Assembly: GCA_003167255.1 (NCBI GenBank)
Contig: PMTR01000016.1
Location: forward strand, 23,116-81,269
Direction of reading: 5' to 3'
Origin: Bryobacterales bacterium
GTDB lineage: Bacteria > Acidobacteriota > Terriglobia > Bryobacterales > Bryobacteraceae
DNA length: 58,154 bases
Positions 1 through 58,154 of this stretch are shown one piece after another (the first letter of the stretch is position 1; every line of letters begins with the position of its first letter). The notes beneath the pieces are model-generated. The model worked only from the letters and a program-made list of their open reading frames with translations, did no database searches and was not told the origin of the DNA. The position numbers were made by a program, and so were the translations under genes.

Positions 1-1199
1 GCGCCTGCTCGCCGTCGACGACAGCATCACCTACCTTCAGGAGCTCGGTAGCCAGCTTCGCCGGGAAGGTTACCATGTGGTCATGGCAAGGTCCGGCGAG
101 GAGGCGCTGGAACTCCTCGCGGCTCAGCCGGTGGACGGCATTCTGCTCGACCTCGTCATGCCTGGATTGTCCGGCCAGGACACGTGCAAGCACATCAAAC
201 AGCGGGCCGAATGGCGCGACATCCCCCTCATCATGCTCACGGCGCGCGACGATCGGGATGCGATGATCGAAGGCATCAACGCCGGCGCTGACGACTACAT
301 TGCCAAGTCCGCCGACTTCGACGTTCTCAAGGCCCGCTTGCGCGCTCAGCTCCGCCGCAAATACTTCGAGGATGAGAACCGCCGTATCCGCGAGAAGCTC
401 GTTCGGAGGGAGACCGAAGCCACCGCGCGCAAGCAGGGGTAAGCGGAACAGAAAAAGCTCGATCAGCGCCTGCGCGACCAGCAGTTCTACACGCGCTCTC
501 TCATCGAATCCAACATCGACGCGCTGATGACCACCGATCCGCTCGGCATTATTACCGACGTCAACAAGCAGATGGAGGCGCTCACCGGCTGCACGCGCGA
601 TGAGTTGATCGGCGCGCCGTCCAAGAACTACTTTACCGATCCGGAGCGGGCCGAAGCGGCCATCAAGCTGGTGCTGAGCGAAAAGAAAGTCACCGACTAC
701 GAACTCACCGCGCGCGCCCGGGACGGCAAGAAAACGGAGGTATCCTACAACGCCACCTTCTACGACCGGAATAGGACGCTTGCAGGGCGTATTGGCTGTC
801 GCGCGGGACGTCACGGAGCGCAAACGCAACGAGCAGGCGCTCCAGGAAACGAACATCGAGCTGGAGAGCGCCAAGTCCGCCGCCGAGGAAGCCAACCTCG
901 CGAAATCGGATTTCCTTTCCAGCATGAGCCATGAGCTTCGTAGCCCGCTCAATGCGATCCTCGGTTTCGCGCAACTGATGGAGTTGGCCTCCCCGTTGCC
1001 GACGGACTCTCAGAAGGAAAGCATTGCCCAGATTCTTCAGGCGGCCCTCAGCGCCAATGCCATACCCCGCGACATCGAGATGGGCCTGGACGCGGGGTTC
1101 TTCCGCTATCTCACCAAACCCATCAAGATCAAAGAATTCATGGATACGCTGAACACGGCACTGGAATTTGCGGAAGAGGAACTTTGCCGGCACAAATGA
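1..1199 (+). pseudogene. Decayed hybrid histidine kinase (REC-PAS-HisKA-[deleted]-REC tail), 5' end outside the window
   Basis: The reading frame enters the window already open (frame from base 2). It encodes a receiver domain with the acidic pair in LLAVDDS, the phospho-acceptor Asp in ILLDLVMPG and the switch Thr in LMLTARD-like context (LIMLTA). A TAA at 440-442 stops this frame, yet the downstream codons continue the same protein without a break (coiled linker, then a PAS domain around 527-770). At about 773 one extra A shifts the frame. Correcting it gives the end of the PAS domain, a coiled coil (about 800-890) and the HisKA H-box (SMSHELRSPLNAI). After ILQA (about 1040) the protein jumps to the last third of a receiver domain (ALSANA, then LTKPIKI), so the HATPase and most of the second receiver are gone. 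Three independent lesions make it non-functional as a kinase. The N-terminal receiver could still be made as a truncated protein. Confidence 0.88.
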
Positions 1200-1212
1200 A
1201 GCGGGAGGAATG

Positions 1213-1650
1213 TTATGGTCGGTTCATCTGTCTTTCCGCTCGGCGCATATGGGCGATCCACGGCCGGGCCAGAATCTCCTGGCCGCCGAAACGGAACGAC
1301 TGGACCTCGCCGCCGTCCGCCCACGCGCTCCCGACGTACTGGCCCGGCCAAACGCCCGGAATGACGAAGCTGCCATCCGGTTCCACCTTCGCCATCAAGC
1401 GGAAGTTCGCGATCCGCCGCTGGAACGCGATGCGCACCTGATCCGGCTTGACCGCGCCTTCGCACGCGATGGTTCCCTTGAGGTCCCGGATCGCCGTCTG
1501 GGCCACGTTCAGCGTGATGCCCTCGATATTGTCGCCGGAGACCTCGATCGTCCGCAGGGCCGAGTACTTCGGCGGCGCGGAATTGTCCGTGAGATTGCGA
1601 CAACAGCACAATATACCGCTCCAACTGGTGGTGGAACGTAGATTACTCGC
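1213..1650 (-). pseudogene. Remnant of a carboxypeptidase-regulatory-like (Ig-fold) domain protein
   Basis: The minus frame reads a beta-sandwich-like piece with the phrases VSGDNIEGITL, DLKGTI, DGSFVIPGVWPGQY and SFRFGGQEIL. These match my recollection of repeated carboxypeptidase-regulatory-like domains in acidobacterial secreted proteins. The N-terminal part (before about 1600) and the C-terminal part (after about 1250) do not look like the family, and there is no credible start or signal peptide. It is most likely a fragment of a once larger extracellular protein, stranded between the broken kinase and the tRNA-like fragment. Confidence 0.45.
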
Positions 1651-1684
1651 GCTGAAACTGCCCAATCGCACCGCGTCCCTACGT

Positions 1685-1732
1685 CGTTAATTAACCGGGG
1701 GGGTGCAAGTTCGAAACCTGTTTGGGGAGCCA
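1685..1732 (+). other. 3' half of a tRNA-Asn-like sequence (possible attachment-site scar)
   Basis: The segment reads like the 3' part of a tRNA. There is an anticodon-loop-like CGTTAAT, then a T arm (GCAAG-TTCGAAA-CCTGT, four of five pairs counting one G-U), an acceptor strand TTGGGGA, discriminator G and an encoded CCA at 1730-1732. The order and wording match bacterial tRNA-Asn(GUU). The 5' half is absent: no TCCCCAA-like strand precedes it, and the anticodon stem does not pair. Integrases often use the 3' end of tRNA genes, and an integrase tail lies 550 bp downstream, so I read it as an attachment-site scar rather than a working tRNA. Confidence 0.5.
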
Positions 1733-1953
1733 AATAATCCGACGACGAACTCTCTGGCCTTCTGGTTAACGGCGCGGCGGCAGGGACTTGCTGGAAATGG
1801 CCAATACTGCGGGAAGGCGGCTCTCTCAAGCCTGCCAGGACTGGCCGTCGGCTTGCCCAAGTCGCCTCTCCCGGGCCTTTCAGGGTGCGCGTCTCAGAGT
1901 CTCCGCCGAGGAGTGTGCGTTTGGTTAACTGCGCTGGTGGGCGATCCAACGGT

Positions 1954-2199
1954 TCAAGCCCCTGGTTCGCTCTTCTCTCCTTTGTGCGGGATCTTCGCCC
2001 CGGCCTTCCGCGCCTCGCTGAGACCGATGGCCACCGCCTGTTTGCGGCTCTTCACCTTCCCACCTGTGCCACCCTTGCCGGATTTCAACGTGCCGAGTTT
2101 GTATTCGTGCATGACCTTTCCGACTGTGCCCATGCCTTTGGTCGACGAACTCGTCTTCGCGGTGGTGTTTCTGGGGGTGCTCTCTTTCGCTTTAGGCAT
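1954..2199 (-). CDS. DUF6496-like small basic protein
   Basis: This is a lysine-rich 81-aa protein. Its C-terminal half (RKQAVAIGLSEARKAGAKIP) resembles the DUF6496 family of small, basic proteins of unknown function; that is recollection, not a search. The N-terminal half is low-complexity (Ser/Thr/Lys/Gly). I choose the internal ATG at 2199 rather than the longer frame, because AGGAGG sits 8 bases upstream of it and the extra N-terminal residues are not family-like. It stands alone, flanked by mobile-element debris on both sides. Confidence 0.7.
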   Translation of the reverse strand: MPKAKESTPRNTTAKTSSSTKGMGTVGKVMHEYKLGTLKSGKGGTGGKVKSRKQAVAIGLSEARKAGAKIPHKGEKSEPGA

Positions 2200-2275
2200 A
2201 TAGTGTCCTCCTGTCCTCCAGTCGCAGTGTAGCTCATCGTCGCGATTCACTAGCGGACGTCTGCGGTCAAAACCG

Positions 2276-2380
2276 CTGGCGGCGGTATCGGCGCGCCTGG
2301 ACCATAGCTCGGTGCGGACAACCCAGGAGATTTACGCGCACATGATCACCGGCCAGGACCAGGAGGCGGCCCGGAAGTGA
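2276..2380 (+). pseudogene. C-terminal tail of a tyrosine recombinase (integrase remnant)
   Basis: A 34-codon open stretch ending in TGA reads VSARLDHSSVRTT, then IYAHMITGQDQEAARK. This is the tail of a phage-type integrase, with the conserved LGH(S)S box (here LDH) and the nucleophile Tyr in IYAH. It aligns closely with the tail of the full-length recombinase at 49487-50602 (VSARLGHSSVRVT, then IYSHAIHGQDDEA). No upstream part of the catalytic domain is present, so the remainder was lost. Confidence 0.8.
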
Positions 2381-2496
2381 GAGGAGTCCAGAAGCGGAAC
2401 CGGCCGGAAGGTCGAACCGGGGTCCAGTAAGACCCCGATCAAGCGCTCTTGGATTCCTGCGTGTGATCCTCGGTTAAGTGGATCGGGCCGATGAGC

Positions 2497-2607
2497 CGCT
2501 TTCGTTTCGATGATGCATTCCATCAGCACCTTTCCGGCGGCGTCACTGACCGCAATCGAGATGCTTGCCTGATGCACGTCCATGCCAATATACTTTCTGT
2601 TGTCCAT
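2497..2607 (-). mobile_element. N-terminal fragment of an IS110-family transposase
   Basis: The first 37 residues of the frame starting at 2607 (YIGMDVHQASISIAVSD) match the start of the DEDD nuclease domain of IS110-family transposases, where the first catalytic Asp lies in GMDVHQ. Homology stops at about 2497. The same frame then runs into unrelated sequence that overlaps the integrase tail on the other strand. The rest of the transposase is missing. The preferred ATG (MDNRKYIG) has an AAAGGAG-like ribosome-binding site just upstream on the minus strand. Confidence 0.75.
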
Positions 2608-2851
2608 TGGGTGCTCCTTTCCGTCGGTCCTGAGCCGACGCCTCAAGCCTACATTGAAAGGGGCGCCCTTTTTTATAATGCGTTAACTTGCAGTCGTGCC
2701 CGTCACAATCTGCCGGCCTTCCTTCGAATACCGTGCTCGGCCCCGGTTTCGGAGTGATCAGCAAGACCGCCGGCTCCTCCCGCCAGATTCAGCTATCGCG
2801 GACAGTGATCTACTGAGTGCCACCTTCCCCGTTACACCAACTGCGCCGTAG
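2608..2851. other. Intergenic region without a recognisable gene
   Basis: This stretch lies between the IS110 fragment and the glycosyltransferase stop. It holds a short perfect hairpin (AAAGGG-GCG-CCCTTT, 2657-2671) followed by T residues on the plus strand, which could be a weak terminator. A minus-strand frame runs through it but shows no family I recognise. Confidence 0.35.
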
Positions 2852-4873
2852 TCACCTGAATCCGCGTCCCCCGCCCCCCGTATCCGGCTTCCCGCTGTTG
2901 ATCCGCGTTTCCAGCGCAGCGATGCGGGCGGCCTGGAACTCCGGTTGCTCGGCTTTCGCAATCGTGAGCGCCTTTTGGTAGTACTGATTGGCGGCTTCGG
3001 ATTGGCCGTTGGCGTCGAGAACCTGCCCCAGCGCCTGGTTCACGGCGGCCGAGTCCGGCGCCAGGGCTAACGCCTGTTGCGCCAAGGCGAGGGCGGCAGG
3101 AGCGTTTCGTTGGCGGAGGAGCGCCTGCGCTTTCACATCGAGGCTGAGCGCCCCGGCCAGAGGGATATCGAAATGGCCGTCGTAGACGAAAACGCCGTAG
3201 TCGATGATCGCCGCCGGCTTCAGATTCTGAAACTTTCCGTACGGGTTGAGGCGGCCCACGCCGGTTTCAAAGCCGGAAAGAACGCCGGAGCTGATGAGCA
3301 CCGGTCCGTCGACGGCAGGCGGCGTGTCCGGGGACCGAACCTCGGCCGTGTACAACGGCGTGCAAGGAATGCCGTAAGAAGCGGGGTCCACCACGGACTG
3401 GCTGAAATAGGCGAACCAGCAGTTCTTGACGCCGCGCGCATCGAGATAACGCTTGACGGATTTGAGCTGCTGGCCCCAATCGGCGCTGGAGTCGCTGACA
3501 TACTTGTAGGCGTTCGCCGGGCCGCCGAAGGCCTCGTTCGTATACGCTATGTAATCGGGGAAGGCATGAAGGACCGACACGGCTTGAAAGACTAGCAGCA
3601 CAACCACCGCGTAAAGCCAGCGGCGATTGCGCTCAGCCAAAGCCCAGGCAGCCCCAGCGATGGGAACCGCGAGGAAGATATAGACGGGTAGGATGTGCCG
3701 CACGCCGATATTCATGCCGCCGGTCATGGAGAAGGCCATGTAGAGCGCGGCGGGAGTCACCATGTAGAGAACCCCGCGGGAGAGGCGCACTTTGCCGGCA
3801 ACGACCGCCCACGCGCCGATCGCGAGCAGGATGAGAAACGTGAGGCTGGACTTAATGAGCATGGTGATGGGGAAGAAGAACCAGACCGCGTGCGGGTGGA
3901 CCACGCCCAGGATGTAGCTGGTAAACGACTTGGCCTGAGAAAGAATGTAGGCGAAGGCGTAGGTATAGGGCGCGGGCAGCAGGTGCAGCTTATCGACCTC
4001 AGCGAGCACCTTGGCGTCAAACGCGCTCGGCACGCGGCTGAGTTGCGCCGCCATGGGAGGATTGAACGGCACGGCGTCGGCTTGGGCGTAGCGGAAGCCG
4101 TAGGCGGCCCACAGGATTGTTATGGAGATTGCGCCAATGACCACCAGTGCCAGCGCCAGGCGCCGGGCGAGGCGCGCGGTCGGGACGGGCGGAGCATCGG
4201 GAGCGAGCTTGTTTGGCCACAGAAGCTCGAAGGCGGCGAGGAGCACAAGCGTGGGAAGCAGCAGGATGGCGCTGTGCTTGGCCGCGAGCGCGAGCCCCAC
4301 GACAAGGCTGGTCCCGATGAGGCGCCACACCGCCGGGAATTTCATGTAGCGGTAGAAGGCATACATGGCCCAGAACATGAAGAAAGCGTTGCCCGAATCC
4401 AGGGTAGTCAGCGCCGAATGGCCCATCAGTGTGGGGTCGAATGCGATAAGGCCGAGCGCGACGAATCCGGCGCCCAGGCCGAACATTTCCCGCGCGGCGG
4501 CAAAGACAAGAATCGCCAGCAGGAGCGTGAAAACCGAATCCGCCATGCGGGCGCGGAACATGATGGTGTTCGCGTCGTTCTGGAAGACCAGCGCCTTGCC
4601 GGCCTGAAATCCCAATTGCTCGTAGGGGCGCCTTGGGATGGGCGGTTCCGGCAAGTTCATGCTGATCAGGGGCAGCGTGATTAGGCGCGTGACGAGGGGT
4701 GGATTCAGGAGGATATAGCCATGCTTCCATTGCAGGTAGCCGGAGTAAATATGGAAGGGCTCGTCAAAAGTCGCCGAGTTGTCGCGGGCCATCAGGAACA
4801 TTTGGAGGAAGATGACGAGGAGAAAGGCGGCGACGACTCCGAAAACGACAGGTTTGCGATTGGCTCGTTTCAT
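2852..4873 (-). CDS. PMT/GT39-like lipid-carrier-dependent glycosyltransferase with C-terminal TPR
   Basis: This 673-aa integral membrane protein starts with a signal-anchor helix (residues 8-28), followed by the Asp-Glu pair in FDEPFH (37-38). That pair is typical of the first periplasmic loop of protein mannosyltransferase/ArnT-like GT-C enzymes. About ten further hydrophobic segments follow to about residue 430, then a soluble periplasmic part. The last 90 residues form tetratricopeptide-like helices (APAALALAQQAL, EAANQYYQKAL). By family, such enzymes transfer a sugar from a polyprenyl-phosphate donor to protein or lipid; the substrate cannot be told. It stands alone. The TPR tail is seen in many acidobacterial and planctomycete members and may bind a partner. 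Confidence 0.85.
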   Translation of the reverse strand: MKRANRKPVVFGVVAAFLLVIFLQMFLMARDNSATFDEPFHIYSGYLQWKHGYILLNPPLVTRLITLPLISMNLPEPPIPRRPYEQLGFQAGKALVFQNDANTIMFRARMADSVFTLLLAILVFAAAREMFGLGAGFVALGLIAFDPTLMGHSALTTLDSGNAFFMFWAMYAFYRYMKFPAVWRLIGTSLVVGLALAAKHSAILLLPTLVLLAAFELLWPNKLAPDAPPVPTARLARRLALALVVIGAISITILWAAYGFRYAQADAVPFNPPMAAQLSRVPSAFDAKVLAEVDKLHLLPAPYTYAFAYILSQAKSFTSYILGVVHPHAVWFFFPITMLIKSSLTFLILLAIGAWAVVAGKVRLSRGVLYMVTPAALYMAFSMTGGMNIGVRHILPVYIFLAVPIAGAAWALAERNRRWLYAVVVLLVFQAVSVLHAFPDYIAYTNEAFGGPANAYKYVSDSSADWGQQLKSVKRYLDARGVKNCWFAYFSQSVVDPASYGIPCTPLYTAEVRSPDTPPAVDGPVLISSGVLSGFETGVGRLNPYGKFQNLKPAAIIDYGVFVYDGHFDIPLAGALSLDVKAQALLRQRNAPAALALAQQALALAPDSAAVNQALGQVLDANGQSEAANQYYQKALTIAKAEQPEFQAARIAALETRINSGKPDTGGGGRGFR

Positions 4874-5290
4874 GGCGCCTCCACAGTACCCAGACGCGGC
4901 GGCCGAGGAGTGACAGATCCAGACAGGACCCTTGACAGTCGAAGCGCGAGTGTATCACGGCGCGCTCCCGTAGAATCCGAAAGCTGGATACGCTGTGGCC
5001 GCTACGGCGGACCGTTCTGGCTGCCCCACTGCCAGAACTACGTCGCGGCTGGTGGTACGGAAACGGCGTTCGCGTCAACGCGATCGATGGCGCTGGTGTT
5101 CGTGGCGGCCCTCATAATCAAGGCGATCCGGTGGGCGAACATCCCCGCGCTTCCGCCCGCGCTGGATAAGTACCTGTCCGAACGCCTTCCAGCGGAGATC
5201 CAAACAGCGTTGGAACGTCTGGTCCGCGAGGGGCCCCACAGCCGCGGATGGATCGCGTGGCAAGAGAGTTTCTTGAAGGCCCAAAATTTT
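4874..5290. other. Intergenic stretch, no supported gene
   Basis: There are about 400 bases between the glycosyltransferase start and the Avd-like remnant. Plus-strand frames are open here, but their translations show no family features and change frame at the Avd-like remnant. I see no promoter I would defend. Confidence 0.3.
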
Positions 5291-5299
5291 TCTGCGGAG

Positions 5300-5478
5300 A
5301 GCTTCTGCCAACCAAGCCCGGGGATGGATCGCCCGTAGTTGTGGGCAAAGCATACGATTTCGCCTTGTGGCTGCTCCCGAAGGTGGAATCATTCCCTCGG
5401 TCGCACCGCTTCACCAGGAACCGCGTTCCGAACTGGCCCCACCTTGCCTGCGCGTCCTCTGACACAATGGATTCGTGA
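5300..5478 (+). pseudogene. Remnant of an Avd-like/four-helix-bundle protein
   Basis: The plus frame ending at 5478 contains KAYDFALWLLPKVESFPRSH followed by RFT. This matches, in my recollection, the first helix and turn of bAvd-like proteins ('four helix bundle protein', including the accessory variability determinant of diversity-generating retroelements), which continue LGDR after RFT. Here the match dissolves immediately afterwards, so roughly two thirds of the protein are missing. No reverse transcriptase or template/variable repeat is visible nearby. It is a fossil and not an active retroelement component. Confidence 0.6.
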
Positions 5479-7151
5479 ACCCACCAATCCTCTCCCGCCG
5501 CAACCTGTTGGCCCTCCCGGCTGGCTTGCCCGTCGCCGCTTATGCGCAGGCCGTGCGCGCCGTTGATGGCTATGTCGATATCCTGCGGCTGCCCGACCTC
5601 GCCATCGCCTTCCTCGAAAGCGGCCCACTTCCGCTCGCCCGCGAAGGCCACCGATGGAACGGCACCGGCATCTCCGTCCAAACCGAACCGGACGCTAACG
5701 GCATGCCTGTTCGCATCGAGGCGCCGGAAGCCCCGCTGCTCCGCTTGCATCTCCGCTGGCGGGCCGCCGTGCCGGAGCGCTGGCGCATCCTCAACGACCA
5801 GTGGGAGCGCAGCTACGGGGATCTCGAATGGCGCGGCGTGGTCGGCGAGCGCGTCCTGCCATGGTACTTCCTGGCTTTCGACGGCCGCGCCACGCACGGT
5901 TACGGCGTCGCTACGGGGGGCTCGTGCTTCGCCTTCTGGCAGGCCGACCCCGCCGGCATCTCTCTGTGGCTGGACCTGCGCAATGGAGGCTCAGCTGTGC
6001 GCCTAGGGCCCCGCACGTTGGAAGCCGCCGCCGTGCGAGTCCGCCGCGGGACTGCGGGCCAGAGCGCTTTTCAATCCGCGCGACGCTTCTGCAGTCTGCT
6101 CTGCGCGAAGCCCCGCCTCGCTGCCGCGCCTGTTTACGGCGGCAACAACTGGTATTACGCCTACGGCCGCAACTGCTCGGCCGCCGCCATCGAGCGCGAT
6201 GCCGGCCTGATGGACGAACTCGCCCCATCCGGGCCAAACCGGCCCTTCATGGTGATCGATGACGGCTGGTCGCCGACCAACACCGCCGGCCCCTGGGAGC
6301 GCGGCAACGCCGGCTTCCCCGATATGGCGGGGCTCGCCGCGGCCATGAAACGGCAGGGTGTCCGTCCTGGCATCTGGCTGCGCCCCCTGTACACCACCGC
6401 CGAGGTTCCTGCGGCCGCCTGCCTTCGGCCCCGCGCCGGCGCCCGCGGCGCGACGCTCGATCCGAGCCTGCCCGAGACGCTCGAAACCGTCCGCCAGGAC
6501 ATTGGCCGCATGGCTTCGTGGGGTTTCGAGCTGATCAAGCACGACTACAGCAGTTTCGATCTGCTGGGCCGCTGGGGCTATTCGATGGGCGCCGACCTCA
6601 CCGAAGCTGGCTGGCACTTCGCCGACCGCTCCCGCACCACCGCCGAAGTCGCGCTGACCCTCTACCGCGCGATTCGGGAAGCGGCCGGGGGCGCGGCTGT
6701 CATCGGCTGCAATACTTTCGGACACCTGTCCGCCGGCCTGTTCGAACTGCAGCGCACCGGCGACGACACCAGTGGCCGCGACTTCGACCGCACGCGACGG
6801 ATGGGCGTCAACACGCTGGCGTTTCGCGGCCCACAGCACGGCGCCTTCTTCGATCTCGACGCCGATTGCGCCCCCATCACGCCGCAACTCCCGTGGGAAC
6901 TGGCCGCGCGCTGGCTCGACCTGGTGGCCCGCAGCGGGACCGCGCTGTTCGTCTCCCCCGATCCCGCAGCGGTCAACGCCGAGTCGAAGCAGGCCCTCCG
7001 GCGGGCTTTCGCAGTCGCCGCTCAAGTGCGCGAACTTGCGGAGCCGTTGGACTGGATGGACACCACCGCGCCCGGCCGCTGGCGCATCGATGGACGCGCG
7101 ATGGAATACGACTGGTACGGTTCCGAAGGAGCCTCGCCCTTCCCGCGCTAA
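5475..7151 (+). CDS. Secreted GH36-like glycoside hydrolase (alpha-galactosidase-like)
   Basis: The 558-aa protein starts at GTG and has a twin-arginine-like signal (SRRNLLALPAG, cleavage expected after AYAQA). Residues 30-210 form an N-terminal beta-rich domain. The (beta/alpha)8 barrel begins near VYGGNNWYYAYG and carries FMVIDDGW, GIWLRPLY, the probable nucleophile Asp357 in LIKHDYSSFD and the probable acid/base region RTGDDTS (Asp430/431). This layout matches the GH-D clan (GH36/GH27 alpha-galactosidases). The exact sugar is not determinable. It is monocistronic. The length is shorter than canonical 700-aa GH36 enzymes, mainly because the C-terminal beta domain is small. Confidence 0.82.
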   Translation: MNPPILSRRNLLALPAGLPVAAYAQAVRAVDGYVDILRLPDLAIAFLESGPLPLAREGHRWNGTGISVQTEPDANGMPVRIEAPEAPLLRLHLRWRAAVPERWRILNDQWERSYGDLEWRGVVGERVLPWYFLAFDGRATHGYGVATGGSCFAFWQADPAGISLWLDLRNGGSAVRLGPRTLEAAAVRVRRGTAGQSAFQSARRFCSLLCAKPRLAAAPVYGGNNWYYAYGRNCSAAAIERDAGLMDELAPSGPNRPFMVIDDGWSPTNTAGPWERGNAGFPDMAGLAAAMKRQGVRPGIWLRPLYTTAEVPAAACLRPRAGARGATLDPSLPETLETVRQDIGRMASWGFELIKHDYSSFDLLGRWGYSMGADLTEAGWHFADRSRTTAEVALTLYRAIREAAGGAAVIGCNTFGHLSAGLFELQRTGDDTSGRDFDRTRRMGVNTLAFRGPQHGAFFDLDADCAPITPQLPWELAARWLDLVARSGTALFVSPDPAAVNAESKQALRRAFAVAAQVRELAEPLDWMDTTAPGRWRIDGRAMEYDWYGSEGASPFPR

Positions 7152-7429
7152 CTAACGGCCGGCGGTCATCTGCCGGTCCAGACTGCGGCGAGCCAGGCTA
7201 CCCAGTTGGACGGGTCGGCGTCCGTCAAGTCGTCGCCACCACTCGTGGGCATCCTCCCATATCGGTAGCTGTCTGCCGGACGCCGCCCCTCCGCGACCTC
7301 GGCGAGCGCTAATTCATTGCCGGTAGCTATTTAGGGAGCAAGCCGGCCGCCGAGTACTTTCCGACCAGGCCATCAACCGATTACGTATGCAATATTGACT
7401 CCTAGGTATAAGATCTAGTTTTCAGGAGG
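7152..7429. other. Intergenic region upstream of the SDR gene
   Basis: The 278 bp contain a TTGACT (7395-7400) but no well-spaced -10 partner that I would defend. There is also a possible minus-strand coding remnant at 7160-7270 that I cannot assign. Confidence 0.3.
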
Positions 7430-7435
7430 ATGCGC

Positions 7436-8323
7436 ATGATTCTCGTTGCCGGTGCTACCGGTCTGGTAGGAAGCGAGGTTTGCCAAAGGCTGATGAGGCG
7501 AGGCGAACCGGTAAAAGCGCTCGTTCGAGAGACGAGTTCGAAAGAGAAGATTGAAGCCCTGCGGTCGTCGGGTGTCGAAGTGTGCGTTGGTGACCTGAAA
7601 GACCCTCAGTCGATCATTGCTGCTTGCCGCGGCGTGAACGCGGTGATCTCGACTGCGTCCTCGACCTTGACGCGGCAGCCTGGAGACTCGATTGAATCTG
7701 TTGACGCAGCGGGACAGTTGAACCTCGTGAGCGCAGCGAAGGGCGCCGGCGTAGGACGCTTTCTCTTCGTTTCGTTTCGCCGGCCATCAGGCCTATCGTT
7801 CCCCCTGGGCGATGCGAAGGAGCAGGTCGAGAACGCTGTCACGAGCCTGAACTTTACGATCATTCAGGCAAGCTGGTTTATGGAAGTGTGGCTGAGCCCG
7901 GCCCTGGGATTCGATTATGTGAACGCAGCGGCTCGCATCTACGGACCGGGAACGAGCCCAATCAGTTGGGTTTCTTACCGCGATGTCGCCGAGATTTGCG
8001 CGGTCGCCCTCCGACATCCGGCGGCCGAGAGGAAGACGATCGAGTTTGGCGGACCGGAAGCGCTCAGCCCGCTTGAGGTAGTAGCCCGCTTCGAAAGAAT
8101 CGGCGGCAGGCCGTTCCGGCTAGAGCATGTCCCTGAACCGCTGCTGCTCTCGCAATTTGAGGGAGCCACGGATTCGATGCAGAAGAGCTTTGCGGCGTTG
8201 ATGCTCGGATACCTGCATGGGGACGCAATGAACATGGCGCCGGTCGTAGATACGTTCGGGATCAAACTCACCAGCATCAATGAGTACGCACGCAGCGTGC
8301 TGGGGAAAGCAGCGACGACATAA
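7436..8323 (+). CDS. Atypical SDR / NmrA-like NAD(P)-binding protein
   Basis: The Rossmann glycine motif GATGLVG sits at the extreme N-terminus, followed by VGDLKDPQS, INAVISTAS-like strands and a C-terminal part (SWVSYRDVAEI, FGGPEALSP) typical of atypical short-chain dehydrogenases of the NmrA/TMR group. These proteins often sense or use NAD(P) and lack the classical Tyr-Lys pair; none is evident here, so a catalytic role is uncertain. Two ATGs compete. AGGAGG at 7424-7429 touches the first (7430) and lies 6 bases before the second (7436), so 7436 is the better start (295 aa). It is monocistronic and well preserved. Confidence 0.85.
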   Translation: MILVAGATGLVGSEVCQRLMRRGEPVKALVRETSSKEKIEALRSSGVEVCVGDLKDPQSIIAACRGVNAVISTASSTLTRQPGDSIESVDAAGQLNLVSAAKGAGVGRFLFVSFRRPSGLSFPLGDAKEQVENAVTSLNFTIIQASWFMEVWLSPALGFDYVNAAARIYGPGTSPISWVSYRDVAEICAVALRHPAAERKTIEFGGPEALSPLEVVARFERIGGRPFRLEHVPEPLLLSQFEGATDSMQKSFAALMLGYLHGDAMNMAPVVDTFGIKLTSINEYARSVLGKAATT

Positions 8324-8765
8324 GGTTCCCGCCGGAATATCGTGAAGCTAAGGCACTACGCAAAAATAACTTCGCAGTCTGCTGCCGTGGCGCACGCACT
8401 CCTGCGTGCCGCGTCGAGTCTCACTCGACGCCTCCGCGCCTTGGAGCAGCGGGCGTCGGCAAAAGTGCCGACGCGGCACGCAGGAGTGCGACGCAGGAGT
8501 GCGTGCGCCACGTCCGCCAGGCGTCCAATGTGAAGTTACTCTTGCGTCGGCCCTAAGGCCAAAGCGATACGCCACCACGCGGGAAGTCGCCGGGGGAGGT
8601 AAATGCGTCCCGGCATCAAAGGCGACGCCTTCCACGCGAGCGTTATGAGCGAATATCGGTAGTGAGTTCCGACCGAAGAAGTCGGACCGATGTGCTCCCA
8701 GATCTTTTGCGATGCCGCGATAATCCTCGTTTAGAAGCGGTAAGACCCCCGCAGCGCAATCGGGG
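8324..8765. other. Intergenic region containing a hairpin-rich repeat element
   Basis: There are 440 bp between two genes. The centre (8387-8511) is the nested inverted repeat described separately. The flanks show no family-like reading frame on either strand. Confidence 0.4.
8387..8511. repeat. Nested inverted-repeat element (REP/BIME-like)
   Basis: A perfect 21-bp inverted repeat joins 8387-8407 (GTGGCGCACGCACTCCTGCG plus T) with 8491-8511. An overlapping perfect 22-bp inverted repeat joins 8395-8416 with 8469-8490, because the right side carries the core GCAGGAGTGCG twice. The loop holds two further small hairpins, CGTCGAG-TCT-CTCGACG-like at about 8412-8430 and GTCGGC-AAAA-GTGCCGAC at about 8455-8472. 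The alternative pairings would let the element switch between two long stems. Function is unknown. The design is like repetitive extragenic palindromes rather than a terminator (no T run). Confidence 0.75.
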
Positions 8766-11483
8766 TTACCAGCCGAACGCCAGGAATGGATTCAGCCTGG
8801 CGTTGCGGTAATCCAGGCGGTACGCTTCGCGCACGCCCACTCGAATTCCGGGCCAGTGAAAGATGTTGACGTCGAAGACTAGCTCCGCGCCAGTGGAGCG
8901 GTACAGTGTTTGCCCCACCTTGCCGTAGTCGTAAAACGCGTTCGCCGCGATCCGCTTGATATAAAGGAGCTGGCCGATTGACCAATCGGGGTAGAGCAGC
9001 GGCGCGCTGTAAGTGCCGGAGAATTTGGTGAGGTTAGGACCGGTGTAATACGTATAGCCGCGGGGAAACTGAATCTGGCGGAAGAAATAGTAATTGCCGT
9101 TGTTACGCTCGTAGCCGCTTTCCAAAACCAGGGCGTGGTGCGGCGCCAGCCCCGGCAGCGCAAAACGCCCGTCGGCGGCGAGATGGCCGGCGGTATAGTT
9201 GTCGGCTTGGAGGGTGTGGCTGTAACTGAGCCGCAGAATCTGGCTCCAGGCCGGCGCCAGGTCGCGCGGACTGGCCTGGCGGATGTGCGCGAGCCGGAAA
9301 CCGTACGTCAGAGGAACCAGTCCGCCGCCCTCCAGGCCGACATGCTCCACCTGAGCGCCGATGCTGACGTTGGTGCGATAGGTGCCGCGCGAGAAATTCA
9401 GCGGAATATGGAAACCCGCGGCGACCGTGCGCTCGGTGAAATCATCGGTGTGGTCCACGTACTGCAGCCGGCGGCCCCGGTCGCCAAAACTGAAGTCCAA
9501 AACAGGGAAGAAGCGGTTGTAACTGAAGCCGGTCTGGTAGCCGAACGTGCCTTCGTCGGTGTTATAGAGAAGCGCGGCGTTGAAGTCGGCCAGGCGCATC
9601 TTGTCGTTCGACAAGATGCCGAAGCCCAGGTTCGGCGGCCCTCCCGTGAAGCCCCAGGAGTGAAAATCAAACAGGTGCAGCGAGGGCCGGTAGGGCGCCG
9701 CCGGCAACTGCGTGCCGGGAATCTGCGCACTGTAATCGTGGTGATTCTTCTGGAAACCCAGGCTGGAAGGCGCCACGGTGTCAATGCGGGTCCAGGTCGT
9801 GGGATCGAGAGGAATCTCCGCCAGGTTGTAGCCGCGAGCCGTGTAGTCGCTGTATAACAACTTGCTGCCATCGGGTGAGATGCTCGGATAATCGGCGCCG
9901 AACCGTGCGGCGGTGACCTGGTAACATTGGCCGGTCGAAATCTCGGCCGCGAATATATTGACCACATCATCGCGCGAGGATTTATACAGGATGTAACCGC
10001 CGTAGAACACCGGGTTGGCGAGTTCTTCGTCGCGGTGGGGAATAACCTCGTGAAAGGACCCCGATTCGAGGTCGACCACCGTGAGAGCGCGGCCTTGGCC
10101 GCTCTGCATCACCACGGCAAGCCGCTTGCCGTCTTCGGACCAGGCCGGCGTATAGACCATCTCGTTCTCCGGCGAGGGTAGACGGTGCAGTTCCGCACCG
10201 GTGCCGGCATCCAGGATGACCAGCGCGCATTTCCGGTCGGCGAGAAATTCGACCACCGCGATGCGCGAGCCATCGGGCGAGAGCACCGGGTTCACGAAGC
10301 GCGTCTTATGCGTGAGGCGCCGCGTATGGCCGCTCGAGAGATCGCGGACGAGGATCTCGGAATATCCGCGGATCCAGCGCGGATCGGGCACGTATTCGTC
10401 CCACACAATCTTGCCGTTGACCACGGAGGTGCGGTTGGCGGTGCTGGCGGTGGGCGCATAGTGGAACAGCGTCTGCTCGCGGCCATCCGGACTGACGCGG
10501 ACCACTTCCGTCGCATAGGTGTCGAGGCCGGTCTTCTGCGCCAGCACGCTGCCGTCTTTCTCGAAGACTGGCTGGTAGTAACCCGTAAAGGCGATTCTTG
10601 GCGCGAGATTGAGGATGCGCGGCTGGCTGAGGACCTTCCCATCGGCCTGCGATTTCCACGTCTCCCCCAGCACCGACATGGTGTCGCGGTAGTTGCCGGC
10701 AGCGCTGCGCCCGGTTTCCGCCTTAATCGCGCGGCTCAAAGAGAACGGACTAAAAGAACGATTGGCGGCGCGCGCCATGATTTTATCCCAGGCCTCAGCA
10801 CCAGAGGTGCGTTCCACTTGGTTGACCAGGAAGGCCCCCAGTTCCGCCTGGCTGGGAACGGCGTCGCGCAAGGAGCCGTGCATGGCTTTCATGAAGGAAA
10901 AGTTGTCGTCCGACAGGAGGAGCGCGCGCGTGGCCATCTCCGAGGAGGCGTACTGGCCGATGCCTCCACGCAGCAGGGCGGTCTGTGCGGCACGCGCGTC
11001 GCCGGCGATCCACCAATCGGGCAGGCTCATCCCGAGCGTTCCGGCCAGGCCCGCCTCGCCGAAGAACACGCTGGCCAGCTTGCCGAAACCATGGTTCATC
11101 TTGGCGATTTGCACCAGGTGGCGCGCTTCCTGCACGGTGATGGTATTGATCCAATCGTTGGTGCCCCAGAAGCCTTGCGCGGGCATCGTCTCGAAGGTGG
11201 CCATGCGGGGGAACAAGGAAACCGAGCCACCCGAGTACCGCGTCACATTCTGGTCGGCGAGCAAGACGGTAGTGTGCCTAGGAAGGGTGGCGCCGAGCGA
11301 TTGGCTCAAGGGCGCATAGAGTGTCTCAAGCGCGTTGGCGGCCCGCTGCGCGTCCGACTCGATCTCACTGGGGAAGACGATGTCGAAATGGTTCGTCCGT
11401 ATCCGGCGCCATTGGGTTCCGGGAGGATACTGTGCCCAAAGTCCGCCCGCGAGGCAAAAAGCCAACACCGCCGCCCGAGTCAT
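8766..11483 (-). CDS. Secreted TolB-like beta-propeller protein with degenerate peptidase-MA domain and C-terminal beta-barrel
   Basis: I start the gene at the ATG at 11483 (MTRAAVLAFCLAGGLWAQ, a clear signal peptide). The longer frame to 11600 includes a stray sigma-factor piece. After the signal comes RTNHFDIVFPSE and a peptidase-MA-like (gluzincin) region in which the expected HExxH helix reads QEARHLVQ and the downstream Glu helix reads PDWWIAGDA. Both catalytic glutamates and one His are gone. Residues about 290-600 are WD40/TolB-type repeats (VSPDGREQ, LSPDGSRIAV, WSEDGKRLAV, ISPDGSKLLY). The last 330 residues are beta-rich with alternating aromatic residues and end in FLAFGW, like an outer-membrane barrel (Omp85/BamA-like end). 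It is probably an outer-membrane or surface protein with no proteolytic activity of its own. Confidence 0.8.
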   Translation of the reverse strand: MTRAAVLAFCLAGGLWAQYPPGTQWRRIRTNHFDIVFPSEIESDAQRAANALETLYAPLSQSLGATLPRHTTVLLADQNVTRYSGGSVSLFPRMATFETMPAQGFWGTNDWINTITVQEARHLVQIAKMNHGFGKLASVFFGEAGLAGTLGMSLPDWWIAGDARAAQTALLRGGIGQYASSEMATRALLLSDDNFSFMKAMHGSLRDAVPSQAELGAFLVNQVERTSGAEAWDKIMARAANRSFSPFSLSRAIKAETGRSAAGNYRDTMSVLGETWKSQADGKVLSQPRILNLAPRIAFTGYYQPVFEKDGSVLAQKTGLDTYATEVVRVSPDGREQTLFHYAPTASTANRTSVVNGKIVWDEYVPDPRWIRGYSEILVRDLSSGHTRRLTHKTRFVNPVLSPDGSRIAVVEFLADRKCALVILDAGTGAELHRLPSPENEMVYTPAWSEDGKRLAVVMQSGQGRALTVVDLESGSFHEVIPHRDEELANPVFYGGYILYKSSRDDVVNIFAAEISTGQCYQVTAARFGADYPSISPDGSKLLYSDYTARGYNLAEIPLDPTTWTRIDTVAPSSLGFQKNHHDYSAQIPGTQLPAAPYRPSLHLFDFHSWGFTGGPPNLGFGILSNDKMRLADFNAALLYNTDEGTFGYQTGFSYNRFFPVLDFSFGDRGRRLQYVDHTDDFTERTVAAGFHIPLNFSRGTYRTNVSIGAQVEHVGLEGGGLVPLTYGFRLAHIRQASPRDLAPAWSQILRLSYSHTLQADNYTAGHLAADGRFALPGLAPHHALVLESGYERNNGNYYFFRQIQFPRGYTYYTGPNLTKFSGTYSAPLLYPDWSIGQLLYIKRIAANAFYDYGKVGQTLYRSTGAELVFDVNIFHWPGIRVGVREAYRLDYRNARLNPFLAFGW

Positions 11484-11489
11484 GACCAA

Positions 11490-11606
11490 TATTACCAATG
11501 ATGTCAGGCACGCGCGAGCGAGTTTCCAATCGCGCATGACGCTTTGCGGGGAGAGTTTCAGCACTTCGGCGGTTTCCTCGACGCTCAGGCCGCCGACCAA
11601 TCATAT
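11490..11606 (-). pseudogene. Region-4 fragment of an ECF-type RNA polymerase sigma factor
   Basis: In the frame directly upstream of the propeller gene, LVGGLSVEETAEVLKLSPQS then VMRDWKLARA reads as the helix-turn-helix of sigma region 4 of an ECF sigma factor (acidobacterial type, from memory). Regions 2 and 3 are absent, and an in-frame TGA stops the frame just upstream. It is in frame with the downstream gene and therefore can be mistaken for its N-terminus. Confidence 0.75.
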
Positions 11607-11749
11607 GGTAATCGTCCGATAGGGAACCGGGATGGCATCTTTGTACGCCGTTGACGTGCTCGGACTGGCAGCGAGAGACTACCGATATGGGTTAACGCAC
11701 CGCGTAGGGACGCGTGGTGATGCGAATGTCGCCAACCGTCGCCTCGTCG

Positions 11750-12634
11750 CTATGCCAGCGCCAGATTCAGGTTCTCAATGGCCTCGTCGATCTCCGCCGT
11801 GTTCTTGTAACCAAGCGTCACGCAATCCACTCCTGCATTATTGAACGCGAACCTCATCGCCGCCTGCCGGTCCTCACGGGTCGTGAACGCACCTTCTCCC
11901 ACCAGCTTCATGCTGATCACGCCCATACCTTCGCTGCGAACTTGCTTCACATGCGTGACCACCTCGCTCACGTTCCCCGCCCCACTCGTGTTGTAATCCT
12001 CCGCGTCCATCTGGGTGCCCTGGTGGTTCATTCGGATCATGGCGATCTCGATCCACTGGTTTCCCGGAAACCGGCGCAGCGCCGGCAGCCCGTGCACCGA
12101 TGCGCCGTGCCCCACCACAACCTTGTTCGACTGTGCTTCCAGAATCCCGTCCTGCCATCGCACAGTGTCCGTCGGCCAAGTAGCCACGTGCTGCCAGTGC
12201 ATCAGCATCACGTCGAAGTAATCGGTATTCGCCAGCTTACGCAACTCATCGATCTTTTCCAGCGGATTTACCCCTTCGCGCGTCGTCACCTTGGACATCA
12301 GCCGGTACGTATCGCGCGGAATGCCCTTCAGCGCCACGCCCAGCATGGTGTGCATCTCGCCGTATGTTTCGGAGGTCTCGAAGAAGCGAATGCCCCGGTC
12401 GTACGCATGGCGCACCAGCCTCGTGAACTGGTCCTGCCCCAACTCGCGCTGCGTCTGCCCGCTGCGCGTCCCAGTGCCGAACGCCAGCCGCGTTACGTTG
12501 ACGCCGGACTTCCCGAGCGTCACCCAATCGGTAGCTGACCTGCGCGCCGACCGCAAGGGCAGGCTTCCGCTGCCCGCGAGTACACCCGCGGCAAGTCCGG
12601 TCTTCAAGAAATTGCGCCGGGACCAGTGAGCCAT
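11750..12634 (-). CDS. Tat-exported aldo/keto reductase family protein
   Basis: The start at 12634 is supported by GGAGG six bases upstream; the frame extends further but without a ribosome-binding site. A twin-arginine signal (SRRNFLKTGLAAG) suggests a folded, cofactor-loaded periplasmic protein. Residues beyond 35 show the aldo/keto reductase barrel: LGKSGVNVTRLAFGTG at the start, the Asp and Tyr of the tetrad in YDRGIRFFETSETYG, Lys in LMSKVT and His in VMLMHW. The family reduces carbonyls with NAD(P)H; Tat-exported members are common in Acidobacteria and their substrates are unknown. It is a single gene. Confidence 0.87.
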   Translation of the reverse strand: MAHWSRRNFLKTGLAAGVLAGSGSLPLRSARRSATDWVTLGKSGVNVTRLAFGTGTRSGQTQRELGQDQFTRLVRHAYDRGIRFFETSETYGEMHTMLGVALKGIPRDTYRLMSKVTTREGVNPLEKIDELRKLANTDYFDVMLMHWQHVATWPTDTVRWQDGILEAQSNKVVVGHGASVHGLPALRRFPGNQWIEIAMIRMNHQGTQMDAEDYNTSGAGNVSEVVTHVKQVRSEGMGVISMKLVGEGAFTTREDRQAAMRFAFNNAGVDCVTLGYKNTAEIDEAIENLNLALA

Positions 12635-12665
12635 CTGTCGCCTCCAATGGTCCATATCCTATCAT

Positions 12666-13061
12666 GAGGTACGGACCAGCCAGGATCCGCTGTTCGAAGG
12701 GCAGCATTCGCCCCAGCAGGTGCTGGCGCTGTTTTCGCGTGTGATGGCGGAGCCTCAGCCGGACTGGCCGCGGCAGGCACTGGTCACGGGACGTCCGATG
12801 CTGGTGATGCCTTACGCATTCTATCAACCGGACAACGCCGCGCGGCTGGAACGGCTCGGCGTGGCGCGCATCATTGGACGAAAACACTACACCGCCCGGC
12901 GGGCGGCGGCCGAGTTGGATCGATTGCTAACGGATGCGCGTTATGCGGAACGGGCCACCATGGCGGCGCGACGGGTAGGGCGGGAGGAGGCGGTGCGGGT
13001 GACGTGCGATGCCGTGGAGGAGTGCGCGGGTGTCCACGCGGAGTGGGCGCGGCAAGCCTAG
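12666..13061 (+). pseudogene. Glycosyltransferase (GT1/MGT-like) fragment with internal deletion
   Basis: The open stretch begins without a start and reads PLFEGQHSPQQVLALFSRV, then AEPQPDWP. These match the middle of macrolide-type/UDP-glucuronosyl-like glycosyltransferases. It then jumps to ALVTGRPMLVMPYAF followed by DQPDNA-like QPDNAARLERLGV, the C-terminal acceptor/donor-binding region. The intervening segment, including most of the donor-binding motif (HHGGxGT), is missing although the frame is kept, and the N-terminal domain is absent. I therefore call a pseudogene with an in-frame internal deletion of an estimated 100 or more codons. Confidence 0.75.
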
Positions 13062-13071
13062 TGCTGCTGCT

Positions 13072-13437
13072 TCACTCATACCAAATTTCGACTTCGTAGC
13101 CATCCGGGTCGGCGATGTAGGCGTAGGGGTAGCCTGGGCTGAATTCGCCTCGCCGGAGCAGCTTGCCGCCGGCCTGCTCGACTTCGTCGACGGCCGCGTC
13201 GATGTCGCCGGGTGAGACAAGACGGAAGCCGAAGTGTGCGATGCCCCGTGACTCACCCGCACCCGACGCCTGCTCGTCAAAAGTGATCACATCCTGGCAG
13301 CCCGGTGTCCTGGTGTGGACCAGTCCCTCGGTCCGCCCGTATTCCTCCACGCCGAAAACTTGCCGGTAAAACCGTAGTGAGCGCTCAACATCTCGCACCA
13401 CGAGGTTAATATGCGTTAGTCCATAGGTGCGGACCAT
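13072..13437 (-). CDS. VOC (glyoxalase/bleomycin-resistance) family protein
   Basis: The 121-aa protein has the two beta-alpha-beta-beta-beta modules of the vicinal-oxygen-chelate fold. Candidate metal ligands are His9 (LTHINLVV), the His in IAHFGFRL and the Glu in GYEVEIWY. The ending DPDGYEVE is typical. The start has AAGGAG seven bases upstream. Members act as lyases, dioxygenases or drug-binding proteins; nothing here narrows it. It converges with the glycosyltransferase remnant. Confidence 0.87.
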   Translation of the reverse strand: MVRTYGLTHINLVVRDVERSLRFYRQVFGVEEYGRTEGLVHTRTPGCQDVITFDEQASGAGESRGIAHFGFRLVSPGDIDAAVDEVEQAGGKLLRRGEFSPGYPYAYIADPDGYEVEIWYE

Positions 13438-13598
13438 GTTGCTCTCCTTCGCGTCTTCGTGAAATATGCCGGCCTACGGCGGAGATCGGGCGAATGGCCT
13501 CGGCGCGCCAGCTCTAATAGAATACAATACCAATACCTCTCCAAAGACGCCGCAGCGTTTAGTGGGGCCGATAGGTGTACGGTCAGCCACTCGGAAAG

Positions 13599-13726
13599 TG
13601 CGCCCGTGGTTGTACCAGGTAACGATTCAGATACCGGATACGGCGCCGGCGGGCGTGGTAGTGGTGCATGCGACGGTCGGAGGAGTGACGTCCACCGACG
13701 GGGCGCTGATGTTCGTGTTGAAGTAG
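13599..13726 (+). pseudogene. C-terminal tail of a TIGR03437-family protein
   Basis: The end of the frame reads LYQVTIQIPDTAPAG then VVVVHATVGGVTS, ending in TAG. This matches the C-terminal beta-sandwich of the TIGR03437 family, which is greatly expanded in Solibacter. The upstream part of the same frame (13466-13598) has no family character. It is a stranded tail of a large secreted protein. Confidence 0.65.
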
Positions 13727-13784
13727 CGAGGCGGTAACCGCTCTGGTTCTCCGCTTACCCCAGGCTCCACACTTGGCTCTTTGG

Positions 13785-14534
13785 TCAGGGCACCGGTACC
13801 AACAGCGCCTTGCCGATCACAGTCGTCAAGCCGTCCAACATATCCATGAAGCTTGAGGCAAGCGACGGAATCGAAGAGATTTGACAAAGCTGTTCGGCAT
13901 TTTGCCACGCTGATTCCCGAGCGGCGCTCACGTTCCACGCGGCGATGGTATCTTCCAGATGCGAGATCGGAGGGAGCGCCTCGCCGAGGAGGCGGACATT
14001 CAGTGTGCGCTTCGCGGATTCAATGAGGCCGTCCAACGTGGAATTGAGTGCGGTGTAGTCGCTATAGTATGTTCCACCGTGATCCGGGGTTGTACCGGTG
14101 ACCTGACAAGTAGCGACGATGGCTTCGGGCAGGTCGTGATTTATATGAGCGTTGATGCCAGCCAGCGCGAACTGGATACGCGCGATCGCGCCCTGGTTGC
14201 GGCTATTGAACAAAACTCGCCAGCAATTGGACGCTGCCTGGCCGGAGAGCGAGGATTTGAGGGCAGAAAAGTAGAGACGCGCGAATTGTACGTCGAGCTG
14301 GGCAAGCCATTGAGGATCGGTGAAAGCACCGGCAGCCACCCGCGTTTCCGCAGCCTGCGTCACCTGCAGGTACAGCCAGTTGAACCACTTCAGGCCATCC
14401 CCGTCTACACAAGTGGTGTCGATGGTCCGGAGAATTTGGAGAACATCCGAGATGGATTGCGGGGCGGCCTGAACAGTAGCGAGGAGCGTCGCGTCATAGG
14501 GAAACATGGCCCATGGTAACCCAACGAAGCGCAT
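13785..14534 (-). CDS. DUF5995 family protein
   Basis: The 249-aa protein has the features I recall for DUF5995: WFNWLYLQVT near residue 50, DPQWLAQLDVQFARLYF, the Trp-Arg region WRVLFNSR and the signature IQFALAGINAHINHDLP, rich in invariant polar residues. That suggests an all-helical enzyme-like core with a conserved His/Asn/Asp cluster, but no activity is known to me. There is no signal peptide. It lies divergently from the patatin gene with 145 bp between the starts. A second start (MFPYD, residue 10) is possible. Confidence 0.8.
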   Translation of the reverse strand: MRFVGLPWAMFPYDATLLATVQAAPQSISDVLQILRTIDTTCVDGDGLKWFNWLYLQVTQAAETRVAAGAFTDPQWLAQLDVQFARLYFSALKSSLSGQAASNCWRVLFNSRNQGAIARIQFALAGINAHINHDLPEAIVATCQVTGTTPDHGGTYYSDYTALNSTLDGLIESAKRTLNVRLLGEALPPISHLEDTIAAWNVSAARESAWQNAEQLCQISSIPSLASSFMDMLDGLTTVIGKALLVPVP

Positions 14535-14626
14535 AGTTTCGCAGTGTCCAAGGGCCTGCCGGATTATTGCGCCGGCAGATACACACCGAATTCAGGTGGT
14601 AACGCTCGCGCGGGACGCCATTAGCT

Positions 14627-14656
14627 CGTTTGCACACTCGTTTGCAGGCGTTTGCA
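14627..14656 (+). promoter_or_regulatory. Triple CGTTTGCA repeat upstream of the patatin gene
   Basis: CGTTTGCA occurs three times, at 14627-14634, 14639-14646 and 14649-14656 (centre spacing 12 and 10 bases). The array lies in the divergent region between DUF5995 and the patatin-like gene, about one helical turn apart. It could be an operator array or simply a small tandem duplication. Confidence 0.35.
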
Positions 14657-14678
14657 GGCGATTGCTATCTGACTCGGA

Positions 14679-17672
14679 ATGGAGTACGATTTCGGAGCTA
14701 TGTATCCACCTGCTCCTAATCAATCGGCTGATTTTCCACCTGCTCCTAATCAATCGGCCGATTTTCTGAAAGTGTTCGACGAAGAACTGCAACGCATCAA
14801 GGCGTGGCGCAAGAACCGGGGCATACCCGAGAATGACGGGGACCCACGGCTCGATCTCATCGGGCTGGCTTTCTCCGGCGGCGGTATACGGAGCGCCACT
14901 TTTAACCTGGGCGTGCTGCAGGCGCTGGCGAAGCTGGAAATCCTGCGGTACGTGGATTATTTGTCGACGGTTTCCGGAGGCGGGTATATCGGCGGGTGGC
15001 TTACGGGGATGATTCATCGACTGGGAGCCGGCGGAATGAAGGAGGTGGAAGATGGGCTCGATCCGGGCGAGGTTAATAAGGATAACCTTCCGCAAAAAGC
15101 CATCGCGCACCTGCGCGCCTTCAGCAACTATCTCACTCCGAAGGTGAGCGCGCTGAGCGCCGATACGTGGTCGTTGTTCAGCATCTGGTCGCGCAATACT
15201 TTGCTGAACCTGGTGACGCTGGTTGCCGGGATCGCGGCGCTGATTCTATTTGGGCGCTTGGTCGGCTTGACCAGCATGGTCACGAAGTGGCCGGCAGCGC
15301 TTGGCTGGTCCTGGGCGGCCTTCGCGGTCGCGGCGGTGACGCTGGCTCTGACCCTCAGGGTGTGGCTGCCGCGCAAATACTGCAAGGATAGCGGGGTGCA
15401 GCGGCTGGTGGTTCTGCCGGCATTCGCTGGAGCGCTCTTGATGACGTTTGCGGTCTATGCCTGCCCGATCACGGACTGGGTGCTGCCGGGCATCGTGCTG
15501 TCGGTGCTGTTTTTTGTGCTGCAACTGCTGGCGGGCTTCTGGGGGTGGTTCCTGCACCATCACCAGAACAAAGGCGCCCTGGTCTTGGATGGGCTGCTAC
15601 AGCTCAGTGTGGCGGCAGTTTCCGGCTTCGTGGCGAGCTGGCTGTTCTACGCCGTTTCGTTCGGAGTCCAGCATTTTAACGGCCTGGCGTTCGCTCCGTG
15701 GCTGGTCTTGACGGTTGGACCGCCGGCGATGCTGGCGGCGGTTTCGCTCGGCGTGATCGTGAACGTGGGATTGATGGGGCGCGACATCCCCGACGACACT
15801 CGGGAGTGGCTGGGACGGCTGGGCGCGTGGGCGATGATTTACGGCGCGGGCTGGCTGCTGTTTTTCAGCGTGGCGTTCCTGGGGCCGTTGGGGCTGAAGG
15901 CCGGGTGGAGCGCGTTCGCGAACTGGGCCAAGGCCACGGTCACGTTGGCATGGGTAGGAACCACAATGGGCAGTTTGCTGGCGGCGAAAGGCGCCAAGAC
16001 CGGCAGCGACCAGGGCGGCGGAACGATGAACCTGGTAGCGTTGGCGGGCCCTTGGGTGTTCCTGTTGGGGTTTGTGTCGCTGATTGGGCTGGGGGTTCAT
16101 GAGTTGACGCTCGGGCCACCGATGCCGCCACCGGCGACTGGGCCCACCAGCGCCAGCGCGCCGGCTGCACCCGCCCTCGCCAGCGCCACGGCGAAGGTGA
16201 CGCAATCGGGCTCGACGATTACGGTGACCTTCGATTCGCAGGGCGGCCCAAAGAAGGAGGAAGTTTCGCTTTGGTGCCGGTACTGGGACGAAATGCAAGT
16301 CCAGATCCCGTACATCTGGCCGTGGAAGAACCCTGGCGGCATCAGTTGGTACAAGGGCCTGTTGGACGTGATGCTGCTGGCGGTGGCGATCGCCCTGCTG
16401 ATGGCGTGGCGGGTGGATATCAACGAGTTCTCGCTGCACCACTTCTATAAGAACCGGCTGGTGCGGTGTTACCTGGGCGCGTCGCGAGAACGGAAGGATC
16501 GCCATGCGAATCCTTTTACGAACTTCGATCTGGACGACGATTTCCCGCTGAACCACCTGGACGACCCCAACTTCAGCGGTCCGTTCCCGATTATCAACGC
16601 CACGCTCAACCTGAGCAGCGGGCGCAACCTGGCGTGGCAGGAGCGCAAGGGCGCATCCTTTATCTTTACGCCGGTGTACAGCGGGTACGACACGGGGCGG
16701 GACGACTCGGGCACCTCCAACAGCCGCCGCATGCGCGTGGGCGGAGATGCGGACGGCGGCCCGCCGCCAGCCGGATACTACCCCACGCAACTTGTGGCCA
16801 AGACCGAGTACAAAGCGGAGCCAGATGAACCGGAGACACCGGCCGACGCCGGCGCAGCGGCGAGATTCACGAATGACGGCATCATGATGGGAACGACCGT
16901 GGCGATTTCCGGGGCGGCGGCGAACCCGAACCAGGGGTACCACACGTCGACTGCGGTGGCGTTCCTGATGTCCGTGTTCGACGTGCGGTTGGGATGGTGG
17001 CTGGGCAACCCGGCCGGGCCGGACCGCACGGCGAGTTCGAACGGGCCCACTTTCGGCCTGGGTTACACGCTGGCGGAGTTGTTCGGGACCACCAGCGCGG
17101 ACAGCGCTTTCGTCAACCTGTCGGACGGCGGCCACTTCGACAACATGGGGCTGTACGAGCTGGTGCGGCGCAAGTGCCGCTACATCATTTTGTGCGACGC
17201 GGAACAGGACGGGGATCTGCACTTCGGCGGCCTATCGACGGCGATTCGCATGTGCCGCACGGATTTCGGAGCCAAGATCGACATCAACGTTTCGCAACTC
17301 GCGCGCAAGCCCGACAACAAGCCCGAGAGCTTCTCGGGATGCCACTATGCGATCGGCGACATTACTTATGCGAACAAGACGACGGGCAGGCTGGTTTATC
17401 TGAAGTCGTCACTGACGGGAGACGAGCCCGCGGATGTGTTGGGATACCACAACCAGGTGGCGCAGTTCCCGCACGAATCGACGGCCGACCAGTGGTTCGA
17501 TGAGTCGCAGTTCGAGAGCTACCGGGCTTTGGGGTACCACATTGCGGACAAGGCATTGGGGGATGGCCGGGCGCCGCTCAGCGCGGCAAAGACGAAGCAG
17601 GATTTCTTCGGAGCGCTGAAGGGATGCGTGGATCCGCCGAAGCCGGCGCCGGACCAGGCGGAACAGCAGTAG
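14679..17672 (+). CDS. Large membrane-spanning patatin-like phospholipase
   Basis: The 997-aa protein has a patatin-type Ser-Asp lipase domain split around a membrane region. The oxyanion loop is GGGIR (residues 67-71), the nucleophile is probably Ser99 in STVSGGGYIGGW, and the catalytic Asp is probably Asp816 in LSDGGHFDNMG. Between them lie about ten hydrophobic segments (roughly residues 165-470 and 565-590). Residues 11-30 are a perfect duplication of PPAPNQSADF, encoded by a 30-bp tandem repeat at 14706-14765 with one mismatch, so the start may be the second ATG at 14700. Such multi-pass patatins are known from Acidobacteria and Planctomycetes; substrate lipids are unknown. It is monocistronic. 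Confidence 0.85.
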   Translation: MEYDFGAMYPPAPNQSADFPPAPNQSADFLKVFDEELQRIKAWRKNRGIPENDGDPRLDLIGLAFSGGGIRSATFNLGVLQALAKLEILRYVDYLSTVSGGGYIGGWLTGMIHRLGAGGMKEVEDGLDPGEVNKDNLPQKAIAHLRAFSNYLTPKVSALSADTWSLFSIWSRNTLLNLVTLVAGIAALILFGRLVGLTSMVTKWPAALGWSWAAFAVAAVTLALTLRVWLPRKYCKDSGVQRLVVLPAFAGALLMTFAVYACPITDWVLPGIVLSVLFFVLQLLAGFWGWFLHHHQNKGALVLDGLLQLSVAAVSGFVASWLFYAVSFGVQHFNGLAFAPWLVLTVGPPAMLAAVSLGVIVNVGLMGRDIPDDTREWLGRLGAWAMIYGAGWLLFFSVAFLGPLGLKAGWSAFANWAKATVTLAWVGTTMGSLLAAKGAKTGSDQGGGTMNLVALAGPWVFLLGFVSLIGLGVHELTLGPPMPPPATGPTSASAPAAPALASATAKVTQSGSTITVTFDSQGGPKKEEVSLWCRYWDEMQVQIPYIWPWKNPGGISWYKGLLDVMLLAVAIALLMAWRVDINEFSLHHFYKNRLVRCYLGASRERKDRHANPFTNFDLDDDFPLNHLDDPNFSGPFPIINATLNLSSGRNLAWQERKGASFIFTPVYSGYDTGRDDSGTSNSRRMRVGGDADGGPPPAGYYPTQLVAKTEYKAEPDEPETPADAGAAARFTNDGIMMGTTVAISGAAANPNQGYHTSTAVAFLMSVFDVRLGWWLGNPAGPDRTASSNGPTFGLGYTLAELFGTTSADSAFVNLSDGGHFDNMGLYELVRRKCRYIILCDAEQDGDLHFGGLSTAIRMCRTDFGAKIDINVSQLARKPDNKPESFSGCHYAIGDITYANKTTGRLVYLKSSLTGDEPADVLGYHNQVAQFPHESTADQWFDESQFESYRALGYHIADKALGDGRAPLSAAKTKQDFFGALKGCVDPPKPAPDQAEQQ
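14706..14765 (+). repeat. 30-bp tandem duplication inside the patatin N-terminus
   Basis: Two copies of a 30-base unit (14706-14735 and 14736-14765) differ at one base (GGCTG against GGCCG). They encode PPAPNQSADF twice. The single difference shows that the duplication is recent. Confidence 0.9.
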
Positions 17673-17719
17673 AAAGTCCCCGGGGGTAGCGGGCCGTCCA
17701 CTTGGCTGTGAAGAGCACA

Positions 17720-18592
17720 TCACCGTCTCTCCGCCGAAATCCTCACCCGCCGATCGATCCACGCGTACAACCCGATCGTCGCCAGAATCAAGATCGGTCC
17801 TTCCACCGGCGAAAGCGTGTGGTATTTGTTCGGTCCATTCAAGGGGACCTGAAACCAAAACGCCGGCGAGGTGAAGCGGCTCAGCGCAAACCAGTGATGT
17901 GGGTTGCTCTTGTCCTCGAAGAGCTGCATGAGTCCCAACGACCACAGCAGAATGCCAACTGCCGTGACCGCCAGGATCATGATTATGCCGGGCCGCTTCC
18001 AGATGCGCCAGGCATCCCGCGGGCCGTCGTCCCGCGAATCGCAGCGCAGAAATGCCATCGCCACAAGCACTCCGGCCGCACCGCCGAGCAGGTCCATGTA
18101 GACATCGTTGAAGTCGAAGGGCACGGGCTTGCCTCTCGCCAGCACCCAATACTGGAAGCACTCGTCAAGGCCGCCGAAGAGCGCGATCCACGCCAGCGAT
18201 TCCGCCGGCGAGAGTGTCAGCGCAACGAGCGCCATGCCTTCCGGAATGTATTGCGGATAATGCACCAGCTCGACGTTATTCGCCGTGAACACGCGCCATG
18301 CGCACCCGATCAACGCCAGCGTCACAATCCAGAACGCCACGACCGTGCGCTACGCCGTTTGCCCCCTGAGCCGCCGGATCAGGATCCACGTCAGCCATGC
18401 CGCCTCCATCATGGTAATCGCCGCCGATACCTGATACAGGCGCCGATGGGTGATCCGAATCGCGATTTCGTTGACCAGCCATTGCACGTTTTCATGGGGA
18501 AACGTGACCGCCGCGGCATACGCGATCAACCCCGCCCAACTCCAGCGCGGGTGTGAGTGAATCGCTGCCAGCAATCGAGGAAGAGTGGGCAC
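17720..18592 (-). pseudogene. VanZ-like membrane protein interrupted by an amber codon
   Basis: Two frames, 18592-18350 (80 codons) and 18340-17720 (206 codons from a GTG), are in the same phase and separated only by TAG at 18350-18352 and three more codons. Read through, they give a single ~290-aa protein. It has an N-terminal helix, further hydrophobic segments, the VanZ-type motif FNDVYMDLLGGAAGVLVA around the middle, ALFGGLDECFQ before it and two C-terminal membrane helices. The C-terminal piece alone could be made from the GTG. VanZ-like proteins are small membrane proteins of mostly unknown function (glycopeptide tolerance in the founding case). I favour a single gene with a nonsense mutation. 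Confidence 0.65.
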
Positions 18593-18934
18593 CTAAGACG
18601 CCTCATTATGCCACAGGCGGGCTTGCCACTGCCATTTCCGTGGACGGCGTTTACCGCGACGCACACCATCGACACCTGCCCTTCGCTTTCCAGACGGAGG
18701 GCGCTGGACATAAAGATCTGCCCGGCGTCTCGCCACAAGCCGAAGAACGCCGGCTAAAAGCCGGCGGCAGGCTGAAAGCCTGGCCCCACATGGGCGCGAC
18801 CTGTCTTGCGTACACATACGCACACATACCCACGCGATTGCTATGTTCACGGATAGGTTCGATAATGTGGCTGATCTCTCTAAGGATGGCTCGGTTTCCG
18901 GAAACAGCCTGGAGGCGAAATCAGCCACTCTCAA
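18593..18934. other. Intergenic region with paired hairpin repeats
   Basis: There are 340 bp between the VanZ-like start and the pseudouridine synthase. It contains two adjacent small palindromes (listed separately). The remaining sequence has no family-like frame, although short open frames exist on both strands. Confidence 0.4.
18749..18782. repeat. Adjacent palindromes (dispersed-repeat-like)
   Basis: GCCGGCT-AAA-AGCCGGC (18749-18765) is followed two bases later by CAGGCT-GAA-AGCCTG (18768-18782) and then GCCCCAC. I recall this 'AGGCTGAAAGCCTG…CCCCAC' text as a dispersed intergenic repeat in acidobacterial genomes. There is no T run, so a terminator is unlikely. Confidence 0.6.
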
Positions 18935-19711
18935 ATGAAGAACCTTCCACGAAAGGGCGGTAGCCGGTCAGGAAAGCAGGATCACTTTTCGGACCGCACG
19001 AATCGGCGACAACCTCGTTTCTCACGGGAGCTTGTCGTGCTTTACGAAGACGATTCCGTGGTGGCGATCGATAAACCCGCCGGGCTTCCGGCCGTGCCGG
19101 TTAAAGGCTCCGATACTCCGTCCGCCTGGTCTCTTCTTTCCGCAGAACTGAAACTGAAGAGACAACGCGCCTTTGTGGTACATCGCATTGATCGTTTTAC
19201 ATCTGGGATTCTGCTCTTTGCGAAAACTGAATCGGGTCGAGATACACTGGTTCGACAGTTTCTCGGCCATACTCCCATGAGGCAGTACCTCGCGGTGGTC
19301 CGCGGGCGTCTCGCCGCCCAGGAAGGGAAGCTGGTACATTACTTTCGACGGGAAGGAATGTTTCAAAGGTTGCGCACGGAGAGCGACGACCAAGCGGCTC
19401 GTGCTGAACTTCAATATTCGGTCGAACGCCCTCTTGTGGGCGCTTCGCTGGTTCGAGTGGCGCTGGTGACGGGATTGCAGAATCAGATCCGAGTGCAGTT
19501 TTCAGCGATCGGCCACCCGGTTATCGGCGACCGGAAATACCACCTGGCGGAATCGTCGGAGCGGCGAATTGCGCGCGTCGCTCTTCACGCCGCGTATCTT
19601 CAGTTCATTCATCCACGATCGGGAGAGAGCGTGTCGATTGACTGCGAATTGCCCCCGGATTTTCGGTCTCTGGTGCAGGCATTATCGCTACCAGCCGACC
19701 GGCACGGGTGA
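18935..19711 (+). CDS. RluA-family pseudouridine synthase
   Basis: The 258-aa protein has the RluA/RsuA-type fold: VVLYEDDSVVAIDKPAGLP at the start of the catalytic domain, the invariant motif HRIDRFTSGILLF with the catalytic Asp, then LVTGLQNQIRVQFSAIGHP and GDRKY, both typical of the family. There is no N-terminal S4 domain; a basic, disordered ~30-residue lead replaces it. It isomerises uridine in rRNA or tRNA; the target site cannot be told. It ends 98 bp before the convergent S53 peptidase. Confidence 0.88.
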   Translation: MKNLPRKGGSRSGKQDHFSDRTNRRQPRFSRELVVLYEDDSVVAIDKPAGLPAVPVKGSDTPSAWSLLSAELKLKRQRAFVVHRIDRFTSGILLFAKTESGRDTLVRQFLGHTPMRQYLAVVRGRLAAQEGKLVHYFRREGMFQRLRTESDDQAARAELQYSVERPLVGASLVRVALVTGLQNQIRVQFSAIGHPVIGDRKYHLAESSERRIARVALHAAYLQFIHPRSGESVSIDCELPPDFRSLVQALSLPADRHG

Positions 19712-19808
19712 GCGCTCAAGTGCAACCAAGGGCTTCGCCCCTGAGATCCCACCGGGATCTGGAAGCCAGTCAGCCAGAAGTGCGCCACGCCATCACGGTT
19801 GCGATCGG

Positions 19809-21374
19809 CTACAGGGTCGGCCCCGTGGGTTCTTGCCGGGCGGCGACCAGCGCCGCGAGCAGATTCTCGCCCGAGGGCGACCCCAGTCCGGTACAGGCAT
19901 CCCATCCCGGGGCCGCCGAAAACGAGCCGTTCGAGCCTTGCGTGATGTCGTCGAGCGCCTTCGTGGAACTAGCGAACCCATAAAGGGCCGGCTGGAGGAA
20001 TCCCAAGGGATTCCCGAGCTTCTGATTGAGTAGCGCAATCAAGGCGCTCCATAGCGGCGCGACCGCGCTGGTGCCGCCGATGACCAGGGATTCCCCATCC
20101 ACCAGCACCTGGTATCCCGATTCCGGGTCGGCATCCCCTGAAACATCCGGCACGCCCCGCCCGCCGCCGGAGGGAGGTGTCACGCCGGCGCTAGCCTGCC
20201 AGGAGGGCAGCGGAAACTGCACGCTGAACCCGCCGCCCGTAGCGCCGCCTTGCGCGCCATCGTTCCAGACCGTCTCGCTCGAAATCGTTCCGTTGGCGCT
20301 CTGCAAATTGGTCCCCCCGCAGGCCAGAATGTGCGGGCTGGAGGCCGGGAAATCCACGTCGTTTCCCCCGCCACTCACTCCGTCGCTCGAACCGTTATCG
20401 CCGGACGCCGCGCAGATGCTCACGCCTAGCAGGGCAGCGTCCTGCGCCGCCGCATCGAAGGCCGTCATCGCCTGTATGGTCCAGCCCGATTCCGGCCCTC
20501 CCCAACTGATGGAGATCACCGAGGGCTTGTTCGTCGCGTCGTGAATCGCCGTGGTGAGCGCGTCCTGAAAGCCGGCGGTGGTGTTGGGCGCAAAGTACAC
20601 GACAATCCGCGCGCCCGGCGCGACCGCCCCGGCCACCTCGATATCCAGCAGCACCTCTCCATCGGCGCTGTTGGCGTTGGTCGGTGCGTTGTTCCCCTTG
20701 TCCACCGATACCGGGAGCACCGTGGGTTGCTTCACACCGACCGAGGAGAAGTAGGTCTGCAGGTCGGCCGGAAGATAGCCGCCGCCGAGTTCCAGGATGC
20801 CGATGGTCTGCCCCGTCCCGTCGGCATCCATCGGGAACTGGTAGAGTTGCGCAACCTGCCGCGGCGCATAAGAGACCGCCTTCGGCGTGTTGGGGCTCGG
20901 CGTGTGCGCCACGTACACGCGGAAATGTGGTTTGACGTGAGGCCGGTTATCCAGCCCGAGCACAGCCTCGATCGACCCCGCCATTTCCGCCGGAACGTGG
21001 ACCGCGCCGGTGCGTGCCCGGTATGGGGTCCCCTCGAGTTCGTAGCGCTCGAATGGGACGTCGAAGGCCTTCGACATATCGGCTGCGGTTCCTTCCAGCT
21101 TGACCGTGCGGCGCTCGGGCGCGACTTCGGTCACCGTAAGGTTGTACTCCTTGGCGAATGCCTTGACCTGGTCGATCGAGCCCGGATCGGCGCCGTATCT
21201 GGCGGCGAATTCCTCCCGCGTAATTGCGGCGCCGCCGGTCTGAGCCGCTACGAACGGCGTCTTCGGTTTGAAGATCACGGAAACTTCGATGACCTCGTCC
21301 TTCGGCACATCGCCTACGCGCGTGCCGGCCCGGCGCCGTTCGCTGCCTGGGAGCGGAACTTTGTTGCTGGCCAT
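19809..21374 (-). CDS. S53 family serine-carboxyl peptidase (kumamolisin/sedolisin type)
   Basis: I start at 21374 (MASNKVPLPG), where AGGAGG lies 7 bases upstream; the frame runs on without a ribosome-binding site. The N-terminal ~160 residues are the pro-domain (EEFAARYGAD, VPFERYELEG). The catalytic part carries Glu240 and Asp244 in DGEVLLDIE, the oxyanion Asp326 in AASGDNG and Ser436 in GGTSAVAP. The C-terminal calcium region DITQGSNG is also present. No signal peptide is obvious, as in kumamolisin itself. Members are acid-active endopeptidases that self-process. It is monocistronic. Confidence 0.92.
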   Translation of the reverse strand: MASNKVPLPGSERRRAGTRVGDVPKDEVIEVSVIFKPKTPFVAAQTGGAAITREEFAARYGADPGSIDQVKAFAKEYNLTVTEVAPERRTVKLEGTAADMSKAFDVPFERYELEGTPYRARTGAVHVPAEMAGSIEAVLGLDNRPHVKPHFRVYVAHTPSPNTPKAVSYAPRQVAQLYQFPMDADGTGQTIGILELGGGYLPADLQTYFSSVGVKQPTVLPVSVDKGNNAPTNANSADGEVLLDIEVAGAVAPGARIVVYFAPNTTAGFQDALTTAIHDATNKPSVISISWGGPESGWTIQAMTAFDAAAQDAALLGVSICAASGDNGSSDGVSGGGNDVDFPASSPHILACGGTNLQSANGTISSETVWNDGAQGGATGGGFSVQFPLPSWQASAGVTPPSGGGRGVPDVSGDADPESGYQVLVDGESLVIGGTSAVAPLWSALIALLNQKLGNPLGFLQPALYGFASSTKALDDITQGSNGSFSAAPGWDACTGLGSPSGENLLAALVAARQEPTGPTL

Positions 21375-21561
21375 TGGCTTCCTCCTGCTCTCCATCAAAG
21401 AGCATCTGTAAGTATAGTCGGGCTGATCGCGGATGGCCGGAGGGTCTGTGCTGTTCCGCACGTTACACCGGGCGCTGACGGCGTTGCGGCAGCGGCGCCG
21501 GGCTCAGCGGGCTCAGTCGCGCTATTGTTTCGCACTTACCCACCCGCTATAATCGTGGCGC

Positions 21562-22566
21562 TTGAACACCTGCTCACGCGCCGCTCTGCTGGTGGGCGCC
21601 GCCCTCGTGCTCACTGTTCTCTGGGCGCGGCGCGAACCCGTAGCCCGACCGGGCATCACGCTCGAACCCGTGCGCCTTCTCGCCGATGGCTATGACACCG
21701 CCATCCTCACCTTCCACTCCGCTCAGCGGCCTCGCATCACCATCGACCCGTCCTACGCCGCCACAGTGGAAAACGCCACCGATTCCACCACCCGCATTCG
21801 CGCCGGAGTCCTTCCCGCGCAAATCCACGTGCGCGTCGAGTTCCCTAACTTCCCGCCTGCCACGTTGCAACTCGCCACCTCGCTCGCTGCCGCCGACACC
21901 TTCCAGGACGGCACCCCCGACTTTCTCCGACTGGACGATGACCGCGACCGCCTGGCCTTTCGACGCTGGTTCACGTTCCTCGCCGAGACACAGTATTTTC
22001 AGCCTCCCGATGCCCGTCCCGCCGAGATCCACGATTGCGCCGCGCTCATCCGCTACGCCTACCGCGAAACCTTCCGCACGCACGATGCGGGATGGGCCGA
22101 AGCCGCGGGCGTGCCCGTGGTCCCGGCATTCGATCCGTCGGGCAAGTATCACTATCCCTACACGCCCCTGGCCGCCGAACTGTTCCGCGTCCGTGCAGGG
22201 CCGCTCGCCCCGGGCGATTTCTCCAGCGGCGCATTCGCCCAATTTGCCGACGCCCAAACCCTGCGCCGCTTCAATACCCATTTCCTGACGCGCGATCTTA
22301 CCCGGGCGCAATCCGGCGACCTGCTCTTCTTTCGTCACGACGCAACCTTCCATAGCATGATCTATCTCGGCCGAAGCCAGCTTCGCCCCGACGGCAATCT
22401 CTACGTGGTCTACCACACCGGCCCCGACGGCGGCGACCCGGGCGAAATCAAGCGTCTCACCCTGCCGGAACTCCTCCACTTTCCGCAGCCCGATTGGCGC
22501 CCGCTGGCTGCCAATCCCAAATTCCTCGGCGTGTATCGCTGGAACATCCTGAGAGAGGCGTTATGA
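21562..22566 (+). CDS. DUF1175 protein (YfaT-like), NlpC/P60-like fold
   Basis: The 334-aa protein has an N-terminal signal/anchor (residues 6-22), a beta domain (25-115) and a DUF1175 domain. The Cys helix [15 protein letters not shown] and the later [19 protein letters not shown] look like the Cys and His parts of an NlpC/P60-type cysteine-hydrolase fold, which suggests peptidoglycan or isopeptide hydrolysis (inference). DUF1175 genes sit beside alpha-2-macroglobulin genes (E. coli yfaT-yfaS), as here. The stop overlaps the next ATG in ATGA, so the two are translationally coupled. Confidence 0.85.
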
Positions 22567-25500
22567 GTAAGTACAGCATTGCATATATAGGGCGTCGTAT
22601 GACAGGAAGAACGCTCCCTGACGGTCGCGGCTCGGATGGGAGCGGCGCGCGTCAGCAAGCGTTCTGGCGATACACGGGGGAACTTCTGAAACCACTTACT
22701 AAGTACCTGCAGTTGGTCCTGTTGCTCGCCGCCGTGGCCACTGGTCTCAGCCAGTCCGAGACTCAGCCCTATTTCGCGCTCGCCTCCAGCCAGACCTTCG
22801 GCACGCACTCCAAGCCCTCCGTCTCGGTCAGTAGCTGGGCCGTCGACGCGCTCGAATTCCGTGTCTACCGCATCGAAGATCCGCTCAAGTTCTTTCAGGA
22901 GATCGAGAACCCCCACCAGTTCGGCGCACGCACGCCGGCGCCGCCCCACGAGCGCACGCTGCTCGAGCGGATCCATATATGGAAGCGCAGCCTCCGCGCG
23001 GCCATTCGCCTTGGGCTTCGCGCCCAGTTCACGGAATCGCCCAGTGCCCATTTCGAAAAACTGTTTCCCTCGAAATCCACCGCCCAGCCCGGCGGCCGCG
23101 AAACGCATTACGCGGAAGCCCCCGTCCTGAACGCCCAGCAACTGGTGCTTTCGTTTGTGCAGCCCGTACAGAGCCGCAACCGCTGGGAGCGCCAAACCGT
23201 CCCCGTGAATGTTGCCGGAAAGGGCGTGTATATCGTCGAGGCCGTCACAGGCCAGCTCCGCGCCTACACCGTGTTGATCGTTTCCGATTCCGTCCTCATC
23301 ACCAAGACCGGCAAGGGACGGATCGTCAACATGCTGGTCGATCGCTCGACCGGCGAGCCCCTTAGGGACGCCAAGATCTGGATGCTCGGCCGCGATTCCA
23401 GCCTGGGTAACGCCACCACCGATGCCGAAGGCGTCGCCGTTCTGCCCATTCCCGCCGGCCGCCCCGATGACGTACGACTTCTCGCCCGCAACGGCTCCGA
23501 CTACGCCGTCAACACCCTCGCCGAGTACGCCTTTTCCGTCAACCAGCCCACTTGGATGGGCTACATCTATACCGACCGGCCGGTCTATCGCCCCGGCCAC
23601 ACGGTCCACTTCAAAGGTATCCTGCGCTTGCGGACTGCGGCCGGTTACGAAGTGCCCGCCGGCAAGGCCATCTCCATCAGCATCCAGGATCAGGAACAAA
23701 AGCCGGTCTACCAGAAGAGCCTCAACACCAGCGCCAACGGCACCATTCACGACGATCTCACGCTCCCGCCCTCGGCCGCCCTCGGCAATTACTTCATGGA
23801 GGTCAAATCCACCGTGGGTGAGGGCTACATGAATGGCAGCTTCGAGGTGGAGGAATACAAGAAGCCCGAATACGAAGTCCGGGTTATTCCCGGCAAACCC
23901 CGCGTGCTGCAGGGCGAAGCGGTGCAGGCCTCGATCGACGCGCGCTACTACTTCGGCGAGCCCGTCAGCAGCGCCAAAGTCCATTACACCGTCTACCGCG
24001 ACCGCTATTGGTTCCCGCTCTGGTACGACCCCGATGAATCCACGTCGGAAGATTTCGCCGGCGGCGATAACGACGACACCGGCGATCAAGTGGCCGACGG
24101 CGACGGCGTGCTGGATGCCGATGGCAAACTCACCATTAACGTCTCAACCACCGTTTCCGAACACAAGGCCGACTACCTGTATCGCGTCGAGGCCAGCGTC
24201 ACCGACCTGGGCAAACGCGAGATCACCGGCAAGGGCTGGATCGTCGCCACCTACGGCAGCTTCGTCCTCAACGCCACGCCCGAACATTACTTCTATGCGC
24301 CGGGCTCCCTGGCCACGGTGACCGTCGAGGCGCGCGACTACGATAGCAAGCCCGTGGCCACCGCCTTCCACGTCAGGCTGCTTCGCTACAACTTCTATGA
24401 CCGCAAGCCCGGAGAAGTGAAAGCCGAAGCCGATGGCAGCGCCGGGGAAAGCGGGCAGGGCACGGTCAGCCTCAGCGTCCCCGCCGACGGCGGTTACTAT
24501 CGCGTGGAAGCTACCGCGCGCACGCCCGAAGGCCGGGACGTCCTGGCCATCACCGACTTCTGGGTCTCCGGCGGCGTCTCCGGCCAATCCCGCAACACTC
24601 GCAAGGAAATCCAGATTATCCCCGACAAGAAAACCTACCGCGCCGGCGATACCGCCAAACTCCTGCTGGTCACCGGCCAGCCCAACACGCCGCTCTGGGT
24701 CAGCGTGGAGGGCCGCGACCTCCAGCAGTACAAACTCGTCCGCTCGCCGCAATCCACCGCCGAGTTCACCATCCCCGTCACCGCCGCCGATGAGCCCGGC
24801 ATTACCGTCTCCGCCGCTTTCATCCGCGCCGGCGATCTCTACGCCGGCACCAAGTACCTCAAGGTTCCCGCCGAGCAGCACCAGTTAAACGTCAAGCTCT
24901 CGACCGACAAGCCGCAATATCAGCCCGGTCAGACGGCCGATTACACCTTCGACGTCACCGGCGCCGGCGGCCGGCCCGTTCCGGGCGCCGAGTTCTCGCT
25001 CGGCGTGGTCGACGAAGCCATCTATGCGGTCCGCCGCGACACGCTGCAGGATCCGCTGGCCTTTTTCTACGGCCGCGAATGGAACCGTGTCTTCACCGAA
25101 AACTCGCTGAACTTTTTCTTCAGCGGCGAAGCCGGCAAGCGCCGCATGCAACTGGCCCAATTGCGCGCGCCGAGCCGTTTGGCCCAGCTCAAACCCGACC
25201 GCATGGCCGAACCCAAAATCCGCAAGGCTTTCCCCGATACCGCGTTCTGGGCCGCCGATATCGTGACCGATGCCGCCGGCCACGCCCGCGCCAAGGTCGA
25301 GTTCCCCGATTCCCTTACCACTTGGCGCGCCACCGCCCGCGGCGTCACCCCCGACACCAAGGTCGGCGGCGCCACTCTCAAGACCATCGTGCGCAAAAAC
25401 CTCATCCTGCGCCTGGTGGTGCCCCGCTTTTTCGTGCAAGGCGATGAGGTGGTCGTCTCCGCGCTGGTTCACAACTACCTCGCCGACGCCAAAAACGCGC

Positions 25501-27308
25501 GTGTCTCGCTCGACGTCCAGGGGCTCGACATCCTACAGGGCGAAACCAAGGAAGTCTCGATTCCCAGCCGCGGCGAAGCCCGCGTCGACTGGCGCGTCCG
25601 CGCCCGCGCGGTCCACGCCGCCAGCGTCACCGGCAAAGCCCTCACCAACGAAGAGTCCGACGCCATGCAATTGGACTTGCCCGTCAACATGCCCGGCGTC
25701 AAACTCTCGCAGCCGCGCGGCGGCTCGCTGGCCGCCGGAACCGAAACCTCCTTCGATCTCACCTTCCCGGCCAATATCCATCCCGGTTCGCGTTCGCTCA
25801 CCGTGGGGGTTTCGCCATCCATCGCCGGCTCGCTGTTCGGCGCGATGGAGTACCTCACTTCTTTCCCCTATGGCTGCGTTGAGCAGACCATGTCCAGCTT
25901 CCTGCCCAACATTACCGTTCGACAGGCGGTGCAGGATCTCCACTTGAAGGTCAACCTCGATGATGCCGCGCTGCATGAAAAGATCCGTGCCGGCCTCGAC
26001 CGTCTCTACAACTACCAGCATGAAGACGGCGGCTGGGGCTGGTGGGAAACCGATGAGAGCCATCCTTTCATGACCGCCTACGTGGTGGCGGGGCTGACGC
26101 AAGCCAAGGCCGCCGGCGTCACCGTGAAAGACGAAGCCATCGCCAAAGGCGCCGTCTGGCTGGAACGGGATTTCGCCCGCGATCCCAAGCTCATGCCCGA
26201 CCTGCGCGCCTACATGCTTTACGCACTGAGCGTCACCGGCCGCGGCGATTCCGCCTCATTCGCTCAGATCTACGACAAGCGTTCGGCTCTGTCGCCGTAT
26301 GGTCTTGCCATTCTCGGCCTGGCGCTCGAGCAAATTAGAGACGCGCGCGCCGCCGACATCGTCACCCAACTCGAAGCCGCCGCCCAGCAGGATGCCGAGC
26401 AGGCCTGGTGGCCCGCCACCCGCGACCAGATGCTCGACTTCTCCGAAGACGTCACCGCGGAGGCCACCGCCTACGCGGTGAAATTCCTCTCGCACCAGCA
26501 CCGTGACAGCGCTCTGCTGCCCAAGGCCGCGCTGTGGCTCATGAACCATCGCAACGAAGGCTTCTGGTGGTCCTCCACCAAGCAGACCGCCATGGTGATC
26601 TACGGCCTCACCGATTACCTCCGCTCGACCAACGAGCTAAATCCTAACCTCACTGTTACGGTGTTCGTCAACAATCGCCAGGTGCTCAACCGCACCATCG
26701 ATCAGGCCACTAACCTGAATCCGCCGCCGCTCACGCTCGATGATTCCGCCTTGCAGCCCGGCGCGAACCACATCCGCGTCTCGACCACCGGCCAGGGCCG
26801 TCTCTACTACTCCGCGCGCGCCGAATACTATTCCACCGAAGACAAGCTCCAGAAGACCGGGACGGCTTCGCTCAATATCCTGCGCGATTATTTCCGCCTG
26901 GTTCCCGGCAAGGATGGCGATAAGATTGTCTACGAAACCGCGCCGCTCGACGGCTCCGTGGCCTCCGGCGACGTCATCGCCGTGCGCCTCACGGTTACCG
27001 GCTCCGAATGGAAATACCTGATGCTGGAGGACCCCATCCCCGCCGGCACGGAGTTCATCGAACGCGACAATATCTACCAGTTGCGCAACCGTCCGCCCTG
27101 GTGGGATTACTATTTCACGCGCCGCGAGCTGCACGACGACCGGTTAGCCATCTTCCAAACCTGGTTCCCGGCAGGCCAGCACCAGTATTTCTACCTGCTG
27201 AAAGTAGTCAACCCCGGCATGTTCCAGGTGAGCCCCGCGCGCGTCGCACCCATGTATCAAACCGGTGTGATGGCGACCAGCGAGGCCCGCCGCCTGGAGG
27301 TGAAGTAA
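22563..27308 (+). CDS. Bacterial alpha-2-macroglobulin with thioester motif (YfaS-like), N-terminus disrupted by a repeat insertion
   Basis: The start at 22563 forms ATGA with the preceding stop (1581 aa). MG domains follow, with the MG2 signature [17 protein letters not shown]. The ANA/A2M domain begins near [14 protein letters not shown] and the thioester CVEQ is at Cys1105-Gln1108 ([10 protein letters not shown]). The complement-like alpha/alpha toroid follows ([19 protein letters not shown]). Bacterial A2Ms trap proteases in the periplasm and link them covalently through the thioester. The hydrophobic signal segment ([13 protein letters not shown]) does not start until codon 49, because a 132-bp element is inserted after codon 4 (22575-22706). 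Without it the protein would begin [17 protein letters not shown]. Confidence 0.9.
22568..22706 (+). mobile_element. Small palindromic insertion with 7-bp target duplication in the A2M gene
   Basis: TAAGTAC occurs at 22568-22574 and again at 22700-22706. The 125 bp between contain an imperfect hairpin, 22608-22632 against 22641-22665 (20 of 25 positions pair), with an 8-base loop. Inserted DNA plus one repeat is 132 bp, exactly 44 codons, so the frame survives. The inserted peptide contains [10 protein letters not shown], a phrase I recall as the translation of dispersed palindromic repeats in Acidobacteria. It is best read as a MITE/REP-type insertion. Confidence 0.8.
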
Positions 27309-28030
27309 TGATGCGCCGTGAAGCCATGCGCCTTTTCGCGATTCAGGCAGCGGGCAATGCCGTTGTGCTTGGCCTCGTATACTACTGGCTGGGCATCGGC
27401 GAATCGCGCGCCGCCACGCTCGCCTGGAGCGCCGCGCTGGCGCTGGTCATCCTGTGCCTCGCGTGCTGCCTGCACGGTGGCACGCTGGTCTTTTTCCGCG
27501 GGGGAGAATCCCGCTCCCTGTCCGCGGCCTTCCGCACCACCCTGCATCACATGGCGCCGTTCCTCGCCGCAGTGGTCCTGATCGCCGCAGTGTATTGGCT
27601 TCTGGCCCAGTGGGCAGCCTATAGCTCGACACCCGCGCTCCGCATCGCCTCCTGGTGCACCCTCAAACTGCGCAAGCCCATCAAGCCCGCGACGGTCATG
27701 CGCATCTTCAACTTCGTGCTGGGGCTGATTCGCTGGATGGTGATCCCGGTCTTTGTTCTGCCGATGTTCTCCGGCATCGCCGCCCTCGGCTGGCGCGGCT
27801 TCGCCGAATTCGGCCGCCTCCGCCGCAGCCGTCTCTATTGGATCGCCGCCCCGGTGCTGCTCCTCTGCGCGCTAGCGCTCCCCTGGCACTTGATCGGCTG
27901 GGTGCCACACGTCGGCAGCTTCACCATGGAAATGGTGAGCTTCACGGGAAGGGCTGCCGTCGCCTATCTCTTGTTCATTACTGCCTGGACATTCCTGGCG
28001 TCGCTGACATCCGGTGGCAAGCAGGGATAG
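27308..28030 (+). CDS. Hypothetical six-helix membrane protein of the A2M operon
   Basis: The 240-aa protein has about six hydrophobic segments (residues 12-30, 38-58, 78-98, 138-160, 178-198, 212-232) and Arg/Lys-rich loops. I recognise no family. Its ATG overlaps the A2M stop (TAATG), so it is the third gene of a coupled operon. It may anchor or assist the macroglobulin at the inner membrane (inference from position only). Confidence 0.75.
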   Translation: MMRREAMRLFAIQAAGNAVVLGLVYYWLGIGESRAATLAWSAALALVILCLACCLHGGTLVFFRGGESRSLSAAFRTTLHHMAPFLAAVVLIAAVYWLLAQWAAYSSTPALRIASWCTLKLRKPIKPATVMRIFNFVLGLIRWMVIPVFVLPMFSGIAALGWRGFAEFGRLRRSRLYWIAAPVLLLCALALPWHLIGWVPHVGSFTMEMVSFTGRAAVAYLLFITAWTFLASLTSGGKQG

Positions 28031-28086
28031 CTTCCGGGGGAAAAGGGGTTACTCTCCACCGGGGGTCGCACGGCCCATCCGATACT

Positions 28087-28115
28087 TTGTCGTGCACTGT
28101 GTTCACTGCTACGAT
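28087..28115 (+). promoter_or_regulatory. Predicted sigma-70-type promoter of the 75-aa gene
   Basis: TTGTCG (28087-28092) and TACGAT (28110-28115) are separated by exactly 17 bases. AAGGAG lies just downstream at 28121-28126 and the ATG at 28138. Confidence 0.45.
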
Positions 28116-28137
28116 GAAATAAGGAGCGGCGGCAATC

Positions 28138-28365
28138 ATGAAACAGCAAATAACAGCGGAAACCAATCCCGTGCGGCCTCCAACGCAGCCCTCTACTAGT
28201 GGTCCCGTCGACACCGCTACGCTGGAGCTTCTCAGGAGCTGGCGGCTTCAAGATGCTACCGACAACCCGGCAGAGCTTCGTGCGGCGGAACAGGAGTTGA
28301 TCGAGTTCAAGGAAGCGATGAATGACAGCCGGGCTGCCTCAGGGGAGCCTCGCCTCTATTCGTGA
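28138..28365 (+). CDS. Small hypothetical protein (75 aa)
   Basis: The frame has a plausible promoter and a ribosome-binding site (AAGGAG, 11 bases before ATG). The N-terminal half is Pro/Thr-rich and probably disordered. The C-terminal half forms a charged amphipathic helix (AELRAAEQELIEFKEAMN) ending in GEPRLYS. I recall similar tails in small proteins next to toxin genes, but cannot name a family. It converges with the antitoxin-like gene at 28415. Confidence 0.6.
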   Translation: MKQQITAETNPVRPPTQPSTSGPVDTATLELLRSWRLQDATDNPAELRAAEQELIEFKEAMNDSRAASGEPRLYS

Positions 28366-28414
28366 GCCGGAGCTTCAGGGCGAGTGCATCTCCGCCTCCA
28401 GCAGCTCAATGCGA

Positions 28415-28642
28415 TCAACTCCGCCGGGAGCCGGCGCGCCTGGCAATCTCCGCCAGGGACCGCAACGCAGCGTTGACCGCGGCCGCGTTCGGAAACAGGT
28501 CGGCAACTTCGGGGTCAAGGACAACCACGTTTGAACTCGTTTGGAGTCGCTCGACGTATTTCCCGCGGACCAGCGCGCCGAAATCCGAGCGTTTATACTC
28601 GGAACGAAGTTCGTCCGCGGCAAGCTTCTTAGCCTTCCTCAT
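28415..28642 (-). CDS. Antitoxin-like protein paired with BrnT
   Basis: The 75-aa protein begins MRKAKKLAADELRSEYKR and ends with a helix (AVNAALRSLAEIARRA). The form SDFG-LVRGKY followed by VVVLDPEVADLFPN is what I recall for small acidobacterial and cyanobacterial antitoxins next to BrnT-like or PIN toxins. Its ATG overlaps the last 14 bases of the BrnT-like gene, so the order is toxin then antitoxin, as in brnTA. Confidence 0.7.
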   Translation of the reverse strand: MRKAKKLAADELRSEYKRSDFGALVRGKYVERLQTSSNVVVLDPEVADLFPNAAAVNAALRSLAEIARRAGSRRS

Positions 28643-28901
28643 AGAGCTTCCTCTCTGCCCGCGTTGCGTGGCGAGCGGTGATGATCCGAATGGCGTCTTC
28701 CTGCTGTGCGTGTGCGACCACAAGCAGGCGGCCCGAGGACGACATGCCAAACGTCACGAATCGCCTTTCGTCGAGCGAATGATCCGGATCATCGCCCGTT
28801 GCCGACAGGAGATCAAAGAACACGCTCGCAGCTTCATCGAATGAGATGCCATGGTTCCGTAAGTTCGCGGCAGCCTTTAGAGCGTTCCATTCGAAGCGCA
28901 C
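28629..28901 (-). CDS. BrnT-family toxin (RelE-fold ribonuclease)
   Basis: The 90-aa protein starts at GTG. The motifs are FEWNALKAAANLRNHGISF at the N-terminus, DPDHS then ERRFVTFG in the middle, and RIITARHATRAERKLYEE at the C-terminus. They match the BrnT family, toxins that cleave RNA and are neutralised by the protein of the overlapping gene downstream. The conserved Lys, His, Arg and Tyr/Glu positions are all present, so it looks intact. Confidence 0.85.
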   Translation of the reverse strand: MRFEWNALKAAANLRNHGISFDEAASVFFDLLSATGDDPDHSLDERRFVTFGMSSSGRLLVVAHAQQEDAIRIITARHATRAERKLYEEG

Positions 28902-28942
28902 CCGGACGTTTCACCTTCTTTCAGTATACCGAGGCCACTCCC

Positions 28943-30364
28943 TCATTTCCTCTTCACCTCCACCGGCAACCCACTCCTCACCCAACTCAAAACCACCGCT
29001 TCCCCATAGCGCGCCACCAGTCCCGCGACCGTGGCTGCCGCCTGCTCATAAGCACGCCGCGCCTCCGCCGCGCTCGTGCGCTGCCGCATCGCGGAATCCG
29101 GCTGTCCGGACGCGGTTGTCACCGCGTGTGCGCCTCCGCCGGCCAGGTACTCCACGAGTCCTTCCCGAAACCATGGCGGCAAGCCGGCGGCTGCCTGCGA
29201 TTCCATCACCACGTGCAACATCTCGTGCCGCACCGTCGATTCCAGCGCACCGTGCGACCGCAGCATCGCTACCGGCTGCATGTGAACGCGCCGGCCATCG
29301 GTGCGCGCCGCTACCCAACCCGGCTCGCCCGTGGCATTGCGAAAGCTGTCGAGATCCGGATACACCCGAATCTCCACGCCTTCCGGCGCCTGCGCGTGCA
29401 GCCGCTCCGCCGCCGCACGCAGTTCCCGCTCCGCCAACTCGAGCACCGCACCATCGAGCGAGGGCGCGGTGGTAAACAGCGCGACGCGCTCGCCTGCCAC
29501 CCGCTGCCACGTCAAACCACGCCCCGTGATCCCCAACGCCGCGCCCGGAAAGTAGAACGCCAGAATCTCGCGATAGCTCCGGCCCGCGGCGCCCATCTGG
29601 TCCGCACCGCGCTGGCACAGCCCCACGCCGTGCCCCGAGCCCGTCCCTTCGAACACCGGCCAGTGGATCTCGTACCGGTCGCTCTCCACTGTGTTCCATC
29701 CGAATGCGCGGCCCAGCGCAAAACGGAACGCGCTCGCGCTCACGCGGACCGATTCTCCCGCGCCGCGCAACGCCAGTGTCCGCGCGCGCCCCGAAGCCGT
29801 GTGCTCGACCACCCCCACGCGCTCCACCATTTCCGGCGTGCGCAGTCGTGATTGCCGCAGCGCCTCCACGATCTGCCGCGGATCGGCCTCCCATCGCCAC
29901 TTTGCCGCCGCGCAGTACGGATCCTCGTGGCTCTTGAGATATGGCGCCGACAGATTCCACACCGCCGCTCCGTCTTCCGTGCGTCCGCCGCAATCCCGCG
30001 TGTAGCACGTGAAGGCCGGCTTGCCTTCATACCAGAGCATTTCACCCATGGTGGCCGCCGCCGCTTCCTCGAGGCGCGGCGTAATCCCCTGCAGTTCGAT
30101 GTGCTGGCAGTGGGTGGTCGAGCAGAAGTCGTAGCCCTCCGCGGCGTGCCGTCCCCGCAGCAGCACCGCGTACGTGCGCGCCGCCACAGCCATGGCCTTC
30201 AGCGCCTCCTCGGAGCGAAATGTGCCAACTTCTCCGGCCAGCACCGCCGCCACGTAGCGCTCCAGCGGCAGCGTGACGGTCTCCGCTCCCACGCGCACCT
30301 TGAGAGAGGTCTGCGCCGCGAGTGCCGCGGCTACGGCCAGTCCGAGTAAGACCGCGCGCCTCAC
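28943..30364 (-). CDS. SpoIID/LytB-domain protein fused to a C-terminal peptidase-MA-like metallopeptidase domain
   Basis: The 473-aa protein has a signal peptide (residues 1-18). The SpoIID domain spans residues 20-275: LPLERYVAAVLAGEVG with Glu45 at the position of the lytic-transglycosylase Glu, AMAVAARTYAV, the Cys-rich CYTRDCGG and GHGVGLCQRGADQMG. Residues 295-473 form a second domain with HEMLH (His380, Glu381, His384) and a downstream Glu401 in PPWFREGLVEYL, the ligand set of gluzincin metallopeptidases. It would cut glycan strands and peptides at the cell wall or protect the macroglobulin system (inference). Its start overlaps the transpeptidase stop by 4 bases. E. coli yfaQ, next to yfaS/yfaT, is a possible functional analogue. 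Confidence 0.85.
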   Translation of the reverse strand: MRRAVLLGLAVAAALAAQTSLKVRVGAETVTLPLERYVAAVLAGEVGTFRSEEALKAMAVAARTYAVLLRGRHAAEGYDFCSTTHCQHIELQGITPRLEEAAAATMGEMLWYEGKPAFTCYTRDCGGRTEDGAAVWNLSAPYLKSHEDPYCAAAKWRWEADPRQIVEALRQSRLRTPEMVERVGVVEHTASGRARTLALRGAGESVRVSASAFRFALGRAFGWNTVESDRYEIHWPVFEGTGSGHGVGLCQRGADQMGAAGRSYREILAFYFPGAALGITGRGLTWQRVAGERVALFTTAPSLDGAVLELAERELRAAAERLHAQAPEGVEIRVYPDLDSFRNATGEPGWVAARTDGRRVHMQPVAMLRSHGALESTVRHEMLHVVMESQAAAGLPPWFREGLVEYLAGGGAHAVTTASGQPDSAMRQRTSAAEARRAYEQAAATVAGLVARYGEAVVLSWVRSGLPVEVKRK

Positions 30365-31104
30365 TTCGCCGCCCCGCGCAACACTTCAGCCGCCACCGGC
30401 GCTGCGTCGGCTCCGCCGGACCGTCCCTGCAACATCACCACCACTACCATGGCCGCGGTGAACCCCGCGAACCACGCAATGTGCGCCCCGCCCGCCGTAC
30501 GGACGCTGCCCGTCTTGCCCGCCACCGCCAGCCCCGGCACCGCCGCGCGTTGCGCCGTCCCGAATTCTACCGCGCCCTTGAGTCCGTCGAGGATCGCTGG
30601 TTCCCCGCCCAGCGCGATCTGCCGGTAAGCCTGCGCCAGTTCCATCGGATCGACCAGCACGCGCTCCTCGCCGAGTGCCTGCAGTTGGCTCGCCTCACGC
30701 GTGGCGGCGGCCTGTGTCCGGCCGATCCCGAATCGTTCGAGCCCCCGCGCCAGCTCTCCCGGCTCAAAGCGTTCCGCCACGTGCGCTGTGAATGCGTTGC
30801 ACGAATACGCCAGCGCCGTCCGCAAATCGATCGGCGTGTTCATGTGCGGATGCGAACAATCGAACCGCCGCCCGCCGATCAGCAGCCGCCCCGTGCACGG
30901 AAAGGCTTCGCCGGGGTCCAGTTTCTTGGCGCGCAGCAACGTCGAAAACACCAGCGGCTTCAGCGTCGATCCCGGCGGGGCGATCAGCTCGGCATTCTGC
31001 GCCGTGAGCACGCGGCGCGTGCGAACGTCCAGCAGGATCACCGCGCGCCGTGGAGCCGGGGCCGCCGCCGCCGCCAAAAGCGCAAGCGCGTCCCGGCGCA
31101 ACAT
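30361..31104 (-). CDS. Small penicillin-binding-protein transpeptidase domain
   Basis: This 247-aa stand-alone transpeptidase starts MLRRDALALL (a Tat/Sec-like lead). The active-site set is complete: Ser46-x-x-Lys49 (PGSTLKP), Ser101-Cys-Asn103 (AYSCNAF) and Lys197-Thr-Gly (AGKTGS). It lacks the glycosyltransferase and dimerisation domains of ordinary PBPs, and the domain itself is shorter than usual (about 250 against 300 residues or more). It could act as a DD-transpeptidase/carboxypeptidase or a sensor. It is coupled by a 4-bp overlap to the SpoIID fusion gene. The frame extends to 31119 (MGEST), but the next ATG at 31104 fits the signal better. Confidence 0.8.
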   Translation of the reverse strand: MLRRDALALLAAAAAPAPRRAVILLDVRTRRVLTAQNAELIAPPGSTLKPLVFSTLLRAKKLDPGEAFPCTGRLLIGGRRFDCSHPHMNTPIDLRTALAYSCNAFTAHVAERFEPGELARGLERFGIGRTQAAATREASQLQALGEERVLVDPMELAQAYRQIALGGEPAILDGLKGAVEFGTAQRAAVPGLAVAGKTGSVRTAGGAHIAWFAGFTAAMVVVVMLQGRSGGADAAPVAAEVLRGAAK

Positions 31105-31201
31105 GGTCGATTCGCCCAAGACTCATTGTGCCGCAGAATCACAAGTGTGGCGCAGGCGCGAGGTGTCTTCCCGCGGCTTCATCCACTGCCCGCATTGCCG
31201 G

Positions 31202-32734
31202 CTACTTCTCTTCCACCGCGGCCGCTCGCCGTAGCCACACTTCTTTCCAGAACAGGAAGCAGGAGCGATCGCACCGGAACGTAATGCCCGGGCAGTAAAC
31301 GGCCTCCAGCAGCACCGTGTTCTTCAACGTGCGGCGCTGTTTGGATTCTTCCAGGAAAATGCTCTCCACCCGTTTGAACACGCGGAATTGCCTCCCGGCG
31401 TAGCCCTGCATATCGTCGGTGAACAGCAGACCACGGTTCTTGCCGCGCTCATCCAACGTCGCCCGGATCTCGTCCAGCGACTTCACGTCCACCAGGTCGC
31501 CCGGCTCCAGACGCAACACCTCGTCCGGCCCCAAGGGCCGCACGCCCGCGCCGCTCTTTTTGCCGCGATGGAGGAGCTTGCGGCGTACGTAATCCGTGCC
31601 GCGCAGCAGCGTCGCCTTCACCCCGCCTTTCTTGAGCATCTGGAAAGTGCGCAGGATGGGAAACGCCGCGGCCGGCCGCAGCAGGCGCGAGAAACCCAAG
31701 GCCTCTTCCTGTTGGCACGAATCCTCCGACGCGGAAATCTCTTCTTTCTTCTTCGGACGGCTGTCATGCGCGCCTTGGATCACCGTGGCGATGTACTCGA
31801 CGCGATCGTTCCCGGGCAGCATCTTTTGTATGCCGCTCACCAGCCATACGGCCGCCTTGCTGGAAAGCCCGGGCGCCAACGCCGGGTGGAAATGCAGGCA
31901 GAGGTTGTGTTCCGCAATCTCGTACCCCATTTGCCTTTTGTAGCGGTCCAGGCCCTCGTTCTCCAGTACGGAAGTGAACCCATTGCCCACGTATCGAATC
32001 CCGGGGTCTTTCGCCGCCTCTTTCACAATCATGAAATCGAGCGCGTGGTTGGGATAGTGTTCCAGGTCGGCCGCGCGCGACATTTTGTAGATCAGGTGCA
32101 TCCACTCACCCTCGCGGCACGAAATGATGTACGCGGAGAGACGCCCGTCCACGAAAGCGCCATGCACCGCCATCCCCGGCGTTTTTTCTACCGCACCCAC
32201 GAATGCCGCCCACCGCGCCGGCTCCAGGAAATTCACGTCCGCGCGCTCTTGTCTCTGCATGGTGTCGCGATTGAGTTGGATTCCCTCGGAGAGGAGTTCG
32301 CCGGGCGTCACAGTGCGGAATTCACAGACCCTCAGGCCGTGATTCACGTGGCTGCGCTGCCGCCGCGAGATGGACTGGATACCGAATGTGGCGGGGTTGG
32401 CCACATACATCCCGGCGCGCTTGCCCGGCAGGTTGCTCGAAGGGAACCGCAGCCCGCGCACCCGGCTCTTGCGCAGAATCGCCCGTATCTCGTCCGCGTC
32501 CGGATCCAGGTGCAGGTGGAACGGCAGGCTGGTGAAGAACCCTCCTTTGTACTGGCCCCACAGCACGCCGTTCCTCTCAAAAACGCGGAGGCCGCGCGCT
32601 TCCCAGAATGCAGCAAGGTTGGCACCCGGCAGGCGGCCCGATTGGGGCGCCGGCCGAAGGGTAGCGGACGATGGAAACGCCGGAGCGATGGTAATGAGAT
32701 CTTCCCGTTGTGCAATGGCAGCGTAAGTATTCAT
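31202..32734 (-). CDS. FemAB/GNAT-like acyltransferase with an extra C-terminal domain
   Basis: The start at 32734 forms ATGA with the upstream kinase-like gene. Residues about 60-330 resemble a FemAB/GNAT-type double-fold (GMYVANPATFG, VHGAFVDGRLSAYI, YVGNGF), the kind that acylates or aminoacylates polysaccharide units in exopolysaccharide clusters. Residues about 400-510 are a separate domain (RLEPGDLVDVKSLDEI, GLLFTDDMQGYAG, FLEESKQRRTL, then a CDRSCFLFWKE end) with two to three conserved-looking Cys. It occurs, as I recall, in other polysaccharide operons but has no known role. It is the last gene of the 18-kb operon. Confidence 0.7.
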   Translation of the reverse strand: MNTYAAIAQREDLITIAPAFPSSATLRPAPQSGRLPGANLAAFWEARGLRVFERNGVLWGQYKGGFFTSLPFHLHLDPDADEIRAILRKSRVRGLRFPSSNLPGKRAGMYVANPATFGIQSISRRQRSHVNHGLRVCEFRTVTPGELLSEGIQLNRDTMQRQERADVNFLEPARWAAFVGAVEKTPGMAVHGAFVDGRLSAYIISCREGEWMHLIYKMSRAADLEHYPNHALDFMIVKEAAKDPGIRYVGNGFTSVLENEGLDRYKRQMGYEIAEHNLCLHFHPALAPGLSSKAAVWLVSGIQKMLPGNDRVEYIATVIQGAHDSRPKKKEEISASEDSCQQEEALGFSRLLRPAAAFPILRTFQMLKKGGVKATLLRGTDYVRRKLLHRGKKSGAGVRPLGPDEVLRLEPGDLVDVKSLDEIRATLDERGKNRGLLFTDDMQGYAGRQFRVFKRVESIFLEESKQRRTLKNTVLLEAVYCPGITFRCDRSCFLFWKEVWLRRAAAVEEK

Positions 32735-33402
32735 AGAATTCCCCTCATGAAATAGAACAGGGCGCCCACAAAGCCCGTAACAACAATCGCCGCCGCGTAC
32801 CAAGGCGCCTTGCGCGACGGCGCTTCTATCTTTGCATCCGTGGTCTTGTCTCTTCCCGCCCCGGACACCACCCGTACCAACAGCAGCACTTTCCCCTGGC
32901 GAAGGCTTTTGGCCGGCGTCGCCGGCGCACTCACGCTCACCGGCGCCGCTTCAGGGGCGGCTATGCTGTGCGAAGTGACGCGCAGCAGAGCGAGCGCCAT
33001 GGCCGCCTTCTTCATCTGCGTTGAGACCGGCACGCTTTCCGGTTGGAGATACCGGCCGGCGATCTCATCCAGCGCGATTCGCCGCCTGTCGCCGGACGCC
33101 TCCGGCAGCGCCCGCACCAGTGCTCGCAGCCACACACCGAAATCCCGGACATCGTTTGCCGCCCGGCCGTCAATCGCCGGCTCCACTGGCGCGAGGGATG
33201 CGCGGCCGCCGGAGATCCGGATGTTGCGCGATCCCAGCACGCCGTACGCCAATCCCTGGTGGTGCATCAAAGCCATTTCTTTAGCGATATCGGCGGCGAT
33301 ATCCACCACCTGGTCGACGCGCAGCGTCTGCCGCGCCATCAGGTCCGCGAGAGATTCGCCCTTCAATTCCGGCCGCAGTTCGTCAAGCCGCCTGAGTGTC
33401 AC
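32731..33402 (-). CDS. Kinase-fold remnant with C-terminal membrane anchor
   Basis: The 223-aa protein starts at GTG and overlaps the methyltransferase by 20 bp. Residues 30-110 read as the C-lobe start of a protein kinase (VVDIAADIAKEMALMHHQGL, then GVLGSRNIRI, then NDVRDFGVWLRAL). The HRD Asp is replaced (YGVLGSRN keeps only the Asn), and the N-lobe with the ATP loop and Lys is missing, so it is a partial pseudokinase. A basic linker and one TM helix (residues 200-218) end the protein. It probably is a membrane-tethered scaffold for the exopolysaccharide machinery (inference). Confidence 0.6.
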   Translation of the reverse strand: MTLRRLDELRPELKGESLADLMARQTLRVDQVVDIAADIAKEMALMHHQGLAYGVLGSRNIRISGGRASLAPVEPAIDGRAANDVRDFGVWLRALVRALPEASGDRRRIALDEIAGRYLQPESVPVSTQMKKAAMALALLRVTSHSIAAPEAAPVSVSAPATPAKSLRQGKVLLLVRVVSGAGRDKTTDAKIEAPSRKAPWYAAAIVVTGFVGALFYFMRGIL

Positions 33403-34231
33403 TGCATTCGTCCTTTCTGTCGCGTTGGCTCACCGGCTTCCGAGCCTGAACCAGGTACGCATAGCCGCTCCGCGCCAGCACAGGCCAGCCCCCGCCGGCC
33501 ATGCGCTCCAGGTGTTCGTGAAGCCACGCTCCGGCCGCCCCTTGAAAGAGCTTGTGTTTGAAGAAGGTGAACGGGCCGAATCCCGTAGTGAAACAGTCGC
33601 CCTTCTTCAGACCACCGAGCCTCAGCAATCGATCCAGGTCCCTGGAAGAATGAGTGCGCGCATGAACCCTGTTCCCCACATGCGCCTGCCGGCGTATCCA
33701 ATTCTTGAGAGGCGCCCATAACGGGTTGAACCAGGGGTCCATCACCCGTTGCAGAGACCAGCGGTTGGTTGCGCTCAGAATCAGATGGCCGCCCGGACGC
33801 AGCACCCGGAGCAGTTCCGCCAGCATCAAGTCCGGAGAGTCTACCCATTCCATTACCGCGATCCCTACCGCCACGTGGAAACTTTGGTTCGCAAAGGGCA
33901 GCGCTTCTCCCGCGCAACAGCTCACTCCGACCAATTTCTCAACCCTCCGCGCCGCAGCCAGCTCGCGCGTCATGAGCAGCATCTTTTCCACCGGGTCGGT
34001 CGCCTGTACCAGAAGCCCGCGCTCGGCCAGGGCAACCGCATTCCAACCTGCCCCGCAGCCGATCTCGATGGCCTTCGCGCCGGGTCCCAGCCCCAGGCCA
34101 TCCACCAACGCCAGCGCTTTCCGCTGCCGCTCGGCATACACGGCACCCTCCACGCCCGGCGAGCCGTAGACGTCCCGCCAGAACGCCGCTGTCCGCTCGA
34201 AATGATCACGGGTTGCTGAGGATTTCGGCAT
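33383..34231 (-). CDS. SAM-dependent class I methyltransferase
   Basis: The start at 34231 (MPKSSATRD) overlaps the deacetylase end by 26 bp. The motifs are AIEIGCGAGWNAVAL (motif I, SAM binding), VQATDPVEKM (the acidic ribose loop), VAVGIAVMEWVDSPDL (motif III region) and LRPGGHLIL (post-IV). The domain ends near residue 200, and a basic C-terminal part follows. In this cluster it is expected to O-methylate a sugar or a lipid-linked intermediate. Confidence 0.85.
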   Translation of the reverse strand: MPKSSATRDHFERTAAFWRDVYGSPGVEGAVYAERQRKALALVDGLGLGPGAKAIEIGCGAGWNAVALAERGLLVQATDPVEKMLLMTRELAAARRVEKLVGVSCCAGEALPFANQSFHVAVGIAVMEWVDSPDLMLAELLRVLRPGGHLILSATNRWSLQRVMDPWFNPLWAPLKNWIRRQAHVGNRVHARTHSSRDLDRLLRLGGLKKGDCFTTGFGPFTFFKHKLFQGAAGAWLHEHLERMAGGGWPVLARSGYAYLVQARKPVSQRDRKDECSDTQAA

Positions 34232-35129
34232 TGTCCTGCCCTCCGCTCTCCACATCGGCGGGAATCAAGTCTCGCATGGGAAGAATGTCAAGTTGGCCCG
34301 CGTCGCGCAGGCTCGCTGCGCGCTCAAAGATCTGGCGCAACCCATCCAGCATCGCCTCCGTGCGGCGTGTCAGGTCGGTGGGGTGGAACCAGAGGTGAAA
34401 CAAGCGCTTCTGGCGTAGGGCCGCGTTCAATCCACGCTTGGCCCTCAGCACCCGAAGCCATACCGGCAGGTAGCGCCGCAGCCCGAAGGCCGGCGTGTAC
34501 AGCATGGAACCGGGAATGCTCCACATCCCCTGGTTCTCTTGCGGCATCACGCAGACCGGGGTGCGCGCGGAAAGAATCGCCAGCAGGTGGCCGAACCGCC
34601 GCACCACCCTTGGTTGCGACTCGTACCAGACCGGCTCCTCTCCGCGGTAGCAGCGGAAACCATGGCGCCTGGCGATATCCAGGTGCCCGATGCGGTTTCG
34701 CGGCAGGATGAGCGTTTGAAAATCCACGGCATTGGCGCGCGCCACGCGCACCCAATCGCCCAGTTCGCGCTCCGCCATCGCCGCCGTGCAGGTGGGCGCG
34801 CCCAGAATGGCGTGCGTCATCGTGTGCGAACCAATTTCCTGCCGCACCGGGCAGCGGCGGATTTTCTCGATCAGCTCGGAGCCGTACAGCAGAGGGTCTT
34901 CGTGGTCCTTCTTGAGAAACAGGTTGCCCACCACGCCCCACGTCGCGCGAATGCCGTATTCGGTGAGCAAAGCGAGCAGCCGGTCCACCACCTCCCGCCG
35001 TTCGATCTCGCAGAGTTTCCGGAAGCTCTCGCCGTACGGGCGATCTTTGGTGCCCCACATCAGCTCGAAATCGAGACTCACCGTGAAGGCAGCTCTTTCC
35101 AATTGTCCCGTTCCCCGATAAGCGTTCAT
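34206..35129 (-). CDS. NodB-like polysaccharide deacetylase
   Basis: The 307-aa protein has the NodB fold: FTVSLDFELMWG carries the motif-1 Asp, GSHTMTHA the metal-binding His-x-x-x-His, and LPRNRIGHLDI and HLWFHPTDL the later motifs. The typical TFDDG is replaced by SLDFE, as in PuuE/HpuA-like members. It removes N-acetyl groups from a glycan unit. ATGA joins it to the beta-helix gene. Confidence 0.87.
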   Translation of the reverse strand: MNAYRGTGQLERAAFTVSLDFELMWGTKDRPYGESFRKLCEIERREVVDRLLALLTEYGIRATWGVVGNLFLKKDHEDPLLYGSELIEKIRRCPVRQEIGSHTMTHAILGAPTCTAAMAERELGDWVRVARANAVDFQTLILPRNRIGHLDIARRHGFRCYRGEEPVWYESQPRVVRRFGHLLAILSARTPVCVMPQENQGMWSIPGSMLYTPAFGLRRYLPVWLRVLRAKRGLNAALRQKRLFHLWFHPTDLTRRTEAMLDGLRQIFERAASLRDAGQLDILPMRDLIPADVESGGQDNAEILSNP

Positions 35130-36421
35130 TGTCGCCTTGGATTAGCACCGGGGCCGTCGTACACGGCCCGCATTGGATTAGCACTGTGGGCGTCGTGCCC
35201 GGCCGCCCGCCATGCGGCAAACGACAACTCGGCGCCGTTGGATGGCAGCCAGCGGTTGGGGCCCGCCGAATAGAATGTGTTGTAGTCCGATTGCAGCAGA
35301 CTGTCCTGCTCCGGATTGTTGATGCGAATAAAGCCGCGATAGGCGTCGCTGGTCTGGGTGGTGAAGGCAAACATGTTGTTCACCACCATCCACGGCCCCA
35401 TACCGCCGATTTCCGCGCCCATCCCGGTGATGTTTGGGTCGTCCACAAGCAGCAGGTTCTGAGTCGCCGTCGCGCTCCCGTTGGTGATGCCGCCAAACTG
35501 GCGAAGCGCATTATTGTAGAAAACGTTCTGCGAGATGTTAATGGTGAGAACCAGTCCCACATCTCCCAGGTAGATCCCCGCCGAAGCGTTGCTCGAGACG
35601 GTGTTCCCGGTGACGCTCACATTGCCCGTGAAACTTCCCGAGATTCCACGCCCCGCCTGGTTCTGGTTGGGATTGCCGTTGCGCGAGATGTCGTTGCCGG
35701 CGATCGCCACGTTGGTGAGGTTCGGAATGTTGGCGCCGGTGTGGCCCAGGTAGATGCCATTCGCGCTCTGCCAGCCCTGGCCGCCGATGTTGTCGTGAAT
35801 GTAGTTGTTGGAAATCAGAAACCCCGCCTGCGGGCCGACGTTGCCATCGATCAGGATGCCCGCGTAGCTGTTCGTCAGGTCCAGACTGTTGGCGTAAATC
35901 TCCGAATCCTCGATGGTGGTGTTGCTTCCGTTGAACGCCAGAATGCCGTTGAACTGGTTGTCATGAATCCGGCAGTTCCGGATCGTCAGGAAGTTCGCCG
36001 TGTACGGCACTACGCCATCGCGCTGGGAGTTGCGCACCTCCAGGCCGTCCAGCACCAGGTAGGAGCGCGCACTCGCGTTCACCAGGCCGGTTTGTGTGGC
36101 CAGCGTTAAGTTCGTCCCGTCGATCGCGGGCATATTTCCCGTCCCGTAGGCGCCGAAGGTGATGGGCGCCCCGTCGCTGCCCGATGCATTGATCTGCAAC
36201 TGTTCTCCCCACTTCTCGCCCCGCTTGAGCAGCACATAATCCCCGGGGTTCAGACGCGTCTGACGGATCCGCGCCAGGCTCTGCCAGGCGCTCGACGTGG
36301 CTGTTCCCTGGTTGTTATCCGAGCCGCCCGTGTGATCCACGTAATACACCGCGCTATGCGCCGGGTGCAGGCACCCCGCCAGCAGCACCGTGATTGTTCC
36401 CAGCTTGCTAGTACGCGCCAT
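35126..36421 (-). CDS. Secreted right-handed beta-helix protein (lyase/epimerase-like)
   Basis: I start at 36421 (MARTSKLG), which overlaps the end of the WbaP-like gene by 14 bp. The signal peptide ends near HPAHS. The mature part opens with YYVDHTGGSDNNQGTA-like text followed by repeats of NxIxxN type (IRNCRIHDNQFNGI, ISNNYIHDN, VAIAGNDISRNG, VTGNTVSSN), i.e. pectate-lyase-type coils. Such proteins in exopolysaccharide operons are lyases or C5-epimerases that trim the polymer in the periplasm; catalytic residues cannot be assigned from sequence. Confidence 0.8.
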   Translation of the reverse strand: MARTSKLGTITVLLAGCLHPAHSAVYYVDHTGGSDNNQGTATSSAWQSLARIRQTRLNPGDYVLLKRGEKWGEQLQINASGSDGAPITFGAYGTGNMPAIDGTNLTLATQTGLVNASARSYLVLDGLEVRNSQRDGVVPYTANFLTIRNCRIHDNQFNGILAFNGSNTTIEDSEIYANSLDLTNSYAGILIDGNVGPQAGFLISNNYIHDNIGGQGWQSANGIYLGHTGANIPNLTNVAIAGNDISRNGNPNQNQAGRGISGSFTGNVSVTGNTVSSNASAGIYLGDVGLVLTINISQNVFYNNALRQFGGITNGSATATQNLLLVDDPNITGMGAEIGGMGPWMVVNNMFAFTTQTSDAYRGFIRINNPEQDSLLQSDYNTFYSAGPNRWLPSNGAELSFAAWRAAGHDAHSANPMRAVYDGPGANPRRQ

Positions 36422-37844
36422 ATCCCGTAACCACCACTTTGATGGTGCGCGCCAGAAGGTAAATATCCAGCCAGGGCGACCAGTTGCGCACATAATAGGT
36501 ATCCAATTCCACCCGCTCATCGTAGGAGCGCAGGTTCCGGCCCGAAACCTGCCACAAGCCCGTCAGCCCCGGAATCACCTGGCGATACAGGGCGAAGGCG
36601 CTGCCGTACTTCTGAATCTCGCTATCTACGATGGGCCGCGGCCCCACCATGCTCATCTCGCCGCGCACCACGTTGACCAATTGGGGAAGCTCATCCAGGC
36701 TGGCTTTGCGCAGAATGCGGCCCAGCCTGGTGACGCGCGGATCGTTTTTCAGTTTCTGGCCGCTCCGCCATTCTTCCGCCGCTTCCGGGTTCTTCGCCAG
36801 GTGGCCGGCCAGCATCTGCTCCGAATTCACCCGCATGGTGCGGAATTTCCACACCCAGAATTTCTCGCAATCCAGACCTATGCGGCTCTGCCGGTAGAGA
36901 ACCTTGCCGGGCGATTCCAGCTTGGTCAGCAAAGCGATCAATGCCAGCAGTGGTGACAGACACACCAGCAACAGCAAAGAGAACGCCAGATCCAGCAGCC
37001 GCTTGGCGGTGCGTGGACCGGCCATCAGCAGATTCTTCCGCATTTCCAGAGCCAGCACGCGGTTCAAGTCCCTGGTCTCAACCCCAATCGAAGACAGGCC
37101 GTGCAGCTTGGGAACCATGAACACCCTCGAAAACGTCTGTGCGTGCATATCCAGAAGCGCCACCATATCCGGCATGGGCACATCCTGCAAAGCCACAATC
37201 GCTCGCGTGATATTGGCGCCCTTGGCGAATGCCGGCGCGCTCGAGATGGGTCCCCGCACCACGATGCCATGTACCACCGTTCCCCGAGGCACGTTGTCGT
37301 CGAACACCGCCGCCGGCCGCAGGCCAATCTCCGGATGCCGCGCCAGCTTGCGGAGAATCGCCTCGCCTGACCCGGTGGCGCCGAGCACCACCACCCGGTA
37401 TCCCCACCACGGCTGGTCCGCCACCGCCGCGCGTATCATGGAACGCAGCAGCGGCACCACCACCAGGCAGGCCACCCAGGCGCCGAAGAATGCCAGACGG
37501 GAGTAAGCGCCGGGATTGCGCAACAGGAACGTAAGCGCCCCCAGCACCAGGAAGACCAGCGTGGTTGCGTAACTGGTGGTTCGCAACTCCGCCACCGGGC
37601 TCAACACCACCCCCGGATACAACCCGAACAGTGCGTAAGCGGCGGGGAATAGGCCCAGCAGCGGCCACAGACGCCAATATACGCCCAGATCGAAGTTTCC
37701 GCGAAAGATCTGTCTCACCATCACGGCCAACGCGATGGTTCCCGCGATAGCCGCAAGATCCGAGGCCGCCATCACCGACCCGGTGAAGCAGGGACGCTGC
37801 CGGGTCTCCGTCGCGGCGCCGTGCATAACAAGTGCTGTTGCCAT
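36408..37844 (-). CDS. Initiating polyprenyl glycosylphosphotransferase (WbaP-like)
   Basis: The start at 37844 has GGAG 8 bases upstream. N-terminal membrane helices (residues 25-145) are followed by a CoA-binding-like Rossmann part (VVVLGATGSGEAI). The C-terminal catalytic bacterial sugar-transferase domain has KRLLDLAFSLLLL, SRIGLDCEKFWVWKFRTM, RKASLDELPQLVNV and MSMVGPRP, all signature motifs of the WbaP/WcaJ family. It starts the repeat unit by moving a sugar-1-phosphate to undecaprenyl phosphate. It identifies the cluster as Wzx/Wzy-type. Confidence 0.93.
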   Translation of the reverse strand: MATALVMHGAATETRQRPCFTGSVMAASDLAAIAGTIALAVMVRQIFRGNFDLGVYWRLWPLLGLFPAAYALFGLYPGVVLSPVAELRTTSYATTLVFLVLGALTFLLRNPGAYSRLAFFGAWVACLVVVPLLRSMIRAAVADQPWWGYRVVVLGATGSGEAILRKLARHPEIGLRPAAVFDDNVPRGTVVHGIVVRGPISSAPAFAKGANITRAIVALQDVPMPDMVALLDMHAQTFSRVFMVPKLHGLSSIGVETRDLNRVLALEMRKNLLMAGPRTAKRLLDLAFSLLLLVCLSPLLALIALLTKLESPGKVLYRQSRIGLDCEKFWVWKFRTMRVNSEQMLAGHLAKNPEAAEEWRSGQKLKNDPRVTRLGRILRKASLDELPQLVNVVRGEMSMVGPRPIVDSEIQKYGSAFALYRQVIPGLTGLWQVSGRNLRSYDERVELDTYYVRNWSPWLDIYLLARTIKVVVTGYGAY

Positions 37845-37854
37845 CAAGTATCTC

Positions 37855-38979
37855 CTACGCGTGCGCCGGCGTTTCCACCGGCATTCCAGTCACTTCCTGG
37901 TAAAGCGAAACCGTCTCCGTCAACATCCGGCCAAACGTGAATCGCTGTTCAAACCTGCGCCGGCCGTTGGCGCCCATCCGTTCCCGTTCCCCCGCATCGC
38001 CGATCAACCGCTCCAGCGCCTCCGCCAGGCTCTCGATCGACTGCTTCGGAACCACGTATCCGTTGTGCCCATCCGTTACCGCTTCCCTCACCCCGCCGAC
38101 ATCCGAAGCCACCACCGGCAGACCCGCCCGCATGGCTTCGAGTATGCTCCTCGGAAACGCTTCCGACCGCGAAGAGAGTACGAACATCTGCGCCGATGCG
38201 AGCGCCTCCGCCACCTGTACCGTGTGGCCGGCAAACTGCACCCGGCCCTGCATTCCCAAGGCCAGCACACGCGCGCGCACCGGTCTCTGCAACGGGCCTT
38301 CGCCCACCAGCGAAAGGCTCCAGCGCAGGTGTTGCACTTTTCCCAACGCCTCCACCAACGTGTCGTGATCTTTCGGCGCCTCAAAGCGCGCCACCATAAC
38401 GATGTGGGGCGGGTTGAGCCCCGGCCAGGCCCGCTGCCCGGCCGCCACCTCCGGCATCCCGTTGTGAATCACCCGGTGCCGCCGCGCACTGCCAATGCCA
38501 TACTGCAGCGCCAGTTTCCGCTCGTACTCGCACACGTTGACGATCCCCGCCGCCAGCGGCGCGGTGGCCCGTTCCACCAGCCGGTAGATCCAGCCCTGGC
38601 GGCGCGAGATCCGGTCCGTAATGGCCCAACCGTGCGGCGTGTACAGCACCGGAATGCCCGTTCCCGAGCAGGCCAGTCTGGCGATACAGCCAGCCTTGGC
38701 GGTATGGGCCGAAACCAGGTCCGGCCGGATGCTCTTGATCGCCTTCGCCAGTTCCCGCACGGCCAGCGCGTCCTGCCAGGGGCTGACCTGGCGGCAAAGG
38801 TGTCGCAGCGAAACCACCGGGATGCCGCACTCTTCCAATTCGCGGCTCACCATGCCGGTCCCGCCCACCACTACCGTCGGCTGGTGTCCCCCCGCCATCA
38901 GCGCCCGCGAGAGATCGCGGACGTGAACGGTGGCTCCTCCCACTGCATCGGCGCGCGTAATGACAAAAGCAATCTTCAT
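37855..38979 (-). CDS. GT4-family glycosyltransferase
   Basis: The start at 38979 (MKIAFVITRA) follows the upstream stop by 4 bases. The GT-B fold shows the N-lobe GGATVHVRDLSRAL, the hinge text IHNGMP, HIVMVARFEAPKDHDTL, and the donor site SSRSEAFPRSILEAMRAGLPVVASDVGG with its Glu-x7-Glu pattern. The 374-aa length is typical. It adds one sugar to the lipid-linked unit. Confidence 0.9.
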   Translation of the reverse strand: MKIAFVITRADAVGGATVHVRDLSRALMAGGHQPTVVVGGTGMVSRELEECGIPVVSLRHLCRQVSPWQDALAVRELAKAIKSIRPDLVSAHTAKAGCIARLACSGTGIPVLYTPHGWAITDRISRRQGWIYRLVERATAPLAAGIVNVCEYERKLALQYGIGSARRHRVIHNGMPEVAAGQRAWPGLNPPHIVMVARFEAPKDHDTLVEALGKVQHLRWSLSLVGEGPLQRPVRARVLALGMQGRVQFAGHTVQVAEALASAQMFVLSSRSEAFPRSILEAMRAGLPVVASDVGGVREAVTDGHNGYVVPKQSIESLAEALERLIGDAGERERMGANGRRRFEQRFTFGRMLTETVSLYQEVTGMPVETPAHA

Positions 38980-38983
38980 GGCG

Positions 38984-39739
38984 TTATTGCAAAACCGCAA
39001 ATCTCAACCAGCGAGCAAGCTCGATGGACCCCGCGCTCAAGCGGTCCGCCAGCCCCGGCCGCCGCTGTGCGTACTCGGCCGCAATCTCCTCGAACCCGGC
39101 GATGCGCTCGCCGAACCGCTCCACGTCCTGGCCGAACCGCCGGACCTTTTCCGGCGTCCAGGCGTTGATGTGGCAGCATACCGTCCATACGCCCGCGGGC
39201 ATGCGGCGGAACCGCCCCAATTGCTGCGGAATCCACAACAGGCCGCGCCCGTTCATGTGCGGCAGCACCGAGTAACCGTCGCTGATCCGCCGGATGCCGC
39301 ACTCCGCCAGAACCTCCAGCGTGACTTCGTCGAAAGAGTGCGCCGGCGCCACCCACACCCGCGGCTCGACGCTCTGCTCCGCAAAGATCGCCGTCGCGCT
39401 CCGTAACTTGCCGAGCTGCCGGCCGCGGCCCAGGCCCGCAAATTCGCTATAGCGATTGCGGCCAATGATGCCGGGCTCGGTGGTGATGTATACGTGCTGA
39501 TAGCCGTGCAAGCCCATGGTCCAGCCCTGGCTCTGCCAGCGCCGTGCCTGCTCCCAGAAATCCGCCCGTGCCGGCGCCACGTTCAGGTGGGCGTCGCGGT
39601 TATCGGGCACAATCGCCACCAGCGGACGCACACCGTTGGCGTGCAGCACGCTTTCGACTTCGCGCCATACCGTCCAGTTCATTCCCGGACAGACATCGTC
39701 GAAGCGCAGCAGATATTTGGCGGCCGTTACCAATTCCAT
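38984..39739 (-). CDS. DUF2334-like deacetylase-fold protein
   Basis: The ATG at 39739 lies inside the end of the previous gene (13-bp overlap). The 251-aa protein starts with KYLLRFDDVCPGM (motif-1 Asp-Asp), followed by VAIVPDNRD, GLHGYQHVY (motif 2, His-Gly-x-x-His) and VAPAHSFD. This resembles the NodB-like DUF2334 family. It is probably a second deacetylase for the polymer, differing from the one at 34206 by a true Asp-Asp motif and a shorter body. Confidence 0.8.
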   Translation of the reverse strand: MELVTAAKYLLRFDDVCPGMNWTVWREVESVLHANGVRPLVAIVPDNRDAHLNVAPARADFWEQARRWQSQGWTMGLHGYQHVYITTEPGIIGRNRYSEFAGLGRGRQLGKLRSATAIFAEQSVEPRVWVAPAHSFDEVTLEVLAECGIRRISDGYSVLPHMNGRGLLWIPQQLGRFRRMPAGVWTVCCHINAWTPEKVRRFGQDVERFGERIAGFEEIAAEYAQRRPGLADRLSAGSIELARWLRFAVLQ

Positions 39740-40494
39740 TTCCTCCGGTCCAGCAGCCGCATCGCAACCCGCGCTCCGAGCGCCGCGGCGCCCATCAGGC
39801 TGTTCGAACGGTCCGCGTTGTACTGGTGAACGCGCTCTCCGCCAAAGCTCTCTTTGAAATGGTTGATCTTCAGCTTTTCCACATCCGTCTGCCCGGCATA
39901 CCAGCCGCCGAAGTCGTAAACCCCCAGGCCCGTTTCCTTGCAGTGCAGAATGTCCATCCAGTGCAGGTACCGGTTGGCCCGCCCCATCATGGTCGCTTCG
40001 AGCTTGTCCGCCACGCGGAAATGCGATGCCGAGTGGATCAGGCGCGCGCAGTTGCGCATCCGCAGATACGCATGCCACACCAGCACCCGTCCGTCCGCGC
40101 CGCGAACCCGGGAAAGATCCAGCACGTCGTGCCGCCGGAAAGCCGAGATGCGCGTGCGATTGACCCGCGGAACATTCTTGATATCGGCGAAGCGGTCGTA
40201 AAAGCCGAAAAACTCCTCTGCCAGAGCGGCGTCCGGGTGACTGTGATACTCGCAGGCAAAGTTGTCCTTGCCTGCGCGGCGGATTTCGTACCGCGTCTCT
40301 TTGTGAATTTTGGAGAGAATCGTATCGGCGTCGCACGCCAGGTCCAGGCACAGCGTGTGGAAATCGCTCGATTCGCAACCCTTCACCGGATCGGGACGAA
40401 ACTGGTAGCGCACAATGTCCGCCGGCGTGCGCGACTCCTGCTCGTCAAAAAAGAACTCCGCGACCCGCACGTGCGCCTTTTCATAAGTAATCAT
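39727..40494 (-). CDS. FemAB/GNAT-like protein
   Basis: The 255-aa protein starts 2 bases after the upstream stop. KGCESSDFHTLCLDL, HKETRYEIRRAGKDN, VWHAYLRMRN and SASHFRVADK are the sort of patterns seen in FemAB-type acetyl/aminoacyl transferases of exopolysaccharide clusters. It ends with an HFKESFGGE-like motif and a basic tail. By analogy with the larger paralogue at 31202 it may acylate the repeat unit. Confidence 0.65.
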   Translation of the reverse strand: MITYEKAHVRVAEFFFDEQESRTPADIVRYQFRPDPVKGCESSDFHTLCLDLACDADTILSKIHKETRYEIRRAGKDNFACEYHSHPDAALAEEFFGFYDRFADIKNVPRVNRTRISAFRRHDVLDLSRVRGADGRVLVWHAYLRMRNCARLIHSASHFRVADKLEATMMGRANRYLHWMDILHCKETGLGVYDFGGWYAGQTDVEKLKINHFKESFGGERVHQYNADRSNSLMGAAALGARVAMRLLDRRKWNW

Positions 40495-40496
40495 CT

Positions 40497-41696
40497 TTAG
40501 ATCTCCACCGTTTCCGGAATTCGCTTCTGCTCCAGCAGCCTTGTGTAGAGCTCTTCCCACTGGTCCAGAATTGCGTCCATGCCGAAGCGCGAAAGCACAA
40601 ACTCGCGCGCGGCCTCTCCCATGGCGCGGCGCTCGGCGTCGCTCAAGCATGCCAGCCGCTGCATCGCCAGGCCCAGCTCGCGCGGGCGCCGTGGCGGTAC
40701 CAGCAGCATGCGCTGCTCGGGCGGCAGTACTTCGGCGTTGCCGCCTACCCGGGTCGCCACCATCGGCAGCCCCGATACCCCGGCCTCCAGCATCACCAGG
40801 GGCATGCCTTCGAAAACCGAGGACAGGACCAAGCCATCCGCCGCCTGCATGAGCTGCGGGATATCGGTGCGAACTCCCAGGAAGCGGACGTACGGCGTGA
40901 TTCCCAATTCCTCCGCCAGGGCATCCAGGTGCGGCCGTTGGCTTCCCGCTCCCGCGATCAGTAGCACCTGCGTAACATCCGCCTCCAGAGCTACCGGGAA
41001 GGCGCGCAACATGGTGGCGTAGTCCTTGACCTTTTCCAGCCGCCCCACCGCCAGCCACGCAAACTCATCGCGCAGGTTCAGATTCCTTCGCTCCCGCAGC
41101 CGGACAACCTGGTTGGGCGCGTAGGCCTCCTCCGGGATGCCGTTGGGGATCACCATCAGCCGCTTTCGGGATACCGCCTTGACCCGCGCATAGCGTTCCC
41201 CGGCGGCTTCGCTCACCGCGGTGGTGATATCCGCCAGCCCGTCGGTCAACCGGTGCGCCAGCTCCCGCAGGGCCGCGCCTTCGGCCTTCACCGAGTACAT
41301 CTTGTGTCCGTGAAGCGTGCAGATCAGCACGGGCATGGGACAGAACGGCCGCGCCGTTCGCGTCAGCAGGCTGGCATGGGTCATGTGGCTGTGGACCACA
41401 TCCGGCCGGCGGTCGCGAACCTCGCTCAGAAAGCGCAGGAAGCCCGCCAGGCCGCGCACCCCGCGCTCCATTTCGAGCGATGTCACCCGCACCTGCGCGC
41501 CGCGAAAGTCCGGCAGCGGCGGGCACAAGGGCAACATGGTGACGATCTCCACGTCCCAACCCCGGCGGCTCAACCCCGCCGCCATGTTCACTACCTGTGT
41601 CTCCGCTCCTCCCGTGAGCGAAAGACAAGTGGTCACCATCATGAGGCGCGGCCGCGTCTTGGTTCGTCTTTGCCGAAGCTCTTGCGTCGGTGTCAT
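40497..41696 (-). CDS. GT4-family glycosyltransferase
   Basis: The start at 41696 makes ATGA with the previous gene. The GT-B features are SLTGGAETQVVNMAAGL, VHSHMTHA, VIPNGIPEE, LLIAGAGSQRPHL and SSVFEGMPLVMLEAGVSGLP followed by TRVGG. The 399-aa product is clearly related to the next gene and to 37855, an expanded set of GT4 enzymes that build the repeat unit. Confidence 0.9.
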   Translation of the reverse strand: MTPTQELRQRRTKTRPRLMMVTTCLSLTGGAETQVVNMAAGLSRRGWDVEIVTMLPLCPPLPDFRGAQVRVTSLEMERGVRGLAGFLRFLSEVRDRRPDVVHSHMTHASLLTRTARPFCPMPVLICTLHGHKMYSVKAEGAALRELAHRLTDGLADITTAVSEAAGERYARVKAVSRKRLMVIPNGIPEEAYAPNQVVRLRERRNLNLRDEFAWLAVGRLEKVKDYATMLRAFPVALEADVTQVLLIAGAGSQRPHLDALAEELGITPYVRFLGVRTDIPQLMQAADGLVLSSVFEGMPLVMLEAGVSGLPMVATRVGGNAEVLPPEQRMLLVPPRRPRELGLAMQRLACLSDAERRAMGEAAREFVLSRFGMDAILDQWEELYTRLLEQKRIPETVEI

Positions 41697-42847
41697 ATCG
41701 GTGTGCACTTGCCGGCGCGCACACCGGCTGTCGTTCCGGCGTACTCTTGCCCTAAAAGCTGTTCGTAAAGTTCCGTGTAAGCCCGAACCATTGCCGGAAG
41801 GTCAAAGCGTGCCAGCGCGCGCTCCCGGCCGGAGTTCCCCATCTTCCGCAGCACCGCCGGCTGGGCCTGCAGCAGGCACATCGCATCGGCCATTCCAGCG
41901 GCATCGCCCGCTTCCACCAGCAGACCGTCGCGGCCGTGCCGCACCAGTTCCGGGATGGCGCCAACGCCGGTCGCCAGGACGGCGCGCCCCGCGGACATCG
42001 CCTCCATCACCGACAACGGATTGCCTTCCCATCGGGAAGACAGCACGAAAACATCGGCCGCCCCCAAGACATCGGCGATATCGGCCCGCTGGCCGAGAAA
42101 CGTCACCTGGGCCGCGATTCCCAACCGGCTCGCAAGATCCGCCGTGGCTTCCCGCAGCGCGCCTTCTCCCGCCAGCAGCAGCCGCGCGCCGCCGATGCGC
42201 CCCGGGCCCTTCGCGAAAGCCTCCAGTAACGTGCGGTGGTCTTTTTGCGGCCAGAAGCGGGCCACCGAGAGATATACGAATTCATTCGCATCGACGCCAT
42301 GGCGCGCGCGCCACTCGGCTCGCGAAACGGCCGGCGCACAATACTGGCGCACCGGAATGCCGTTCGGAATGAGCGCCGCTTCCTGGAACCCGTACACGCG
42401 GCGGAAGCTGGCAGAAACCTCGTCGCCGATCGTTACCGCCCTGACGCCCATGCGAAACGCGAACTGTTGCAGCCAGAGTCCGGTACGGTCTACTTCCCGA
42501 TCCGCCACGTTGTGGATGGTGTGAACCATCCCCGGCACGCGCAGCGCCGCCACCGGATAGGTGTAGCGAAGGACGTAATTGTGGGTGTGCAGAATGTCGG
42601 GCCGGAAGTCGCGCAGCACGCGCATCATCCGCGGATACATCCGCAGGTCCAGACCACGCCGCTTCTCCAGGTGATACAGCCGGACACCCGCTTCCCGCAA
42701 GGAATCTTCCAGTCCGCCCGGCGTTTCGGCGTACAGGCTGACCACGCCCGTCTGAAAGCGCGCCCGATCCATGGAGCGCAGCAGGCTCGCCACCATGTTT
42801 TCCAGTCCGTAAGGCACCAGGTCCGGAACTACGTGCAGAACTCGCAT
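41693..42847 (-). CDS. GT4-family glycosyltransferase
   Basis: The start at 42847 overlaps the O-antigen ligase stop in TGATG. The features are PYGLENMVASLLRS, LHTHNYVLRY, LIPNGIPVRQY, LLAGEGALRE and SSRWEGNPLSVMEAMSAGRA followed by TGVGAIPE. The donor-site Glu pair is present. Confidence 0.9.
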   Translation of the reverse strand: MRVLHVVPDLVPYGLENMVASLLRSMDRARFQTGVVSLYAETPGGLEDSLREAGVRLYHLEKRRGLDLRMYPRMMRVLRDFRPDILHTHNYVLRYTYPVAALRVPGMVHTIHNVADREVDRTGLWLQQFAFRMGVRAVTIGDEVSASFRRVYGFQEAALIPNGIPVRQYCAPAVSRAEWRARHGVDANEFVYLSVARFWPQKDHRTLLEAFAKGPGRIGGARLLLAGEGALREATADLASRLGIAAQVTFLGQRADIADVLGAADVFVLSSRWEGNPLSVMEAMSAGRAVLATGVGAIPELVRHGRDGLLVEAGDAAGMADAMCLLQAQPAVLRKMGNSGRERALARFDLPAMVRAYTELYEQLLGQEYAGTTAGVRAGKCTPI

Positions 42848-44085
42848 CACGGTAGCGCGACCTCCTTCATCCCCATCCGCATTCCCAACCGCGGCGCGCT
42901 CCGCCGCGCACGCATTTCAGGCAGTAGCCGCGCTTCCGCCAGAATCAGGGCGAAGATCAACCACGTGGGCTTGCGGGTCTCCCAACTCAGCGTGCTTACC
43001 CCCACGCCCCAAACCAGCAGCGTCATCGCCCAAACCACCCGCTTCAGCCCCTGCATCCGGCGCACGGCCAGAACGAGGCTCAGCAGAAACAGCGAAAACA
43101 GCGCGAATCCAACCATGCCCGTCTCCACCATCACCGAAAAGAACGTGTTGTGCGCCACAATCAGCCAGCCCTTGGGAAAGCCCAGCATTGGCTCCACGCT
43201 GCGTGGGAATGCTCCCCCGCCCACTCCCGCCACCGGGTGCTGCCGGAAGGAAACCAGGCCGGCGTTCCAGATGAGTTCGCGGTTGTTCAGGGTGCCGGAG
43301 GAAACTTCCGACCCAATTGTGGAAAGCCGCTGCCACGAGTTCGCCGGGATCACCGCCACGGCCGCCGCCACCGCTACCAGCACCCCGCACGCGATCCATT
43401 TGCGCTCCACCCGCGGCAAGTACGGAAAACTCAGTGGCAACACCAGTGCCGCCAGGCAGACCGTCAGAAACCCCGTGCGCGACGCCGAAAGCAGAATCGT
43501 GAGCAGCGCCAGCATCATCTGCCCGCGGTAGACCCACGCCATCGCTCCGCGGCTGCGAACGGACAGGTAGTACGAAAGCGGAATGCTCAGCGCCAGCGTC
43601 AACGCCAGGTCGTTCGGATCGAAACCGGCCGCCGCGTAGCGTTGATAGTAGGTCTGGTGCGCCAGCACCCAGCGGCTGATGGTATCGAATGCCGCGTAGA
43701 GGGTTCCGAAAACGTACGCCCGCATCAGGCTGGCAATGCGGTCTTCGGTAGCTGCGAATTCCCAGATCAGCCAGGCCATCCCCAGCAGTTGCAGGTACGT
43801 CTGCACGTTCGCCGCGGTGTCGTTGGGAGCCACGCTCCAGCGCATGGTCAGCGCGGTCCACAGCACAAAGAGGGCCGGCGCCGCATGCACCGGGCTGAAG
43901 ACCCGGATTCGCCGGTCGATCAGCGCCGCCAGCATTCCCGCGCCCAGCGCAATTAGCCCGATGACCCGCGAAATGCTTCCCAGGCCGGGAATATTGATGG
44001 CTTTTTCAGCCGGGAAGGAGAGCACAAAGAGCCACAGAAATACAAAGGCAAACCGCCCGGCCGCCGTGAGATTCCCTCTACGCAT
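42847..44085 (-). CDS. O-antigen ligase/polymerase-like membrane protein (Wzy)
   Basis: The 412-aa protein has about eleven hydrophobic segments and a large periplasmic loop (residues about 255-320) containing LNNRELIWNAGL, HPVAGVGGGAFP and VAHNTFFSVMVETGM. The HNxF signature is the one shared by Wzy polymerases and WaaL ligases. In this operon with Wzx, Wza and Wzc it is the likely polymerase. It overlaps the flippase by 8 bp. Confidence 0.85.
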   Translation of the reverse strand: MRRGNLTAAGRFAFVFLWLFVLSFPAEKAINIPGLGSISRVIGLIALGAGMLAALIDRRIRVFSPVHAAPALFVLWTALTMRWSVAPNDTAANVQTYLQLLGMAWLIWEFAATEDRIASLMRAYVFGTLYAAFDTISRWVLAHQTYYQRYAAAGFDPNDLALTLALSIPLSYYLSVRSRGAMAWVYRGQMMLALLTILLSASRTGFLTVCLAALVLPLSFPYLPRVERKWIACGVLVAVAAAVAVIPANSWQRLSTIGSEVSSGTLNNRELIWNAGLVSFRQHPVAGVGGGAFPRSVEPMLGFPKGWLIVAHNTFFSVMVETGMVGFALFSLFLLSLVLAVRRMQGLKRVVWAMTLLVWGVGVSTLSWETRKPTWLIFALILAEARLLPEMRARRSAPRLGMRMGMKEVALP

Positions 44086-45400
44086 TGGTTTCCGGCTCCG
44101 GCGCCGGGAAGGCGAGAGTACGGTTTCCGGCGGTCAGCCGCAGAAACAAAATGGCCAGTCCCGCCAGTTGTACGGCGGAAGAGATTCCCGATGCCATCGC
44201 CGCACCTGCCAGCCCGTGGGCCGGAATCAACAGCGTGCTCGAGATCAGAGTGGCCGCCGCCACCACTACGAACAACGGCATCTGCGCCCGGAAGCTGCGC
44301 GCCGCCGTCACCGCGTAGCCCAGCAGCGACGCCATGTACCCGATGGCCCCAGCCACCATCAAGGCCGTTAGCAGCCCGGCATACCCGGCATACTCCGGAC
44401 GAAACATCAGGGCCAGCACCCAGCGGCCCAGCATCGCGGCGCATGCCACTGCGCACAGGCCCAGCCCGGCGCCGAAGCCCAACAGCCGGAGGCTGAAGCT
44501 CGCAAACGCGTCCGGGCCTTCCCAGGCGAACAGCTTGGCCAGCCGCGGCGTCACCGTCTGGCCCACCGCGTTGATCAGGGTGTTGCCCACCGAAACCAGC
44601 GAAGCCGCCGCCGAAAAGATGCCCAGCTCCCGCGTGCCGATGTGATGCTCAATGAAGTACCGCGGCATGTTGGTAGACAGCGAACTCAGCAGCATCACGC
44701 TGCTCAACGGCAGGGCCACCCAGAAGATGGAGAACTGTCGCGTAGCGGCTTCCCGCCACGTGCGCCGCGGCGCCGGCTCGCAGGCCACAAAATCCCGGCT
44801 TCCCACCGCGCCGTCGTACAGCGCCAGCACCAACAGGCGTGCCGCGAAGAGCGCCACCGCGCCCCACAGTACCGATCCGGTGGCCCACACCCCCGCCACC
44901 ATCGCCGCCAAACCCAGAGGGCCCCGCAGCCCGAGCGAGATGGTGATCCGGTCCATCCGCTCGTGCCGTTGCATCAGGCCGTAGTAGATGTCGCTGATGC
45001 CTTCCACCGCCTGTCCCAGCCCCACCGCCACAATCAGAGCCGCCACCTTGGCGCCATAGCCCGCCGCGGCGATTCCCAAAATCACCAGCAGGCCCGCCAC
45101 GGTCGCGTTGATTCGCACAGCGCGGTAATCGCGGAAGCCGTGCTCGCCGCGCGCGTCCGTCGCCAGCACCGCCCGCAGGTTCATCTGGGCCAGCATCAGA
45201 ACCGGCGCCGTCACCGCCAGGCCCAGCGCGAACTGGCCCACCATCTCCGGCGTGCCCAGTTTCGCGATCGCGCTCAGCATGGCCCAGTTGCAGGCCGCGT
45301 ACACCAGGGTTCCCGCACTGGTCCACACCAGGTTCCACTGCCAGGGCAGAGCTTTCACACACGGCTTGGGCGTGGTTTGCGGCATGGCGCTGGCGCTCAC
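44078..45400 (-). CDS. Polysaccharide flippase (Wzx-like)
   Basis: The 440-aa protein has about 12 membrane helices and the MATE/Wzx style: GTLVYAACNWAMLS, LAQMNLRAV, ISDIYYGLMQRHERMDRI and the charged RYFIEHHIGTRELGIFSAAAS. It moves the undecaprenyl-linked repeat unit across the inner membrane. ATGA overlap with the Wzc gene. Confidence 0.87.
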   Translation of the reverse strand: MSASAMPQTTPKPCVKALPWQWNLVWTSAGTLVYAACNWAMLSAIAKLGTPEMVGQFALGLAVTAPVLMLAQMNLRAVLATDARGEHGFRDYRAVRINATVAGLLVILGIAAAGYGAKVAALIVAVGLGQAVEGISDIYYGLMQRHERMDRITISLGLRGPLGLAAMVAGVWATGSVLWGAVALFAARLLVLALYDGAVGSRDFVACEPAPRRTWREAATRQFSIFWVALPLSSVMLLSSLSTNMPRYFIEHHIGTRELGIFSAAASLVSVGNTLINAVGQTVTPRLAKLFAWEGPDAFASFSLRLLGFGAGLGLCAVACAAMLGRWVLALMFRPEYAGYAGLLTALMVAGAIGYMASLLGYAVTAARSFRAQMPLFVVVAAATLISSTLLIPAHGLAGAAMASGISSAVQLAGLAILFLRLTAGNRTLAFPAPEPETNA

Positions 45401-47718
45401 TCAACCCGCCTTCCCGTGTTCATGTAGCCGTAGCCGGCTTTCTGATACGCGGCCGCGCTCGAATTCCGCGCCGGCCTCCAACTGTTCAGAATCGTTCCCA
45501 GAACGCGCGTGCCGTCCTGCCGCAGCCGGTCCGAGGCCGCCATCACGATCTGTTCCGGCGTCCGTTCCGCGCGAATCACCAGGGCTACGCCATCCGCCAT
45601 GCGTCCCAGCGCGCGTGCGTCGGAGAGCGACATCATGGGAGGCGTGTCGATCAGGATCGCGTCGTATTGCCGGCGTGCCATGGCGAGCAGTTGCGCCGCG
45701 CGGCCATTGTCCACCAGGTTCGCCAGACACACCCGGTCGGATCCCGCCGGCAAAATGTCCAGGTTGGGAATCCCGGTCGGCGTCGTCAGGCGAGCCAGGT
45801 CCAGCGCATCGACGGGTGCGGTCTCCAACAGAAAATCGCCAAACCCGTACTCGTTCGAGCGCTTGAATATCTCATGCAGGTGCGGCCCGGGACGATCTGC
45901 GTCAATCAGCAAGACCCGCCGGCCCGATTCCGCCAGCGCGATTCCCAGGTTGGTCGCGGTGGTCGTCTTGCCTTCCCCCGCGCAAGCGCTGGTGAACACC
46001 ACCACGCGCGGCGGCTCCTGGCCGTTCGAATGCATCAGCGACGCCAACACCCCGCGGTAGGCTTCCGCCAGCGCGGATTCGCGCTGCCGCCACGTCACCG
46101 TCTCCAGCCAGTTGCGCAGTAGTTCGCTCTCGTCTTCTGGAGCGCTCTCCACCTTCGGATATGGCAGCGCCCGTGTCCGCCCCGCCAGACGGCCCTTCAC
46201 CGAAAACGGCAGGTCGATGGCCGCCGAAGGAATCGGGCCGAACTCGGGAATTCCCAGCCGCATAGTCAGTTCGCCCGGCGCCCGCACCAGCCGGTTGGTC
46301 CGGTCCCGATTGAGCGCCAGAACCGCTCCCGCCAGCAGGCCCGCGAACATCCCCGCCGCCATATACATCGGCTTGCTGGGGCGCGCCGGGAACGTGGGCC
46401 GTGGTGCGTTTTCCGCAACCTGCACATTGTTCGCCCGAATGGCCGACGCCAGTTCCGTCTCTTTGACTTTTTCCAGTGTGGAATCGTAGAGCTTCCGGTA
46501 CGTCTCCACCGAGCGCTTCAGCGTGTTGTATTCCACCGCCCGCGCCGATTGCTCCCGCACCAGTCCCGTCTGCGCCGTCACGTCCGCCTGGATCAGCTTC
46601 TCCCGCCGTTGCGCCGATTCGAAACCTCCGCGCAGGCGGCTCAATAGCGCCCGCCGCTCCCGTTCCAGCGCCCCCTGCACCTCATCGATCTGTCCCTGAA
46701 TCTGCCGCACCTTGTAGTGCTCCACGGTATAGACCGCGCGCGCTTCCGCATACCTCTGCCGCAGGTCCGTCAACTTGGCCTCGTAGCTGTGGATGGTTTC
46801 GTTGTCGACCGCGTCCGAGAGACTCTCCACCGGTACTTTGGCGATCAACTCGGCGCGCGATTGCTCGGCGATGCGCGTCTCCTGCGCCTTGGTCAACGCG
46901 TCTTGCAGTTGACGCAGCCGTGCCTCGGCCACGCTGTCCTTACCCGCATCGGAGGGATACAGCAGGTCGTGGGAGATCAGGTAGTGCTCCAACTGCTGCT
47001 CCGCCTCGTTCAGGTTCCGCTTCAACTCGTCCAGTTGCCCCGCCAGCCATTTGGCCGTGAATTGCGTCGCGCTCAGCCGCTTTTCCAGATTCTGCGCGAT
47101 GTACTCTTCGGCAAGCTGGTTGGCTACTGCCGCCGCGGTTTGCGGGTCGTGCGATTCGAAGCCGACTTCGATCAGGCGCGTCTCGCCGCTCAACCGCACC
47201 GTCAACCGTTCAGCCATGGCTGCCAGCATTCCGGCCCGCGGATCGCCGGCCGTTTGCCCGCCGCCCACGTGCAGCAGCGCTTTGATTCGATCCGCCACGC
47301 TTACCGTGGGTTGAAACTCCGCCAGCCGCTCCAGGTGCAGCCGGTCCGCCACCCGGCCCAGCAGCCGGTCCGTCTGTAGAATCTTGATCTGCGTCTGAAT
47401 GTACGGCTGGAGCTCCACCGTCCCGCCTTCCTCCGTGGGATCGATTTCGCGGCGGTTCAGAAAGTTTTCGTTGATGCCTTGGATTTCGATCAGCGCCTTG
47501 GCCTGGTAAACCGGCTTCTGTGTAAACGCCACCGCCAGGCCGACCGCGGCGCACACCGCCACCAGTCCCGCTACCAGCCCCTTTCTGCGCCAGAACGCCG
47601 CGGCCGCATCGCCAAAGGTGATGAACTCCGTGCCCCGCGGCTCCATCTCTTCGTGCGCCGTAGCAGTGCCGATTGTCAGGTGATTTGTTGCCGCCGGTAA
47701 TGAAGTCTTGTATCTCAT
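45397..47718 (-). CDS. Polysaccharide copolymerase/bacterial tyrosine kinase (Wzc-like)
   Basis: The start at 47718 (MRYKTSLP) lies 8 bp after the Wza stop, with GAGG upstream. An N-terminal Wzz domain with two membrane helices (after residue 40 and near residue 440) flanks a long coiled coil. The C-terminal BY-kinase has Walker A CAGEGKTTT, Walker A' VLLIDADRPG and Walker B ILIDTPPMM. The C-terminal tail YQKAGYGYMNTGRR carries three Tyr in a short cluster for autophosphorylation. It controls chain length and couples polymerisation to export. Confidence 0.93.
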   Translation of the reverse strand: MRYKTSLPAATNHLTIGTATAHEEMEPRGTEFITFGDAAAAFWRRKGLVAGLVAVCAAVGLAVAFTQKPVYQAKALIEIQGINENFLNRREIDPTEEGGTVELQPYIQTQIKILQTDRLLGRVADRLHLERLAEFQPTVSVADRIKALLHVGGGQTAGDPRAGMLAAMAERLTVRLSGETRLIEVGFESHDPQTAAAVANQLAEEYIAQNLEKRLSATQFTAKWLAGQLDELKRNLNEAEQQLEHYLISHDLLYPSDAGKDSVAEARLRQLQDALTKAQETRIAEQSRAELIAKVPVESLSDAVDNETIHSYEAKLTDLRQRYAEARAVYTVEHYKVRQIQGQIDEVQGALERERRALLSRLRGGFESAQRREKLIQADVTAQTGLVREQSARAVEYNTLKRSVETYRKLYDSTLEKVKETELASAIRANNVQVAENAPRPTFPARPSKPMYMAAGMFAGLLAGAVLALNRDRTNRLVRAPGELTMRLGIPEFGPIPSAAIDLPFSVKGRLAGRTRALPYPKVESAPEDESELLRNWLETVTWRQRESALAEAYRGVLASLMHSNGQEPPRVVVFTSACAGEGKTTTATNLGIALAESGRRVLLIDADRPGPHLHEIFKRSNEYGFGDFLLETAPVDALDLARLTTPTGIPNLDILPAGSDRVCLANLVDNGRAAQLLAMARRQYDAILIDTPPMMSLSDARALGRMADGVALVIRAERTPEQIVMAASDRLRQDGTRVLGTILNSWRPARNSSAAAYQKAGYGYMNTGRRVE

Positions 47719-47726
47719 GCCAGCCC

Positions 47727-48668
47727 TCAACGCCAGATCGCCATTCCGGTGCCCACCTGGATAGCCGCTTCCAGCGCTCGCACCAAACCGCTCTTGGCCA
47801 GGCTGTTGGGCACAAACAGAATGTCGTCGGGCTGCAGTTCGACGTCCGCGCACTTGCCCGCCATAAGCTGGTTCAGATTGACCAGAATCTCTTCGCGCGG
47901 GCCGCCTGCGGGATTGGGGCGCAGCACCCGCGCGCTGCCCGCGCCCGCGGTGCGGCTCAAACCTTCCGCCAGCGCGAGCACCTGCAGCACCGAAACGGTC
48001 TGCTTTTCGCGCAGCACGAACCCGCCCGGCTTCTTCACCTCTCCGATCGCGTAGACCAGACGCGCTCGCGGCACCGTGATGACGTCGTGCGGCTGGATCG
48101 CGAGCGTAGAGGCTACGTGCCGGCCGTCCATCACATCTTCCAGCCCGACTTCCGCCACCACAAATTGGCCCGTAGCATCCCGTTGTGCATTGGGCAGCGG
48201 CAGAGCCCCCTCGTTCACGCGGCGCGCGATGCGAACGCTGTACCCCGCGTCCGCGTCCACTCCACCCGCCAGCGAGAGCACCTCCACCAGCGACTTCGGC
48301 CCGCGCAACTGGTGCACTCCCGGGCTCTTCACCGCTCCCAGCACCGAAACCGGCTGGCTCTTCATCTCCGTGACGTCAATCGAAACCTGCGGCTGCTCCA
48401 CGTACACCTTGAGCCGCTCCGCAATCGCCTGCTCCAATTGCGACGCCGTCACCCCGCCCGCCTTCACGCGTCCCGCCAAAGGGAGGTTGATCCAGCCATC
48501 GCTTTCGATACGAATCGCCTTCTCCGCAATCTCCGGCACCAGCAGCGCGTGAATCGTGATCTGGTCGTCCGGCCCGAGAATATACGCGGCGGGCTGTTGC
48601 GCGGCATGTGCGGCCATGGCCGTCCACGCTATCGCCGCCCACGTGATTGCCCCGACCGTTTTTCGCAT
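47727..48668 (-). CDS. Polysaccharide export protein (Wza-like)
   Basis: I prefer the ATG at 48668 (MRKTVGAI) with GGAG upstream to the GTG at 48689. A signal peptide ends at about AAHAAQ, with no lipobox Cys (LAGC), unlike E. coli Wza. The Poly_export domain (YILGPDDQITI) and two SLBB domains (SVLGAVKSPGVHQL, VYAIGEVKKPGGFVL) follow. It forms the outer-membrane or periplasmic export channel with Wzc. Confidence 0.9.
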   Translation of the reverse strand: MRKTVGAITWAAIAWTAMAAHAAQQPAAYILGPDDQITIHALLVPEIAEKAIRIESDGWINLPLAGRVKAGGVTASQLEQAIAERLKVYVEQPQVSIDVTEMKSQPVSVLGAVKSPGVHQLRGPKSLVEVLSLAGGVDADAGYSVRIARRVNEGALPLPNAQRDATGQFVVAEVGLEDVMDGRHVASTLAIQPHDVITVPRARLVYAIGEVKKPGGFVLREKQTVSVLQVLALAEGLSRTAGAGSARVLRPNPAGGPREEILVNLNQLMAGKCADVELQPDDILFVPNSLAKSGLVRALEAAIQVGTGMAIWR

Positions 48669-48732
48669 TTTGAGTAAGCTCCGCCTCACAGGTCCGAAAG
48701 GACTCCAGATTCAGTCCCGAATTATGGTTGAT

Positions 48733-49341
48733 CTAAGCCGTCGTCTTCCGGAGCTGCTCCGGGGCTAAAACCAGAGCGCCCTCCAGCTCAAGAGCTTCGC
48801 CCGTCGAATTCCTTTGCCCAAAACGGCCCAGATACGTAGAACCCCTGCGATTCAAATCCGCAAAGATGGAATCGCGCTCCTCTGGGTTCGCCAGCACTTC
48901 GCTCGACCAGAGAGACTTCCCAGAAATTGTCTCCACCTTGCTCCCCAGAGCCCTTGCGCCTCGCTCGTTCGCGCTTATGATTTTTCCTGTTTCCGCATCC
49001 GCCAGCACCCACCCGTCCAGCTCATGTGCCCGAAGCAGCACCTTCTTCGGCTTCGGCGCGTCTGCCGGCACGGGAGACAGGTTCGCGCATAGGTAGCGCG
49101 TCTTCCCGCCATCTTCAATAGGAACCAGGACGCCTTCCACGGGTTGCCCCGAAGCCAGAACATCCAAAACCGATGCGCGCAGATCGCTGGACGGGAATAG
49201 CTCGTCGATTCGTTTGCCGCTTCGCCGCCCCAATCCCCCCAGCCCCAGAGCATGCCAGCCCTCGCCGTCTGAACTCACTCGCAGGTTCGCTCCGATTATC
49301 AGAGTCGCGCCAGCCGCCGGGCTCTTGTCTCCAGCTCTCAT
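48733..49341 (-). CDS. PAS-domain protein at the head of the exopolysaccharide operon
   Basis: The 202-aa protein seems to have two PAS-like folds. The first (residues 15-90) is LIIGANLRVSSDG, then RIDELFP then RYLCANLSPV. The second (residues 95-190) is ELDGWVLADAETGKIISANERG, then SLWSSEVLANPEERD. There is no output domain, so it may bind a ligand and act on another protein. It lies 65 bp before wza on the same strand. The ATG is very close to the predicted promoter, so the transcript would be nearly leaderless. Confidence 0.7.
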   Translation of the reverse strand: MRAGDKSPAAGATLIIGANLRVSSDGEGWHALGLGGLGRRSGKRIDELFPSSDLRASVLDVLASGQPVEGVLVPIEDGGKTRYLCANLSPVPADAPKPKKVLLRAHELDGWVLADAETGKIISANERGARALGSKVETISGKSLWSSEVLANPEERDSIFADLNRRGSTYLGRFGQRNSTGEALELEGALVLAPEQLRKTTA

Positions 49342-49354
49342 CGATTTTGGGTCG

Positions 49355-49384
49355 AGTATAGCATCGGCTTTCGAACACCTTCAA
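49355..49384 (-). promoter_or_regulatory. Predicted promoter of the exopolysaccharide operon
   Basis: On the minus strand TTGAAG (49379-49384) and TATACT (49355-49360) are 18 bases apart. They lie just before the PAS gene (ATG at 49341) and could drive the whole minus-strand cluster. The transcription start would be about 7 bases before the ATG. Confidence 0.5.
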
Positions 49385-49486
49385 GGACGGTAGGTACCAC
49401 CGAAGTAATACCTGTCCGCGGTCCAAACCAACAGGACTAAATTGGGGTAATTACGAGTAACTATCTGATTATAAAGAAGAAAGGCG

Positions 49487-50602
49487 TTGATTTTTTGCCT
49501 CCCCGATCGGTTGGAATCGGCAGTTGTGGTAACACGAGTGCCTGAATGTGTTAGTCTCCCGAGCACGAGGACAACGAGTTCGGATGCCCGGATCGCCGCC
49601 GAGGTGCCGAAGACGCTCGCCACGCTGCTCCAGGAGTTCCTCCGGCAGCACGTCGAGGAAAAACTGGCGCCCAAAACGAGCGAGCGATACCACGAGCAGG
49701 CCGCCTGCCTCGCGCCGGAACTGCTAGCGATGCCATTGGCGGAGATCACGCCACTCCACCTGAACCGCGAGTGGAGTCGGCTTCTGAAGTCCGGTGGCCA
49801 CCACCGGCGGACGAAGAAGGCGCGGCCGCTGAGTGCCAAGACTGTCCGGAACATTGCTGGCGTAGTCTCATCCGCATTCGGCCGGGCGATCCGATGGGGG
49901 CTGGTTACCACGAATCCGGTAACCAACAGCGAGCCCCCGATTGCAAGGAAACGGATCAAGAAGTTGCTCACGCCAACCGAACAGGACATGGTGTTCGAGG
50001 CGGCCACGGGCCCATGGTGCCTGCCGATGTTCCTGCGTATGGCCGGTTCCATCGCCGCGCGCCGCGGGGAGATCCTGGCCCTTCGCTGGGCGGACATCGA
50101 GGACGGCCGGGCCAGCATTACCCGATCCCTGACTCAAACCAAGCAGGTGCTCGACTTCAAATGCACAAAAACCGACAATCCGCACGTGGTGGCAATCCCG
50201 CCATCCACGCTCGTCGCGTTGGACGAGCACCGCAAGCGGCAGGATGAGTTCCGCCGCAAGTTCGGTCCGGATTATCGTGTAGACCTCGACCTGATCTTCG
50301 CCAATCCAGACGGCACGCCACTGAAACCGGACTCGATTTCGGCGTCGGTATCACTGCTCTTCCGCAAGCTGAAGCTGCCGAAAGGCACCAGCCTTCACTC
50401 GCTGCGCCACACGCACGCATCGGAGCTCCTGGATGCCGGCGTACCGCTGCCGGTCGTATCGGCGCGGCTGGGCCATTCGTCAGTCCGCGTGACGGCGGAC
50501 ATCTACTCGCACGCGATCCACGGCCAGGATGACGAAGCTGTACGCCGGTGGGAGGAGTACCACCAGCGCAACCGCCCGAGCCAGTCGAAGAGCGTACAGT
50601 AA
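49487..50602 (+). CDS. Tyrosine recombinase (phage-type integrase)
   Basis: The 371-aa frame starts at TTG. A SAM-like core-binding domain (KTLATLLQEFL, KLAPKTSERYHEQ) is followed by the catalytic domain: Arg in AARRGEILALRW, HSLRHTHASELL (His-x-x-Arg) and LGHSSVRVTADIYSH with the nucleophile Tyr. All catalytic residues are present. The first ~45 residues do not look like the usual arm-binding domain (no AP2-like segment), so the true start may be elsewhere or the 5' end may be truncated. It begins the island and points towards the four-gene operon. Confidence 0.85.
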   Translation: MIFCLPDRLESAVVVTRVPECVSLPSTRTTSSDARIAAEVPKTLATLLQEFLRQHVEEKLAPKTSERYHEQAACLAPELLAMPLAEITPLHLNREWSRLLKSGGHHRRTKKARPLSAKTVRNIAGVVSSAFGRAIRWGLVTTNPVTNSEPPIARKRIKKLLTPTEQDMVFEAATGPWCLPMFLRMAGSIAARRGEILALRWADIEDGRASITRSLTQTKQVLDFKCTKTDNPHVVAIPPSTLVALDEHRKRQDEFRRKFGPDYRVDLDLIFANPDGTPLKPDSISASVSLLFRKLKLPKGTSLHSLRHTHASELLDAGVPLPVVSARLGHSSVRVTADIYSHAIHGQDDEAVRRWEEYHQRNRPSQSKSVQ

Positions 50603-50903
50603 TTACAAACGCATGCGAAAAGAGATCACCGGGCTCGAGCGCTCGCCTGTGCGCGTATACGCGAAGCGTCCGTAGCACGGCGACACGGCGCACCTTAACA
50701 GCATTCTCCCTCACGACGAGATTCTGGTCTTGCTTATGAAAAAGGCGAACGAGAGCTCGAATTTAATGACGTGGTACATATTTCGATAACCCTTGAACCC
50801 GTTCACCTCGGCCGGCTGGTTGGACCAGCACCTTCAGCCCTTTATGCGCCGCATTGCAGCCACGCGGTAGAATGCCGGTTGACAACAAACGGAGTGCAGG
50901 GAA
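50603..50903. other. Leader region of the island operon
   Basis: The 301 bp between the recombinase and the FIST-kinase gene hold a perfect 12-bp palindrome CGCGTATACGCG (50652-50663) and a hairpin GCTGGT-TGG-ACCAGC (50815-50829). A TAGAAT (about 50870) has no good -35. No gene is supported. Confidence 0.45.
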
Positions 50904-53900
50904 ATGGAACCGAGTATCCTTGAGGTTGGGATCGGGGTCGTCGACGGGAAGGCGGACACCGTTTCTCACGCGGAAGCTGCAGCGATGGCGACGGATCGGG
51001 TTATAGCTCAGGTCGAGGGTTGCAGTCTGCCCCTACGCGCACTGCTTCTGCTGGCAACTGCCGACTGGTGCGATACATCCGACCCACTATCGGCTGCAAT
51101 TCGCGTTGATTTCTTGCGTCGCTTGGGTTACAGTCCTCCTCTGATTGGAAGCAGTTCGCCTGGCATTTTTGCATACCTGCCAAGCGAACGTCATCCCCAC
51201 CATGTTGAAAATGGATTCGTATTGATCGGACTATTCTCTGACGATTTATTCCTGACCGTGGAGTGCTGCGAGCGTCCGCACGATGACATACCCGGCAGAC
51301 CGGATGCTGTGAAACTTATGGCAGACCGTCTGAACAAAGCACAACTGGAGCATATTGGTCTTGGCACCGGCGCAGAAGCTGCATTGTTTGCTTTTTTCCC
51401 TGGTCCCTTCATCAATCAGAAAGGTGAACGAGTCTACCTCGACGTAGAATTGCACCAAGAGGTTCTGAACGCCTTCGGTGATTCATATGCCCTATACGGC
51501 GGAGCAGCAGCGGACTCTCTAGAGAGCCCTAGTGTTGGATATCAGTTCATTAATGACCGATGTCTTAAATCTAGCCTGGTTGTCGCCCATCTGGAGTATG
51601 AGTTCGAGTTCGACGGCAGAATGGACCATGGCTTCTTACCCGTCAGAGCAGGTTCTGTCTCCGTGGACGGTTTAGCTACGGACGGCGTGACTAGGGATCA
51701 TGTTGTGACTAGGTTGGATGGAGAGCCAGCGCTCAAGCGTCTGAAGGAACTGGCGCAAGAGTTTCACTTCACGAGTTACACACCGACGTTAGGTCTCGGT
51801 GGTGGCGAGAACGCGCACATCGTCACTACTCTCGCACCGCTTCAAGCGATGGAGAGCCGTTCGGATGGGTCTGTTCGGCTCAACCGGAAGGTCGGACTTG
51901 GATATCGGTTAAGCATCTTGAATGCTAGCCCGGAAGAATTGCACGGACGGAGTATGAAAGCATTCGAGTCGGCCTTCAAACGCATGGACAATGCCGGGAA
52001 CTGGGGGAGGCTGCTGTTCGGCCTTACCTCAGTTGGGCGCTTCGTTACATATGATCAGAAAGTGCCTGGGAACCGGTGGCAGGGCACTGACAAGTTAGCG
52101 GCGATCTTCCCACGCATGCCGGTAGTCTACGGGTTGTCCGCTGGAGAGTTTGGCGAAGATCACCGCAGGCGGCCGCGCGCCGATAATCTGTCTGTCTGGG
52201 CTACTTGGTTTGCCGGCGTTCGGAATCCAAGGTCTCTTAATCGCCTGCAGATGCTTAAGCTCCTGAAAGTGGCTGATGACCTCATCGGGAAGAGCAGTGT
52301 CGAGCAGGTTATGCAAGCGGCCATCGACTGCCCGACGGAAGACCTCGCGGAGGGTGGGCAGGTCTGCACCTATGATGCTGCGAGCAGCACGATCCTGGGT
52401 GGACAACACGGATATGCAAGTTCACGGCCCGATTCTAAAATCAACCCTGTCGTCCTAAGCAGTAAGACAACACGCCTCGTACCTGCCGAGGGGGTTGTCT
52501 ATAAGATGCCCGAGAACTTGAAGGCGTGGTGCATGAACACTGGCGAACGCCCAGTTGTGCGACGCGAAGTGGATCCGTACGAGAACTCGGTGGATATCCT
52601 CTCTTTCGTCGCCGCGAATGGTGTCGCAATATTTGTTCCGGACTCCACTGATCCCACTTTCCTTTGCGACGTGGCATTAGTGCACTCCAGTGGTATCGGA
52701 CCCCAGTTCGTGATGGCGCTTCGGGGTCAAAGAGGGCAGTTGATTGCCACCCTACAGCTCTTCTTTCATCTCGACTACCACATGAACCGTGAAGAGCTGG
52801 CGCAATGGGTCAGCTACGGGCAGAAGGTGGGAATCGCACTCGAGCGTGCATTGGAGCATGAAAGTCGTGAGGCGACAGAGCACCTTAGCGCTCTTACCAG
52901 CAGCTTCATGCAGCACCCTGCCCAGCAGTCACCGTTTCCAGAGAGCGAAGTGGTGGAGTATCTAGCGGCATTACAAACGCTTCTCAAAGCCGACTACGTC
53001 CACCTTCGCATTCGCGAGCGACTAGACGGCATGACCTGCCGCTATCGCTTGGTTGCTCCTCCTGGCAGCATGAAGGACGAACACGCTAAGACCCACTTCT
53101 ATATCAGCCGTGACGAAGGTAGCCTCTTTTTTCTTCTTCAGGATGACGAGAGGATCACCTCCACTCTTGAGGAAACACGACAGGAATACAGTCGCCTAGA
53201 CCAAGCCCATCGATCACATTTTCCCGAGTTTCGTCACTGGCAACTTGCAGGAATGAACTTCAAGACGTTCTCGATGTCCCTGCTAGGCCCGAAGGAGGAT
53301 CCTTTGGGATGTCTAGCAGTTCATAGTACTATGGAACATTTTTTCACGGAACGTCGGCTAGAGCTGATCCAGCACGCCCGTCGTGACTTGCAGGCCCTGA
53401 TTGAAAAGCGCGAATCCGATTTCAACGAGTCAAAGCTAAAGGAGCGGGAAACAGCGATTTTGCTCCTCGCGCTTTTGAGCGCAAACTCTTTTCATGATAC
53501 CTTCGGTCCTCTGGCCAACATCCGGAGCAGCGCCAGTCACGTTCGGCAGTTACACCCGGAGGACCCGGTCGTAGTCAAGGAAATGTCCGATATCGTGACC
53601 TTGGTAAACTCGCTGGTCGCGCAGCTCCAGCAGCGTCGGGAGTCGGTGAGTGCGGGCCCTTACCAAGCTAGGTTGAGGGATCTCATCGAGGCGTCTAAGA
53701 AGGAGATGAAGCGAAAATGGTGCGGCCTTGAGGACATGTCTGGGGAGGGATGGGACTGCGTTGTCGACGCTCATCCAGCAGTCCGCGTCGCCATTTCGCA
53801 GCTTCTGGACAATGCAACGGAGTACACTGGCGGAAAAGAGAACGCCGTTTGGATAGGGGGCGTCAAGCTTTCCGATGACGGTAGGAGAATCGAGTTTCGC

Positions 53901-54143
53901 ATTGAAAACGAGGGCGGGCTCATGGACCGTGAGCAGGTTAATAGAATGCGGCAAATCGGGTATAGCTCTAAGAGCGTGGGGGAGCATTCTGGCTTCGGAA
54001 TCCCGATCGCCGAAGTTGCATTGATGCATAGAGGCGGTCAGTTAGCGCTGGAACCGCGGGAGAAGGGAGGATTGGTCGCCACAATCCGACTCGTCACGAT
54101 CGACGCGGAAAGGAGTTCAGCATGGAACCGTACTTCATACTGA
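50904..54143 (+). CDS. FIST-GAF-GAF histidine kinase of the island operon
   Basis: This 1079-aa cytosolic protein has no signal or TM helices. Residues about 20-375 read as FIST_N plus FIST_C (LTVECCERPHDD, HIGLGTGAEAALFAFFPG, YALYGGAAADSL, ending near MPVVYGLSAGEFGED), a predicted small-molecule sensor. Residues about 440-620 and 665-830 are two GAF-like domains (RLQMLKLLKVADDLIGKSS; YLAALQTLLKADYVHLRIR). The C-terminal part has a helical H-box-like SFHDTFGPLANIR (His864), the N-box LLDNATEY (Asn970) and the G-box GFGIP (Gly1030, Gly1032). It would autophosphorylate and pass the phosphate on. Its end overlaps the next gene by 22 bp. GC is visibly lower than in its surroundings. Confidence 0.85.
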   Translation: MEPSILEVGIGVVDGKADTVSHAEAAAMATDRVIAQVEGCSLPLRALLLLATADWCDTSDPLSAAIRVDFLRRLGYSPPLIGSSSPGIFAYLPSERHPHHVENGFVLIGLFSDDLFLTVECCERPHDDIPGRPDAVKLMADRLNKAQLEHIGLGTGAEAALFAFFPGPFINQKGERVYLDVELHQEVLNAFGDSYALYGGAAADSLESPSVGYQFINDRCLKSSLVVAHLEYEFEFDGRMDHGFLPVRAGSVSVDGLATDGVTRDHVVTRLDGEPALKRLKELAQEFHFTSYTPTLGLGGGENAHIVTTLAPLQAMESRSDGSVRLNRKVGLGYRLSILNASPEELHGRSMKAFESAFKRMDNAGNWGRLLFGLTSVGRFVTYDQKVPGNRWQGTDKLAAIFPRMPVVYGLSAGEFGEDHRRRPRADNLSVWATWFAGVRNPRSLNRLQMLKLLKVADDLIGKSSVEQVMQAAIDCPTEDLAEGGQVCTYDAASSTILGGQHGYASSRPDSKINPVVLSSKTTRLVPAEGVVYKMPENLKAWCMNTGERPVVRREVDPYENSVDILSFVAANGVAIFVPDSTDPTFLCDVALVHSSGIGPQFVMALRGQRGQLIATLQLFFHLDYHMNREELAQWVSYGQKVGIALERALEHESREATEHLSALTSSFMQHPAQQSPFPESEVVEYLAALQTLLKADYVHLRIRERLDGMTCRYRLVAPPGSMKDEHAKTHFYISRDEGSLFFLLQDDERITSTLEETRQEYSRLDQAHRSHFPEFRHWQLAGMNFKTFSMSLLGPKEDPLGCLAVHSTMEHFFTERRLELIQHARRDLQALIEKRESDFNESKLKERETAILLLALLSANSFHDTFGPLANIRSSASHVRQLHPEDPVVVKEMSDIVTLVNSLVAQLQQRRESVSAGPYQARLRDLIEASKKEMKRKWCGLEDMSGEGWDCVVDAHPAVRVAISQLLDNATEYTGGKENAVWIGGVKLSDDGRRIEFRIENEGGLMDREQVNRMRQIGYSSKSVGEHSGFGIPIAEVALMHRGGQLALEPREKGGLVATIRLVTIDAERSSAWNRTSY

Positions 54144-55240
54144 TTGTTGATGACGATCAACTGCGAGTCGATCATCTAGCTCGCCTTCTCCGTAAGGAAG
54201 CCAGCAGGCTGACTGGCCAACGCGATCGACTCCTGTCCATTAGGACCGCGGAGAACCAGCAGGAGGCTGACGAAGGCCTGACTGAGGCACCACCGCGCGG
54301 TTATGACCTCATAATTCTGGACCGGAAGTATCCAAGTGCGCCCGGCCACTATGCAACTTTTCTTGGAGACGAATGGCTGCCGAAACTGAGGGCTGGGCAG
54401 CCTAACGCCACGATTGCTATCGCCACGGCGTACGCGTCCGAAGAGTTTATGGAAAAGGCTGTGGAGGCGCTGAAAGACTTCGGGGCTGACGAATTCCTTC
54501 CAAAGACCGTCGACGAGGAAGAAACAATCAATCGGCTGATCAAGGCGATTAGGCGGCCCCGCTTAAGGCGTCAGCCTGCGGCTCCGCATTTATCGAATGT
54601 AGCCAGAGTCACGTTGGAGGATCTTCATCTGGCTTTCAGCAAGGCCAGGGCGCGGCTGCGCACCCTCGACGCAGGTGTCGAGGTCGAAGAACTCTTTCGC
54701 GAACTCCAGGACACGGAGGAGAGGATCGCGGGGAGGTTCCTTGCGCCACAATCATCGGAAGAGGTGGGATTGCGGGACATCGACATGTTGCAAATCATCA
54801 AGGAGGAGGTGCGCTTTTTTGAGGGACTGTTCGCCAAAGGCCGGATGTTTGTCGAGCCCGCTACCGTTTACACCGTGCGCACTTACGTAACGGACTTGCG
54901 TGATGCCTTGCGCGAAGTGCTGCAAAACGCTGTGGATGCATCCATGGAGGAAGACCTAATGAAGCCGGAAATTTCGGTGAGCGTGCGTCGCTCCGTAAAG
55001 CCGGCGTTCACCGACGTATATGTCTCTGACCAAGGGCCTGGTTTCAGCGATGAGGCGCTGGCCAAGATATACCAACCTGGTTACTCCTTTTGGAAGCAAG
55101 GTGACAAGAGGCACAAGGGCATGGGCCTCTATGTAGCACGGCGGATGATGCAGGCGATTGGGGGTGACATCCGGTACGAAAAGCCTCCACACAAAGGGGC
55201 GACTATTGTCCTCTCGGTCCGGGATTGGGGCTCGCAGTGA
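54122..55240 (+). CDS. Receiver-HATPase protein of the island operon
   Basis: The 372-aa protein has a receiver domain at residues 4-130: Asp10/Asp11 in IVDDDQL, phospho-acceptor Asp67 in IILDRKYP, Thr102 in IATAYAS and Lys128 in FLPKTVD. All key residues are present. Residues 150-230 are helical but without a recognisable His in an H-box. Residues 255-372 are a GHKL ATPase (LREVLQNAVDAS with the N-box Asn, DVYVSDQGPGFS and KGMGLYVARRM). The order receiver first, ATPase last, without DHp, is unusual. It suggests a phosphorylation-controlled ATPase that may complement the FIST kinase, or a direct effector (inference). Confidence 0.85.
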   Translation: MEPYFILIVDDDQLRVDHLARLLRKEASRLTGQRDRLLSIRTAENQQEADEGLTEAPPRGYDLIILDRKYPSAPGHYATFLGDEWLPKLRAGQPNATIAIATAYASEEFMEKAVEALKDFGADEFLPKTVDEEETINRLIKAIRRPRLRRQPAAPHLSNVARVTLEDLHLAFSKARARLRTLDAGVEVEELFRELQDTEERIAGRFLAPQSSEEVGLRDIDMLQIIKEEVRFFEGLFAKGRMFVEPATVYTVRTYVTDLRDALREVLQNAVDASMEEDLMKPEISVSVRRSVKPAFTDVYVSDQGPGFSDEALAKIYQPGYSFWKQGDKRHKGMGLYVARRMMQAIGGDIRYEKPPHKGATIVLSVRDWGSQ

Positions 55241-55527
55241 TCCTCGCAGTCGTATCGACCGTTGATAGGACGATGGTTATTCTGCCGGAGCGGAGCGGCC
55301 TGTGTGGTCTGTGTGGTCTCACCGTGCGTAACGATGCGTCCATTTCCGACGCCCACGACACCGAGTTGGGCACCGTTGTTACCGATAGTACCCAGGAAGC
55401 GGGTGCGACTTATTTAGGGGCGTTTCTGAATATGGACGACAATCTGCCTGGTGCGGCCCACGTCGTGGGCATTGATCGCAAGACCTTATCTATTCGCTGC
55501 AAGCCCACTCAATCTGCAATGCTATGA
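55237..55527 (+). CDS. Small island protein of unknown family (~96 aa)
   Basis: GTG at 55237 overlaps the preceding stop (GTGA), and its own stop overlaps the next ATG (ATGA), so the gene is coupled at both ends. That is the main reason to believe in it. The protein is beta-rich (VILAVVSTVDRTMVIL, LSIRCKPTQ) with a central CGLCGL and HDTELGTVV, then GATYLGAFLNMDDNLP. I recognise no family. The ATG at 55273 is a shorter alternative start. Confidence 0.6.
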   Translation: MILAVVSTVDRTMVILPERSGLCGLCGLTVRNDASISDAHDTELGTVVTDSTQEAGATYLGAFLNMDDNLPGAAHVVGIDRKTLSIRCKPTQSAML

Positions 55528-57167
55528 AGGTACCGAAATTACTGCACGTGCTCAGCGTTGGGCCGCCAGAAAACGTCGAAATGCACGCAGATCTTTGGCG
55601 AGACGTCTGGCTGGAAAGCGGTGTATTGAGAACGCGCGCAGTCGCCTTCGGAGACGAACACCTCGCGAAGCATCTTCGATGGGCCCACGTAATACTGCTG
55701 GATTGCACTAATCGCTCCGAGGCAATAAGAATTTACGATAGCGAATTGTTCCCGAGACGGCGGACGCTGCTGGTGCAACCGGGCGGTCTTAGCCGTTCCA
55801 CGTTCCCAACTGGCGACGGTGAGCTGCCGGTCGCGTCGATTGATGATGTTCGTGAGGATTGGAAGACTCACCTCAAAAACTTCATATCGCTTCCAGCCGG
55901 TGGAAAACCCATGTGGCTGCCAGCGAGGCCGGATGATCCATCTCTGGGGGAAATAAAGCAAAAAATTGGGGCACATCTGGCCAACGCTATTGGAGTCTAC
56001 TTTCCTCGTCACTGTAAGGATGTCCTGACGGAACTGGTAGTCGGAGGTTGGTCCGGGACGCCGCTATTGCGCGTGATGCTGGACGGCAACGGATACTTTC
56101 TTAAATTCTTTCGCAGGCCGGAAGAGTTCATCAGGGAGTGGAACAAGCACGCCCAGGCCAAAGCGTGGCTCGGAGATCTCACTGTTGACCTCGTCGGTGT
56201 CCCGGAGTTGGCAGAGGCCGGCAGAGAACAAAGCGAGGCGTTCCCTCGTCCGAAAGGCGTTCTTGAAGAGAATCACCGCTATCCTGTCTGCTTCCGCGCG
56301 GCAGCCGTGACAGCGACTCTGTTGGAGCTTTACAAGGACCCAACTAAGACCCGTGATTTTGCTCCCGCCGCATATGCGCTCGTGATTGACGCACTACGGC
56401 GGGGTCAGGATGAAAGTAATCGGGAGAGTGTGGCGCTGATGAAACTCCGCGACACAGCCCCAGGGGACCACCTCCTTACCGAAGCACAAACGATACTCCA
56501 CTCGTTGCGGAAGGGTCCGTTACATAGTGGGATTCACTCGGCGATTGCTGAGTTGTGGCATTATGCCAGGGTGGATTGTCCGGGTTTCGACCGCCAGTTG
56601 AATTGCCTCAGAGCTCTCCTGGACATCGATAACCCTCCATGGCTTCGTTTACCGTCCTGGGTGTGGTTCGGTAAGACCCACGGCGATGCAAACGCGCGGA
56701 ACTTTCTGTTTGACCGGACCAAGAAGCGACCGACGGGGCTTCAGATCATCGATTGCGGCAGTTTCGACGACCACAGTCCCCTGATCTTCGACCTCGCACA
56801 AATGGAGAGCGACCTTAAGATCGTCCTGATGGCTACCGAGGATTCCAGCACATACGGCGACATCGATACGGTGCTATTGGCCGATTGGTGGAAGCAGGAG
56901 CGCGCTTCGATTAAGGACCCGTTTCAGTTCCGTATTGTGGGAACCCACTCGTCCACGCAACGCGGGTACAGCGTGGTACAGCAGATCCGCGGTCGCGCAT
57001 GCGAGTTGGCATTACCCACAAACGATTTCAGACCCTACTTCTACTGCCTGCTGTATTGGACCCTACGAAAGCTCAGGCGGGTGGAAATTCCGCATACGAA
57101 GCGGGTACTTGCCCTCAGGTCGGCTGGTGCATTATGCGAGAAATTGGCGAGATGGAAAGAGCCGTAG
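55524..57167 (+). CDS. APH-fold kinase protein of the island (TCAD9-like)
   Basis: The 547-aa protein has an N-terminal alpha/beta domain (residues 1-125: LLHVLSVGPPE, HVILLDCTN, TLLVQPGGL), a possible receiver- or TIR-like fold. The C-terminal part has the aminoglycoside/choline-kinase pattern: the glycine loop GGWSGTPLLRV (174-184), Lys194 in YFLKFF, the catalytic loop HGDANARNFL (His386, Asp388, Asn393) and metal-binding Asp410 in IIDCGSFDD. From memory this resembles TCAD9, a predicted kinase domain of 'ternary' conflict systems. The substrate is unknown. It is the last gene of the operon. Confidence 0.75.
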   Translation: MKVPKLLHVLSVGPPENVEMHADLWRDVWLESGVLRTRAVAFGDEHLAKHLRWAHVILLDCTNRSEAIRIYDSELFPRRRTLLVQPGGLSRSTFPTGDGELPVASIDDVREDWKTHLKNFISLPAGGKPMWLPARPDDPSLGEIKQKIGAHLANAIGVYFPRHCKDVLTELVVGGWSGTPLLRVMLDGNGYFLKFFRRPEEFIREWNKHAQAKAWLGDLTVDLVGVPELAEAGREQSEAFPRPKGVLEENHRYPVCFRAAAVTATLLELYKDPTKTRDFAPAAYALVIDALRRGQDESNRESVALMKLRDTAPGDHLLTEAQTILHSLRKGPLHSGIHSAIAELWHYARVDCPGFDRQLNCLRALLDIDNPPWLRLPSWVWFGKTHGDANARNFLFDRTKKRPTGLQIIDCGSFDDHSPLIFDLAQMESDLKIVLMATEDSSTYGDIDTVLLADWWKQERASIKDPFQFRIVGTHSSTQRGYSVVQQIRGRACELALPTNDFRPYFYCLLYWTLRKLRRVEIPHTKRVLALRSAGALCEKLARWKEP

Positions 57168-57270
57168 ATCCTTTGATCTCATGCGCGAACGACGCCACGA
57201 CCTTGGCCCGTTTTGTTCCCGGTTTTTTCCAGCGCGTTGCGCGTGGCACCCGGTGGCACCCGATTCCTCG

Positions 57271-57364
57271 TAACTCTATGAAAACATGGTAGCGCTAACG
57301 GGAATCGAACGCGCTAACCGCCAGTTCCGCCGAGTTCGGTTCGTGCTAAGTCTATGCAAACACG
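57271..57364. repeat. Imperfect direct repeat flanking a tRNA-3'-end-like sequence (possible att site)
   Basis: TAACTCTATGAAAACATG (57271-57288) and TAAGTCTATGCAAACACG (57347-57364) match at 15 of 18 positions. Between them, the minus strand reads a T arm and acceptor 3' end with encoded CCA (57287-57319, TTCGATT loop, ending GCTACCA). The 5' part of a tRNA is not seen. The position, just after the last gene of the island, suits an attachment site. Confidence 0.45.
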
Positions 57365-57436
57365 TACACCTCGTATGGCAGTGACCGCGCCAAAGGCGCT
57401 CTGGATTCCCGACGTGGTCTCCCTGTGGTCTCCCGG

Positions 57437-58138
57437 CTACTGATTTGGGTTTACCCCAAAGTCGAAAATGTCTGCCGCACCAGCAGCACCAGCCCCGTAT
57501 GCCCCCAGGTTCCCGGCCGAGGCGAGAAAACAGTACTCTCCCGGCAGTAGCGGATTGTTCACCGTAACTTTGTAGAGCCCGGCACGAATCCGTTCAGATT
57601 TGATGCCGATCATCGTCTTATCATTCGTGCCAGACGAGGATCCAAAGACGTTGGCCTCCATGATTACGGTCTCGCGGTTTGCCTTGGCGACTTCCAGCTT
57701 TATCAAGGCGAACTGGTTTGGATTTGAAACATTGGCGATTCCAAAATAACTCTTGCCGAGGCCGGCCGCTTTATCATCGAAGTAGAAGTAAAACACTGGA
57801 CTCGCTTCGGCCCGGATGCTGGCGCGCGGTCCCGCGATAACCGCCTTGGTTTTCGCCTTCTTGAGGCCACCTGTCAGCATGAGGCCAGCCGTACCGGTCT
57901 TTGCTCCCTGGTATGCCGCACGCTCAAGGACCACGAGCTTTGGGGTGCCACTGGTGTCCTTGGTGAAGAGGTATATGCCTGAATCATGCGGAACCATCGG
58001 GTCGTTTAGGTCTCCGGATGCCGCCGAGCCGGCCGCAGGCGTTGCGCCAGACGGATTGATGACTCCCGGAACCAACTGAGTCTGCACGACCACCGGCGCC
58101 GGTGCAGGCGCAGGCGTGGGCGGTGTGACGGGTGTCAT
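57437..58138 (-). CDS. Hypothetical acidobacterial protein, probably missing its N-terminus
   Basis: The frame starts with ATG at 58138, and an in-frame TGA lies just upstream. It has no signal peptide but opens with a Pro/Ala-rich linker (residues 1-20), so the true N-terminal part is probably lost or out of frame. Residues 50-233 are beta-rich with PVFYFYFDD, GLYKVTVNN and LLPGEYCFL, which I recall from an uncharacterised, secreted protein type in Solibacter relatives. It marks the return of the normal chromosomal background after the island. Confidence 0.65.
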   Translation of the reverse strand: MTPVTPPTPAPAPAPVVVQTQLVPGVINPSGATPAAGSAASGDLNDPMVPHDSGIYLFTKDTSGTPKLVVLERAAYQGAKTGTAGLMLTGGLKKAKTKAVIAGPRASIRAEASPVFYFYFDDKAAGLGKSYFGIANVSNPNQFALIKLEVAKANRETVIMEANVFGSSSGTNDKTMIGIKSERIRAGLYKVTVNNPLLPGEYCFLASAGNLGAYGAGAAGAADIFDFGVNPNQ

Positions 58139-58154
58139 CGATCATCTGAAGTCG

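Follow-up and report, generated by a model that had tools for sequence, protein, structure and literature searches.

Results

Gene content of the locus

We analysed a 58,154-nucleotide stretch, hereafter the window, of contig PMTR01000016.1 from a Bryobacterales bacterium (GCA_003167255.1, forward strand, positions 23,116 to 81,269). The window contains a gene that joins a SpoIID domain, of the cell-wall-cutting type, to a C-terminal domain that resembles zinc proteases and carries an HExxH...E motif (Table 1). The fusion named in the original prediction proved real, since a single ORF of 473 residues spans both domains, and the numbering of the key residues was correct (E45 in the SpoIID domain; H380, E381, H384 and E401 in the C-terminal domain). 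Inspected by eye, the N-terminus resembled a signal peptide. The gene directly upstream encodes a 252-aa protein with a transpeptidase domain, and its stop codon overlaps the start of the SpoIID-HExxH gene within the sequence GTGA.

On the opposite strand, an alpha-2-macroglobulin (A2M) gene with CVEQ at residue 1128 runs towards the SpoIID-HExxH gene; because the two are convergent, they do not form one operon. As in Mag-type loci, a MagC-like (DUF1175) gene lies next to the A2M gene, and its product also matched NlpC/P60 just under the cut-off (22.3 vs 23 bits). The first ~75 codons of the A2M ORF (about 22510-22725, plus strand) matched 15 further sites of the genome, with stop codons in 10, and are probably a dispersed repeat. 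Since this N-terminal stretch is repeated across the genome, the true A2M start probably lies about 75 codons inside the ORF. DUF2135 and DUF2138, found in the E. coli partners YfaP and YfaA, gave 0 matches in the same genome, while the E. coli control was positive. The space that separates A2M from the SpoIID-HExxH gene holds a BrnT-type toxin gene (28629-28901, minus strand; PF04365, 5.9e-25), and the ORF next to it (28415-28750, minus strand) may encode an antitoxin. Outside the window, the same genome holds a second, distant A2M-like stretch (G000:C34:26296-28014; 24% identity), perhaps of another type.

Table 1. Positions of the genes, domains and motif residues in the window
Feature	Position	Strand	Details
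DUF1175 / MagC-like protein	21562..22566	+	PF06672 3.3e-63; PDB 7bk8 (MagC) 1.6e-21
Alpha-2-macroglobulin (A2M), CVEQ thioester motif	22494..27308	+	PF01835, PF07703, PF00207, PF07678, PF17973
SpoIID + HExxH protein	28943..30364	-	473 aa / codons, GTG start
C-terminal gluzincin-like domain	28946..29527	-	Residues 280-473
Glu401 codon, third zinc-ligand position (PxWxxEG)	29162..29164	-
HExxH motif	29213..29227	-	Residues 380-384; 14/14 full-length relatives; HExxH + Glu in 35/37 proteins of the phylum
SpoIID domain	29528..30277	-	Residues 30-279; PF08486, TIGR02669, 4rwr at 1e-23
Glu45 codon, position of the SpoIID catalytic Glu	30230..30232	-	Kept in 14/14 full-length relatives and 37/37 distinct proteins of the window's phylum
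Penicillin-binding-protein-type transpeptidase domain protein	30361..31119	-	SxxK, SCN, KTG; PF00905 2.9e-25

The SpoIID domain and relatives of the fusion protein

The window protein scored above the curated cut-offs of both PF08486 (63.2 vs 23 bits) and TIGR02669 (177.6 vs 83.3 bits), and the solved SpoIID chains 4rwr, 5i1t and 5txu aligned with it at 1e-23 to 7e-17. Assignment to the sporulation SpoIID itself was rejected, as the equivalog model TIGR02870 reached 120.7 bits against a cut-off of 234.75. The catalytic domain is common to stage II sporulation protein D and the window protein, which adds the C-terminal domain and the A2M context.

Among 61 genomes, comprising the window's own and its nearest relatives, 29 gave some match to the protein at E ≤ 1e-5, and 14, the window's own among them, encoded the two-domain protein; in the other matching genomes the match covered parts of SpoIID only or the C-terminal domain only (G060, G019, G012). 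In all 14 full-length relatives (14 genomes, window included), E45, H380, E381, H384 and E401 were invariant, and so were H73, C81, C86, H245, P396 and W398. This invariance bears out the retention of the key residues of both domains that had been claimed, and it argues that the two motifs are not a product of chance. The 11 viral relatives of the window protein matched within or just past the SpoIID part (query residues 2-322); when the C-terminal domain served as query, no viral relatives were found. Among plasmids, the window protein matched 16 records; every match lay inside residues 21-283, and in each the coverage stayed under 80% of the protein.

The C-terminal HExxH...E domain

Among the Pfam and NCBIfam models, no direct above-threshold family match was found for the C-terminal part; the isolated domain scored 13.7 bits with Peptidase_MA_2 (PF13485) against a cut-off of 32.4, and 12 of 34 relatives of the domain matched PF13485 at E ≤ 0.01. 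Three proteins that matched the C-terminal domain only were TPR proteins, L030 with a weak TPR match, and had HExxH...E in register. Two of them exceeded the Peptidase_MA_2 cut-off (L028, 40.9 bits; L029, 43.0 bits), which ties the C-terminal domain indirectly to metallopeptidases; no Peptidase_MA_2 match was found in the third, L030. When the profile of 28 SpoIID-linked domains was compared with that of six standalone proteins, the match reached 3.4e-22, with a score of 141; none of 40 shuffled controls scored above 17.

Further relatives were more distant. The NCBIfam flagellinolysin model matched 9 of the 14 family members, below its cut-off. A profile search of solved structures with the C-terminal domain returned 35 chains at E ≤ 10, of which 27 were aminopeptidase N-type enzymes (E 0.25 or worse), with HExxH and Glu in register in both alignments displayed; the top match, Aminopeptidase T (0.027), aligned downstream of HExxH only. 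AlphaFold models of the C-terminal region were of low confidence (mean pLDDT 51 and 41). By homology, we class the C-terminal domain as HExxH...E gluzincin-like. We take the two histidines and the glutamate of the motif to be zinc ligands, and we use 'gluzincin' and 'M1' as labels. The window protein has HExxH...E in common, and in register, with the TPR-Peptidase_MA_2 proteins, and domains of its type match the flagellinolysin model weakly; unlike both, it has no TPR or flagellin part and lies beside A2M.

The motif HExxH...E was kept in 35 of the 37 distinct SpoIID-gluzincin proteins of the phylum (double-locus proteins counted once), and the gluzincin domains of the relatives were 19 to 55% identical to that of the window. 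The two exceptions, L093 and L094, had lost the HExxH residues and retained the SpoIID Glu. These counts were taken from the 37 proteins because the 34-row alignment A5 omits five of the 14 rows of alignment A3 (L007, L008, L010, L014, L015) and four of the 29 other domains (L074, L088 and the motif-less L093 and L094), so that columns shown there as 'invariant' cannot serve for counting.

Fusions and neighbourhood in the family and phylum

A transpeptidase match was present in 10 of the 13 regions of the window's family, and in 4 of the 14 family members (L007, L012, L014, L015) the transpeptidase and SpoIID-HExxH parts formed one ORF. In a search of the phylum, 178 of 297 genomes matched; among the best 30 loci examined, SpoIID was in the same ORF in 24 and absent from it in 6. 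Wider regions were analysed for 20 of these best 30 loci, from nine other families of the phylum. Transpeptidase, SpoIID and gluzincin were found in a single ORF in 12 of them, the transpeptidase occupied an adjoining or overlapping ORF in 5, and none was seen in 3. All 28 transpeptidase domains inspected had SxxK and SCN, and 27 had KTG.

A2M was detected in 8 and DUF1175 in 7 of the 13 regions around family members, and the five regions without A2M were contigs of 4.7-10.7 kb. The 20 regions from other families contained A2M in 15 cases and DUF1175 in 13, and two of the five without A2M were cut by a contig end. The same-strand order DUF1175-A2M-three-domain protein, like that of E. coli, occurred in 6 of the 20 (L107, L110-L114); in further regions A2M lay ahead on the same strand (2) or was convergent as in the window (7). 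Across the 61 genomes, DUF1175 was found in 13 and the two-domain protein in 14, with 12 in common (Fisher P = 6.5e-10, and 5.9e-7 when restricted to the family's 37 genomes, relatedness ignored in both); G018 and G010 had the two-domain protein without DUF1175, and G012 had DUF1175 without the two-domain protein.

A2M loci of Deinococcota and other plasmids

A plasmid search with the window A2M returned 281 records, 8 of them from Deinococcus; five covered at least 80% of the query, all from Deinococcota. Seven plasmid A2M regions were examined, namely these five (one Meiothermus, four Deinococcus) and two others. In each of the five Deinococcota loci, A2M was directly followed by a gene for a small protein, annotated as hypothetical, that comprised nothing but the gluzincin domain (E 7e-24 to 5e-29 among 1243 ORFs). 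HExxH...E was kept in all five of these single-domain proteins, their profile comparison with the SpoIID-linked C-terminal domain gave 4.1e-20, and DUF1175 preceded A2M in 3 of the 5 loci. No gluzincin was found in the Gemmatirosa and Azospirillum plasmid A2M loci, and the Gemmatirosa locus had a penicillin-binding-like ORF after A2M.

Because the gluzincin domain stands alone after A2M in five Deinococcota loci, we regard it as a part that accompanies A2M even without SpoIID, and a protein of that complex is a more probable substrate for it than the peptides of the wall. The same arrangement makes doubtful the suggestion in the original prediction that the fusion protein also cuts peptides of the wall.

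The thioester motif CxEQ was present in 22 of 23 further A2Ms of the phylum (L042 lacked it by pattern) and in all five from Deinococcota. At the CxEQ place, the A2M of P. aeruginosa PA7 had GVEQ and that of Azospirillum had GTEQ; no thioester motif was found by pattern in the Citrobacter, Gemmatirosa and E. coli A2Ms, the E. coli gene being a pseudogene.

Comparison with YfaQ and MagE

In E. coli the gene order is yfaT-yfaS-yfaQ. YfaQ (b2226, 'tandem DUF2300') has an N-terminal SLWK, a Pfam SpoIID match (27 bits vs 23) and HEYLH near its end. P. aeruginosa MagE (PA4488) was traced in strain PA7 with the published magE primers (PMC5764988, Table 4), one matching exactly and one with a single mismatch, and the gene between them was a YfaQ homologue that follows A2M. 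HEYLH was present in all three YfaQ/MagE sequences, which have S.WK, carry SCG for SCN and KTW for KTG, and lack GHGVG.

BLASTP against YfaQ gave only short matches, the best (0.007) in SpoIID and one (0.72) spanning HExxH in register, and a profile comparison over the full length recovered SpoIID only. The domain profiles matched YfaQ/MagE at 5e-5 (transpeptidase), 3e-10 (SpoIID) and 2e-3 (gluzincin), with hhalign probabilities of 67, 97 and 14%, respectively, and each domain score exceeded all 100 column-shuffled controls. The gluzincin match was weak (0.0013-0.005, hhalign probability 7-19%; 0.0013 with the Deinococcota domains added), and for this reason we call the domain in YfaQ/MagE probable. 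A PF10062 (DUF2300) match of the window protein was discarded as evidence, since it scored 19 vs 25 bits and lay out of the HExxH register; 4 of 14 relatives matched this model at E ≤ 0.1, and none of 41 genomes did so at E ≤ 0.001. PF10062 itself matches two regions of YfaQ (84-205 and 412-532; L001:4149-5798) that lie in different domains, and therefore may mix domains.

The order of YfaQ/MagE (transpeptidase-like, SpoIID and HExxH, beside A2M and DUF1175) was found in the window over two overlapping genes. YfaQ/MagE thus have the domain order and the A2M neighbour in common with the window locus (in E. coli also DUF1175); unlike them, the window has two genes and intact transpeptidase and SpoIID (E, C/H, GHGVG) motifs. 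The architecture had been thought undescribed. With YfaQ/MagE as precedent, it is not unknown as such: Pfam detects SpoIID in YfaQ, and YfaQ has been published as a transpeptidase-like plus SpoIID-like protein with a predicted export signal, whose deletion gives wider cells (PMC12282094, 2025). The terms metallo, HExxH, zinc, macroglobulin, magE and yfaS do not occur in the main text of that paper. In the open-licence papers searched, we found no description of a metallopeptidase domain in mag/yfa A2M systems, and nothing on DUF2300 or on YfaQ together with macroglobulin. What appears to be new is a form of the mag/yfa A2M system that is seemingly intact and includes a metallopeptidase-like domain.

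Discussion

Bacterial A2Ms have been divided into type I, with a thioester and PBP1c, and type II, without a thioester and often in a six-gene operon (PMC5764988). As in type I, the window has a thioester A2M near a penicillin-binding transpeptidase domain; it differs in that the transpeptidase is 252 aa long and tied to SpoIID and gluzincin, and in having a MagC-like gene in addition. With the P. aeruginosa Mag complex (magABCDEF, type II), the window has A2M, MagC (DUF1175) and a MagE-type protein in common; it differs from that complex in an A2M that keeps CxEQ, where a type II A2M has none, and in a genome without DUF2135/DUF2138 matches. The loci analysed here fit neither type.

Because the same domain order lies beside A2M in YfaQ and MagE, the locus looks like mag/yfa. 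The sequences show directly which domains are present, that the catalytic motifs are intact, that the neighbourhood recurs and that fusions occur. Our preferred reading, to which we give a probability of about 0.6, is that the window holds a mag/yfa-type A2M locus with a split MagE/YfaQ-type component, and that its products form a wall-tied A2M complex with a dedicated gluzincin protease. The MagE/YfaQ-type component would be divided between the transpeptidase gene and the overlapping SpoIID-gluzincin gene, and the proteins of the locus would be exported. By binding or trimming peptidoglycan, the transpeptidase and SpoIID parts may connect the A2M complex with the wall. The gluzincin would act as a dedicated protease on a protein of the complex, most likely A2M (in its maturation, activation or turnover), and the whole system would protect the envelope upon breach.

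Published work on P. aeruginosa bears on this reading. MagD forms of higher mass were reported when magE was deleted, and the authors considered MagE cytoplasmic and suggested signal-peptide cleavage or a chaperone role (PMC5764988, 2018). This phenotype is compatible with loss of processing and would equally allow other causes. Text and figure legend of the same paper conflict on whether a 100 kDa form is missing without magC; a need of magE for the 100 kDa MagD form is not stated in the available part, which does not speak for a convertase-like reading. Two further papers report that MagD protects against wall-targeting effectors (PMC12663445) and call DUF1175 inactive and peptidoglycan-binding, with reference to a MagC paper (PMC10318531). 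The resemblance of several parts of a 'macroglobulin' operon to wall enzymes or wall binders would give a reason for its protection against wall-cutting toxins.

Bacterial A2Ms are structural cousins of complement proteins. A protease-like domain beside A2M recurs in the window's phylum and in Deinococcota and, less surely, in Pseudomonadota; such recurrence would make the higher-mass MagD seen on magE deletion testable at one residue. The thioester-bearing form is the version with intact enzyme motifs and hence open to assay.

In our assessment, it is rather unlikely that the C-terminal domain, with little or no catalysis of its own, serves A2M as a scaffold or chaperone and merely keeps the motif. 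The loss of catalytic residues in 2 of 37 phylum proteins, the SCG and KTW of YfaQ/MagE (not SCN and KTG) together with their missing GHGVG, and the chaperone role offered for MagE in PMC5764988 would all agree with such a function. Against this stands the retention of HExxH...E in 35 of 37 phylum proteins and all five from Deinococcota, and of HEYLH in all three YfaQ/MagE sequences, despite identities to the window domain of 19 to 55%.

We consider it quite unlikely that the protein is a bifunctional wall hydrolase, using SpoIID to cleave glycan strands and the HExxH domain to cleave peptides of the wall. The SpoIID residues are intact, HExxH and Glu are intact in 35 of 37 proteins, and the transpeptidase and the MagC-like DUF1175 protein, with its near-threshold NlpC/P60 match, are likewise wall-related. 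These features are outweighed by the five Deinococcota loci examined, where the gluzincin stands by A2M without SpoIID, and by the nature of the other gluzincin relatives, which are TPR-Peptidase_MA proteins and, more weakly, flagellinolysin and aminopeptidase N-type enzymes. We know of no wall peptidase among these three groups. Wall-peptide cleavage by the HExxH domain is possible and less likely than proteolysis of a protein of the locus.

Highly speculative, and improbable in our judgement, is the idea of a third kind of bacterial A2M system, possibly older than the two known ones. Here a complement-like thioester A2M would be cleaved and primed by its own dedicated metalloprotease, comparable to convertase and complement C3, the protease would be joined to peptidoglycan-reading modules (transpeptidase and SpoIID, with MagC beside), and wall damage could trigger covalent trapping; the proteobacterial Mag/Yfa systems would then have decayed in both thioester and enzymes. 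Finally, accidental proximity of A2M to a common type of secreted SpoIID/LytB protein whose protease domain has no relation to it would suit the wide distribution of SpoIID proteins, the convergent genes of the window and the 5 of 20 regions in which A2M was not seen, but is very improbable given that the A2M link recurs in the window's and other families, in two orientations and with fused or split transpeptidase, and that the protein co-occurs with DUF1175.

Elsewhere in the window, three ORFs on the minus strand of 36408-47853 code for a sugar transferase, a glycosyltransferase and a Wzz/tyrosine-kinase-like protein, a set that resembles an exopolysaccharide cluster.
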